Positions 1-64,000 of a stretch of 64,000 nt of DNA are shown here, piece after piece. The position numbers and the translations under genes are program-made. The notes under the pieces are model-generated. The model was not told the DNA's origin and did not search any database. It was given only the letters and a program-made list of their open reading frames with translations. The DNA is taken from assembly GCF_019649055.1 (NCBI RefSeq), contig NW_026570235.1, forward strand, positions 1,302,001 to 1,366,000, given 5' to 3'. Origin of the DNA: Paramacrobiotus metropolitanus. Lineage: Eukaryota > Tardigrada > Eutardigrada > Parachela > Macrobiotidae. How positions within the stretch are numbered: position 1 is the stretch's first letter; the number at the start of each line of letters is the position of its first letter.

Positions 1-3000
1 AACACATACAATCTACGTCGAGTACAAAAAAGTACTTAAGCGCCACCGGCAAACAAAGAAGTCCATTGATAAACCCCACGTCCAACGAACACACTACTAA
101 AGCATGCAACATCCGACTATCACTCACCCTTTTAACCCAGCAGTATGAATTCTAGTTGCTGTGTATTTGTTCTTGGACCGTGCCTCACAATTAACGGGAC
201 AATATGAAAACCGTTAAAGTAAAACCCGAGGGGCACTTCCGGTCTGATTGGGTATTACCCGGAGCACAATAAAGAAAAATTTACAGCTATAAAATAAAAA
301 GCAAAGTAGCACGGAAAAATAAAAATGCCGGCGTTAGTGTTCAGAATGCGGACAGTCTGGACGTTTAATACACCACAATACCGTATCCCAGTTTTATGAG
401 ATATAAAATTCTGCTGTTCCTAACAACCGTATGCCGCTCGATTATTGACGGAGGGACAGCCAAGTCGGTAACCTGAGTACGAACTGTGTAAGCTCCTTTA
501 TTTGCACACAGAGAATTCGACGAGGCGAAACCAGAGACCGGACCGCTCATAATTTCCCAAATTGACGACAAGAGCATCAGCTGGATCAACCCAACATGAT
601 CGACAATATTTTTCCGATTTCTATGTGTGTATATGAGCTTCAGTGACATCAGGACACAGCCATTTCGCTGTTCCATACGCCGAAACATGCGTCCCCAGAA
701 AAGAGACCTTTACAATGCTGTCGACTATAGCAGACGCAAGATCTATATATCCCTATGTGAACGGAAAAAATCGAAATTATGCTACTTGATATGGGGTACA
801 AGAAGTCCAACTACATCTACCTAATTTCCAACATATTTTCACAAACAGGATGATCGAGTTTCCATAACAGCGTCGTTGATGCACCGGCGTATATATGCCA
901 TCCATCAGTTAAGGGACTCGCACGGCAGAGAGAAAAAACCCTATCAATCGGGTCACTCAACACCAGAAATTTCGCTAAGGTTTCCACTGGGTGATGATAA
1001 CGTGCGTCTACGTTAGTCATAGGAGACTAAAAATGTCATGCAATTATGTTCATTAGGTCTTTTCAGAAAGCGGAAACCACCCGTATTGCTATATACGTGC
1101 ATAACTGCGCTTGTACCGTACCATACGAGAATGGAAGTAAAAAAGAATTTGATGATCTGCAGTTATCCATTATCACTGCCATTATCCAAACGAAAATAAG
1201 CCTAAACACCGCTGCATCTTTGCAGTGATTTATCCAAAGATACTAAAGAATTTTAAAAGTAACTGAAAAAACAGAAGTAATGAGTAACGCTTTATGGAAA
1301 CTTTTAAAGAAAAGGTAAATGCGCTGCGAACGAAACCCGACCTTTTCTAGGGTTGATAATGACAACCGGAAGCAAAAAACGTAGATTTCGGATTGCAAAG
1401 TGAAATACCTAAAACTGTTGCATATTCGTAATACAAGGAAAACTTTGTGCTTTCTATTATCAACAAGGAAAGAAACTGTCATAATGTTATACACACACAC
1501 CAAGAAACAGGCTTTCGTCTAATTTTTTAAATGCATGAAGTTTAACTATTGCGAAGGTTGCTTCTGCGTATACGCAAGGCAAATGAATTATATGGGAGAG
1601 AAACTCCATTAACATGCACATGCATCAGTCAAACTCAAAACAACTGCACATGTAATGCCAACGTAACAAAACGTGGATGACACCAAATCCCTACGCTGCC
1701 GGCTTTCGTGATCCGCTGCTTATACTACATAGTCGCATCCCGGTAATGACCAATACGGTATACCGTATACAGCTAGCACTATTGTACCATATATGGCGCA
1801 GGTTACAATAATGTGTACGCCTCCTCCGGTCACACAGATCCAGTGATCTATCCTTAAAGCATGCCCTAACTCAATAATCAATGTTATAAATAAAAGGGAA
1901 GAAAATGTCAGGAAAATACGTTTAATTAGATATAATTAAGTATCCTTCTCGCTGCGGGTGCAGCTGATGCTACGTCAGCGAAATGGATTTTTTTGTTGCC
2001 ACAGATCTCAGCAGATTGCTATATATGTCTGTGCGTATAGAACAGGCACAATATAATTAGCATATCGATCAAACATATTCCAGGCCATAACGCAATAATC
2101 CGGAAAATAGTTAATTATGAAAACGACGATTTATCTAAATTACAAGGCGGGGCTTCCACCAATAATCTGTGCAGTTTAGAATTTCAAAATTACTTTATAA
2201 TTATTAGTCTATCGGCAAACATCTTGGTTCGTTTTCGACGTGAAATATATTTCACATACATAAAAGCCTAAACCAATTTAGCTCAGAAATCACCACGATA
2301 TTAATACCGTACGATTTGTCGCACTCCTTGAACGTTTTTAAAACCTTTTTCTGCTTGGCCTCATGTGCAAAAAAACGTGTGAAGCAGATCGAGCTGCACC
2401 TTTATGCAGCAGCAGCGGAAGTTGAATGGCTCAAGCATCTCGTAAGCGAAGGCCACAAACACACAATCCACTATAAAAGCGAGAACTGTCGCGCAAAAGC
2501 CATTTATTACCGTGCGAAAGCACTCCAATCAATAGTATTTAACCGGGAAAAAAATTTAAGTGGCAAAACAGCACTAATATGATTTGTCGGTTATTATGTT
2601 AACATTGTCATTATACCGCAGCAAAAAAGAGCATCAATCGCAATCCAATAAACCCATATCTACCATGTTTCACTTACCAATTTACTGCATTGCACAGGTT
2701 GCAGCGGCCATCGCCAATAAACTGGATCATCAATACGTTACACAGAAACTTAGAAACCGATATGAGCTGATAATGTCATCCCATGATTTGTATTGTATAA
2801 CCGGCGTGTATATCTCTTCTGCAATATGTACTTGCATCATGATCGAAGACATCCATCGATGCTTGATGTGCGTGTGCTTATTAAAACACCGGTCAGAAAT
2901 TCACGCTTTTGCACATAAATCCAACGACAAATTGTCGAGCTTTTGATAGGAAAAAAACCCATCACCAATTTGCATTTTGGTTATTCGTTAACGCGGAGAA

Positions 3001-5265
3001 AATTTGTGGTGCATGAAGCCGGTGTAAGTCACTGTGTGGGCAAAAAATGCCGGCTAATAAGCGGCTTGGATATAGCGCGGGCTTGTCGTGTGCGGATAAT
3101 CAAGAAGCGGATTTGTATATTGCAGTCAGATAAAAACGAGAGCGAAATGTCTGTCAGGGAAATTTACATTAAAAATCCAGCATATGCTATACACTTCTAT
3201 TGCAGTGAACACAGGGACCGAATGTCAACATGCAACAGCACTTCAATCTATATAATCGGCCTATTCCCGGGTTTGCTGTTAAGCTAAACATATAGCTCTC
3301 CCGTATATTAGCGAATCCCGGCTAGAAATAGCCGGCTACCGTGATGCATCTCTACACTTTAACTACTACGTAAACATACAGTAGTGGTTTTTGTCGAGCG
3401 GGCCGCCGATGTGCGCTGTCTTGTAAATCTTTTCCACCATAGGCAGATATTGTACATACAAACACATAAGTGCATCGTTTCCACTATACGCACATATCCA
3501 ATGCCGCAATAAATCCTACATTAAATTCCGTGTCGATTTTCGATAGGCGGCAATGTGGGGCTACTACTGTATATATATTTGCATTTCTCTCTGCGTATAT
3601 ATGCTAACCGCTGTAAACGGGGCTACCAAAAAGATCCGGCGCGCGATTTTTGATAGAGCTATTATGGAGGCCCAAACGACTGATCGTCAGGACCCCGATC
3701 GGTCTAATGACTGCTGCAACCCGGCGTTCAATGAAAAGCGCTAAAAGACCGGGGTTTGCCCCCGGAGAGATCTTAACCCCGGCGCAAGCTGGAGATATGG
3801 GCGCGCGTGTGTTTTTTGCCACCACTCAATGAATCATCCTATCACCAGGTTGCGCTCCATAAACAACACCCAAGCACTTCCTATTGTCCAGAAATTGTGT
3901 AACGTCAATAATCTAATAAAAACAGATGTGTGATTTTATTCCAGCAGAGGCATTTCATTTTTATCGATCCAAACCGATCAGATTTCAAGAAATTGCAATT
4001 CGTTACCAGCAGCGATATTACTGTTTTGATGTAGCAAAAAATAACAATGCCGGCACTAAATGTGTTGCATATTATATTAACATTGCTGCTTGCATTAAAG
4101 TACTGCTTACGGTATAATAATTTATATCCACTAAGATTTCCAGTAAGATTGCCTGCCTGTAATAAGCCTGCCACGTCCTGTCGTAATGGAATTCAGAAAA
4201 TTTAATATGTCAGAGTTGTTGATGTAACACGTAAGGAAATGCTTTTAAGGAATGTTACACTTTCTGCTATGCACGAGCAGTTAGTTTTCACACATATGTG
4301 CAATATTCAGAGCTCACTTGTCAAAACTAGATGAAGCAGATCATATACTCTGGAACTCGGTCGATTACATACCACACTGCAAACATTCTCGGAATGCAAG
4401 CCGAGCCAGTTTTTGCAACTAACCGTAATGAGACCCTTGGGAAGACTGCGAAAATGTTGGGTTGGGTCCCGGATTAGTTAAATATTTTTTATCCGTACTA
4501 TCTGCCACAGTGTGGCCACTGCGGTATGTTGACCTTACACTATGGTTCTACACGTGACTTGTGCGGTATTAAGTAGTTAATTAATTTAATGCGGATTAGC
4601 CGTTGAGTCCAACATCCAGCGGTTTTATATGACAGACCACTAACTTCTAATGTTCTTTTCCTTAAAACCGCATAATATACCCCCAGCAGCAAATGGAGCC
4701 ACAGTGCCTGATATAAGCTGAGGGAAGAAAGTGTCAAATTCTCCAGGACTTGTAACATGTGCTAGAAGGAAAATCGATGGGACTGTATGACCGGGGATGA
4801 ATAACATGTAGACGATCTCATTTAATTTCGTCTAATATCCAAACGTCTAGACAAGCTTTTGGGCTTTATTGTCAAGGCGTGCACTGGCCGAGTCGCAAAA
4901 CGTCAAAACAATTTTTTGACAATCATATTATCAGGATGTCGTCATATTAAAGCAGTGTCTTGCAACTTGAACATGATCGTCTCGATAAGACGATGTCCTT
5001 CCGCATCCCTGAAATCAACTTCTGCCACAAAGCTGACAGTTGTAACGCATACCGAAGTAACATCCTCTAATGCAGGACTTCCGATGCAGTACCTTGCTGT
5101 AAAAACCGTGCGAAATAACCGAGAACTAATTACCAAAACGGCTAGCATATTAGCGACTGCTAGCTAGAAAAAGCGTTTCTAAAATTATTCACTTTATTAT
5201 GTAGATGCGGATAACGGGATAATTATTTCAGTGAGACATAAACCCGATCGCGAAGCCTCGATACC
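1..5265. other. No supported gene
   Basis: I read both strands and found no recognisable protein domain, no chain of exons with matching splice phases, and no RNA gene. Open frames here are short (up to about 120 codons) and rich in Cys, Ile, Tyr and Lys, as expected of random translation of AT-rich DNA. The stretch lies to the left of the inverted-repeat arm and shows no clear match to other parts of the window. Confidence 0.5.
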
Positions 5266-5267
5266 TG

Positions 5268-8200
5268 CAAAATTAATGGTGAATGTTTTTATCGTATGAA
5301 AAAACGATCATGTAATTAAGCAATCATTTTATACTGTATACGTTTAAGTTTCGCCGTTTTGCAATTTTGGGTTGATTGAAATAACTACCGTTAACGGCTA
5401 GGGCCTGCTCACAAGTCAGTGTCTGTTAAACTGAGATGACCATCGTATATGTCTGTGTACAACAGCCGGTAGAAAAGAAGATCCTGTTAAAAGCAAATGT
5501 TAGCGTAAGAATACCACTAACTTCCGTTAATTTGCCCACGTCAATGCAACCTCGCTACAGGGTTAGAATTTTAATTGTACCAAAAAGGAAATCGCATCGC
5601 ATCTTCCACACTGTTTTGCATTACAACAGAAAACCATCCTGCATGGTGACATTACAGTGCGTGCATGCGAAACGCCATTAAAACCGGCTGCACACAATAC
5701 GTACATACCATCAGCCGATGCATGTTAGGTAATATATTACAGGGAGAGGAGTATTGGTAACTGTTTGTGTCCCATCTGCCAATATCCCGCAGGCCCGCAC
5801 TTATTCATAATCACTTGGTAGGCGCGCAGGAAATCGTCTGTTAGTCAAATATCACTGCTGCTATGGCGTACAGTGGAGACGAAATTTCCCAGGGTTTCCC
5901 TATGTAGGGAAACATACACGTAGACGTACGTATACCGACCGACCGGGTGAAACATCCTGTTATTTATATTAACCGCTGGGAAGACAAATTGCTTTCTATA
6001 ATTTTCCACGTCGTAAATAACTCTATATCCTTTTTAAAGGCGAACGACAGCAGCAGACGGAGGGAAATGTATGCCAACATAAACGGCATAACAAACAAAC
6101 ACGCGTAACCGCAAACTCCGGGTAAACGCCAAATATTATTCACGTGGGTTATTTTCATCTCTGCTCTGTATTTTTTAACGAAATCGCTCGACGAAGGACT
6201 AATGAAAGAGCATTTAAACGACAAACGACACTGCTGACAGGCAGTGTGACTCGTTTATAACGAGATGCAAACGTCCTACCGAAAACCGAAAAACAGTTAA
6301 AGTGTCCTGATTTATTGATTTATTTTAATGTCCCTTAAAATATAAACAATACAAACAACAACATATGTAATTCCATTAAAATTAGAAACTACATGTATGA
6401 TCGAAAAATTGCCGCAGCAACACAAATAATCCAACAAAAAGAAGCGGTGTGTTTTCCCCAACGGAAAATCAAATCAAATGGAAATTATGTTAGTTAAAAT
6501 TTACAACCATTTTTGCGCAGCGCACAGTTTTTACAGGACTGCTGTGGACAACGTAAACCCAAAACAGTAGTAACGAGCCATTTACGCTCGTCAAGTGTAA
6601 TCAAAATACACGACTGCGTTAATTCAGTGAACAGCAAGGCGTGAATGTAAACACCTCGGAATCTTCTTCTAATTTTACACGTTTTTTTCCCATCTTAAAC
6701 TATATCTTTATCCATACAGCTCACTAATGCCATCCCACTCAAGACTGCTCAGCCGTCGAAACAAGATAACACACAACGGCCCTTTTCCGGCGCGGGGATT
6801 AATTATGCCTTTCTGTAACCACGCACTTCGTTCTCATTACAACATCTTTTCACTGCACATTAAGGCAACCCCAGTCGTCTCCATGAGCAGGAATTCAAAA
6901 TCCCATTACGCACTTTGTATTCGTATATTATAACTCACAGTGCAGGATCATCGGCCGGGAAAATGCTACTTTTTTTCCTTCTTTCTCATAATGTGCCCAG
7001 GCTGCGCATCATGCCTACTTGCACAATGACAATGTTGGTGCGTAACCGGCATTGCGGCGGGCCCCAAGGTTGTCTGCGTACTTCAGCCTGCAAACCGGGC
7101 ACTAAAATGCCATTTTCCTGCGCCGTCATTCAATTTCCCTGGAAACCGATCGTTAATGTACTGATGTTATCAATATGCGCTTGACTAACGGGAAAAATCA
7201 TTTGTCAGTCAAACGACAAAAAAACATACTCCAGTTCCGGTAAATGTGCAGGCAATAAAGGTCATCTGTAGATATACGATAAGAATAACTACACCGCCAT
7301 AAACATTTGGACATTGCCATGCAAATTAAGACGCTATGATGTTTCAAGAGATATGCAGATGCTACAGCAAATTAGGTACTTCTGTTCCACGTTTAAAGCA
7401 GCTCCGCTGCTAATTTGCTACGCTCCGATACAAACATGCGGGATCTGATTGCTACACAGAATTATTTATTAAATACTTCGACAGTAAAAATACACCAGTG
7501 TTTTCCAACTCGTAGAATGGTTCAAGACACACATGCACATAAGTATACACTTAGCATTTTATGAAGGTCTTTATGCTTAACACACAATACGATCATTATT
7601 TTAATTAAGTAATACAGATAATAGGATATACAGCGCAGCAGTTCCAAAATACTACTGTAGTGCGACTGCGCACCGGTCACCGCTATTTTCACATTGCCAA
7701 ATCCATGAAGGCGATGATGTGCTTGTAGACTTTGTAGTCACCAGGTTTGCGAAAAATAATACAAATAACTTACAAGAGTTTTGTGGAAAAAAGGCCCAAA
7801 ATAATTCTGTGTAGCAAAACGATTTATTTTTCGCACACCGTTCTGTTATACTTTGTGGCTTTTTGCAGCCGTTTAACTTGCCTAATATCTACTTTCTATG
7901 CGAACACGAATCAATACTGCTTAACCGCATGAGCTGTTGTCCATATCGGAAAACGTTTAGAAGTCCAAATTAGTCACGAAGTTCAGCATGTATTAAACGG
8001 GACCACGATCATGTAAATACGCACAGTGTTTGATTTTTCAACCGTATTATGCTGCAGCGTAATTAGTACATTCAGCATAAGTAAAGAAAGCCGTGTAGAA
8101 AAAAATGTGAATCTAACGGAGCAAATTTCCGCTGGAAACTCCGGGGTTATTTACTTATTCAATATCCATTGGAATTTGTATAAGATTTACTAGTTACTAC

Positions 8201-11200
8201 AAATAATGGCCCAGTCGATATAGCGAATCAGCACACTTTCTACCGAGCGTATTAAGCTTTTGTCGAAAGTGCAAGATCGACAAGGATCATTCGGCATGAA
8301 GAGAAATGCAAACAAGCATCCCAGCCTCATTTCATATGTAACGGAACAAAAACCTCGACGTCTCTTTATGTGACTTACATAACCGAATCACGTCGCTTGT
8401 GTAAAGGTCGTATAACCCGGATAAAGTTTCCCCTTCTTACATTTCTCCGCATATAATTGCCATCCAGAAAAAAAGTGAAAATCCGGCAAATTTCGCTCAC
8501 ATCGCGAAGTCAAAACATCGTTTTTTATGCGCAACGACACGGTAAAAAACAGCGGATATACGCACACTAGCGATAACAGATCAAACGCCCCATTAGCCGG
8601 GACAAGATCAATATGGAGTAATTACACCCACGGATAAAAAATGTCCCCACACCCATCTTCAAGCAGTCAACTTTTCATTTAACTCCTTCTTAAACCACTA
8701 TCCACTTGATGAGCAAACTTTATCCAAGTTACATTATAATGTGGCAATAAAAAATGTACCCGCGTGTAGAGGCCCGACAAATATCGGGATAAGAGGCTGC
8801 GTTCCAAGAGGGTGCGGATTAATTCAACTGGAGTGTATATATGTATAAGAGGCGCAGTGGACGCGGTGCTGTAACACACTTTTCCACAGGCCAATCGATC
8901 AAGCCACCGTATAGATTTAATCCCACACGCCGGAGAGTATAATTAAAAGTAAAAACGGGACCACCACCACCCTTTGCACACGTACATTACCCATGCCGGT
9001 CAGCACGCCGGTCGGTACTGGGAAGAGAGCGCAACGTGTGTATCTGTGTGTAACAGTAACCATCCGTTGGCAAACAACATGTTTATGTGCCATTCTGCCA
9101 CCGCCAGTGCAGTGTCTTGTACAAAAGAACAAGTTTCACAGGCCCCATCGTCATCGTTTTTTCCCCGCACACACAATAGGCCAATTACTCCGTATTTCAC
9201 TCCGGTGAAAAGACACTTAAACCAAATTGCATAGCGATATAAGTATTCTCTCCCGGGCCACAACTGAAGGGGCCTCGGCTGGTAGTGAGAAAATTAAATT
9301 TTCATGTCAGAGAGTATAAAGTTATTAAGCTACATAACCTATTCAAGTATTTCTGATACCGTGTCTCCAAGGCATAAATCGATAAATAACCCTGGCCGCA
9401 TTTTCTCAAAATTGTCTCTTGAACAGCCCGTCTTCCTCCCTTATGCATCCGCTCCTAATCACAAATAACGCAACGTCCCGTCACACATAATCACCTCCAC
9501 TGCCAAACCCCGACCCTCAAACGCAACTTATAGCTAACCACTTCCCAGTAATTATTAATGGGAATTCCTAATGAATAAACAACCTAATTCCCAGGAGATC
9601 ATATTACGTGCTCCTGTTCACTATTCGCTGATACCTGATAAAGTGGTCGTGCGGAAAGACCCAACGGTTTGCGGAATATATATTTGTACAATTTAGATGG
9701 TTAATCAAAAACTGCAGCTGAATTTAAAGATGACTTTTCTTTGCTTTAGTAATCAGAAAATTGTTTTATGCCTCAGCCAAAAGCATCAAGAGAATAACCA
9801 ACTAAAAGAATCGACATTAATCAGAAAGAACATCCCGCCAACAAAACGAAGAATGCGTGAGAAATGAACATACCGGCAACCGTCGCTGCTCGAAGTTTTA
9901 AGAACGTACTCTATATATTGTAGAGTAGAATCGATGCAGTCGGTACCCGATCGATCACACCTTCCAACTGTTGTATTAAAACGAATACAGAAACGAAACT
10001 GCAAAGTGCAATCAAAGCACTCTTTGGTAACCAAAAATTTCCCCACAGCGTAATTATTAAACAACTCAAAAAAACTATCACGGCAAAGAAGAGCTTATTC
10101 CGGATTGTAAAATAATTCAAAAACTTAACACAAAAATAAATATTTTCGCCAGCATCCATCAACTGCATAAGGGTGCTCTACAAACGTAGTCGCCAACAAT
10201 CAACAATATGGTGAAAACCTCTAAGCAACAAATTCCACGCAACATGAAATTTATGCCGATGTACTCGTTGGATTGGACACCATACTCTCCTGTTGCACAC
10301 CGTTCTCCAGCCTCTGCTGCTGCTGAACATCACCCATCTGAACCGCCATCGCACCCATCTGGCCACCACACACAGTCTTGGCCTTATTAAAAGATTTTTT
10401 AGCGCCCGCCGTTGGCAGCCCCGGACCCGCCGACAGTACAGAGAAACCCACCAGGCTCGTCGGCGGGACACCTCCTCGCATCACTCCGGATGGTGATTCA
10501 CTGCTAGGCGCCGTGTTCCGCAAAGGTGCCAGCGTCCATGTGGGCAGCGGCGGCTGTCCACTGTCCATCATGGGTGCAAAGCTCCGCATCGGGGGCGCCC
10601 GCATTATATGCGGCGTGTTCGGATTGGTCGGCGCCGGTTCGTAGCTGCGGACCATCACCGGCGAACGCACCATAGGCCGCGGACGGGTGGGAGAACTTTT
10701 GGGAGAGGTCAGCGGCGAGCGTGTCTCCATAATCGGACTATGGAGCAGGGGCGACGCCGCTTTGGGCACCAGATCACTGATCGAAGGCAGCCGCAGCGCG
10801 GTGAGCGTCGATGACCGGGGTGGGGAGATGGTGGGTGACGTCACGGGACTGGACATGCCACTCGACGAGATCAGGTGATGAGGTAGTGGAGGGATCAAAC
10901 TGAAGGCTGGATGCGCGAGAACGGGACGGGTCGGGGGGAGCAGCTGATTCGTTTGCATAAACGTCGATGGTGGGGGTGGACGTGGTGGACTATTCATGTG
11001 GTTCTGCCCCATTAAGCGCATGGCAAATTCCATAGCCGGCGACTGACTGACAGGAGGCGGAGGAGCAGTGTCTACAGGTGGTTCACTCGGTGGGGGAGCC
11101 GGTTTCGGCTTTCGCGGGGATGGTTTCTTCGGTTTCGGTGGCGGTAGTACGGCTTCATTGTCCAGAACAACAGCAGCAACACTTGCAGACGCGTCTGTTT

Positions 11201-11213
11201 CTGGTGGGAGTTT
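5268..11213 (+). repeat. Large inverted duplication, arm 1
   Basis: This segment matches the reverse complement of 42430-47620 over nearly its whole length. Landmarks pair in inverted order: 11213 with 42430 (inside the MCRS1 tail), 9900-10090 with 43330-43500, 8700-9200 with 44140-44600, 6915-7184 with 45657-45926, 5964-6224 with 46668-46920, and 5436-5681 with 47163-47468. Similarity fades near 5268 and 47620. The arms differ by scattered substitutions and indels. About 9370-9850 is replaced by unrelated sequence in arm 2, and about 250 bp of the MCRS1 tail is deleted there. Because this arm carries the intact MCRS1 3' exon it is probably the source. Between 5268 and 10250 I see no supportable gene. 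Confidence 0.88.
9750..10090 (+). repeat. 340-bp interspersed repeat, copy 1
   Basis: This subsegment of arm 1 occurs three times: here, in direct orientation at 39940-40275, and inverted within arm 2 at about 43310-43555. All copies share an ACTCTATATATTGTAGAG-like core, a GAATACAGAAACGAAA block and a TTTGGTAACCAAAA block. The minus-strand reading frame here has hydrophobic stretches but is broken by frameshifts in both other copies, so I treat it as non-coding. No terminal repeats or target duplications are visible. Confidence 0.7.
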
Positions 11214-14200
11214 CTTTGGCTTAGCACGCGCCTTCTTGGGTTTTGGCTGCGATGGAAGCGGAATATGAATATCCAGTGGTATCATATCTGATATGCTCTC
11301 ATCCGTAACTTTCTTCGGCTTGGCAGCCTTCTTGGAGTTCTTTAGCGCCTTTTTCCTGTCTTTATCTGGCTCTTCGCCTTCTTCATCAGAAACCCATTCA
11401 CCATAATATTTCTGCCGTAGAAAGCGCAGCACGCGACTAGTATTTACGAAAAACTGGAGAAAGATATCGGAGATCTGCAAAACAAGACGAGATAACACAT
11501 TTAAGTCATCAGTACAACGGCAAACAAGGTGCACAAATCTTCGAACCTGAACTACTGCTTCATCTGGCAATACGCAGAAATCTCCGTAATGCAGCACTTT
11601 TTCGTCTACCGTAATGGGACGTCGACCGTGGTTTTCGATGCGAAATATCCCATTTCGTTCCAAGATGACGTAACCCTGCAGCCTTGACACTCGTCCTGCA
11701 TAGCCTTCTACAGAAAGATCAACGTCCACAATATGCCCGGGCACGCAGCGACCGAATGAAACCTGATGAAACAAAAACAATGCATTTCCATTTGTTAAGT
11801 CTACATAATAATACACTATGGCGTAACCGCCGCATCAATTCAGCAGGTTTTTCGTTCTTATTTTATGTTTTTAGTAGTGTTTTATTTTGCGCCCATTAAA
11901 AGCATATAACTAATCAGTCTACTTTCCAGTTCTCTTTTACACAGCCGACTGTCGAGTAAGTCGGCACTCAGCAGAAACAATCTCTTACTTTTCCAGTTCT
12001 TAATCCATATTTTGCACGCTGACCAAGAAGCACCGCAACAAAACTGCGATCTTGGGGTGAGGAAAACTCCGGTCGCGTAAAATCTGTTCCCCATAATAAC
12101 AATTAATATTTGTAACAGCATTAAAGTAAGACAAACATACCCGGTAATTCGTAATTCATGGCCTTTTCTAAAAGAAACCGTAAATGCTCAATTTCTTTAT
12201 CCACATTCATCAACCGTTCCCTATTCTGCCGGTGGAGTTTATCCATTTCTGCAGCCATGGTCGGAAAGTAAGAAAGCGAATTCGTAATGGCGTACTCGAT
12301 CTTCCTACTTACCATAGGCGAATTCACCACTGACGTGCGTCCAATTCCTATCAAAACAGTCACGCATCATTTTAAATCTAATGTACTCAGTTTATGAAAA
12401 GGCAATAGGAAACTTACTTCAAATCCGCATCTTTCATCTTCGATTCCATTTCAGCAAAGCTGGTTATCCGCTCGGTGTTAATTACGACACTATCTTCTGG
12501 TACCGTGCAAACTATGATAAATATCGACATTGCGATTTATAAACATAAAACTTTACACGACTGGAAAACCCTTACTCGTGTCAGAATTTTCAATCCGCCC
12601 TTCGGCCAGCAACACTTGCCAATGCTTGTAGAGATCTTCCGCCACTCGAAACGGTGGGAAAACGTTCGGATTAGCTTCCAGCATCACTTCGAATGTAGAA
12701 ATGTCGACGGGTTCAGCAATCTAAAAAGATCAATCTCTGAAAACTAACACAAAGTAGCACTCAAATCAACATATATTCTACGACGATAGGCTTTGCAGTG
12801 TGCGCTAGCAGAGATAATCCTACCAACGGAATTTCCAGCAGCAACGCCTCTTCCGCTTCGGTGAACGGGGTTTCTCTTTGGACACTGCGCATGATATCGG
12901 GAGGGGAGGAACGCATTGCTTGGCATGCAGCCCTGGAAATACAACAGAACAATAAAAATCTGCCATTCAATTTACTGCAACAATTTCAACATCATACTTG
13001 GCAATTTTCTTGTTGTAGAGAAGGTTAAACCATCTTTCCTGTATTTCCACGTAAGTGAAGTGGCAAGAGAACTTCGCGTGCTTGTGAACCACCAACAGAT
13101 CACGATACTAAAACAAGAAATTAACTCGATTACGTAATTCCTTCATCCTGTCCCAGAGTGTCATTAGCCTTACTTCCAGCACCGCCATAATCAACTTCAT
13201 GTCGTCTCTAGGCTTCCATCTGCCGAGATCCGTCAGCGGCATGGTACCAATCTTGTGCACCTCCTTCTGGGCAGCACTCTTTTTCTTATGGGAACCTTTC
13301 TCTGTCGCAGGGGCAGCAGTCGTAATCTGCGAAACATCATTGGTTGGCACGATATTATTCAGAGGAACAGGACTGGCCACATCCATTGGTCCATCAGACA
13401 AAACGGACATGGATCGCATTCGAGTGCGGAATCGTGTATCCTGTACTTCTTCCATAGGTTCTACAGATGGGCAAGGCACGGAAACGCTCTGCTACAGAAA
13501 ACAGAAGGTTAAAGCAATACACTGGATAAACAAACCCATACGGCACGATTCAACTATTACGTAACACAAGAGGATAGGGAGTGGTCCCACTTTCACTACT
13601 TTTTGTTTCAAGGGCTGGACGGTCGGAAAGGTGTGTTACGTGACAGAAGGGCATCACAGAAAATAACGAACAAAATCAAAAATTTTAATTAATTTTTATA
13701 GGAGGATAGCTGGGTTTCCGCTGCGTCTGCGACACGGTGGGTGAAAATTTGGTAATGCGAGCGTTACAATGAGGAGTGGGGAATGCGGACAACAAATCGT
13801 GTAAGAAAACGTTAAGCGCCCAAGAAAACGTTACGCCCCATGTAGCATGAACTTAAGATTAGAACTATCAAAAAATTTCACAACACGAACTAAAAGAATT
13901 TTCAAGTAAATACTTCACATATTAGTATGAGCAGTTTAACCCTAAAACTCGTACAGTAAATTCGAAAAAACACCAAGTAAATTTAATATTTTAAATTCTG
14001 AAAGCACCGGAAAAGAAAACCCTTAAATACGCCAAAGTCGCATACAATTTAACGACCTTAACCCTCCAGCGGGCGGTACCCGAAGGAGTGCGAATTTCCT
14101 TCTGAAAATCGGGATTTCCCGATGAAAAAAATCAATTAAGATAGGAAATTTTTTGTGAGCTTGTGCTGACCATAGGTCAGCGGTGGTGACTATGTCGTTT

Positions 14201-17200
14201 GCCAACACCAATGCCCATGGACAGTCTACAGCATAAAAATGTTTAATTTTGTAATAATTAGGCAAACGGCAATTACGTAAAAGCAATAACTTGACTAAGT
14301 AGCTCAAAAAAAGTGCTTTAAAACCGCAGTATGGAAGTGGTCAACACACTGACCACTGGTCAGCAAAAAAACTAAAAGCTGCCAAAACCCGTTTCCATGT
14401 ATTTTGACTACTATTACCCGATAGAATACATAAAAAAATATGCTAACGATATTTCTTTGCCATAATGCTTAATAAAATTGCATGTGGTACTGCACTAAGC
14501 ACTCTCTATGAAGTTTGACATTACACTTGCTGCATTTCGGGCAAGCGTAGCTGCCTTTATGATGCCTGCATCGTCCGCGGTTGCACTTTCCCTGGATTTG
14601 GTCGCAGGTGGCACTGTCAAAGACGGCGAAGATGGTGCAACCGAAGTGATGATAGGCACCGATTCAGATATAAGCTATCACTATGCACTAGCAATTTTTG
14701 AATAGCACCATTAGCCGGAAGTAACCCGTAAGACTGCCGCTAAGGTCAGCATCGCCACTAGCAATGTGCACATTACAGTTTGCAATCACTAGAACTGCTA
14801 TTTTCAAATGCCAGAGGCTGGTAAAAAGTAAAATTCTTCTGTTTTCCAAAGCTACCGGGCTCCCTTAATTTGTTTGCGTGCACCGCTAGCGTAGGTAGAA
14901 ACGCGGCAGTGCGCAGAAGTGCTTGAACGTTTTTTTGTCCGGAGGCGGACAACGTTTGAAATGATTTTGCATCTTCGCCGACCGCCCGGGGTGCTGGTCT
15001 GAAAAAGGGCTTTCTGGCTTTTGCCAGCTTCCGAATGACGTTCTGACACCTGCAACCGTGTGGCGCATGTCTGTGTACAAACCGACAACAGTTTGATCCG
15101 ATTACGTAATAAAGCGCTGATGTCGCAGTTGCACCCGCCCGTGTATTCAAGACCCTTCACGGGCAATGGTATTGGCAGACGACACACGTTTTTGACGGAC
15201 TGTGGTCATCTATGGTTCAATCTTCTGAACCCGTGTTAAGCGTTTTTAGATAAAGCGTCCTCACTTGTACCTTGTTGATTTATCTCCGGTTTAATTATTC
15301 AATCACTAATTAGATAATTAGCAAGACCTACGACAGCTAGAAAAGTCCAAAATTAACGATTTTCGCGGACTTGCCGTTCGTAATCAACTTGAGACAATAG
15401 TTTCAATTATATTTTTACTGCTGCTCACAAGCCCCTTTTTGCTTGTTATGGTACGGGATAACGATTAACTGTTGCCGATCTCCGGGGAAAAATTTTCAAA
15501 CACCTTGTCGTTTCCAGACACCAATGCCCGTCAACGGGTTAAGATAAAAAGGTCACCTAAAAGTCACCGACGACGGTATGTGTGCTGGATTTCACTTACA
15601 GTTAATAATTTCCGACTTGTCAGAGAATCAACAGAAAGATCGTCACTAATCAAACTGGAACAGTCATCCTCCGAATCACTGAAATCTTCCATACTGACAA
15701 ACACATACGCCAGTTTTGGTATGTCCGGCTTGACCTCTACCGGTGGAGCAGCATCAGTCCCATTACTGGCCTCCTTTCCGTTGGTCTGCGGAACAGTCGG
15801 AGTACCCACGCGATTTTCGGACTCATTCGTGTCCGGATCCATCGGCATCGGATTGGAATCGAACGTCGGCTTCTCGCGTTTTACTTCATCCTCAACAGAA
15901 TTCGGTTCAGTTTTGATAGTCACTGTCCCGGGTGAACTGCTACGAACTGGCTTCTTCTCTCCATAATTCGATGCTTTTTTTGGAGAACCAACGTCCTTCT
16001 TGCTTTTCCGTCCCGATGAGCCTTGGATAGCCACCAAGGGATCCACAGAAGCTCCTCCATCTATTTTCTGGCGCTTATTGACAGGTCGTTTGGGTGAGTC
16101 GGGATCTTTTTTCGTCTTGCGATTCTCCCTCATCCGAGCTTCAATTGCTTCTGTCTCAGAGGCTGTCAAAGTAGAATCAGAATCAATTGAGCGCACGAAG
16201 TTTCCTTTGGAAACTTCATCAATTGTTTCATCCACGTGCGATGAAGACATGGAGTCCACGACCGCAGGACACATGTCCATTGTAGCAACAGAATTAATAG
16301 TACCTGTTTGAGCTGGCTTAGTCTCAGCGGTAACGGTCGAAGGTGGGATATTACGTGATGATTCCGTAGATACAACAGGAACATCCGGTAATGGCGCTTT
16401 ATTTATATCACCTCGCCTAATTATCACACTGGTACCCGTTGGTATCTTTTGAACAGACTTTGCTGCCTTTTTGATGGTACCAGAATCCGACAGAGGAGGA
16501 GTCACCTTCGCCTTCTCAGGTGAAATATGCGGCGAAATGGGATTTGATCGGAAAGATGGTGTGCTCTGTCCCACAGAAACAGGTGTGCGAACACAAACGG
16601 TAGGATTTTTCTTGACTTTTTGCAAAATCAACTTCGGTATTTGCTTATTAGCTATCTCTTCTGACGAAGCACTGTGCGACGAGCTGGCACGACTGACTTG
16701 ATCTTGAGACACCACAAGTCTGCCCGGGCGATTAGATGATCTCGGGTTAACACTGGGCTCAATTTTGAGTGTCCTCTGTGGTGGTTCATTCGCATGGGCA
16801 GGAGGTTGTACGGTGTTCTTTTCTGTAACACTGGAGACACTTTTTCCGCTGGAAGCTCCAGTAGACGCAATACTGACGCCACTTGATCCGCTTATGCTTC
16901 CGGTAACATCTGCATAATACAAAGAATCAATTTATTCAAGAAGTGCTTCAACAAAAAATGAGGCGTATCCATAATCAGTTGATAACTCATTTTTAGGACC
17001 CTGTATCAACTTACTATCTAAATAATGAATAATATTAAAAATCACAGTCGGATATATACACCGTGTGGTAAATGTGGCTACATAAAATGTACAGCTACAT
17101 ATCTATACAAAACCTAAAACAATCCCAAATACAGTACTTACCGCTATCATCGGGCTCTTTTCTGCTTTTTAGCACCGCACTCGCAGAATCGCCTGACAAT

Positions 17201-18891
17201 TTCTCCGCGACATTGGTTTTCTTAGGCACATGTGATGATACAGCCCGTGGTCTGGTGATCCTCTCCACAGTGAAATCGCCTTTGGACGGTGCTGCAGGAG
17301 GCTTCCCATTATCGGCAGCCAGCTCCTGCTTCCCTATTCCTGTGGAATAGCGTCGCAATGGAACGGGTTCGGGAGTGGTAATCGCATGCTCGATTTTGGC
17401 ATCTTTGGCTTCGAATGTCGACGGGTCGCGAAAAGGAACAACCAGTCGGTGCTTCTCGGGTTGTTCTGCACCAGTTGTGGAACTTCTTGGTCGGCCAACC
17501 GAGAGAATACTGGCGTATTCCTTTCCCTCTGCTCTTACCGGGGGTTTTACGACAGCCGCAGCCAGAGGAGTTTTAACGATGGACGTCATTCTGGTGGCTG
17601 GTTTGGTGAAAACAGGCAAACTTGTACCCGATCGCTGGGTGACAATAACTGGAGACTTCACTGGACGGGAAACGGCAGCAGCTGAATCCAAAGATTTCTC
17701 GCTGGCCAAACTACTGGTTGAGGCAGGCATTGTATCTCCACTAAGAGGTGGTCTCCCTGGTGGCCTGCCTGGTTTCCCTAAACAGCAAAACTGTTCATGG
17801 CAAGTTCATTAGCAATTCCATCGCCTTCTCGTTGCACGGACGCCTTTGCCATCTATATCTTACATTCCTGTGTATCTATGCCAGAAAATAAAACAATACT
17901 AGCTACGAAAAACAAAAGACTATTATAACACAGTACACAGATAGTTACTAAGCACACTGGAACTTCAAACCATCCAAATTTTAAGCAGTAACTGCAAAAT
18001 AACAAGCGCTTTCTATCGATAAACCTTCGAACTGCTTACTACTTACTAGTTCACGAAGAAAACAAGAATGATCCCCGACTCATTGCCGATTTCGATTGGG
18101 AAAGGCAAAAGAAACACTATTTTTTATGCTCTGGATTATCGGTTAATTTTTTCAAATGAAATAAGACATCGTAAAATATTATATCCCATGCCATCGTAAA
18201 ATAATATATCCCATACTGACACATAAACGTGATTAAGGCGTCGTTAAAAAAAGTGACATAACTCAAAACTGTAATATGGCTTAATAGGGTTAGTGCAAAA
18301 ATGAGTTATTTGTCCAAATCCAATCGATAACTAGCCCAGCGTATATCATTCGAATGCCTATGAATTTATTAATGTCAGCCTAATGAAAACCGAACCGTAG
18401 AAATCGATTAACGGATTATTTGTGCAACGTAAATGCATGTATGTATGTCTATGGGCAGTACATGCCATCGGCTTACGTTCGAGCGAGCGTGTGTGGGCCA
18501 GCCTCTTGGGCACGGAGCTCTTGTTGGTCTGTTGTTTCGCTGCTGATGAGCCACCAGCTTCGCTGTCTGATATCACGGCTGCAACAGCAGGAGCCTCATT
18601 GTCCATCTGAGATACCGTTGAACTGGAAGACGAATCCGTTGCAAGCTTGTCACCAGCATTCCCAGAAACAACTTCTGGGTCTTTACTAGCAGTAGCATGT
18701 GCTTCATCATCAGTAGGTTTTGGCTTGCACGGTCTGCCACGCTTGTTCTTTGTCCCGACAACAGCAGCAGCATTCGCGCTAGCGGGTGGCTTTTTCGTTT
18801 CAGTTTCAAAATCTTCATGAAGCTTGGACTTTTGATGGGGATCCCGCGTTTGCAGGCGGGCTGAACGGCGAGGTTCCTGGTTTCCAGACAT
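10251..18891 (-). CDS. MCRS1: MCRS1-like FHA-domain protein, very long form
   Basis: MCRS1 (microspherule protein 1) is a nuclear subunit of the INO80 and NSL chromatin complexes. Thirteen exons with consistent phases: 18891-18477, 17777-17142, 16909-15600, 13491-13174, 13107-12998, 12932-12824, 12720-12576, 12511-12418, 12347-12313, 12248-12141, 12083-11989, 11762-11547, 11474-10251, giving 4815 nt or 1604 residues. The MCRS N-domain lies at about residues 875-1060 (GRWKPRDDMKLIMAVLE, KFSCHFTYVEIQERW, FTEAEEALLLEIPL). The FHA domain is at about 1128-1215 (DVDLSVEG, then NHGRRPITVDE). Known MCRS1 proteins are roughly 460-580 residues and end soon after the FHA. Here about 870 extra N-terminal residues (Ser/Pro/Lys-rich, with AT-hook-like KRGRPCKP and GRPPGRPP) and about 390 Pro-rich C-terminal residues are added. 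Family identity is certain. Linkage of exons 1-3 is inferred from matching splice phases. Confidence 0.88.
13492..15599 (-). other. Longest MCRS1 intron, 2.1 kb
   Basis: This intron separates the low-complexity 5' exons from the MCRS-domain exons. It is about thirty times longer than most introns downstream. The donor is ACT|GTAAGT and the acceptor follows TTTCTGTAG, both phase 0. I found no nested gene; open frames at 14508-14705 and 14773-15187 have no recognisable domain. Confidence 0.6.
18167..18216. repeat. 25-bp tandem duplication in MCRS1 intron 1
   Basis: Two adjacent 25-bp units, each beginning CATCGTAAAATA and ending ATATCCCAT plus two bases, differ at two positions. A simple recent tandem duplication with no evident function. 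Confidence 0.85.
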
Positions 18892-20398
18892 GCTCAGAAA
18901 TCAGACAATAAACGAAGCAATCAACGCAACATTGGAGTGCGATACTAGTCGTGGAACTGAGCGTACCCAGAGTGATTTTCACAAAATTTCTATAACGTCC
19001 TGAGCAATACAATCAAACAAATGTCGATTATCTGAAATCTGAATCAGTACACGCGGCTCCATCATCTTAAAACTTCCGGTTATAAATCACAGAAAAGGAA
19101 TGGAAGCACTTTGATTTGAAAATAAATGACAACTTGGACTAAGAACTGGAATTTTTGTGTTTGCTGGTTTGCACATTAGCAGTCTGCACTCATAGGCCAG
19201 CTTGCCATGATTCATAAAGCAGCCCGAGCGAGGGAGCGCAAACAATTTTTGGCAAGCGGCTCTGGAAGATATTCAAGCCGTGAGGTAAACGGTCTGACCG
19301 ACCGTCTAGCCGACCATCTGGATATGGCCCTTTTGTGCGGGCCAGTGCGGCTCTGTTCAGTCTGTTGCCTGCATGAGCAGAAGCAGTTCGATTCGGATCA
19401 CTAATAAAATAATCGGGTCGAGCTGACGGCCCACCTCCCGAAATCAAAACATTTGCGTAGCTGCAGCTTTTTACATTTTACTGATTTTAAGAATCAGTTT
19501 TTCTGTTTTCAGTACGAAAATGATCGTTTATTAACCTTTTTATCTGCATTGTGTACAGTTTTTTCGAAATCGAGAATAATATGTAGAAAAACGAAAACAA
19601 TTAGATTTTTAAAAGAAGATTTTGTTGTTAGACTGTCAAAAACTGAACGAAACGGACCCTACATGTGTCTTTTGTTTCTTTTGCCACTTTTCTCATTTCA
19701 GGGACCGTTAAATCTTTTAATTTTTGTTTTATATTCATAATTTATTTATAGTTTATATCGACGTTACGTTTACCACTTGCCCATTGACCAGTTTTATCGA
19801 TTTCATCACCAATTGAAGTTATAGGGATCGTTTCCTTTTATGATGCAAGCCGTAACGGTAAGCATTTTTGGATTTCAGCCCAATTTTCAGGGAAGCTGTT
19901 GTATATGTGTTGGCGAAATTTGACGGCATGCGCATGCGTATGTGGCAAATCACTGACTACGAATTTGATTACGTATTGTGTTGAATCTGATAAGGAATTA
20001 GAAGAATTTAAAACCAAAAATGAATATCTTCTGGAATTTTAATTCAGTTGTTCTTCCAACCAGTTAGAGTGCATTCAGGCTACATGATATGCTATAACTC
20101 TTATAAGGGCTAATAAGGCACATCAGTCGTCTAGACTGTACACTGCAAATTATAACATTTTATTTTTGTCGTCTTTTTATTTTGTGACGGCGGTAGCACA
20201 TGTACCGATGTATAAAATGATTTTCAGCACCGAAAATAATACATCTGGAGGATAATTCTTGGAGAGGCTGATCCCAGAAATTATCCGCTAGCTCGATTCC
20301 GCATGTTTAGTACCGGTACTGAAATCTTTCTCCTCTGTTGGATGTGCTGGTGATTGAGCACTGCCACTCCGAACAGTAGTCATAGGCCGTGGAATTAA
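18892..20398. promoter_or_regulatory. Head-to-head intergenic region between MCRS1 and PIX
   Basis: The two start codons (18891 minus, 20399 plus) face away from each other across 1.5 kb, so both promoters and 5' untranslated regions must lie here or begin upstream of it. I see no convincing gene within it and no core promoter motif that I would stake a position on. Confidence 0.45.
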
Positions 20399-23300
20399 AT
20401 GGCCGACATCTGCCGAGTTAAAGCTATCTACGATTTCGAAAAGTCGAACACGGACGAGGTAATAAATTAGAAGTTTCTCTTGCATGACGTTTACATTTAA
20501 CAATAAGCCTTTGTATCCAATTGCAGCTGAGTTTTCGTCGCGGAGATGTGATTACTATTACACAGAAACTGGAAGGTGGTTGGTGGGAAGGAACGCTGAA
20601 CGGTGAAACCGGATGGTTTCCGTTAAGTTTCGTCACCGAATATCGCCAAGGTTGGTGAAATTTTACGTGTTTTAACGAATCTTTTATCGTATACGAAAAA
20701 GAAATAGATTTTTGATATGTAAAGAATTTGTTAAAAAGATGCGGAAACCAGAAAGCATATTAAGTACTACTCGGTAGTAAACTGTGGTGAGGGGCACTAC
20801 TCTGGAAATCTGTAGTATATACGTACGATGAAAGGTGAAATTGTTCAACAGTGTTCTCTGTGCAGAAACCCCGGTGAAAAATGGACCTGTACACAACCCG
20901 CGTCGAGAATATCGCGCCATGGTAAGTTTATCGTCGTTTACGTAAATTTTGGTAGTTGTCTTCAGTTACCAAATATGACACTTATATATATATCGATTAT
21001 CGTAAGAAATGTACTGTGCAAAAAATAAATTGTGCGATTATGACGAAGTACGTTGCATTCTTTGTAGAAACACTTTATTTTTGATGAACGTATTTGCCTT
21101 GCGTTACCCATCTGTCTGTATTCTCCAGCTGATCATCCTTATGCTTGTAATAGTGGGTATTCCGTTGTTTATAGGTACTGCGCAACATTATTGATAGCGA
21201 ACGAAAGCATGTTGCGGATATGCAAATGTTCCAACGCTCAGTGCTTTCACCAATAAAAAATGCAAACTTGTGAGTTTCGGTTAATATGTTCGCGTTTTTG
21301 TAATTTACGTTGCCGAAGCAGTCACCAAAATGATACATAAAGCAAGTTAGATCGAAAGTGTTATCGCAACAACTGATGCTATTGGATTTTTTTATTCAAA
21401 AATGAGCTGTCATTTTGAAATTTCAGGTTGCCGGAAAATGATTGTAGCATACTGTGTGGCAACATTGATGAAATCATACAGCTCCATGAGTCTCTTGTCT
21501 GTCAGTTTGACGACATTCTTCGGTAAGCGTTGAATGGAGGGAATTTTAGAACCAACTGCTTTCTTTTTCTTCGCTGTATCAAATTAGTTATAAACACCAG
21601 TATTATGATAGCTTTGAGTGTATTCGTCTTTGTGTCACAGCTTAACTTACGTTATATACTCGTATGCTTCGATAGAAATGTGTCAACCCCGCTGCTAAAA
21701 CTGTTTACAGTTTTTACGATCATTTTTATTTTGTAGCACACCTTCTGAGCAACAAACGGTTGGCGGGGTTTTCATGAGTGCAGCAAGTGCCCTGAGAAAC
21801 GCTCATATGAAGTATTGCTCAAATCATCCCAGAGCTGTCCAAATGCTAAATCAGTATAGGTAAAAATTTAATGCAAACGTTTGAAAATGCAACTTTGCGT
21901 GGTATATTGAAATATTCATACATTTTCATTCTTCTGTAGAGAAATGCTAAATACATTCTGTGAATCATTGGTTGGTGGACGTACCGGTGTGGTTATTTTA
22001 ACCGCGGAACTTAGTCGTCCGTTTCGGCGTCTGGATAAATACCCAAACATGTTGCAAGAACTTGAGAGGCATCTCGAAGACTTCCACTTTGACAGAGGCA
22101 ATACCCAGCGGGCTGTCATGGTTTACACAGAAATCGCGGTACGTCAGTTAATAAACAGCACCATAGAAATTACTGCGTTTTCCGATTACTGTATATAATG
22201 CTCTGTGCGGCGTAGAATTCCTGTGCGGAAATCCGTCGGCAAAAAGAAGTAGAGCTGGATATTCTGAAGGGAAACATTCAGGATTACCAAGGACCAGTAG
22301 GTTACGTAGCTTTAAGGAGTCCCGCTCATTTAAATGACCATCTGGATTTCGTCGCTAGGAACTTAATTCGCTGGGAGATGTTCTGCTTATGTTGCCGGTG
22401 GGAGTTCGTGATGACGTCCATGGAGTGCGGCAAGAGCGGTTTTTGGTCATATTTGAAGACTGTTTACTGATTTTGGCCGCATCGCCTCGTATGAGTTGTT
22501 TCATGTACATGGTAAGTCCCAGATTCCTAGTCGGCAATTTGGGACGTACGTTTACAGCGGCAGTTGCAAAAAAATTAGGCACATTCACCGCTATCTGGAC
22601 TCAAAATGGTTCCGGTGGACAAGCCAGAGTCACCGTTAACCTTTGAAATATGGAGTAAGACTATGGACAAGAAGACTGTAGACTGCAAAGATAACGTAGC
22701 CTTCAGTCAGTGTTTGGAAGTTTTGTCCAGTCAGATTGCTAAAATGTCAGCAATGCGACCATCCATTGGAAAGTCCAATACACTTCCAAAACCGGTATGA
22801 TTGCGATTAGTAATGGTTATTATCTGACAAGGTAAAGGTTGGTATTTCACAGGCGAAACTTTTGTCAAATGGGCTGCCACCTAGCCCACCTAAGGGTGTG
22901 GGAGCGCGCGAAGTACCATCGACAGCGTCACACGAACAACATTTCAAGCCACCCATTATTACCAATCCGATATGGACTGGTTCGTGCTTACGCCCGTACC
23001 CACCTTTACGAGGGGAATTGCCATCCAAGGAAGAGAAACCAGCGATTGTCTCCCAGAGTCCTAAGCTGGCTAGAAAGTTTTCTACTCGAAAAACAAAAGG
23101 TACTGTATTTGTGTGATATAATGTGTGTAATAAGTACCGACCGGATATACTGCGACATGCTGGTACATAGATTTGTTTGGCTTTCGTTCACGTTTTAACT
23201 GAAGGACACGCGTCAGGCACACCGATAATTTTGTTGTCTTCTCCTTTCGACCTAAGTTGATCTCCATGCTTGTAGATCAGTCTAAGTCTTCTAAAACGGA

Positions 23301-24431
23301 CGATCAGCTTTCTTCCGAAAAAACTCAGCAATACGAGAACGATGCGCTGTTGTTGGGTGTTATAGATGCGTATTGCATCAGTTCCAAGAGCCGCCATAAG
23401 GTTACTTCGGGTGAGAAGCAACTATAATGGCATTCATTTGCTAAATAGGAGCAACTATTATAATAGCGTATTCAGTTGCTTTGGTTTCCTAACGCACTAA
23501 ATGGGTATACGGGCTGTGTTATTTCATTGGATGTGGGGAGATGCTTGCTGTTTGGTACTTCGGCTTTGGGACTGCTACTAAACATGTTTTCCTCTTAAAC
23601 ATTGTGCAGTTGATGTTCATTTAATCCCGCACTCTGAAGAGTCTGAAATTATTCTGGAATCGGAAGAGATATCGGGCTGCCTTCCTGCTTTTAAATGGAT
23701 CCGGCCATAGTTATGGTGGCTTCTTTCATCCAGTCTGTGATTGACGCGTGCGTTTCTTGTTTATCGTTTGCTTTGCGGTGCGGGTTGCTTTTAATGTTTC
23801 CTTGCTAGTTAGCAAAGTTTTCCGGCATCTTACAGTGGCTTGGCTTCTTCTGCATTTGTCATACTCGCACCGTTGTGTTGTGTTTAAGTTGTTTTAATTT
23901 TTGAACGGGCAGCAGAATTGTTGGACTCACCGCATGTACTAATCGCTGAAGACGAAAAAATATTTATCGAGGGATCTGATGGAAATTTTCTTGAAGAAAA
24001 ATCCTTGGTGGATACAGTCTACGCCATGAAGGATGAAATGCGAGATATGACTGCAGTGAGTTTAAGAATTAGTGATTGTACTAGTATCCATCTTCTTAAA
24101 ACCTTTAATCCACAAATGGATTTTTTGTGTTGTGATATCTTTTGAATCGTGTATGTGTATGTGCGTGAGACGCATTCGCACTGGACCTAGAAATCATTGG
24201 AAAAATTCTTTTGCATTTTAGATAAAGCGCTTCAACGTTTAATATTTCTCTGGTTATCTACCTTAATTTTCCAACAGCATTTTGAATGCACTGTGTATAA
24301 TTACTTTATTTTAGGAGATTGTGAAACTGCGCAAACAATTAGATGAAGAGCGGAAGTGCCGAAAGCAGCTGGAAGCTACTTCAATGCGCAACGGTGTGAA
24401 TGGCGAGAGGATTTCCGAAGTGGTGGGTTAA
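20399..24431 (+). CDS. ARHGEF7: PIX-type Rho guanine nucleotide exchange factor
   Basis: PIX proteins activate Cdc42/Rac and scaffold PAK and GIT at adhesions. Exons: 20399-20458, 20527-20650, 20866-20921, 21175-21269, 21427-21522, 21737-21859, 21940-22138, 22216-22296, 22359-22511, 22579-22794, 22853-23099, 23276-23410, then either 23610-23710 (stop, 561 residues) or 23916-24055 and 24315-24431 (613 residues). SH3 is residues 1-62 (GGWWEGTLNGETGWFPLSF). The DH domain is about 81-270 (MLNQYREM; PFRRLDKYPNMLQELERHLED). PH is about 285-400. A Pro-rich segment with SCLRPYPPLRGELPS follows, then a GIT-binding-type helix (VIDAYCISSK), and, in the long form only, a C-terminal coiled coil (SLVDTVYAMKDEM then EIVKLRKQLDEERK). 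There is no N-terminal CH domain, and the end (ISEVVG) lacks the PDZ-binding tail of vertebrate beta-PIX. All phases close. Confidence 0.95.
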
Positions 24432-24435
24432 TAAA
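24430..24435 (+). terminator. Polyadenylation signal overlapping the PIX stop codon
   Basis: The long-form stop TAA (24429-24431) shares two bases with a canonical AATAAA hexamer. If used, the 3' untranslated region of the long isoform would be only a few tens of bases. Use is inferred, not shown. Confidence 0.4.
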
Positions 24436-26033
24436 TATTTATAAAAGTGTCTTTTATTGTTTCAATTTTTTTACCTTTTTATCAATAGTTTTTATGCAGT
24501 CTTTGTGTGCTTAAATTTTGAAGTTTTTGCATGTTTCCTTTTCGCAAATTAACCAGTGATCTCTGTATTTGCCTATATGCTGCTTAAACTAAGCTGGTGT
24601 TTGAGTGACAAGAACAATTTCTGCTGATGACAGTGCATTAGCTAGTGTATTTTATAACAAATTTCGGCTCGGAATATGCGTTAAGAGGCATGGTTTTGCA
24701 TCATCTGCGGCTTCGAACGATCTAATAAAGACCTCTTGTTATTTTTTTTGGTTGATCGACCTTACCGCATGTTTTCAAAGATAACCTGTAATCCTCTGCG
24801 CCGTGTTCAAAACTTTTTTGACGCATGTATATTTGAACTACCACAAAGTAACGCTCGTTGCCACGCGCACTCCTGACGATCCACAAAGAAGTTTTTGGTC
24901 GACAACGCCCTGTATGGAATGACATTCTGATTCTTTCTACTATTGCCTTTAGTATCCCGATGTGGAATATCTTTTTCGGCAGTTATCCCTGATTTGAATG
25001 ACTGGCTCTGCAGGCGCATTTAGAAATAGTACAAAAATTGTTTGATTCGTTTGCAACATTTTCGAACAAAGTTGATCTTTTGTTAGCCCACAGGCTACAG
25101 CTGTCTATATAATTATAACTGTACAATACAAATCTTTTTGCATCATGATTCTTTGTAGTTTGCGTTCGTGTCATAATACAATAAGGTGCCTGTATTTACC
25201 TATTTGCTTATCAATATTTATCTGGATATAGAATTTAATATGCCGGCGTGAAAACTAACAACAGCTCAGTTAAATGTACAGATAACAAGTGAAGTACAAT
25301 TTGAAGGTACTTATTATTTTACCTTTGTCGGAAAATTACTCCCTTGCACACTATCTGTGATTTCCCCCAGTAATATGCACATGTGTACACTGACACCAAC
25401 TGTCTGATATTTTGCGGTTTGACCCATTCCCAGTAATAATTGGCGATCAATTTCGATCGCACTACCGCAGTTATTTGATAGTTCGACACACATTAAACAA
25501 GTTTGCCAGTCCCGGCATTCCGAACTGCCCTTTATGATTAATGATGCTACCCGATGCTGTAGCCACACAGTGCCACCATCAAGTATATTTAGCGCCGTCG
25601 CAAGTGCAGTTTTCCGTCAATCAGCAGCCAATTTTCAGTATAGTGTAATATGTTCCCGTTTTTTTTCGTTCTACTGTATTTGTACTTGCTGTACTGGGTT
25701 ACCGGCGTTGATGAACTGGCTGGCCTAGCCGCGCGTACACTTTCCCAGTAATTCGTGAAGGATGGTTTCTGATCGTTCAGTTTATCGGGAAACAATTGTA
25801 CTCGTAAAATTTGCGTACATCCTGCTGGCCATGATATTTTACCCAACAGCTTTCGCTGTCTAACAGGCACATTTTTCCGAAGCTCTCTTCTTATATCACG
25901 CACACAGTCCAGCCGATAAAACAATTTTTTACTGTTTCTGTAATTTAACTGGTTTTCGCTGTTACACTCACATCAAAAGCTGTTGAATGCAATCACGACT
26001 GTCGTAATATTTTGACTGCGCTGTCCGCACCAG

Positions 26034-26148
26034 AAGTCTCACCCAAGTCAGAGACGCCACCGGAAGGTCCGAAACAATCATCTAGCCCCGGCCGATATAT
26101 GCCATGGGTCTGCTCCCTTATACGGCAAATGAACGGAAAAACAAAAAG
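26034..26148 (+). CDS. Possible orphan exon, unassigned
   Basis: A 115-base open stretch bounded by an AG acceptor and a GTAGGT donor. In the frame that continues the phase of the last shared PIX exon it reads Ser/Pro-rich sequence ending MPWVCSLIRQMNGKTKR. It could be a distal alternative PIX exon, part of an unrecognised gene, or chance. I found no downstream partner exon. Confidence 0.2.
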
Positions 26149-27060
26149 GTAGGTTGTATTTTGTCATTCAAAATCTTTCTTGACATGTAGATGGACCATG
26201 GTAAATTCATACTAATTAGTAAGGTTCATGTACCGTACGTGTGTAATACTAATAAGTGATAACATGACTCTAAATTTTATGTCAATTTACTCAGCTAATT
26301 TACATAAATGACTCTTCGAAATAAAAAAAACAGAGCAGTACAGCCTGTAACTGTCGGCGAATCAATATCTTTTAGCGACTGTGCAAATAATATACGGGCT
26401 AACTTTTTCACATGGAATCGCGTGCATCGTTTTGTTTACCTGATGGTTTGCTCATAGTTTGAATGGCAAAAACAACACTTCATTCTATTGCCACAGTTTA
26501 CTCTGGTAATAGCGCAATTATTCGGGTCACGCTTAATTAAGTAGACATGTATAACGCTTAAAGGTGATGGCGCGGACTTTTTGGAACACCCATAATAATG
26601 TTACTGTTCGCTTCAATATATTATACTACCTTATAGTCTAATACTGTGTGTTAATGTACCGATTACTTAATTTCACTTGTGTCAAGCATGAGGCAAAGCG
26701 AGATAAAAGCTTTAAAATAACTTTACTTTAATTTGTTGGTCTTGACCAATGGAGTGCATGTACGATGTACTGCATACAAAAAGTACGTGCATTACTTTTT
26801 GCATTACTGTGCATGCAACCTTACTCGATCATGCATCAACAAGTAAACAAATTTTGATCTTTGACTGTGATATCTGCATTGGCAGTACTGCAAAACTGTG
26901 AAGTTTTCGTTGATTTTCCTCAAATAAATCAACAATACTTTGACGTGTGATGAGAACAAATTATCGCTGACGTTGTTCAAATAATTATATCACCTCACGT
27001 TTCGTTCTGCTTGGAATTATGAAGTTCAGTGTGAAACAGATTCTGCATGATAAGGTTGTG

Positions 27061-27232
27061 GATATCCAGCACTGAGGCCATGGATATAAGATATATCCAT
27101 GGATATATCCGCATTTTTGTATCCAATATCCATATCCTCAAATATCCGCAAAATATTAGGGCGAAGGGCTTGGATATGGATATATCAGGATAGGATATTG
27201 GATATGGATACAGTTTGGATATTGGATATGCA
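27061..27232. repeat. GGATAT/ATATCC-rich low-complexity tract
   Basis: Many GGATAT and ATATCC hexamers in both orientations, such as GGATATATCC and GGATATTGGATATGGATA. The two orientations can pair into hairpins. It is probably a diverged microsatellite with inverted halves. Confidence 0.8.
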
Positions 27233-27781
27233 ACATCCTTACTGCATGAAATATTAGTACATAAGTATATATTCTTGTTGTGAACATAGTATCTTTCTTG
27301 ACGGTGTGAAATGCAGTTTACTACACTCTTCTGTGGTCCATCGCATTACCGTCTGTATTCTAATTATTTTTGGATTTTATATTTTCAAATATCTGAGCAA
27401 TAATTGCATTCCCAATTATCTGGCGTAATCATGCCGCCAGCGAAAAATTATCGATTTGACCAAGGGACACCGCCACATCGTCACCTTATTTCCTGTTGCT
27501 GGTGCTGTCCGGTTATAATACACCGCTCCGTGACGAAAATGTTTTTACTTGGTGCGAAAGCTGATCTGCAGGTAGTTACAACAATTAGTGATAAATGATT
27601 GTAGTGCGAGCAATAAATTAATGTTTCAGCTTTATTTTAAAACGTCTTAGGATACGTACATGGAAAGTTTTTTTCTGGAAAACATTATAAGCATAGCATT
27701 AGCATGCGACAACGTTGACGGTGTGCAACCGGTAAAGCCCAACCACCAACCTAATCGCTGGGATCAGTACAGTACTTCTTC

Positions 27782-27805
27782 ACTCTAGACTCTAGAGTCT
27801 AGAGT
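27782..27805. repeat. 24-bp perfect palindrome
   Basis: ACTCTAGACTCT followed directly by its reverse complement AGAGTCTAGAGT, with no spacer. It abuts the left end of the candidate element at 27807. Confidence 0.85.
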
Positions 27806-27806
27806 A

Positions 27807-28939
27807 AAGGCGGCCCCATAGTCAACCGTTTTCTGAGACGGAGAAAAAGTTTCTCGACGGGACGGCACTGACGGAGTTTCCGTGGTCACGGATTTCCCAC
27901 GACACGGTCACTCCGACTTACCGTCCCGTCGTTGTGTCCGAAAGTTGTGTTCCTCATAGTTGTCCGTGCTTCGGCTATATTCTTTTGACAGGAAGTAGGC
28001 AACCGCCCGTTGCAACGGTTGGAAGTCACCGCCCAGGGCGGTTGAAGGCTGCATTATGGCAAGCCGGCATTAGGCTTATGGCAAGCCGAGTATTATAGTA
28101 TGGTTTGGTAATAAGTACAGTACATATCGATTACGAGTAGGATGAGTGAGTAAAGGCTTTGCAATAGGTCAAACAACATTTCAACAAGTAAGTAACTATG
28201 CACTTTATACTGCATAATTTGCCAAATCTGAGAAACTAAATTTTTCATAAACTTTCAATTTGGCAATCTACCCACTCACGGTACTTTTTGACACAAAATA
28301 CCTCATTAGTAGCTTTCTATATTAAATTATTGTTATCTCCAAATGCCTTGCAATGCTTCACACAGCTGCTCTAAATTCCGAGTTATTCGGTATTAATTTT
28401 TTTATGCTGCTAATGTTTTACGAGGCATTTTGCTACAGTTTAATAAGCAGATGTAAAACTTACGTAAACTTCCCAAACGGCTTACAGATGGAAAATCATG
28501 TATAATATGTACTAACTTTCAGATATGGAAAAATGTACGTACAGATGTAACTATTTTAGTAATTAAAATGTCTGTTTAACAAAAAGGGCTTGTGTTAGAT
28601 GTGGATTTATGTAACAATCAGTACATACGTATAGGTACAATACATGATATAAGTGTATTAATAATCTGGGCGTCCAGGTGGGCAGTGGCCGCTTGGGGCA
28701 AACGTATGTATGATTGGGCGAAAAAAAACGGAGACTGTATTAGGGAGGAGCCATCCTCTCCTACACCGAAGTCGTCGAAACCACGAATTTCGACGACTCG
28801 GTTTCAACACGATCATGTTCCCTCATAGTCATCCGTAAAAATGGGACGGAGAGTCGGGGAATGGTGTCCTCATAGTTATTCGAAGTTTGGACACCTTTTA
28901 GTCGAAACTGCCGTTTTCGGTGAACTATGAGGCGGCCTT
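27807..28939. mobile_element. Possible non-autonomous element with imperfect terminal inverted repeats
   Basis: The left end (AAGGCGGCCCCATAG onward, 27807-27828) matches the reverse complement of 28918-28939 at 18 of 22 positions. Inside, the motif CTCATAGTT/C followed by a TCCG-like triplet recurs near both ends (about 27945, 28820 and 28868), resembling subterminal repeats, and TTATGGCAAGCCG occurs twice around 28052-28088. There is no transposase frame and no clear target-site duplication. Class is unknown. Confidence 0.4.
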
Positions 28940-30364
28940 AAAGGACAAAGCAGATATATTCCAGGGTGTCCTTTTGGTATTCGTGAGCTTGTTGTGGAAA
29001 TCTAGCTTCTTGTGGATATCGCTGTAACATGCGAGGACTTATATATAGCATTTTTTTATTTTTTAGTTTTTTGCAGTATTTTGCTATACTTCGAAGTATA
29101 GTTGAATAACGATAAAACATTGTTGGCTTCCGCAGTGAACCATTGTACTCCTAACACAAATTATATTAAAAAATTTACACCACTTTTACAGTGCAGTATT
29201 TATTGCAGTTCATAAGTTAAAAATCTCAAGGATGATAATGTTCTATAAAGTATGAATGCTGTACGAACAATGATGAGCGTAAGTTGCGAATTAATCGTAA
29301 GAATTCTGTATATCGTCAGTCGGCAGTAATGCCGGCAACCCGGCATATTAATCAAAAACCTTCAAACCGAACAGCCTTGATGTTAATTAGCTTTTTGTTG
29401 GTCTATAATAATAATTATTATCGTATTCCCGTTCCCAGCAGGAAACGTTCCAACAATTCCGTGTTCCAGCTATTCCATGCCCATTGCTTTGCAATTTGCA
29501 TACGTACGGTTCTGCTCATCCTTAAATATTCAGTTCGTGTTCCCCTGTCCACTATCCTCTGTACCTGCAACTTCCAGGATGGTTTTTTCGCTGATATTCT
29601 AAACAATCAGCCGGCTAGGCTTGCAAATTTTAAACTGCTGCATAGTACCAGTAAGTAAGTAAGTATTCAAAATGTCAAATAAAGTTTTTTCAGTGACTTT
29701 TGCAGAAGACGCATTTCCCATCAAAACTTACGCCGTAGCGGCAATTCTCTCTCCATTCACTTGTCAACAAGATTATAATACGGTGCAGTATGTATACACT
29801 ACGAGTATACAACATTCGTAGTCTCGTACGTTAGACGCTGTGAACCAGTTTCTTTTGCCATTCGGTTGCCGCTGCCGTACGGAAGTCGGCACGCATATCA
29901 TGCGCAACGTGTGCTACTTTCAACTTTCTGACCGATAAACCATAAAGAGAGAGAAATCCGACAATTAAATTACAGTGGAAAGAATGCTGTGGTTGTTTAT
30001 GGTCATTGGCAATCTCTTTCACCGTGTCAAATTCTGTTGTTGCGGTTAATTAGCGTATCGTTTAGCCAGCGTTATGGCTAATAATAATACCCTGTGAATC
30101 GTGATCATTGATTTGGAAAAATGTGCTCAGAAAATCCGCACGAACCCCATGGCTGATCAGTGCACAGACGCGTTTTATTGTATTTGATCGCTATGACAGT
30201 GTGTTTATCTAGGGCATGCATTGTATTTAGCTAGACTGCTCTCTCGTTGTTCGGATTTTTTCTCCCAACTGGAACAGTTAACAGCATACCGTTCTGTTAT
30301 GGCGTCGTTGTTTGTGTTGTGGCGATAAATTCCTTAAAATAAATTCCTCGCTGTTTCTGCCCAG

Positions 30365-33300
30365 ATGGCCACCGCGACATCGGGACAGCGTCGAGCCTTC
30401 GCGCAGAAGCTGAACAAATCGCAGGCGAGCGAAGTCCGCCGTCAGATCCAGAGTGCACGCGGCGGTGGCAGCGAACTCCCCAAAAGCCTGAGCATCAATG
30501 GCACGCTGGCCGCCAACGGTGTGCTCAGCGCCCAGGTGGCCGCGCGCTACCTGGACAGCGTGGAGCCCGTGGATTATGAGGAATTCATCCGCTTCCACCA
30601 GAGCATCATCGATCGCGATGCCCTGCGGCATCTCCTGCAGTTTCCCATTGATGACATCGAGGTGAAGAATCTGCAGAAGAAGACCCGCACCGTTGTGGCC
30701 GTAGTGCCGGAGAATCTGCAGGAATTGAATAGTCGCGAGAAGGACTGTCTGAGTCAGTACAATGCCAATTACACGCTGGCCGTCCGCCGCTATCAGCGCT
30801 ACGGGCCCTGCGAAGTCCTGACGGATATGGTGCAGAAGCGGGATGAACGCATTGATCTCATTCCCCGACAGATCTACGAATGCGACCAGACGCATGCCAA
30901 AGATCGCAGTTCCTATGTTGGACCAAGCGGCCCGATCACGGCTGCTTTCGATGAGGATCGGACGCGGAATTCCTGGGCCAGCGGGGTGTTTGATTTGCGA
31001 CAGTCGAATCCAGGTAAAAAGCTAGCTGGCAGTACTATATTTTGACTAATTTACGGTGCTAATATTTAGAGCTTTTCTTGTATTATCAAGTAAGCGAAAA
31101 AATCTTTCCCTGGTTCGCATCCGATTTTTTTCGAGAAAATCAGTTAGTCATCGTCTTTTCACATTCGTGAGCGTTACTGTGGTTGTGAGTGTTTTATGTC
31201 GTTTTGAGACGGATCGAGTATTTGTTAGTGAACGTTTATTAAAAATAATAAACTGCATAATAATAAATTGCACTGAAGCGAAATATTAATTTAAATAATA
31301 ATTCTAGCAGTTTACGAACTAAAAATATATGGTATGGTTTTAGGGTATTTTCCGATCATGTTGTAATCCATTGACTAAATCCACAGAACGGCATGTAGAA
31401 AAACGTGGATGCTTTTAGATCCAATTGCTGTCAATTTGAGTGAATTTTCAGGATTTTATTGAACTATGACGGTTAGCAGTGCTCATTGATGTACTGGTAA
31501 ATAAAACAGTTTAAAAGATCAGGCTCGATTAAATGGACGTTTAAACATGCTCTGCATTGACCCGCATGATGCGATTGCAGATGCCCTCATTCCGGGTTTA
31601 TTGGATCGACTTCCTGCGGAAGACCGCGATGCGATCAACCGGCGTAAGCGACAGGATAAGCGCCAACCGGCAATCTTTAGCCTCTATCCCTCACAGGATG
31701 AGGAGGAGCAGATCGAGCGGCGCGTAATCCCCGACATACCGCGTGAACAGATTGGCCACAGTATTTCCGTGCGTGTATTGCAGCTGAAACTGGATCTGGA
31801 CATTGAGCCGGTGTTCGCCAGTATTGCCCTGTACGATATTAAGGAGCGCAAGCGGGTGTCGGAGAATTTCTACTTTGACTGCAACTCGGATGCCGTCAAG
31901 AGAATGATTGAGATGCACGTGCCGTGCGAAGACATGAGCACCATGTCACGTGCCTGTGTGTTTAATGTGCTGAACGCATCAGTGGATTTGGTGTTGGTGG
32001 TGCGGCTAGAGAAAACACTGCAGCAGGGTGACGTTGCAGAATGTGCTGAAGTTTATTTGAAAGAAGAGAAAAACAAGGAGAAAGCCCATATGAATGCTCA
32101 ATACTTTTGCGAACGTCTCGGCAAGTATCGGATGCCGTTTGCCTGGACAGCCATCTACATGACAAATGTCGTGCAGGGTGAGTTTGTTTATTTAGAGACG
32201 TGTGGACGCCACATTGACCGCTTTGCTTATGTAATGCCTTTCCGGTTTATTCAATAAGTTCACATAGGGCAAGAGTTACCAAGTGTATTGTTTACATATC
32301 CAGCTGATTGCTGCTGCTGCGATTCAGCTCGTCGATGGCAGATTTGTTATAGAGACCAAATTGTAGTTGTTAACTGCTGCAAAGTGGTATCCTGCTGGTA
32401 CTCAAAGAGGCATTTCAATCACGATCTGACAAATGGACAAATTTTTTTCTAAAGGATCGAAAATAAAAATCTTCGAAATTCAATTCTCTTCTAGAAATAA
32501 TAGAAAAGACGAAAAATGACGGGATAAGAACTGATTGATTGCTTTATTATTTAAATTGTGTAGGGGTACCAACGAATTCTGTCAACGAAGGAGATTCAAA
32601 TTCGATGGGGACAACACTGAGTGGTATGGGGATTCAGACAAATAAAAGTGGTAGTCTGGATCGATCCTTAAAAGGTTTAGACGTACTAAAACTGGGAAAG
32701 CTTCTCGGGTCGACTGGATCTACTGGGGGAACCATTGACCCGATGGGGTCACTACCGCGTAATGCAACGCGTGCTGGCAGTATTTATGGCGAAGAGACCA
32801 TCCAGAATCTCGATAGTTTTCGATCTGTGACCGTATCGCTGCCAACATTTTTCCGACATGAAACCGACAAGTTATCGGAAGATGATCTTTTGAAAATGGT
32901 AGCGGATCTACGTCGGCCGACATCGTTGACAAAGAAACTAAAGTGTATCCCGGGTTTGTTAAAACTGGATATCTCGCCATGCACGGAGAACTTGCCCGTC
33001 GGTTGTTTGACGCCGGAACTAGTCCCGCTTCGTCCGCTGGGCGAAGAAGGTGCGCGCCCTGTGAAGGAGATTCTGGAATTTCCCTCCCATGAAGTCTACT
33101 CGCCTAACTATGCGTATCGGAATTTGTTATATGTTTATCCCAAATTTGTTAACTTCTCTAGTCGACCGGGTTCCGCACGAAATATTGCCATTAAACTGCA
33201 GTTGTTGGGGGCTGAAGATTGTCCCCTGAAGGTGATTTATGGTCGCTCAAGCTGTCCCGAGTTCTTGTCGGAAGTGTACTCGTCTGTGATATACCATAAC

Positions 33301-36300
33301 AAAACCCCTGTGTTCTCTGATGAGATTAAGATTAAGCTTCCAGTTAATCTGGATGATCGCGAGCATGGTTATCATTTATTCTTTACGTTTTATCATATCA
33401 GTTGCCAGAAGAAGGGAGATGCCAGTGAACAAGTGGAAACACCGATCGGTTATACTTGGTTACCACTGATAAATGTGTGTGGTGCTGATTCGATGTTGAT
33501 TAGTGGCGATTATAATTTACCTATCATGTTGGAAAAACCATCGGCCAGTTATTCAAGGATCAATCCAGACGTTCAACTGCCTAATACCAAATGGCTGGAT
33601 AATCACAAAGGTTAGTAAAATGTTGGTTGGAATCACTCAAATATTCCGGTCTTTTCGGAATAACGGCTGTTTGGTTTTTTAAGGTCTTTTGTGGAACATC
33701 ATTATTTTAAAATTGTTGTTAAATTTATGGGACTATGTTTTAGGTCTGTTTAATGTGACGATACGCCCAGTATCCACAATTCATACCGGGGATGTGCGTT
33801 TGGAAAGATTTCTCAATTTATGCTCCTTCATCGATAGCGCTAGGATTCCGAATTACATTGGCGAATCCAATATCGAGAACAATTTACGCGATGCTATCCA
33901 AGATCTGGAAATGGCTACCCGAGAGCCTCTAATCCGCTTCCTTAACGTTATTATCGAAAAACTGCTGACTTTGATAGTAAAGCCTCCTCTGGTACACGGC
34001 CAGGTAGGTGGAGTGCATAACGTTGTGACGTTTCGACACGTTTTATTTGAATGCGATTTTTGGTTAATTAGATTATTAATGTGGCATCGGCTGCTTTCGA
34101 TGGGTTGGTGGGGATTGTGCACATCGTGTCGATATTTTTGGAAAACCAATGTGATCAGAACGGCCGCAACACTGTGCTTTTAAGCTATATTTATTATCAT
34201 TGCGGGATTAAAAAGTTTTCGTTTACTGAACAAGAAATTGCCAAAGGTAATGTGTCCCAAAAAAGCACAACTGTTGAATGATAACTGTCTGGCCTAATTT
34301 TGACGTTGACATTCCATTGCAGATATGTATTTGCATAGCCGGAGTGCCAGTGAAATTATGGCTATCAACCATGCCGTATCCAGTTTCGAGCGCACTGGAA
34401 GTGTTCGTGGGACGTCTGATACTAGTAAGTTAATTGGCCGGAATCGAGTTTCACATGGCGGTCATGTTGTGCCATTTTTGTTGGCAGTCAGCTGGAACTT
34501 CTTCGTTTATGCGCGTGGCTGACGTACAGTTCTTGAATATGTATTGCCGCGTAACCGCAGTCTGAACTCTTCGTTATTTTTCTGAGGGTGCACCGGACAG
34601 TAAACTGTTGAAAAACATTTACTTCGGGAATCCGTTTCCAGTCTTAACTTCATTAGGAGTAGTTTTTGTGTTAATGCAGAATTACAGCAGCCGTTCCTTA
34701 ATTTTGTTATGTTATCGGGAAAATGAGTCAAAAAGTGTGACACAGTAAATATGATATGGCCATGTATGATGAGGAGTGAGGATAATATGGATTTACATGA
34801 ATTGTTCAAATAGCACGTTAATTGCGTTGTTCATTTTTCGTCAGGTTCCCTAATGGGACCGCATGGACGCCGGCTGCCCCATGAAGAGATCGCCTACCAG
34901 TGGGCAGTATGCGCCAATCCTCAACGGGATTTCAGTTTGCGACATGCATGGTTTTTCTTTGAGCTGATTGTCCAGTGCATGACCCAGTATCTGACAGCAG
35001 CCCAGCGTTTGCACTATCCTCGCAATGCCCGTTTCAGTGAGCGCTTCATCGACAACATCTCCACCCTGATACGCTCCTTCACGGACGACATCGTTTCGTC
35101 ATCCGCGCATGAAATGGGCCGATTGAATACCAGTCTGTCTTTCTTCTTCTATGATTGCCTGTCACTGTTGGATCGTGGATTAGTGTTCCAGTGGGTGCAT
35201 GCCTATTGCAAAAAGATCAACGCCAAGGTGGTGGCGCTCATGGAACCAACTCATATCCTGAGCCTCAAGATTGACTGTTTACGAATCCTGTCTTCGCACG
35301 AACATTTTTTCCCACTAAATCTGCCGTTCGCCCAGTCGACCACGTGGATTCGCTCGCAACCGGCGTCTCCGTGTCCCAGTATATCCAGCTCGACATCACA
35401 GAATTCCGTAAATTCTTCGAGCAGTATGAACAGCTCCGTCGAATTGTCGAATAACTTCCGGCAGCAGCATTATTTGGTCGGCTTGGTGCTGTTTGAATTG
35501 ATGGCCATCTTCGAGGTGCCTAATCCCGCTTTGCACGTGAAGGCGGTTAATGTTATTCGGAATTTGCTAAGCTGGCATGATGCGGATCCGCGGTATGCGA
35601 CGAAAGATCTGCGTCACCGGTTGTCCTACTTGTATCTGCCGCTGATTGGCATTATTATGGACACCTTACCACAGCTGTATGATTTTGTGGTGGATCACCG
35701 TCATCGCACAGCAGCCGGAAATCTTCCAGGCATTCAGCATTCCGTGGCAATGGCTATTGCGGGAACTGCGGGTACTATGGTCAAACGCGATTCCAGTGAG
35801 GTTTACGATGCTGGTCAGACCCGGCGACCGCAGTTGAACGCCGAGGCCACACGGCACCTGCTAGCCGGTTTCATGTGGATCTTAAAATCGGCTGACGAGC
35901 AGACGTTGCGGGGTTGGTGGGAGGCGTTGCCGCCGCACCGGCTGGCACAGCTCTTGGAGATTTTCCAGATTACCATTCACTGCTTTGAATACACCGGTAT
36001 TAAATTAGCATTTCGTATTGTTATTCGATTACGCTGTGCTGATATTTGAAAATTGAACTGCAGGCCCGAGGAGTGTCCACAGCCGGGGGCATGTTGGTGT
36101 TCAAAGGGAAGAGCTGAAATCGATGCTCGGGGACGCTATTTTAGGGTCCATTCATTCCAAGACCAGAGGGACAACGATAGGCAGTCAGCAGAGTTTGACA
36201 TCCGCTGGCGATGGACTGCGGTATCGTAAAGATCAGCTGTGGCGGCAGTTTCCCATTACTGACTCCAATGGATTGGTGGAACAGGAGGCCATTTTGGAAA

Positions 36301-39300
36301 GTGTACTCTGCGCGGAGATTAATTTGACGATTTTGGACAGTCTTGAGCTAGTCTTCCAGGTGAGCATATTATTGCGTGGACCGGTGGACGCGTATAATGT
36401 TATGGCAAACATTGCTGTGTTTCAGGCTGAAATTTGCGCTTTATTTAGCGGATTTTGATATTTGTATTTATTACATAATGACAAGGGAAATGGCATGGGA
36501 GCGTCGGTTATATCCTTATTTATTAAGTTCCGGATTCGACAATGTAGCAGTTACAACTGGTATGTTCATAGCGTTGGTTTTTTTACAGGTCATATCTAGT
36601 CACGGGGTTTTACAGGACCAATTAGCGGCGGCTTTCCGGGTTCTGTTACATGCGCTGGGATGTAGTCAGAGTGTATATGTCTACGAGAATTTATTTGCCT
36701 GTCAGCGGTCTATTGTTGCAAAATTTCCTGAACTCGTATTTGAAGCGGAAACGGAGTATTGCGCTGATCTCTGCTTGCGTTTACTCAGTCACTGTAGTTC
36801 CAGTATTGCGGTGGTGCGATCCCAGGCGTCGGCCTCATTGTACTTGCTCATGCGTCAGAATTTCGAAATCGGCAACAGTTTCTCTCGAGTGAAAATGCAG
36901 GTGACCATTTCCCTCAGCTCTCTTGTTGGGACCATAACTGATCTGAACGAAGACTATTTACGACGATCTCTGAAAACCATCTTGACATACGCCGAACAAG
37001 ATGCGGAACTGAAAACTACGACGTTTCCAGAACAGGTGCTAATAATTTTGCTGTTTTACTTTGTATTAAGCCTTTTTTATAATGTCCTGAATGTGATTTA
37101 CTGCTTTTACTTTAAGCTTTACGACACCTGCGAGCATTTACAGAACTCTTCTGGGATCTAATCTTTTTTGGGACTGTTTTGTTTAGGTGCGAGATTTGGT
37201 GTTTAACTTGCACATGATTTTGTCGGACACTGTCAAAATGAAAGCGTATCAGGAAGATCCGGAAATGCTAATGGATTTGATGTACCGCATTGCCAAAGGC
37301 TATAAAAATTCGCCGGATTTGCGATTAACCTGGTTGGCTAATATGGCACAGAAGCATTCCGAGCGCGGGCTGTATGCAGAAACTGCACATTGTTTGATCC
37401 ATTCCGCGGCACTTGTATCTGAATATCTGCATTTGTTGGAAGATAAGGTGGCTGTACGAAAAGCATGGTTTAACTTAATTCCTCTATTTTTGTGTGATCC
37501 TTTATGTGTATCATGTTCAAATTTTGTTATTATTTGCAGAAATATCTGCCTTTGGGTTGCGCGGCTTTTGAAAAAATTTCCAGTAATATTCTCGAAGAGA
37601 GTGCCGTGTCCGACGATATTGTATCACCTAATGAAGAGGGCATTTGCACCGGCAAGTCTTTCACCGAGGCGGGATTGTTGTCGTTGTTGGAACAGTCCGC
37701 AAGTGCCTTTTCCTTAGCCGGAATGTTTGAGGCTGTGAATGAAGTTCATAAGGTTAGATCAGCCACATTCTACGCTGGTAAAACTTGTGATAGAGTAACG
37801 TTGACAGTTTGCACTGGTAACTCTACAGTGGAGCGAGACCGCGTGAGAACGAAGTCTTTTGGTGTGTTGTAGATTGTGATACCAATTGCGGAAACTCATC
37901 ATGATTATGCTCAACTCGCGTCGATTCATAAGACCCTTCATGAAGCATTCGTGAAGGTACGGATTACGGCTGGTTCGACGAAGTGTCGGTGTCTATATGT
38001 ATTGTTTGCCAAAATTATTCGATATTCAATAAGTGGTAATTTTGTTATCTTAATTATCTGTTTTTACTGTTATTACTGCGATTAAGTTTTTATACGGTAA
38101 TCATAATAAAAAATTTGTTAGCTCGGAAATATATTTGCTTCCGTTATAACTTTGATGCTATCTGTTCATTCCGCTAGTCTTGATGCTGGGAATACGTGCT
38201 GACATACCTAGTTTTTTATGAAAACTACGTAGCACAGTACACATAGTTTGCGTGGATTACTGACTAAGTCTTGGAATTACATTTGAAATTTCTTTATACA
38301 GATAGAACGGATGGCTGGAAAGCGAATGTTCGGGACGTACTTCCGTGTAGGCTTTTATGGACCGAAATTTGGTGATTTGGACGGTGAAGAATTTATCTAT
38401 AAAGAACCGGTCATCACAAAGCTACCGGAAGTCTCCAGTCGCCTGGAATCCTTTTATTCGGAAAAGTACGGCGCTGAATATGTCGACATCATTAAAGATT
38501 CCAATGCCGTCAAACGGGAACTATTGGATCCGGAGAAGGTGTATATACAGATTACCTATGTGGAGCCGCATTTCGATAAATGGGAACTGCGCAATCGCGA
38601 AACTTTCTTCCAAAAGAACTACAATCTCCGTCGATTCGTGTACTCTACACCGTTTACCATGGATGGCCGGGCTCATGGCGATTTACATGAACAGTATAAG
38701 CGGAAAACGATTGTTACGACCGCCAATGTATGCTTCGCAGCTGATTTAAATGATTTTTCTTTGCTAATGTTTTGCCATTTGCACAGATGCCTTTTTTTAC
38801 TTTCATGCAACGTTTTGCGCGTAGGAAACTTGATATTTAGACTAGGTGATATTTAATTAATAAAATTTCTGTTAGGAATAAAGTTTCTTCGTCTTTGTTG
38901 TGATTTCCGGTTGTTTTGGTCACCAAATAACTTCGATATTTTTCTTGCCTAGGCTTTTCCGTACGTGAAAACGCGAATTCAAGTTATCGCAAGGGAGCAG
39001 TCGGTTCTGACGCCGATCGAGTTAGCGATCGAAGATATTCAGAAGAAAACGGAAGAACTACATGCGGCCATTAAGCAGGAACCTTCGGATGCCAAAATGT
39101 TGCAAATGGTTCTGCAGGTTAGATTTGCTGGTGTTTACTTGGAATGTATCTAAGACTTGAGATGCATTTGCAATCGTAGGGCTGCATTGGAACAACGGTT
39201 AATCAAGGTCCTTTGGAAGTAGCCGCAGTTTTCCTGTCGCATCCACACGATCAACCAATGACGGCGCTGCAGCATAAATTGCGATTGTGCTTCAAAGATT

Positions 39301-39683
39301 TTTCGAGACGGTACCAAGTTACCAAACCGGAATAATTTTGCTGTTTTTGCAATTACTTCTTGTTTCTGCGGTTTTTGTGTTTTTATTTTTTCATTTTACC
39401 GCAACGCAACCGCAACACCACAACGCCGCCTGTTGTGGTGTTGCGGTTTCAGCAATTTTTCAAGTGCTGGAATTTAACGCTTTTTATTGATCTGTTTTGT
39501 AGGTGTGCGGAAGCTCTGAAATTAAACAAAACCCTTATCGCGGCTGATCAGAAAGAATATCAACGGGAACTAGAAAAGAATTATCAGCGCTTCCATGATT
39601 CCATCAAACCAATGTTGCAGTACAATGCCGAAATGCTGGCTGCCGATGAACTTGAAAATTCCAACTTGAATTCGACTTGTTAA
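30365..39683 (+). CDS. DOCK7: DOCK6/7/8-type (Zizimin-related) Rho GEF
   Basis: A DOCK-C family exchange factor for Rac/Cdc42. Sixteen exons with closing phases: 30365-31013, 31581-32177, 32564-33610, 33744-34003, 34072-34246, 34323-34424, 34845-35996, 36064-36359, 36589-37035, 37187-37447, 37540-37752, 37873-37956, 38302-38727, 38953-39117, 39180-39310, 39503-39683, giving 2061 residues (human DOCK7 is about 2100). The N-terminus has the family pattern [11 protein letters not shown] and PVDYEEFI. The lipid-binding DHR-1 (C2) is about residues 590-725 ([19 protein letters not shown]). The catalytic DHR-2 is about 1580-2045 ([46 protein letters not shown]). The last four exons are repeated at 52562-53847. 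Assignment to DOCK7 rather than DOCK6 or DOCK8 is not resolvable by eye; invertebrates usually have one gene for this group. Confidence 0.95.
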
Positions 39684-39935
39684 TCTCTTTTGTTTTTTCT
39701 TTTGTTTATAGATGTTCTCTACGTAAGAATCTGATTGCACTTGTTACTTATGCACAACGGGAATGTTTGAACTATTGTCGGGAATCTCGATTTGACATCT
39801 TGCAGTCTCCAAATTGTTGATAATGTGGGTCAGTTTATTTTGGTTTGTTATCAGTCTTGTGATTCGGTTCCAGTTTAAATTTTTTTGTGGGTGTTTAAAC
39901 TCACTACAACGGGAATAAGTAAATTTGAAGGAGGT
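38160..39935 (+). repeat. Direct repeat of the DOCK 3' end, copy A
   Basis: Covers part of the intron before exon 13, exons 13-16 and about 250 bp after the stop codon. It matches 52440-54100 in the same orientation. Exons are about 98 percent identical, while the introns carry many substitutions and indels. Homology ends near 39935, where the 340-bp interspersed repeat begins. Confidence 0.93.
39408..39448. repeat. Perfect 17-bp hairpin in DOCK intron 15 of copy A
   Basis: AACCGCAACACCACAAC (39408-39424), a 7-base loop, then its exact reverse complement (39432-39448). The matching intron of copy B (53552-53666) is shorter and lacks it, so it is an insertion in A or a loss in B. Confidence 0.9.
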
Positions 39936-39939
39936 ATTC

Positions 39940-40275
39940 AGAAAAATTGTTTTATGGCTCAGCCAACAGCGTAAGAAAATTATCAACTAAAACAATCGAC
40001 ATAAATAAGGAAGAAAGTCCCGCCAGCAAAACGAAGAATGCTTGAGAAATGAACATACCGGCAACAGTCGCTGCTCGAAATTTCTTTAAGAACACACTCT
40101 ATATATTGTAGAGCAGAATCGATATAGTCGGTATCCGATCACACCTTCCAGCTGTTGTATAAAAACGAATACAGAAACGAAATTGCGAAGTGCTAATCAA
40201 ACCACTCTTTGGTAACCAAAAAGTTCACCACAGCGTGATTAAACAACACAAAAAAACTATCACGGCAAAGAAAAG
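39940..40275 (+). repeat. 340-bp interspersed repeat, third copy
   Basis: Matches 9750-10090 in the same orientation at roughly 85-90 percent by eye, including the ACACTCTATATATTGTAGAG core. It begins where homology between the two DOCK tails stops and ends just before the glycine-zipper gene at 40338-40673. Arm-1 sequence beyond this subsegment is absent, which suggests an independently mobile or recombinogenic unit. Confidence 0.75.
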
Positions 40276-40337
40276 ACAGCCATGTCGAATCTAAACGCTA
40301 TCAATGACGAAAAAACCTTTTTCCAACGGGAATCCAC

Positions 40338-40673
40338 TTAAACTGACGGCCGCATTGGTTCTCGGCTGGATGGCGTGCCATATCCGGGATCGAACCACCG
40401 ATAATAGAAGAAAACTGCCAGGTAAGATCCCACCAGTGATCCCGCCATAAACCCACCAGCTGCGCCAGCGATGCTTCCTATGGGTCCCGGATAAATAATG
40501 TTCCCTTTAACAGCTCCTGACACAGCTCCCGTCATCATTCCCACAGCAACTCCAGTTTTCGATGCTACTGAAGGTTCTCTGCAGTAACAACCAACCAGGC
40601 CCCCAGTAAATCCACCAAGAATTCCGCCAACCTGCAGTCCCAACAAACTCCCTGCACGCAGTGCAGCGTTCAT
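40338..40673 (-). CDS. Small glycine-zipper membrane protein 1
   Basis: 111 residues in one open frame. I do not recognise a named family. It is dominated by Gly/Ala/Val/Ser with GxxxG-like spacing (GGILGGFTGGLVG near residues 17-29, GMMTGAVSGAVKG near 45-57, GSIAGAAGGFMAGSLVGSYL near 66-85), so two or three tightly packed membrane helices are likely. A charged, Pro-containing tail follows (RWFDPGYG). A TATA-like CCATATAAA lies about 110 bp upstream on the minus strand. The architecture resembles the 145-residue protein encoded at 51740-51207. The start codon is the first in frame; an upstream exon cannot be excluded. Confidence 0.55.
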   Translation of the reverse strand: MNAALRAGSLLGLQVGGILGGFTGGLVGCYCREPSVASKTGVAVGMMTGAVSGAVKGNIIYPGPIGSIAGAAGGFMAGSLVGSYLAVFFYYRWFDPGYGTPSSREPMRPSV

Positions 40674-40859
40674 TCTGAATCAGAAGCTTAAAAACGACGG
40701 CAGCACTTATGAAATACAACAAGAAAATTATGACAACCTGAATCACTAGCACTAGTAATCACTGTATATAAATACGCGTGTTTATATGGTATGCGGGGAG
40801 GCGAAATTATGTTGCATAGAGTCGTGTCGCGTGTGATGATGCGCAAGCGCAATTGACGA

Positions 40860-40945
40860 TCTCGCCAGGATGGCGCCCCGTGGTGGTTGGGAGCCGTACG
40901 CCCACGCTACGCCAGAAGTCATCGTAGGCCCATAGCAACACGTGC
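40860..40945 (-). repeat. 90-bp inverted pair, left member
   Basis: Matches the reverse complement of 52250-52335 with small indels. On the minus strand it reads HVLLWAYDDFWRSVGVRLP and ends at a plausible boundary, so it may be an exon remnant. The two members bracket the mosaic block between the DOCK tails. Confidence 0.65.
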
Positions 40946-41344
40946 TTTTCCTGGCATTGTTTAAACAGCGCGAATTCGCACATTATGCTGCTTACTAATG
41001 CGACAATCACATGAAAATTAATAGAACACTAAGCTCTACCAACTGGGCGACACATGCTTGATAAAAAATTGTAATGTGCCCTGTAAATTGTGCGGCGATG
41101 CCGATGGCCGTGATATTCCAGAACGCCCAACGCGTAACGTGCGACCGTTTTCGCGTGTTACATGGCGCATTTCCCCTTTTGGCGCACTGCGAAATTCCTG
41201 TAGTTAGTGACGTCAAAATGACACACTGCGGCTGTCACTGCCAGTCTGCAGTTCCGGCGAAAATCACGACCCTGCGCAATGGGCAACCATTGCGCCTCGC
41301 GGCGGTTGGCAGGCGGCAGCCAGATAACTACGGGCATACACAAA

Positions 41345-41760
41345 GCCTCTAGGCATACATACACACCGAGCCGTCCTTCGCCACCGCCCAGACACTCTCC
41401 GTTCCCACGGCAATCTGCGTTAGTAAGGATGTGGTTGACGGGGCTTCCACCAGCATCCACGAGACCCCGTACGGCCGATCCCGATTGATGCCGCTGCGCA
41501 TCAACGCCATCCCGTTGGCGGTGACGAGCGGAGGCGAGACTGCAGTTGCGACGGACGATCACCTTGCCGTTGATAGTGACAGCCCATAGGAAGATACTTC
41601 GCGAGCTGTGGGCAGAAGCGTCACATCCTCCAGCGGAAATGTCCATTAAAGCCAGTCTGACATCCGCGAGATCGGTCCTTGTTAAGGGAATCCAGCGGTC
41701 GGTGGTACGGTAACGGCATGTCCGTGGACCGTGTCCAACGGCGACGGCGCATATAGTAAT
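41345..41760 (-). pseudogene. Tectonin (TECPR-like) beta-propeller remnant
   Basis: Two neighbouring minus-strand pieces in different frames look like tectonin repeats. One reads DRWIPLTRTDLADVR, then LMDISAGG and FLWAVTINGKVIVR. The next reads LVTANGMALMRSGINRDRPY, SWMLVEAP and SVWAVAKDGSV and then meets a stop. The pattern W-A-V-x-x-x-G-x-V followed by R-x-G-I-x-R-x-x-P-x-G-x-x-W is typical of tectonin domains in TECPR1-type proteins. The frame break and apparent loss of about 15 residues between the pieces, plus the stop, mark it as broken. Identity rests on motif pattern only. Confidence 0.45.
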
Positions 41761-42131
41761 TCCAACGCTTTTCAGGATAGTACGTAGAGGGAAAGTCAAT
41801 GGCGTATGTCCAACCCTGGGGAAAAAACGCAAGAGTTTTTTTCAGTCACTCTCCTATTTGGCTCCATCCAGTGGCGATTAATACATATTGTGATGATACT
41901 GTTTTTAAAAATTAATTTTGCAAATTTTGTAATTTCTGTCATATTTCCATAACAAAATAATGAATCCACAAAAAACAACGAGCAGTACGATTAAAGAAAT
42001 TTTAACATCGCGACTTAAAACTAACGCTAGGTTTGAGAAAGATAATAGACCATGTGCGTTTGTTACTTTTTTTTTGTAAGGCTATTTTTATTTCACAAAA
42101 TGCGGTAACATCACAGTTTCAGAACAACAGA

Positions 42132-42380
42132 TCAAAAAAACAAAATTTCATTTAATTGTGCCGCTCCCTCCATTGTCCCGAGCACGAAAGCAGCGTTGCC
42201 TCGCTGAATTTCCAGCGACAATCGTTGACGGAGGTACTCATGAGAGCGAGGCTCACCCGTATGTTGTAGAAGCCGCTTGCCAACTTCTTTCACTAAACGG
42301 CTAGCTGACTTTCCCCATGGTCCAAGGGTTTCAAATGCCAGCGGTACGAAGATCTGCAGTTGCCATGCTGGACACCAAGG
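42132..42380 (-). pseudogene. 3' end fragment of a reverse transcriptase-encoding retroelement
   Basis: An 83-codon open stretch, closed by stops on both sides, reads FVPLAFETLGPWGKSASRL, then YLRQRLSLEIQRGNAAFVLG. This resembles the C-terminal end of reverse transcriptase-like proteins common in invertebrate genomes, where a V-A-x-E-T-x-G motif precedes an L-R-Q-R-L-S-x-x-x-Q-R-G-N-A-A motif. The polymerase core is missing, so it is a truncated remnant. Its inner end is about 50 bp from the edge of duplication arm 2. Confidence 0.55.
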
Positions 42381-42429
42381 TCACAGAGGACAGGCAATCT
42401 CGTGGCATCAGTGCCACTGCACTACGCCA

Positions 42430-43138
42430 CCAGAAACAGACGCGTCTGCAAGTGTTGCTGCTGTGGTTCTGGACAACGAAGTCGTACTACCAACACCGCC
42501 AACGAAACCTAGGAAACCATCCCCGCGAAAGCCGAAACCGGCTCCCCCACCGAGTGAACCACCTGTGGATACTGCTCCTTCGCCTCCTGTTAGTCAGTCG
42601 CCGGCTAAGGAATTTGCCATGGGTTTAATGGGACAAAACCACATGAACAGTCCACCGCGTCCACCCCCACCATCGACGTTTATGCAAAAACGAATCAGCT
42701 GCTTCCCCCGACCCGTCCCGTTCTAGCGCATCCAGCCTTCAGCTTGATCCCTCCACTACCTCATCATCTGATCTCATCGAGTGGCATGTCCAGTCCCGTG
42801 ACGTCACCCATCATCTCCCCGCCCCGCTCATCGACGCCCACCGCGTTGCGGCTGCCTTCCATCAGTGATCTGGTGCCCAAAGCGACGTCACCCCCGCTCC
42901 ATAGTCCGATTATGGAGACACTTTCGCCGCTGACCTCTCCCAAGAGTTCTCCCACCCGTCCGCGCCCGATGGTGCGTTCGCCGGTGATGGTCCGCAGCTA
43001 CGAACCGGCGCCGACCAATCCGCACACGCCGCACATAATGCGGGCGCCCCCGATGCGGAGCTTTGCCCCCATGATGGACAGTGGACAGCCGTGCAACAGG
43101 AGAGTATGGTGTCCAATCCAACGAGTACATCGGCATAA
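42430..43138 (+). pseudogene. Decayed copy of the MCRS1 C-terminal exon
   Basis: Corresponds to the Pro-rich end of MCRS1 from PPETDASASVAAVVLDNE through the stop codon, without the FHA or MCRS domains. A run of As at about 42686 is two bases longer than in the parent and shifts the frame. About 250 bp before the final segment (CNRRVWCPIQ in the shifted frame) is deleted. Many of the differences visible in the aligned protein change residues, for example R to G before LMGQNHMNS and M to K before EFAM. No upstream exon is present. Confidence 0.85.
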
Positions 43139-46100
43139 ATTTCATGTTGTGTGGAATTTGTTGCTGAGTAGTTTTCACCATATTGTTGATTGTTTTGTTG
43201 GCGACTATGTTTGTAGAGCACCCTGATGCAGTTGATGGATGCTAACGAAAATATTTATTTTTGTGTTAGGTTTTTGAATTATTTCACAATTCGGAACAAG
43301 CTTCTTCTTTGCCGTGATAGTTTTTTGAGTTGTTTAATAATCACGCTGTGGAGAAATTTTTGGTTACCAAAGAGAGTGCTTTGATTGCACTTTGCAGTTT
43401 TGTTTCTGTATTCGTTTTAATACAACAGTTGGAAGGACCGACTATATGTCGATCCTATCATCCTACTCTACAATATATAGAGTACGTTCTTACAGTACTT
43501 CGAGCAGCGACTGTTGCCGGAATGTTCATTTCTCAAGCCATTGTTGAAACAGGAAATCACGTTGTAAATCACTTCGTCCAACCTCTTACCAATACAGAAC
43601 GTTTCCTGTACACATGCAGCATTGCCTCGCATTAAAGCAATACTACATAATTTTCTGCTTCAAGAACTGACCAGTGAGTGGACCGCTTTTCTTGTGTCCG
43701 CTCAAAAAGCATTCTACCGAGCGAAAACATCTTACAATTGGATTCCTTAATTACCCCATGCAGTATGCACCCATTATTTCAAAAACCAGAGCAGAAAAAT
43801 TGAAATTTTCACGTAAAAATCCGTGCTTCTGGTTCTTCTTTGCTTCAGCCATGGTGGCGGCGGCGCCTGCCTCTTCGGACGTCCTCGCGATATAGGTAAT
43901 GGCCATACTATCCGGGCAAGTGACATCCCAAACCCAAGACCTTCCGTGGCTGAAGGGAACAGAGGTGGTGCCGTCCGGCCTTTTGTTGCCTTGTAGACAT
44001 GGTATCAGAATTACTTGAATAGGTTATGTAGCTTGATAACTTTATATGTACTGTACTCTCTGACATGAATGGGGGCTTGTGTCGGCGCTGTGAAACTTGT
44101 TCTTTTGTGCTTACATTTGTACATTCACTGCACTGCACTGTTGGTGGCAGAATGGCACATAAACATGTTGTTTGCCAATGGATGGTTACTGTGGATGGAT
44201 GGTTATGGATGGTTACCCACACTCTGACACAGATACAAACGCTGCCCTCTCTTAGCTCCTCCCAGTACCGACCGGCGTGCTGACCGGCATGGGTAATGTG
44301 CGTTTGTGAGGGTGGTGGTGGTCCCGTTTTTACTTTTAATTATACTCTCCGGCTTGTGGAATTAAATCTATACGGTAGCTTGATCGATTGGCCTGTGGGA
44401 AAGTGTGTTACAGCACCGCGTCCACTGCGCCTCTTATACGTATAATTATACACTCCAGTTGAATTAATCCGCACCCTCTTGAAACGCAGCCTCTTATCCC
44501 GATATTTGTCGGGCCTCCACGCGCGGGTACATTTTTTATTGCCACATTATAAGGTCACTTGGATAAAGTTTGCTCATCAAGTGGATAGTGGTTTAAGAAG
44601 GAGTTAAATGAAAAGTTGACTGCTTGAACATGGGTGTGGGGCCTTTTTTTATCCGTGGGTGTAATTACTGTACTCTATATTGATCTTGTCCCGGCTAATG
44701 GGGCGTTTGATCGGATATCGCTAGTGTGCGTACATCCGCTCTTTTTTACCGTGTCGTTGCGCATAAAGAAAACGATGTTTTGACTTCGCGATGTGAGCGA
44801 AATTTGCCGGATTTTCAATTTTTTCCTGGATGGCAGTTATATGCGGAGAAATGTAAGAAGGGGAAACTTTATCCGGGTTATACGACCTTTACACAACCGA
44901 CGTGTTTCGGTTATGTAAGTCACATAAAGACATCGAGGTTTTTGTTCCGTTACATATGAAATGAGGCTGAGATGCTTGTTTGCATTTCTCTTCATGCCGA
45001 ATGATCCTTGTCGATCTTGCACTTTCGACAAAAGCTTAATACGCTCGGTAGAAAGCGTGCTGATTCGCTATATCGACTGGGCCATTATTTGTAGTAACTA
45101 GTAAATCTTATAATACAATTCCAATGGATATTGAATAAGTAAATAACCTCGGAGTTTTCCAGCGGAAATTTGCCCCGCTGGATTCACATTTTTTTCTACG
45201 CGGCTTTCTTTACTTTTACTGAATGTACTGAAGTCCATACTTAGTATATGAATGTACATGTGTGCCTTGAACCATTCAACGAGTTCGAAAACATTGGAGT
45301 ATTTCTACTGTCGAATTATTTAATAGATAATTCTGTGTAACAATCATGATCCCGCATGTTTGTATCGGAGCGGAATTGCTTTAAACAGTAGCATGCAGCA
45401 GCAGCAGAATTAGCAGCAAATTAGCAGCGGAATTGCTTTAAACGTGGAACAGACGTATCTAATTTGTTGTAGCATCTGCATATCTCTTGAATACATCATA
45501 GCGTCTTAATTTGCCTGGCAGTGTCCAAACGTTTATGGCGGTGTAGTTATTCTTATCGTATATCTACAGATGACCTTTAATGCCTGCACATTTACCGGAA
45601 CTGGAATACTTCTATGTTTTTTTGTCGTTTGACTGACAAATGATTTTTCCCGTTAGTCAAGCGCATATTGATAACATCAGTATATTAACGATCGTTTCCC
45701 AGGGAAACTGAATGACGGCGCAGGAAAATGGCGTTTTAGTGCCCGGTTTGCAGGTTGAAGTGCGCATACAACCTTGGGGTCCGCCGCAATGCCGGTTACG
45801 CACCAACATTGTCATTGTGCAAGTAGGCATGATGCGCAGCCTGGGTACATTATGAGGGAGAAAGAAAAAAAGTAGCATTTTCCCGGCCGATGATCCTGCA
45901 CTGTGAGTTATAATATACGAATACAAAGTGCGTAATGGGATTTTGAATTCCTGCTCATTGAGACGTCTGGGGTTGCCTTAATGTGCAGTGAAAAGATGTT
46001 GTAATGAGAACGAAGTGCGTGGTTACAGAAAGGCATAATTAATCCCCGCGCCGGAAAAGGGCCGTTGTATGTGCCATCCTGTGTCGACGGCTGAACAGCC

Positions 46101-47620
46101 TTGTGTGGGATGGCATTAGTGAGCTCTATGGTTAAGATATAGCTTAAGATTGGAAAAAACGTGTAAAATTAGAAGAAGATTCCGAGCTGCCGTTTGGGAG
46201 ATCGTAAACGGTGTTTACATTTACGCCCTGCTGTTCACTGAATTAACGCAGTCGTGTATTGTGATTACACTGGACGGAGCGTAAATGCCTCATTACTACG
46301 GTTTTGAGTTACGTTGTCCACAGCAGTCCTGTAAAAACTATCCGCTGTTTAAAAATGGTTGTAAATTTTAACGAACATAATTTCCATTTGATTTTGTTTT
46401 CCGTTTGGGAAAACAAAATATAAATAACAAAACATATAGTTTCATTAAAATTAGATAACTACATGTATGATCGCAAAAATTGCAGTAGCAACACCCAACA
46501 AAAGTGAAAAACAAATAATCCAACAAAAGTGGAAAAATCTGTTTTCAATAAAAGTAAATTAATATAAAGTAAATCAATAAATCAAGACACTTTAACTGTT
46601 TTTCGGTTTTCGGCAAGACGTTTGCATCTCGTTAAAAACCAGTCACGCTGCCTGTCAGCAGTGTCGTTTGTCGTTTAAATGTTCTTTCATTAGTCTTTCG
46701 TCGAGCGATTTCGTTAAAAAATACAGAGCAGAGATGAAAATAACCCACGTGTATAATACAGTATTTGGCGTTTACCCGGAGTTTGCGGTTACGCGTGTTT
46801 GTTTGTTATGCCCTTTATGTTGGCATACATTTCCCTCCGTCTGCTGCTGTCGTTCGCCTCTAAAAAGGATATAGAATTATTTACGACGTGGAAAATTATA
46901 GAAAGCAATTTGTCATCCCAGCGGTTAATATAAATAACAGGATGTTTCAGCCGGTCGGTCGGTATACGAATGTTTCCCTACATAGGGAAACCCTGGGAAA
47001 TTTCGCCTCCACTGTACGTCATAGCAGCAGTGATATTTAACTAACAAACGATATCCTGCGCGCCTACCAAGTGATTACAGTATGAATAAGTGCGGGCTTG
47101 CGGGATATTGGCAGATGGGACACAAACAGTTACCAATACTGTACTCCTCTCCCTGTAATATATTACCTAATATGCATCGGCTGCCGCTGATTGTATGTAT
47201 TGTGTGCAACCGGTTTTAATGGCGTTTCGGATGCATGCACTGTAATGGTCACCATGCAGGATGGTTTTCTGTTAACGTTGTAATGCCAAACAGTGTGGAA
47301 GATGCGATGCGATTTCCTTTTTGATACAATTAAAATTCTAACCCTGTAGCGAGGTTGCATTAACGTGGGCAAATTAACGGAAGTTAGTGGTATTCTTACG
47401 CTAACATTTGCTTTTAACAGGATCTTCTTTTCTACCCGCTGTTGTACACTCATATATACGATGGTCATCTCAATTTAATAGAACTGACTTGCGAGCAGGC
47501 GCTCACACCGTTAACGGTAGTCATTTCAATCAACTTAAAATTACAAAACGGCCAAACTTAGACGCTATGATTACTTAATTACACGATTCTTTTTTCATAA
47601 TAAAAACATTCGCAATTAAT
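42430..47620 (-). repeat. Large inverted duplication, arm 2
   Basis: Reverse-complement copy of 5268-11213, starting inside the MCRS1 last exon and running about 5 kb past its stop. It carries a two-base insertion at about 42686, a deletion of about 250 bp at about 43090, and a non-homologous block at about 43555-43985. Apart from the MCRS1 remnant I see no gene in it. Frames conserved between the arms show as many amino-acid-changing as silent differences. Confidence 0.88.
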
Positions 47621-48035
47621 AATTATTACCTTAGCAGTTAGCACTATACACAGTTACACACCAATAACATATTCCCACAATGTTTAAGGATAACACCACT
47701 GAGAAAACTAGCAAAACTTCATTTCAGGTATTGCAAGACGAAGTCGTGCAACCGATATGGCTTATGGCAAGGAATAGGAAAATAGCGAATTTCCCATTAA
47801 AACATCTCCCAAAATAAAATGCATACTTCAAGTCTACGCTAAAACTGAAAAATGGATGGATTGCAAATCTTTTAAAATAAAAGCGGTAAAAGATTCGGTT
47901 CGGCAATGCTGCAAAACGACAAGTAAACATTGCTATCACAAAACTGACCAATCTATCAGACAACAGAAATAAAATATGTCATGTTATCAAAATCGCTAAG
48001 AGGCATGTCCTGGTTCCAAGTTGACCTGCTAATTT
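47621..48035. other. Short spacer after arm 2
   Basis: About 400 bp between the end of arm 2 and the stop codon of the glutamine synthetase-like gene. It must contain the 3' untranslated region of that minus-strand gene. No other feature seen. Confidence 0.5.
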
Positions 48036-50997
48036 CTATTCCACAGTCTGATCCAGGCAAGTAGTGCGCACGGTAATTTCCTTTGCAGAGTAAGGGTCAC
48101 AATTGGATGCCGGTCGACGATCTTCCAGATAACCGTGCCCATCTTCGGCAACCTGACGCGGAATTCGGATGCTAAAAAAAAGACATCGGTTAGTCGCAAG
48201 GAACTTTAGCCAGTTTAAATACCACTCAATCAACTGCAAAGAAATAAATGCAAATACAATGAAAAATCTCGTTTTAGATGTTACATGCAACGAAAACTTG
48301 TTGCGTTATCCATAAATTTCGTAGCCGGACTATCTAACAATACTGTACCTGCATCCTCTGTTGGCTACACCCGCGGAAAAGTCATGGATGCTGGACGTTT
48401 CATGACGTCCAGTCAAGCGACGCTGATTGTCCTGGCCTCCTTTAGGGTCATAATTGCGAATGTGATTAGCGTGGACTTTACCCAACTTTTCAATGGCATC
48501 TTCAATGGCCTGCAAGCTTTTTCCTGGAGTTCTCATGGCTTTCGTGCTAAAACTCATTTCTCCACCGGCGACATTCCAGTCGCCCCTGGCCAGTGTTGGG
48601 CTGAAGGAAACTAAAACTCCGAAATCTTCCGCCACTCGGTGCAACAGGTATCGAGAAATCCACAATTGATCTCCCTACAGACATCGATTCATCCCTGTAT
48701 TTTCAACGCCGTATTGATTTTGTGTACTGAAAGCGAACAACTTACTACTGCAGAAATGCCTTCACAAGGCCCAATACGGAATTTCCACTGAGCCGGCATT
48801 GGTCCAGCACTAGCGAAGTGGATTTTAATTCCTGAATATAAACAGGCCCGATAATGCGCTTCACTAATATCGCGCGCATAAATCGCGTCTGCCCCTAACC
48901 CGCAATAATGCGGTCCTAAAAACAATGAAAATTTCAGTGCTACTGAGTACTGAGTATGCTTCATGCAGCACTTGCTAAAATATATTTCTTTAATTTTTTT
49001 TATCCTTCTACAAATTATATACTTCTGCAGCTTTGCTGCTAGTATACTCGTACCAAGTGATCCCGCCAATCCAGTTTTCGGGCTGACAAGTGGACGGCGG
49101 TCCACATCCAACAGCGAGTATTCTTGCTCAATTTCAAACCAGGGCTCAAAATCTTTAGCTTGAGTCATCACATCGGCACAAGCTCTGCGCTTATTGCTTT
49201 CTGTAAAAAATAACAAGCTTGTAATTTCCGGCTAATTAATTGTTTGTAACAGTTTTACAATCAAGCATCTAGTACTAACCACTGCAGTACGTATAAACAT
49301 TTGCGCACGGAAACATCTAGGTCCAGTCTGTAGGCTTATCATCACGAAATACAACACATGCGCCAATTCAGTTTACTTACAAGAAGCAGTACCGGCAATA
49401 CACTGTATCGTTAGCCAAACAAAGCCGCTTTGACTCTGTTTAACATCCTGCAGGTATTTTCATTACACACAATATTTTATTCTTTAGCGCAAACGGCTCT
49501 GTTGGGTCCAACGTCTAAAGTTTACCTGTTGGCTTTTTGTTGTAATTGTACGTTTCGCACAGCACGAGCTTGTTCTTGCCACCGGTGAATGGATCCGGGT
49601 ACAATGCTACAGGGTGTAAATAGACGTCGCTGTTGCTTCCTTCGGCCTGGTAGGTATGCCAACCGTCGTAGTTCCAGATGGGAAGATCTACAACGTTAAG
49701 ATTACAACGTAAGATTACAAGTCCCCCAAAACACCGCACCGGCACCAGCTCACCACGGTAGCTGGCTGGCTGTAATAATGAGCACATAAGATACAAATTT
49801 GTACCTATCTAAAACTGACGCCCAGTTTTGCACGTTCATTAGGTATTTAACGATGCGGCTGCAACTATTCGACAATACTTCAAAAAGTGCAAAATGTATG
49901 ATTTACTGTACTGAACTAAGGTAAAAGGCAATGTACACTGTTCGGTATGAGATCAATCAACAGAACTGCTGAATCACAAGGGCTACGAAATTGCAGACAA
50001 TTCTATTAAATTGTATTCTATTAATAATTTATTGAGAGCGAGTATCACAGGCATTTCCCGCAAACATCCATTAGTTGCATGCCAGCATTTGCCGCATCTT
50101 CTCTACCCCAGTGTAACGTAGTGTACATGAAAATCCTTCTACAGAATAATGAACTTCCTGTTATAACCTGCAATGCTTTCCGGAAAATGCACCAGAACCA
50201 GTGAAACTTTCAGAAACCATGAAAAGTCATTTCTGAAAATTCCGAAAAACCGCGCCGAACGGCTGTGAATCGTGATATGCTGTATGGCTATACAACCAAT
50301 ATGCGGTAACGAAATCATTTTATCGAAAGTGATGTACGCGCATACTTGAATATCCCTTTTAAAATTATCTGAGTATTTTATATTCCTTTTAAAATTACGA
50401 TCACTATCTCCACATCTAACTTGTAATTAATATAATAGGTGAATGGAATTTCAAATATTCAACCCGTATAAAAACGAATGTTGATTTGCTCTGATGGTTT
50501 AAATACGCTGTACTGTATATGGTGCAAAATTAACCGAATAACCATCGATCAGCTGTTTGTACCACATGCAGCCAAACGGCAGTTTGTAACACGTGCAGTG
50601 CAGTTGGTCCAATTTTAAACCTTGATATTTCCATCTTTGCTGTATTTGAACCATTTTCAACGACCTTTCACTGTTTCAGTTTCCATTCGACTTCCAACTT
50701 TATAATTATTACACTACCTTCTGGGCTTTTGGGCTCTGAGTCCAGCGTCCTGGATTTACACCGAAGATTTTCATGGGTCCCGTCGATCCATATGTAACAT
50801 GCCGTAACTTTGTCTTGTTGGGGTAAAGACCGGTAAAACCCGCGTCTCAAGGAGATGTTATTGTCAATAAAAGACCGGTCTGTAGACAGCGAAAACGTCA
50901 CCAGCACGAAATAATAATCGATCGGGCTTTTCTGATGTCACAAAGACAGTTAAATTAACAGTATTTCAATATTTCTGATAACTTACACTTTAGCCAT
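48036..50997 (-). CDS. Glutamine synthetase-like protein lacking metal ligands (probable pseudoenzyme)
   Basis: A type II glutamine synthetase relative. Exons: 50997-50989 (short start exon, inferred), 50931-50718, 49687-49526, 49200-49054, 48915-48746, 48674-48349, 48171-48036, giving 387 residues (human enzyme 373). Beta-grasp motifs are clear ([31 protein letters not shown]), as are [50 protein letters not shown] and [14 protein letters not shown]. Glu153 and Glu155 match human metal ligands Glu134 and Glu136, but positions matching Glu196, Glu203 and His253 are Gly215, Lys222 and Glu273. Reading frame and splice sites are intact. Established: those residues bind the catalytic Mn/Mg ions. 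Inference: this protein cannot make glutamine normally. The donor at 48746 may instead be 48749. The first exon fits in phase but has a weaker donor. Confidence 0.85.
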
Positions 50998-51206
50998 ATG
51001 ACCGCACATTCCGGACACTGCTCAGACAGAAGTTCTCGAGAAAACTTCTTTTGTGGTTCATGAAATATCAACGGCTGCCGCTTGAGTGATTGAGTAATCA
51101 ATTTCAAATGCATTTAAAATGCTTCTTACAAGCCATGCTAAGAGGCGAACTACTGTAGCAGAGTGTCCGGAATAGGCGCTCGTATAGCCAGTGTCCCGGT
51201 ATAATA

Positions 51207-51740
51207 TTAGAAACGTTGAAGTGCCAATTTCGACGGAAACAGGATCTTACGTTTGTTTTGAGGCTGGAGGATGTGGTATTGCTCCAGAGCAGGCCCGAAT
51301 ACGAGCGCCGCTAGGAAGGCGAATACCGCACCTTTTACCCCTGAAATTCCCAGAGTTGTCGCATTGGCTCGGCTAAGGGAGACACCTGTAAGGACGCCCG
51401 TAGCAATCCCCGTTGCCATCCCACAGGGAATGGCCACCAAACCGCCGCCGATCAGCTCTTTCTTGGGATGCTCGCTGTGGAGATAAAATGCACCTCCAAC
51501 AGCGCAGCCACAGAGCGTTCCGGTTAAATTAATGATATCCAAAATCTTATACTTTGTATCTACAGCCGACAGGCCTCTAAAAAATCGGAAAAAAATGCGA
51601 TTCGTTGGATCCGAAATGCACATCATCTAACGTTTAACATTTTATCTCTTCCCGATAGCGGATAATGCTCACCTAGTGTTCCACTTCGGAATTCCTTGCA
51701 CTGAACCCAGTCGGATAAATTTCTTCATTGCCTGAATCAT
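51207..51740 (-). CDS. Small glycine-zipper membrane protein 2
   Basis: Two exons, 51740-51673 and 51576-51207, with phase-2 closure, give 145 residues starting MIQAMKKFIRLGSVQG. No known family recognised. Hydrophobic Gly/Ala-rich segments (GTLCGCAVGGAFYL near residues 39-52, GGGLVAIPCGMATGIATGVL near 63-82, GISGVKGAVFAFLAALVFG near 95-113) suggest three membrane helices with GxxxG packing. A basic tail follows (QNKRKILFPSKLALQRF). It lies 210 bp upstream of the glutamine synthetase-like gene in the same orientation. Sequence upstream of the start (51741-51950) is also open and may be a 5' untranslated exon. It resembles the protein at 40673-40338 in composition, but I could not align them convincingly. 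Confidence 0.6.
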
Positions 51741-52439
51741 GTTGAATCCACAAGCGTGATATTGTCGTGAGTAAAGAACTGATCAGAATGCGAGAAGTGC
51801 TGCGCATCACCGTGGATCCAAGAGTGCGGAAATCCGGGAATCGGCTATCCAATTTTCGAGTCGTATCCTGCCCTATCCCATGAGTCGTCAACGGAGTGCC
51901 GCGAGCCAAGACTGAAAACAAACTCGGAGCAATTTCACCTCGGTCAACCTAAACGCATCGTGATTAAGTCAATGAAAGCTTGCACTATTGTCAAATAACT
52001 ATAAAATTATATTATAATTAAAAGCAATTTTAATACAAACACCGAGAACGAAAATTAAATCCGGTGGTGCAATACCGTGGCCATAGCACTGGCGCTAAAT
52101 TTAAGAATACTGTAAAATTAATATTTTATCACATATTTTTTTCTCGTTTGCAGGGGATGGTTTTCTGTCAATTTTCATGTATCTGCCCAGTTAACAAACA
52201 GCATACTTTGCGAGCGCGCGCTATTTAAAAAGTGCCGGGATAAGCACTTGTTGTTATGGACCTACAATGACTTCCCGGCGCACCTTAGGTGCACGGCTCC
52301 CAACCGCCACAGGGCACCATCCTGGTAAGAATACTAGTAGTCAATTCTGTTTCTTAATTCTTCAAGCTGCTTGAAAAATCTGCGATGTAGTTACTCTGTA
52401 GTTACTGTAGTAGTGTATGAAGTTGAGGACTCTGGGACT
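51741..52439. other. Spacer before DOCK tail copy B
   Basis: Contains probable 5' sequence of the minus-strand glycine-zipper gene, AT-rich DNA, and the right member of a short inverted pair (52250-52335). No intact gene. Confidence 0.5.
52250..52335 (+). repeat. 90-bp inverted pair, right member
   Basis: Inverted match of 40860-40945. The plus strand reads HLLLWTYNDF and then drifts out of the partner's frame. It ends at CCTG|GTAAGA, a donor-like site, so it may be an old exon edge. Confidence 0.6.
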
Positions 52440-54100
52440 ATCTATTCATTTCGCTAGACTTTATGATGGGAATACGTGTTGAAATAGTTTTGTTTGTGAA
52501 AACTGTTTTACGTGGATTACGAACGAAGTCTCGGTGAAACCTTTGATATTTTTTTATACAGATAGAACGGATGGCTGGAAAGCGAATGTTCGGGACGTAC
52601 TTCCGTGTAGGCTTTTATGGACCGAAATTTGGTGATTTGGACGGTGAAGAATTTATCTATAAAGAACCGGTCATCACAAAGCTACCGGAAGTCTCCAGTC
52701 GCCTGGAATCATTTTATTCGGAAAAGTACGGCGCTGAATATGTCGACATCATTAAAGATTCCAATGCCGTCAAACGGGAACTGTTGGATCCGGAGAAGGT
52801 GTACATACAGATTACTTATGTGGAGCCGCATTTCGATAAATGGGAACTGCGCAATCGCGAAACGTTCTTCCAAAAGAACTACAATCTCCGTCGATTCGTG
52901 TACTCTACACCGTTTACCATGGATGGCCGGGCTCATGGCGATTTACATGAACAGTATAAGCGGAAAACGATTGTTACGACCGCTAATGTAGCTTCGTAGC
53001 CGGTAAATATTTTTCCCTTTACACAAAAGCATACATGTACTTACATGCAGCGTTTTGCGCATTGGAAATTTGATATTTAGGCTGGGTGATATTTAATTAT
53101 TGAAATTGCTGTTATGAATAAAGTTTCTTCGTCTTTGTTGTGATTTCCGGTTGTTTTGGTCACTAAATAACTTCGATATTTTTCTTGCCTAGGCTTTTCC
53201 GTACGTGAAAACGCGAATTCAAGTTATCGCAAGGGAGCAGTCGGTTCTGACGCCGATCGAGTTAGCGATCGAAGATATTCAGAAGAAAACGGAAGAACTA
53301 CATGCGGCCATTAAGCAGGAACCTTCGGATGCCAAAATGTTGCAAATGGTTTTGCAGGTTAGATTTGCTGGTGTTAACTTGGAATGCTGCTAAGACTTGA
53401 GCTGCATCTGCAATTCGTAGGGCTGCATTGGAACAACGGTTAATCAAGGTCCTTTGGAAGTAGCCGCAGTTTTCTTGTCGCATCCACATGACCAACCAAT
53501 GACGGCCCTACAGCATAAACTGCGTTTGTGCTTCAAAGATTTTTCCAGACGGTACGAACAAAGAATGGCGACGGCTTTTCTTGTGTATACGGCTTTTCTT
53601 GTTTTGCGTTTTCAGCAGTTTTGGTAGTTGCTGCGATTTAAAGTCTGTTCTTGATTTGTTTTGTAGGTGTGCGGAAGCTCTGAAATTAAACAAAACCCTT
53701 ATCGCGGCTGATCAGAAAGAATACCAACGGGAATTAGAAAAGAATTATCAGCGCTTCCATGATTCCATCAAACCAATGTTGCAGTACAATGCCGAAATGC
53801 TGGCTGCCGATGAACTGGAAAATTCCAACTTGAATTCGACTTGTTAATCTCTTTTGTTTTTTCTTTGTTTATAGATGTTCTCTACGTAAGAATCTGATTG
53901 CACTTGTTACTTATGCACAACGGTAATGTTTGAACTATTGTCGGGAATCTCGATTTGACATCTTGCAGTCTCCAAATTGTTGATAATGTGGTTCAGTTTA
54001 TTTTTTGTTTGTTAACAGTCTTGTGATTCGGTTCCAGTTTAAATTTTTTGTGGGTGTTTAAACTCACTACAGCGGGAAATGAGTAAATCTGAAGAAGGTC
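52440..54100 (+). repeat. Direct repeat of the DOCK 3' end, copy B
   Basis: Homologous to 38160-39935 in the same orientation, about 14.3 kb downstream. It includes intron sequence before the first exon and part of the 3' flank. Introns have diverged by indels (for example 115 versus 192 bases before the last exon). Confidence 0.93.
52562..53847 (+). CDS. Second copy of the last four DOCK exons
   Basis: Exons 52562-52987, 53193-53357, 53421-53551 and 53667-53847 encode 300 residues identical to the C-terminal 300 of the DOCK gene, i.e. the catalytic half of DHR-2. All GT-AG sites are intact. Comparing 903 coding bases I count 18 differences, all silent. No upstream DOCK exons accompany the copy, so it can only be expressed as alternative terminal exons of the upstream gene, from its own promoter (ATG at 52571, [12 protein letters not shown]), or not at all. 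A haplotype joined in by assembly is the main non-biological alternative. Confidence 0.8.
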
Positions 54101-54732
54101 ATCTGGTGCACGAATAACATTTACTTAATTCAATACGATGAAAAAATTAATAAATTTTTCGTATTACTCGTACAATTCCTCGTACAGAAATTAATATCTG
54201 TGCTTGGGAGAGTAAAATAAATTTCTGGGAAACCGTCAGCACGTGGCTTGAACATCCTCTATAGTACAGACCGGGAATTTAATTGCATGCCTAATTTCAG
54301 GAATGAACGTCATTTTGTTATGCTTTCCAGTCTGCGGTTCCATAAAGAACGCCTAGACGGTTTTAAATCGCAAGTTTTATGATTCCGTATATTTCCCAAT
54401 TCGATTTACGCTTCCCTTATTTTTGATTCTGTATTTTTTCCATTACACTGCTTTTTTATCTCATAACGGCATACTTAATTACAGTTGTGCTTTCTGGAGA
54501 CATGTTCAGTTTAAACGACTAGTGGGAAGACTCATGTCGCGTTTGTTGGATTAGGACACACCTACTTGGACAAATATCTATATACAGTTCTTTTGATCAT
54601 GTACAACACGTGCGAACATCAGACTGTATTCAAATTTCAAATACCGTGAGCAAACGGTAATCTGTAGCACTGATAAAATATGAGAACAAAGAAACATTAT
54701 CGAAATCAACAATAATCTGGAAAACACTCCAA
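53848..54732. other. Convergent intergenic region
   Basis: Lies between the stop codons of the second DOCK tail (plus) and NELFCD (minus). It must hold both 3' untranslated regions. Nothing else recognised. Confidence 0.5.
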
Positions 54733-57295
54733 CTACGTTGAAGCTTTGCAATCCTGTAAAAACACAGAAATACTATCTTTCCCATCGGCCGTACGTAGTG
54801 TTCCCGTAATATCTTTATCCGAGACAAGAGGCAACAGCAACTGCATTAACTCATCTGAATAAGGCGGCGCCATAATATCAACCAGCTCCACAACAAAATG
54901 TCGAAATAGCGAAACATCGGTATCTTGTTTGGCGTAGGCGGCACGCACAAATCTGAGCACAGGTAGTACACATCCACAACTGACCAAATGGATCATCCGA
55001 TCCAGAAACATTTTCTGTAATTCGAGGCGGATGAGCATGTCCATCTGCGGCCAGGCGGTTTCAAACAATTCCATTAGCAGATCCAAGATTTTCTCGTGGA
55101 GATAGGGATGCAGGCTTGCAATCTCATCGAGTATAATCAAGTGCACCGGTGTATTACGGGATTCACCGGCAAATTTAAAATAACTGGCCTGCTTCACCGT
55201 TTTCCCAATCCAGCGAATCATTCCCATGGAGATAACGGGAAAGCGCAGAACCGTAAAAATATTCTGCAGTTCCGTGTGGATATCATTCGGGCCTTTGGCG
55301 ATGAATTCCAAGGCTTTGCGGATCATTTCCTGTGTGACTTTCACATCGTCGCGATTGATCTCCAGTCGCATGGGAATCGGAGATTTCTTACTGGGTGTTG
55401 TCCATTTTTCCACAACGGACGCGGCGTAAGCCAGCAACGATATATAACGGATGCGGTGATCCGAAGGTATCTTGGATTCCAAACTGAAGAGACTTTCCAC
55501 TAACAAATCAAGAAAGTCCCGGAAGCGTAGCAAAGCCACCTGAAACAACCAACAAAATCAAGGAAACCATTACTGAAACGATTTTACGGTATAATTTTTC
55601 TTCGACTGTAATCCGTGGAAGCGCGAACTTGCCTGGCAAAAAGCGTGTAACCGGTCAAATCGGTCAAAGCAGATGTTTTTAAATAAAAAGGAGTACTAGC
55701 GAGGTATAATTTATCGCTACTTCAACAAATTATTCTTTTGCTAATTCATCTATCAAAAGTCTTCATTCGAAGCACAGAAAAAAAGATGTACTACAGTTTT
55801 TACCGGAGGTGGGCCCAGAGAATCCGCGGGATTGGCGATAATGTACATCTGATGTAGAATGTGAATGTCTGCCGGATTCAGGCTCTTCTTGGACGACATG
55901 GAAGCGACGGCTTGCATAGCACGCGGCCAGGCCGCACCACGGGCAATAATGAGGAGAATGTGGAGGATGTGTTGATTTTTCACACTGTCACTGACATCCT
56001 GCATGATCCTCATTAGATTCAATCCACCCGGCGCCTCGTATGCGAGACTGTACATCACCAACTGGGCGACGAGGAATGTGGATTCACCGTTCGCCACCAG
56101 ACGCGCGAAGTCCAGCAGAGCGTTCTCCTGCCGGTCAATCAGTCGGCCCATGGCTGAGTCGAAGACGCGTGTGAAAACATCCGTCTGACTGACAGCCGTG
56201 ATGGTCGTGGGGATTTCGTTCTGATGTCCTTAAAAATACCGAAAAAACGAAATGAGTACCGGTACACGCACAAAAGTTCAGCCGGATAAAAATTTTGGAA
56301 TAAAACGTATATATAAACGTTATATACGTTCGTAAAATATAGGTATACGTTTAATTATTTTGAGCAATAACAGTAACCGAAGCTAGTAAAGATTAAATAT
56401 GTATTCAGTAAACCAAAAGCGTAACAAAGAGGAGTAAGTATACGACGCAGATTTCTACAATAGAAAAGAAAAGAGAAAATCACAATTTGCGCAACAATAG
56501 AATCGGGTGGTAAAAGCACACAAAACAAATTATTATAAGACAGATTTTTGAGTACGAATATACAAAAATCAATTTTCTTTCTTTTGCAGCGCAAAAAATG
56601 CGTACTGCACATTGCATGTTTTTTGCACACATTTAAAACTGAGCGTAATTTTTTATGATGTAGTCATTTTGATTTAAAACAACTGCGCCGAGAGAAAATT
56701 GTGCGACAGTTTTACCAGCATCAGCAATCAATTTGATGGTAAAATTCAGCATCAACGATTCTCCATGGGTTTCCACCAATTTATAGATCATTTTCCGCCA
56801 GTGTTTATGCTGAATTAGATCATTTAACCAATGTGTATTGCCGCCTTCCTGCAGGAAAATCCGATCGGCTTTGCGCGGATCAAAACTGCTCACCAGGATA
56901 TTTTCCATGTAGTTCTCAATTAGTTCCTTCACTTTCGTCGGCTCATCGCCCAGAATGATCAGCCACTCGGCGAACAGATTCACATACTGCGCCAGTCCTT
57001 CGTAGGACGTCGACAGTGCTTCGATCGCTGAGGCCGCATCACCATCCGATGCAAAATACCGATTCAGGAACTCCATCAACGACGGCTCCATAATGAAATC
57101 CATGGTACGGAATTTGCTTAAGCAGAAATCACGGATTTCGGCGGCGGGTGCGGATGTGGAGAACTCCAGACTGGTGTGATCGAGTGACGACGGTTCATCC
57201 GCGTCGTCGTCCATGTCGTGATCAGCTGCATCGTCGTGCACGTCGCCGTCGTCTTCGGCGAAATACTCCGGATCATTCTCATCGTCCCTGTCCAT
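54733..57295 (-). CDS. NELFCD: Negative elongation factor C/D (TH1)
   Basis: A core subunit of the NELF complex, which holds RNA polymerase II in promoter-proximal pause. Three exons, 57295-56716, 56228-55804 and 55539-54733, with phases 1 and 0, give 603 residues (human about 590). An acidic N-terminus (DDGDVHDDAADHDMDDDADE) precedes the conserved helical body: MEPSLMEFLNRYF, VNLFAEWLIILGDEPTKV, SSFDPRKADRIFLQEGG, LMLNFTIKLIADAG, then SLNPADIHILHQMY and the PPPVALLRFRDFLDLLVESL junction across intron 2. The C-terminal third contains SRNTPVHLIILDEIASLHPY. I chose the Met before DRDDEND. Residues encoded just upstream (to 57373) are open but unlike the family and are preceded by an acceptor-like site. 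Confidence 0.95.
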
Positions 57296-57727
57296 TCCGC
57301 AGTTCCACTGACTATAGTACAGGAAAATCGTACACAGAGCTGCCAAAAACTGAAGGCATGCGCGATGATACACGGGGATCCCAGATATGGTAGAAAATCA
57401 CTTTGGCCAGTCGAACTTTATTTAATGCTTTCTTAATAGTTAATGGACAGTGCCGCAATGGCCAAATACAATGCAGCATACTAAGTGAAAGTGTAATAAA
57501 AACCGTAAAGTTCGCTCAGAGATTGTACACAATGTACAGTAGCACAAAAAACAAATAAATTTCTAGTTTTCCTAGTGATTTTTTGTAGTCACAGGCTCAC
57601 AGCCCGTTGTTAGCCAGACAGTACAGACATAATAGATTGTGTTCGCTACACACGAACGATAGACGGTCCGGTATACGGTGACAATATAACAATTGCAGCT
57701 CTGCGGAAAAATGTCTTTCTTCATGAT
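57296..57727. promoter_or_regulatory. Head-to-head intergenic region of NELFCD and the 57728 gene
   Basis: Two starts diverge across about 430 bp, so the promoters probably overlap. On the plus strand a six-codon upstream frame beginning at about 57711 (MSFFMI) ends in an ATGA just before the proposed start of the next gene. I see no convincing TATA element. Confidence 0.35.
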
Positions 57728-58680
57728 ATGACGCTACCAGCGCGCGCAGTGTCGAATCAAGGGAAAACTCAACTTATGATGATTGATCGTCAGAAGAAAA
57801 AAGCCCGATGCGAATCGCACATCTTGGAATTGTATATGGCCATCTGCCGAACCGAAAAGATACATTTTGTGAGCAAGTTGTCTACATAATCACCATAATC
57901 ATTGCAAATAAATACTTACTAACCGCATAGTCCGTAGTATATCAGTTTAAGAACACTAATAATACAAAGCCGTACTGGCAGACACCGGCGTAATCCTAAT
58001 TAAGTGATGTAATTTATAAACGCGTTAGTATATGTATTGCATTAACAAAAAATCATGTAATTTTTTCACAGATGCCCGACGCATGGGCTGTGCAGTATAT
58101 ATTGCACAAATTCGCCCAGCCAGAATGCTGTCGTATTCAGCAACAATCGGCGATAGTGTTGGACGGCATTTCTATTGGATGTGTACCGAGGAAACTACCA
58201 GAGAGATTAGAGAAGAATGAGGATAAGAAGAAAAAATTTATAAAGCTGATGCTAGACAGTCAACACTTCTACCAGAGTCAAGATGCTCCACAGAATGCCG
58301 ATTCTGTGGATGCTGATCCTGGGGATGATTCTGCTGATCCTGATTCAGAATCAGATTCTGATTCTGCTGATGCTGAATCTGATCAAGCTAGTATAATATC
58401 GGGTATTTGTTATGTCGCGGTACATGGGCCATCCAGGATGGCGATTGCCGACGTAAGTGCAATTTTAATTATTCTTATAAAATAATAATTATTATTTGGA
58501 TGGTTGTTTGTATTACAGATCGTTTTCACAGACGATTGGGATCCTGATTTGCAGAAAAAATGTCGAGAATTACTTCATAACGAGGGTGTGGACAAACGCG
58601 TACAAGTGCACTTTACCGGAGAGCGTGGATTTCATGAGACCACATTGGGAAGGAACGATCTGTTGTCACAAAAGCACTAG
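57728..58680 (+). CDS. Unrecognised protein with acidic Ser/Asp/Ala tract
   Basis: Proposed exons 57728-57868, 58072-58452 and 58519-58680, all phase 0, encode 227 residues. I recognise no family. The N-terminal part is basic then helical (IDRQKKKARCESHILELYMA). The middle has WAVQYILHKFAQPECC and a Lys-rich patch. Residues around 120-150 are a low-complexity acidic run built from Asp, Ser, Ala, Glu and Pro. The last exon reads IVFTDDWDPDLQKKCRELLH and then ends. Splice sites are good (GAC|GTAAGT; TATTACAG). The first exon is supported only by phase and openness; a start at 58072 is the alternative. It could be the 5' part of a longer gene with the next locus. Confidence 0.5.
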
Positions 58681-59042
58681 GATATCGAAGAAACCGAGAC
58701 TATAACCTATCAGTATGTAAAACTGGAACTGTATGATGGTGTATATACTTATTATTAAGACACTATTCCGACAGTAATGAATATGAATAATTATGTAGAT
58801 ATAGCCTGATTATCAAGGTTTCTGTAATGTCGCGTGGTAAAATGCGCCGCCGTATCTGTATTAATTTCGAGTCCAGATAGTACTAATATATATGCGCATG
58901 GCATCGCATAAAATGTTAAATTAGTACTGAATAATAGAATATTACGCCATAGTTAATAACCAAATCACATTTTCTGGAATGATGATGGTGATTTGCTTTG
59001 AGTGTGAAAGAAAATCATCTGTCGACCGAAGGTCACAAGAAG

Positions 59043-60024
59043 ATGGCACCGATTATTATATGTGACCGAACATCGAAGATTCCCGACAACAAACATTGTT
59101 CTGTGGAGGCAAAAGATTTGGCGCGACTGTACGGCGATGAAACTGGCGATGAATTACTACAGCTGGATATCCGTAAAGCCTGTCGAACATTGTCGGTTAT
59201 CGAGACTGTATATGGGCTTAGTGTGTATATCGATGCGTCGTTAGTCACAGCTATGAAACGATACGAACTGCGGATAAGGGGTGCACGCCATGCGAATATT
59301 TTCACTTTTGTCCGTGATATTATCGTCCCGGCCTTCAAGGTATGTAGTAGATCATTTTAGTTTGTTTCCTATTAGATGTTAACTATTTATGTAATATCTA
59401 TCATATATAAATGGCTCAATAAACAATAAACTGTTGTAGAATTTCGTGACCTTTAATGCCGAACTGGTGCAGCATTTGATGTTGGGAACAGCTCAGCACA
59501 AGGATCTTTCGACCACCGATCACGTTAACTACACTGATCATAAACAGCAATGCAGGCGTGAAAAGGTGGGAAAAGATGAGCCCCAGTCAACGGTTCCTAA
59601 GGAAAGTGTTGCATCGTTACCGTTTTTTGTTCCTTACGTCGAGGCTGATCCCCGCGGAATCATGCCAGCATTGCTGCCATCAACAGCCGTTGATGCCGTA
59701 GTGCAGCCTATTAAAGATCGTGCTGCCCTTGCGACGACTGTTGTGGATGTTGAAGTGCATACCAACCAGCTTTCACCGCCATCAGTGAATGTACATCTAC
59801 CTAGTGTCCCGTTGGTGCTTAATCAGGAAGTTCAAACCAACGTTGTTCATACTGTCAGCCGAGCCAGTTCACCAATAGCGGACACAGCTATGATCGATGG
59901 CAGCGAGGCTGTTCTTCCGCCGACCGTATCTGCACCAACCAGGAAACGAAAACACCGTAGCGGCCAGGGAAAGAGTAGTTTGTCACCTGCGACATCTTCT
60001 TCTTCACATACGGTACCTTCGTGA
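59043..60024 (+). CDS. Unrecognised protein, folded N-terminus and disordered C-terminus
   Basis: Two exons, 59043-59339 and 59440-60024 (phase 0), encode 293 residues. The first about 115 residues look globular and helical (VEAKDLARLYGDETGDELLQ; ACRTLSVIETVYGLSVYIDA; ANIFTFVRDIIVPAFKNFV). A weak resemblance in layout to BEN-type DNA-binding domains is possible but I cannot support it. The rest is Pro/Ser/Val-rich and ends in a basic patch (TRKRKHRSGQGKSS) like a nuclear localisation signal. The ATG at 59043 is chosen because an in-frame stop lies shortly upstream. Function unknown; a nuclear role is a guess from the basic tail. Confidence 0.55.
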
Positions 60025-63000
60025 AAAGCTAGTCGTGCATCAACTGGCCTATCGACTGCATCGTCGGGATCAAGTGCCGATCGTAGTGAAATTGGAGCCG
60101 GTCATCCTCCTCAGTCAAACCAGCCACTATTCCGAAAGCCTTTATGTATGATGCGACCGATTGTCGACGGTCTGGCCATCAGTCGACCAACATCCTCTTC
60201 TTCCGTTAACAATGCTGATTCGAAATCTGGCCATCCATAAAATCCTCACACGACTCCGAAATGAGGTACCCTTAGGTAAATTGGCATTTTTACAATCATC
60301 TATTAGCATTATATTGTTGGTAATGATAAGACTCACTGAGCATAATTAGAAGAACTAATTTGTATACATGAGTATGTTTATGCGCATTTTTGAAACAATT
60401 ACGTACATTGCGTCTGTGTATGATGCGACATGGTGATGCAGTCATTTATTTTTACAGGGCATAGGAAATGGACGTGTGCACATATCATGGTATCGAGAAG
60501 GAGAGAAGTTGTTTTTTTCTTATTATGCTGTTGCGGTGAGAGTTATTGGTTTACATGTGTTATGCCCCAATAATGGGATTGTTTTTCTACGTGTTTATTT
60601 TATTTATGTATTAAATTACTTGTACTATAAAAAATTTTTGTATTATCAGTTTATTTATATACAGTACATTGTTTTCTTGGACACTAGTGGCAGCGGATTA
60701 TTTGGACTTTAAATATTCATCTTTTCCATGCGGGAACTGAATAGATAATGTTTTATTATCATAAAAAAAGGTACCATCGTATAATTCGTATTACTGTATG
60801 TTCGTTAAATCAGTACTAGACAACTAGTCGTAAATTGAATGACAAAGAATGAGGCCCGTCCGAGTATAAATGTATAATATACGTATATATACCGGGAAAC
60901 GTATTTTATTCACAGCAGCGTTTATAATAACAAACTAGTGCATGCTGGTTGCAAATCCGATAACAAAGAATTCAATTTAATAAGAAACTAACATGTCAAC
61001 ACAGGTTAACATTATTTGGAACAATATTAGTTACATACGCAGCCGGTAATCATCATGCACGCCTTTGTTTACCGGTAACGTTTTCAAAGGGGTCACAGTC
61101 ACCACTGGTGCACTAATCCGGCTTGTCGAATTGGTCTGCTGTTGTGTGTCAATCGTTGAGTACTGTACTGTATTAATCCGGAACCATTTGCTTTTGCTGT
61201 ATTTCGTCACATTTTTAAATGCTGCGATCAGTTTTGCTAATTTTCCATATAATCAATTCCACGTTGATTATAGTAGTTTTTATTTCCGTTATACTAAGAT
61301 ACTGGAATTTTGGGTGAAACGTACAGTTGCCGGTCATGCTTTGTAATTTTTCCATATTCCACCCAGATACCAATCGCTCTGATTCCCCACCTGCTGCTTA
61401 TAAAGCACCAAACGTCTCACAAGCCAACGGAACAAAATAACAATGATCAACAAAAGACTCATATTTCTTGTTCTTGTCCCCAAACGCTTGTTCGTCTCCT
61501 GCGCCATCCAAGATGCTTTACATACTCATAAGATGGCGCACGGCGCGATCAGCGGAAGTTTCGCGTTGGCGTGCCTTCTGGGTTTCCATAGTAGGAACCG
61601 CCTCATCGATGCCACGGCGGCCCACGTGTAGTGTACGCTTATTGTATCGTGAATGTATGGCCCACCTGTAATGTACGCTTATTGTATTGTATTGTGGCGG
61701 CTGTGCCCACAGCTTCCAGGTCCGGTTCTACAATTCCCACAGCCGCTAGCATTTGAGTATCCGGAGTCGCCTGTACTCAACAGAAACACTCATTGCCATT
61801 GGTCAGAGTTCAATGCATGCAGGTTTATCGGAAACTTTTTTTCAAGTCATCATTGTCATCATTATTATACGACACGATGGGACACCGTACCGTAACCACA
61901 TCGTCTGTAATTGTGAGTGTTCGCACTCATCCCTGCTTACAAACAGTAAACGATGTACGGTCTAATCTTGCCTCGAAGCGAAACGCTGCAAGTTTTAGCC
62001 AGCCTCGGTGCATCTGTGTTTGCTAAACTGCATTTAGTTGTAAATCCAATGAAAATTAAAATTCTATATTATATTTTGATACAAAAAGCTAAATTTAGGC
62101 CCCAATAAGTGTTTCTATGAGCATCTGAAATTAACACAGGCGTCTACGCAGTATGGGTGAAGAGCTCGCGCCGAGTACTTCGACTGCTCCGTAAGCTTTT
62201 CATAGTAAATTGAATTAGCTGAAGAATCTTTTGTTTGTGGACAAACTGCTCTTACTTAGTATCAAAAAACTTCTCTTTCTTCTCCGAATTTTCTCTTTCT
62301 TCTGATTTACTCGGCCTGCCAATCAACAATTGACCAATTCACATATTAAACCACGTGGTAAGCTAGTCACGTGGTTTCAGAAATGCTGCAGCAGTCTGTA
62401 CAATCTACACCTGCTGGACGATATTAGGCAAACAAACCACGTGACAATCGACCAATAGAATGCTAGTCCGTCCTATATGTGAATTGGTCAATTGTTTAAA
62501 CTTACTGTAGCAGCTCGAAAGTTACGGGATTTGGCAACTGCAGCCGTTCTAATCGACGCAACTGCCGCCGAGAGCGGTTGCTATTTCGCAGCACTCAACG
62601 GTATGCTTGACGATATCTAAGCTTTCAACCGTCAATCCTATCGTCAAACGGTCCGATAAGAGTACGCCGTGATGACGTGCAAGAGCCTATCGTATACGTA
62701 CCGTATATCGTAAGCCTTTTTGTGCTTGCGAACACAATCTAATATGACGTGGTATAAGTTTGCTGTAGCGTAGTGGCAGCAGTAACAACAATCGCCAGCT
62801 CATGTAACACACGTCCCGCACGGGCTGTCTATCGTTTCTCGTTACATGTCGAATGATTCCTTAAATAAATCATTGTCCGAAGTTTATGACATTGTTCTAC
62901 TGCGATATTTTAGTATATGCGTACCAAATACCCTTTGTTCGTGTAAATGGAAGCACAGTTTACGGGTCTGGAGTACGAGTGTGAGGATCTTTCGCGTTTA

Positions 63001-63445
63001 AAATTATTGATATAAAGATGATTTCATACCGGAAAGTGTGTACTTATGCATATTTATACCACCACTCAGATGTTCCGAAAAGTCAGGTTTAACGCTTCTC
63101 ACAGACTCCCAGTCAACAGCAGAGATCTCCAACGAAATTCAAACCAACAAAAAAAACAGATAGGTAATAGTGGTTGCTTCATAAACCAAAGCTTTTGCAA
63201 GCTAATGCTAAGTACTGTACAAGATGGACACATTATTTTAACATTAACGCGCCGTTGGCACCCTGAGTCAAAAACAAACAAAACATTAATCGACAATACA
63301 ATCAAACCTAAAACGCAGAACTCTAAAAATATTTCTTTTACTAAGCTCAGAAAGACATAACCACCTAACCTAAAAGAGTTACCATTTGAAATGAAAGACA
63401 GCCCATCACAACAAAGATTCGCAAAATTCATAGAACAAATCTATT
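60025..63445. other. Gene-poor region
   Basis: About 3.4 kb with short, low-complexity frames only. The one clear structure is the terminal-inverted-repeat element at 62325-62496. The right end must contain the 3' untranslated region of the zinc-finger gene on the minus strand. Confidence 0.5.
62325..62496. mobile_element. MITE-like element with 22-bp perfect terminal inverted repeats
   Basis: 62325-62346 starts AACAATTGACCAATTCAC, and 62475-62496 is its exact reverse complement. The 172-bp unit has no coding capacity. Inside it, ACCACGTGGT and several further CACGTG motifs form a second, nested inverted arrangement. I see no certain target-site duplication, so the superfamily is open. Confidence 0.65.
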
Positions 63446-63979
63446 CTAATACGGTGGATGCTTTTCATGCATGTGACGTGCATGCGGCCCCGGCCGCAGA
63501 AAACCAACCCGGCATTCTTCACAGCGATAGGGATAATCCTCCAGCGCTAAATCTTTCCGGCTGTTCCGCGACGGCACTTCCCCGCGGCTCTGTTTCGCCA
63601 GCAATTTCTCTTTGATTTTCACGCGCATTTCCGTTCCGTGCATGTACTTGACATGTTGTCGCAAATATTTGGACGTATTAAAACGCTTCCCACAGGAATC
63701 GCACAAGTAGTTCAACGTTTGGGTATGCGTTTTCATGTGCCATTTCATCTGGAACCTGTTTTTGATGATCTTTTGGCAGACTTCACACACATGCAGCTGT
63801 GAGACATCGTGGTTCTTTTTAATATGGATCAAGATGGATTTGTAGCTGACCGATAGAAAATCACAGCTCGGACAGGGATATTTACTATCCTTTACATGTT
63901 GTTTCTCCACATGCTCCAGCAGTTCCTTTTTCTTTTTGAAGCGTTTGGCACACATATAACACTGCAGTACTCTCTTTGT
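63446..63979 (-). CDS. C2H2 zinc-finger protein, last exon (partial)
   Basis: The exon begins at 63979 after a good acceptor (GTTCGTTTCAG), in phase 0, and ends at the stop codon at 63446; the rest of the gene lies beyond the right edge. Its 177 residues hold five C2H2 fingers: CYMCAKRF to H, CPSCDFLSVSYKSILIHIKK, CEVCQKIIKNRFQMKWHMKT, CDSCGKRFNTSKYLRQHVKY, and CEECRVGFLRPGPHARHMHE. A basic spacer (about residues 122-145) separates fingers four and five. A DNA-binding transcription factor is likely; the fingers alone do not name a specific gene. Confidence 0.88.
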   Translation of the reverse strand, partial: TKRVLQCYMCAKRFKKKKELLEHVEKQHVKDSKYPCPSCDFLSVSYKSILIHIKKNHDVSQLHVCEVCQKIIKNRFQMKWHMKTHTQTLNYLCDSCGKRFNTSKYLRQHVKYMHGTEMRVKIKEKLLAKQSRGEVPSRNSRKDLALEDYPYRCEECRVGFLRPGPHARHMHEKHPPY

Positions 63980-64000
63980 CTGAAACGAACAATGACCGTT

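Follow-up and report, generated by a model that had tools for sequence, protein, structure and literature searches.

The 3′ end of a DOCK gene is present twice in the 64,000-nucleotide stretch of tardigrade DNA analysed here (C15:1302001-1366000; hereafter the window), and both copies encode the same protein. This raises the questions of whether the second copy is a real duplication, what has kept its protein unchanged and what it may do. We refer to the copy that ends the DOCK gene as A and to the one downstream as B. The window has a GC content of 42.5% and contains no N. For the published assembly of Paramacrobiotus sp. TYO (P. metropolitanus), a GC content of 43.46% and almost no N are reported (PMC8277472). 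A literature search for tardigrade together with dedicator of cytokinesis found no paper.

The gene ending in copy A was modelled from 30365 to 39683 on the forward strand. The model had 16 exons, GT-AG introns throughout (15 introns of 62-567 bp, median 151), one terminal stop and a product of 2061 amino acids. Exons 1 to 12 (30365-37956), identified as DOCK-C (DOCK6/7/8-type) from the model, Pfam and a single-copy search, precede the duplicated tail. The Pfam domains followed the order shared by DOCK-C GEFs (DOCK6, DOCK7, DOCK8; Zir): an N-terminal DOCK_C-D_N domain (PF11878, E 6.5e-26), a C2/DHR-1 domain (DOCK-C2, PF14429, E 2.4e-41, profile positions 3-149 of 187) and DHR-2 lobes A (PF06920, E 1e-23, profile positions 1-75 of 154, from a scan of one exon region), B (PF20422, E 8.1e-28) and C (PF20421, E 5.2e-32). 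Compared with solved structures, the tail scored 420 bits against DOCK7, 399 against DOCK8 and 390 against DOCK6, versus 248 for DOCK10, 231 for DOCK9 and 32 for DOCK2, and a stretch in exon 7 matched DOCK6 only (E 1.9e-58). The closest solved relatives of copy A's gene are thus DOCK6/7/8, and not DOCK9-11 or DOCK1-5. Residues 7-280 of the 300-residue tail aligned with the DOCK7 chain 6aj4 (290 residues, E 4.4e-125) and with the DOCK8 chain 3vhl (288 residues). Tail residue 200, encoded by exon 15, is isoleucine in both copies where DOCK7 has valine (QGSVGTTVNQ). A lobe C valine is described in a review as a universally conserved nucleotide sensor (PMC8063744), and we do not assume that residue 200 is its equivalent.

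Copy A comprises exons 13 to 16 (38302-38727, 38953-39117, 39180-39310 and 39503-39683) and encodes DHR-2 lobes B and C. Copy B aligned with it as four exons on the same strand (52562-52987, 53193-53357, 53421-53551 and 53667-53847). The coding length was 903 nt in each copy, and the translations were identical at 300 of 300 residues. Eighteen coding positions differed (12 transitions and 6 transversions; 6, 1, 8 and 3 in exons 13, 14, 15 and 16), and our recount agreed with the original prediction that none of them replaces an amino acid. The introns had drifted, as it also stated, with differences at 94 of the 485 positions compared (splice-site neighbours left out) in addition to indels. 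The duplicated blocks delimited by self-BLAST were wider than the exons, running from the last 144 bp of intron 12 to the 3′ flank in copy A (38158-39935) and from 52438 to 54099 in copy B. That copy B lacks upstream DOCK exons was likewise borne out at the DNA level: no DOCK match was found in 39936-52437, 32539-38150 was single-copy, and comparing 39900-52500 with the window at low stringency gave no DOCK match before 52438. Copy B contains DHR-2 lobes B and C only and fails as a full DOCK protein, with the N-terminal, C2 and lobe A exons absent upstream in the DNA comparison. The tail protein had eight exon matches in the genome (169.8 Mb, 533 contigs), four per copy and all in the window, and no third tail copy was detected by this search.

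Silent divergence (dS) between the copies was 0.098 overall and 0.068, 0.028, 0.314 and 0.091 in exons 13 to 16. It had been argued that unconstrained copies should show about three quarters replacement changes. This fits random changes, 28% of which are expected to be silent (kappa 4), but the proper null is one in which A is constrained and only B is free, and there 44% of the observed changes are expected to be silent (kappa 4). Under this null, taking mutation as uniform with a kappa of 4 and the pairwise A/B changes as unpolarised (no outgroup), the probability of 18 silent changes out of 18 was 3.8e-7. The corresponding values were 5.3e-5 for the 12 differences of exons 14-16 and 1.4e-3 for the 8 differences of exon 15. 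The 95% upper limit of omega was 0.072 for both copies, and 0.143 for B alone if A is given zero. The earlier proposal of purifying selection on both copies is therefore well supported by the coding comparison, and copy B has probably been kept as a working protein and not as junk. A copy B that had always been an unconstrained pseudogene was ruled out by the first of these tests. Gene conversion alone would not explain the pattern either, because differences that arise in a free copy after an exchange should still be mostly replacements.

Conversion had been suggested as an exon-biased alternative to selection. Neutral divergence between the copies alternated over six stretches (0.207, 0.051, 0.230, 0.050, 0.245 and 0.037), the borders of which were set after inspection of the data. 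The low stretches were exon 13 (38302-38727; 6 differences at 117.7 effective neutral sites), the 3′ half of intron 13 with exon 14 (38838-39117; 8 at 159.3) and exon 16 with the 3′ flank (39503-39935; 11 at 297.2). Intron 14, exon 15 and intron 15 together made up a high stretch (39118-39502; 50 at 203.7), and silent divergence in exon 15 (dS about 0.31) was intron-like. The 3′ half of intron 13 and the 3′ flank were nearly as similar as the low-divergence exons; in the flank, 11 of 252 positions differed as far as 39940, or 8 of 250 as far as 39935. Since low stretches include intron and flank and the high one includes all of exon 15, this is not a plain contrast of exons with introns. Silent exon sites nevertheless differed less often than one common rate would give (18 differences at 253.8 effective sites, 31.9 expected, P = 0.0024). 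dS was heterogeneous among exons (Monte Carlo P = 0.0097), and the longest run free of differences (39656-39760, the end of exon 16 and flank) exceeded chance (P = 0.001, 2000 permutations).

Patches of low divergence thus lie beside patches of high divergence at neutral sites, as in concerted evolution, with constraint possible on some of them. This suggests patchy ectopic gene conversion upon an older partial duplication. The best fit would be patchy conversion at the DNA level, acting on a duplication old enough to have reached 21-25% divergence at neutral sites. Of the exon-biased conversion originally predicted, the conversion finds support as an addition to selection; the exon bias is not strict, because exon 15 escaped. 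Conversion via cDNA would affect exons only; it was ruled out because exon 15 had not been homogenised and because divergence is low in the 3′ flank and in part of intron 13. The mosaic could in part be due to constraint on UTR or splicing signals, or to imperfect alignment of the introns. By eye, intron 15 of copy A contains a perfect 17-bp inverted repeat with a 7-base loop (39408-39448) that is absent from copy B.

All of this presupposes that the two copies are not alleles of one gene that the assembly has placed in tandem. We consider a misplaced allele unlikely, the least probable of the explanations weighed here, because the DOCK body and the downstream flank are single-copy and the flanks of the two blocks are unrelated. 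If the gene is constrained, silent differences alone would likewise be expected in the coding sequence of two alleles, and a misjoin is possible even though the window has no N. The probable source assembly is described as built so as to keep heterozygous variants and as merged afterwards by HaploMerger2 (PMC8277472), and the strain as having much individual variability, with several scaffolds of inconsistent coverage (PMC11191345). However, a whole allele stitched into the contig should bring homologous flanks, and the sequence on either side of the two blocks was unrelated by self-BLAST and low-stringency comparison. A DOCK query that excluded exons 1 and 2 (32539-38150) had a single match in the genome, itself, and the flank at 54100-60100 matched itself and otherwise only a repeat, at 13 places of at most 48 bp. 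Intron divergence above 20%, as in the high stretches, would be extreme for alleles. The 12.5 kb between the blocks, moreover, includes an old duplicate (81% identity) of sequence elsewhere on this contig. The BUSCO copy number is reported as 1.05 (PMC8277472), and the ONT N50 as about 17 kb (PMC11191345), just above the 15.9 kb that span both blocks. Duplication of the whole 14 kb unit was also rejected, as 39.9-52.5 kb recurs in the 54.1-64.0 kb part of the window only as the last 36 bases of the block.

The sequence between the copies (39936-52437) was a mosaic. It contained 5272-11207 copied in inverted orientation, three or more dispersed repeats, and a segment of 3.2 kb (47655-50829) with 81% identity to C15:1504899-1508125, which lies some 155 kb farther along this contig. 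In the inverted duplication, 5272-11207 pairs with 47620-42427, the inner ends being about 31 kb apart. Its five longest aligned pieces were 87.6-92.9% identical by self-BLAST. Mismatches amounted to 2.5-8.8% in 20 of 35 bins of 200 columns, with the other 15 higher or barely aligned, and to 17.2% over all aligned columns. A 1077-bp probe from this duplication had two copies in the genome, both in the window. The right arm sits between the DOCK tails. A single template switch might therefore account for the inverted duplication and that of the tail together, which we offer as an idea only. The dispersed repeats lay at 40850-41269, 42083-42353 and 52062-52332. The first and last of these are related, have opposite orientations and sit just inside the two DOCK tails; 40850-41269 had at least 40 matches in the genome, itself included, and 52062-52332 was found at no fewer than 38 places. 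They are possible agents of rearrangement. Three relatives of 41527-42005 were found on the same contig. Two small glycine-rich ORFs on the reverse strand (40341-40679 and 51210-51626), putative genes at most, are antisense and each close to one of the DOCK tails; the latter had no Pfam match. A scan of the window against Rfam gave no family at the gathering score. Convergent with copy B is a TH1 (NELF-C/D) gene on the reverse strand (54736-57373), in which 56636-57373 matched PF04858 (E 5.2e-50) and the ORF 54736-55557 is assumed to be the 3′ part. Because B, and not A, has the TH1 gene as its downstream neighbour, the 3′ flank of B may be the ancestral one.

The reading that we prefer, with a probability of roughly 0.55, is a genuine partial duplication with both copies translated and selected, occasional conversion between them, and copy B acting either as its own gene or as alternative ends of the DOCK gene. 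Copy B would be a fairly old partial duplicate of the DOCK-C 3′ end, lying some 12.5 kb beyond the original tail. Strong purifying selection would act on both copies, each of them translated, and ectopic gene conversion would at times have copied stretches between them. Both roles proposed for B were open in frame upon translation, and we lean slightly towards a separate short gene and away from alternative terminal exons, because splicing exon 12 to B needs an intron of 14,605 bp where the longest in the gene has 567. As its own short gene, which we propose with less confidence, B could start at an in-frame ATG nine bases past the old acceptor (52571) and encode 297 residues. The product would then be a free exchange module made of lobes B and C alone, lacking lobe A, the dimerising one. 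Neither a promoter nor a first exon was found for copy B. Spliced-leader trans-splicing onto the acceptor of B was dropped as a candidate; among the papers listed in a literature search on it, none had tardigrade in its title. More tentatively, copy B may be a free-standing gene for a minimal DOCK exchange module, kept identical to its parent by selection and patchy conversion, in which case the animal would make two proteins with identical catalytic residues, one a dimeric DOCK under regulation and the other a short, constitutive monomer. The predicted product corresponds in extent to the DOCK7 and DOCK8 crystal constructs, which are without lobe A (PMC8063744). DOCK2 DHR-2 is reported to retain Rac exchange in vitro when lobe A is removed, but DOCK2 lacking this lobe is reported to rescue neither Rac activation nor migration in cells (PMC3458822). 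On its own, the lobe B+C module may therefore have little effect.

The other role within the preferred reading, alternative terminal exons, is possible but tentative. Exon 12 would be spliced to either 38302 or 52562, yielding the same protein from transcripts that differ in 3′ UTR and poly(A) site. The phase-0 end of exon 12 can be joined to B to give the identical 2061-residue protein, the acceptor AG of both tails is intact, and the model requires the protein to be unchanged. AATAAA occurs at 54149 and 54216 downstream of B (53848-54730) and is absent from the shorter stretch downstream of A (39684-40320), although in AT-rich DNA this is near chance expectation. Against this role, the intron would be 26 times as long as the gene's longest and would cross the inverted duplication and the putative antisense ORFs, and the strongest donor after exon 13 in B leads to a stop. 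That donor (CCG|GTAAAT, 53003-53008) is a strong cryptic 5′ splice site found in B only, 15 nt past the regular exon 13 donor. Its PWM score of 8.42, against 1.71 for the regular donor, was above 12 of the 16 reference donors, with 4 of 16 as high or higher. Its use would bring in an in-frame TAG after ...TTANVAS, ending the protein after lobe B, and the site counts against both proposed roles of B. These scores are indicative, because the PWM rests on 16 introns of the window.

The same site raises the alternative that copy B was coding for a long time and that a 1-bp deletion together with the donor at 53003 now gives truncated or decayed transcripts, making B a poison tail or a recent pseudogene. 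The deletion has turned the exon 13 donor from GTATGC in A into GTAGCT in B. A G at -1 or +5 is present in every one of the 16 reference donors and, at +5, in A's donor, whereas B's has neither, and it is the cryptic donor of B that scores high. On the other hand, the regular donor scored no worse in B than in A (0.86), both falling below all 16 reference donors in a PWM drawn from so few introns. That the deletion has clearly weakened B's donor was thus not upheld, the evidence being divided. Exons 14-16 also have 12 silent differences out of 12, which is hardly compatible with a B that was always free, and any loss of function would therefore be recent. We think this alternative doubtful.

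Partial duplication with selection and conversion, as preferred here, has several counterparts. In Caenorhabditis elegans, fog-2 and ftr-1 are described as adjacent partial duplicates with about 28% overall synonymous divergence and repeated short-tract conversion (PMC3966223), and the DOCK tails resemble them as a partial duplicate pair with a patchy conversion pattern. Unlike fog-2, which gained a new terminal region and a hermaphrodite role, copy B is the terminal part alone, with no amino acid changed. Its low stretches of 280-433 bp are longer than the tracts of 39-145 bp listed for fog-2/ftr-1; the same source gives 12-2,958 bp over 7,829 C. elegans pairs and notes, as a review, that tracts can extend into introns (PMC3966223). 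Dscam also has duplicated, alternatively spliced exons (PMC3236188). As there, the DOCK tails are duplicated exons of one gene between which exchange is possible, but the Dscam tandem duplicates diversify the protein, whereas the DOCK tails leave it unchanged and are spaced 14 kb apart. Probably in the same species, the Paramacrobiotus metropolitanus paralogues PmDmrt3090 and PmDmrt3093 are reported to be very similar over residues 30-180 with completely different introns; nanopore reads spanned each, and no single read both (PMC11191345). They share with the DOCK tails similar coding sequence and diverged introns, and differ from the partial copy B in being complete genes. Unlike the DOCK-C GEFs, copy B is without everything before lobe B and in this matches truncated crystal constructs. 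We know of no natural DOCK protein that begins at lobe B.

The explanation is mostly ordinary: partial duplication, purifying selection and patchy conversion. Duplicate pairs with conversion are a known kind of event, of which this locus is a good example. It lends itself well to telling purifying selection apart from ectopic gene conversion within a single 1.7 kb duplicate, since the older divergence has survived in exon 15 and its introns but not in the neighbouring stretches. The unusual part would be expression of the predicted free lobe B+C module. If copy B is expressed, it would be a natural test of how lobes B and C of DOCK act when lobe A is missing.
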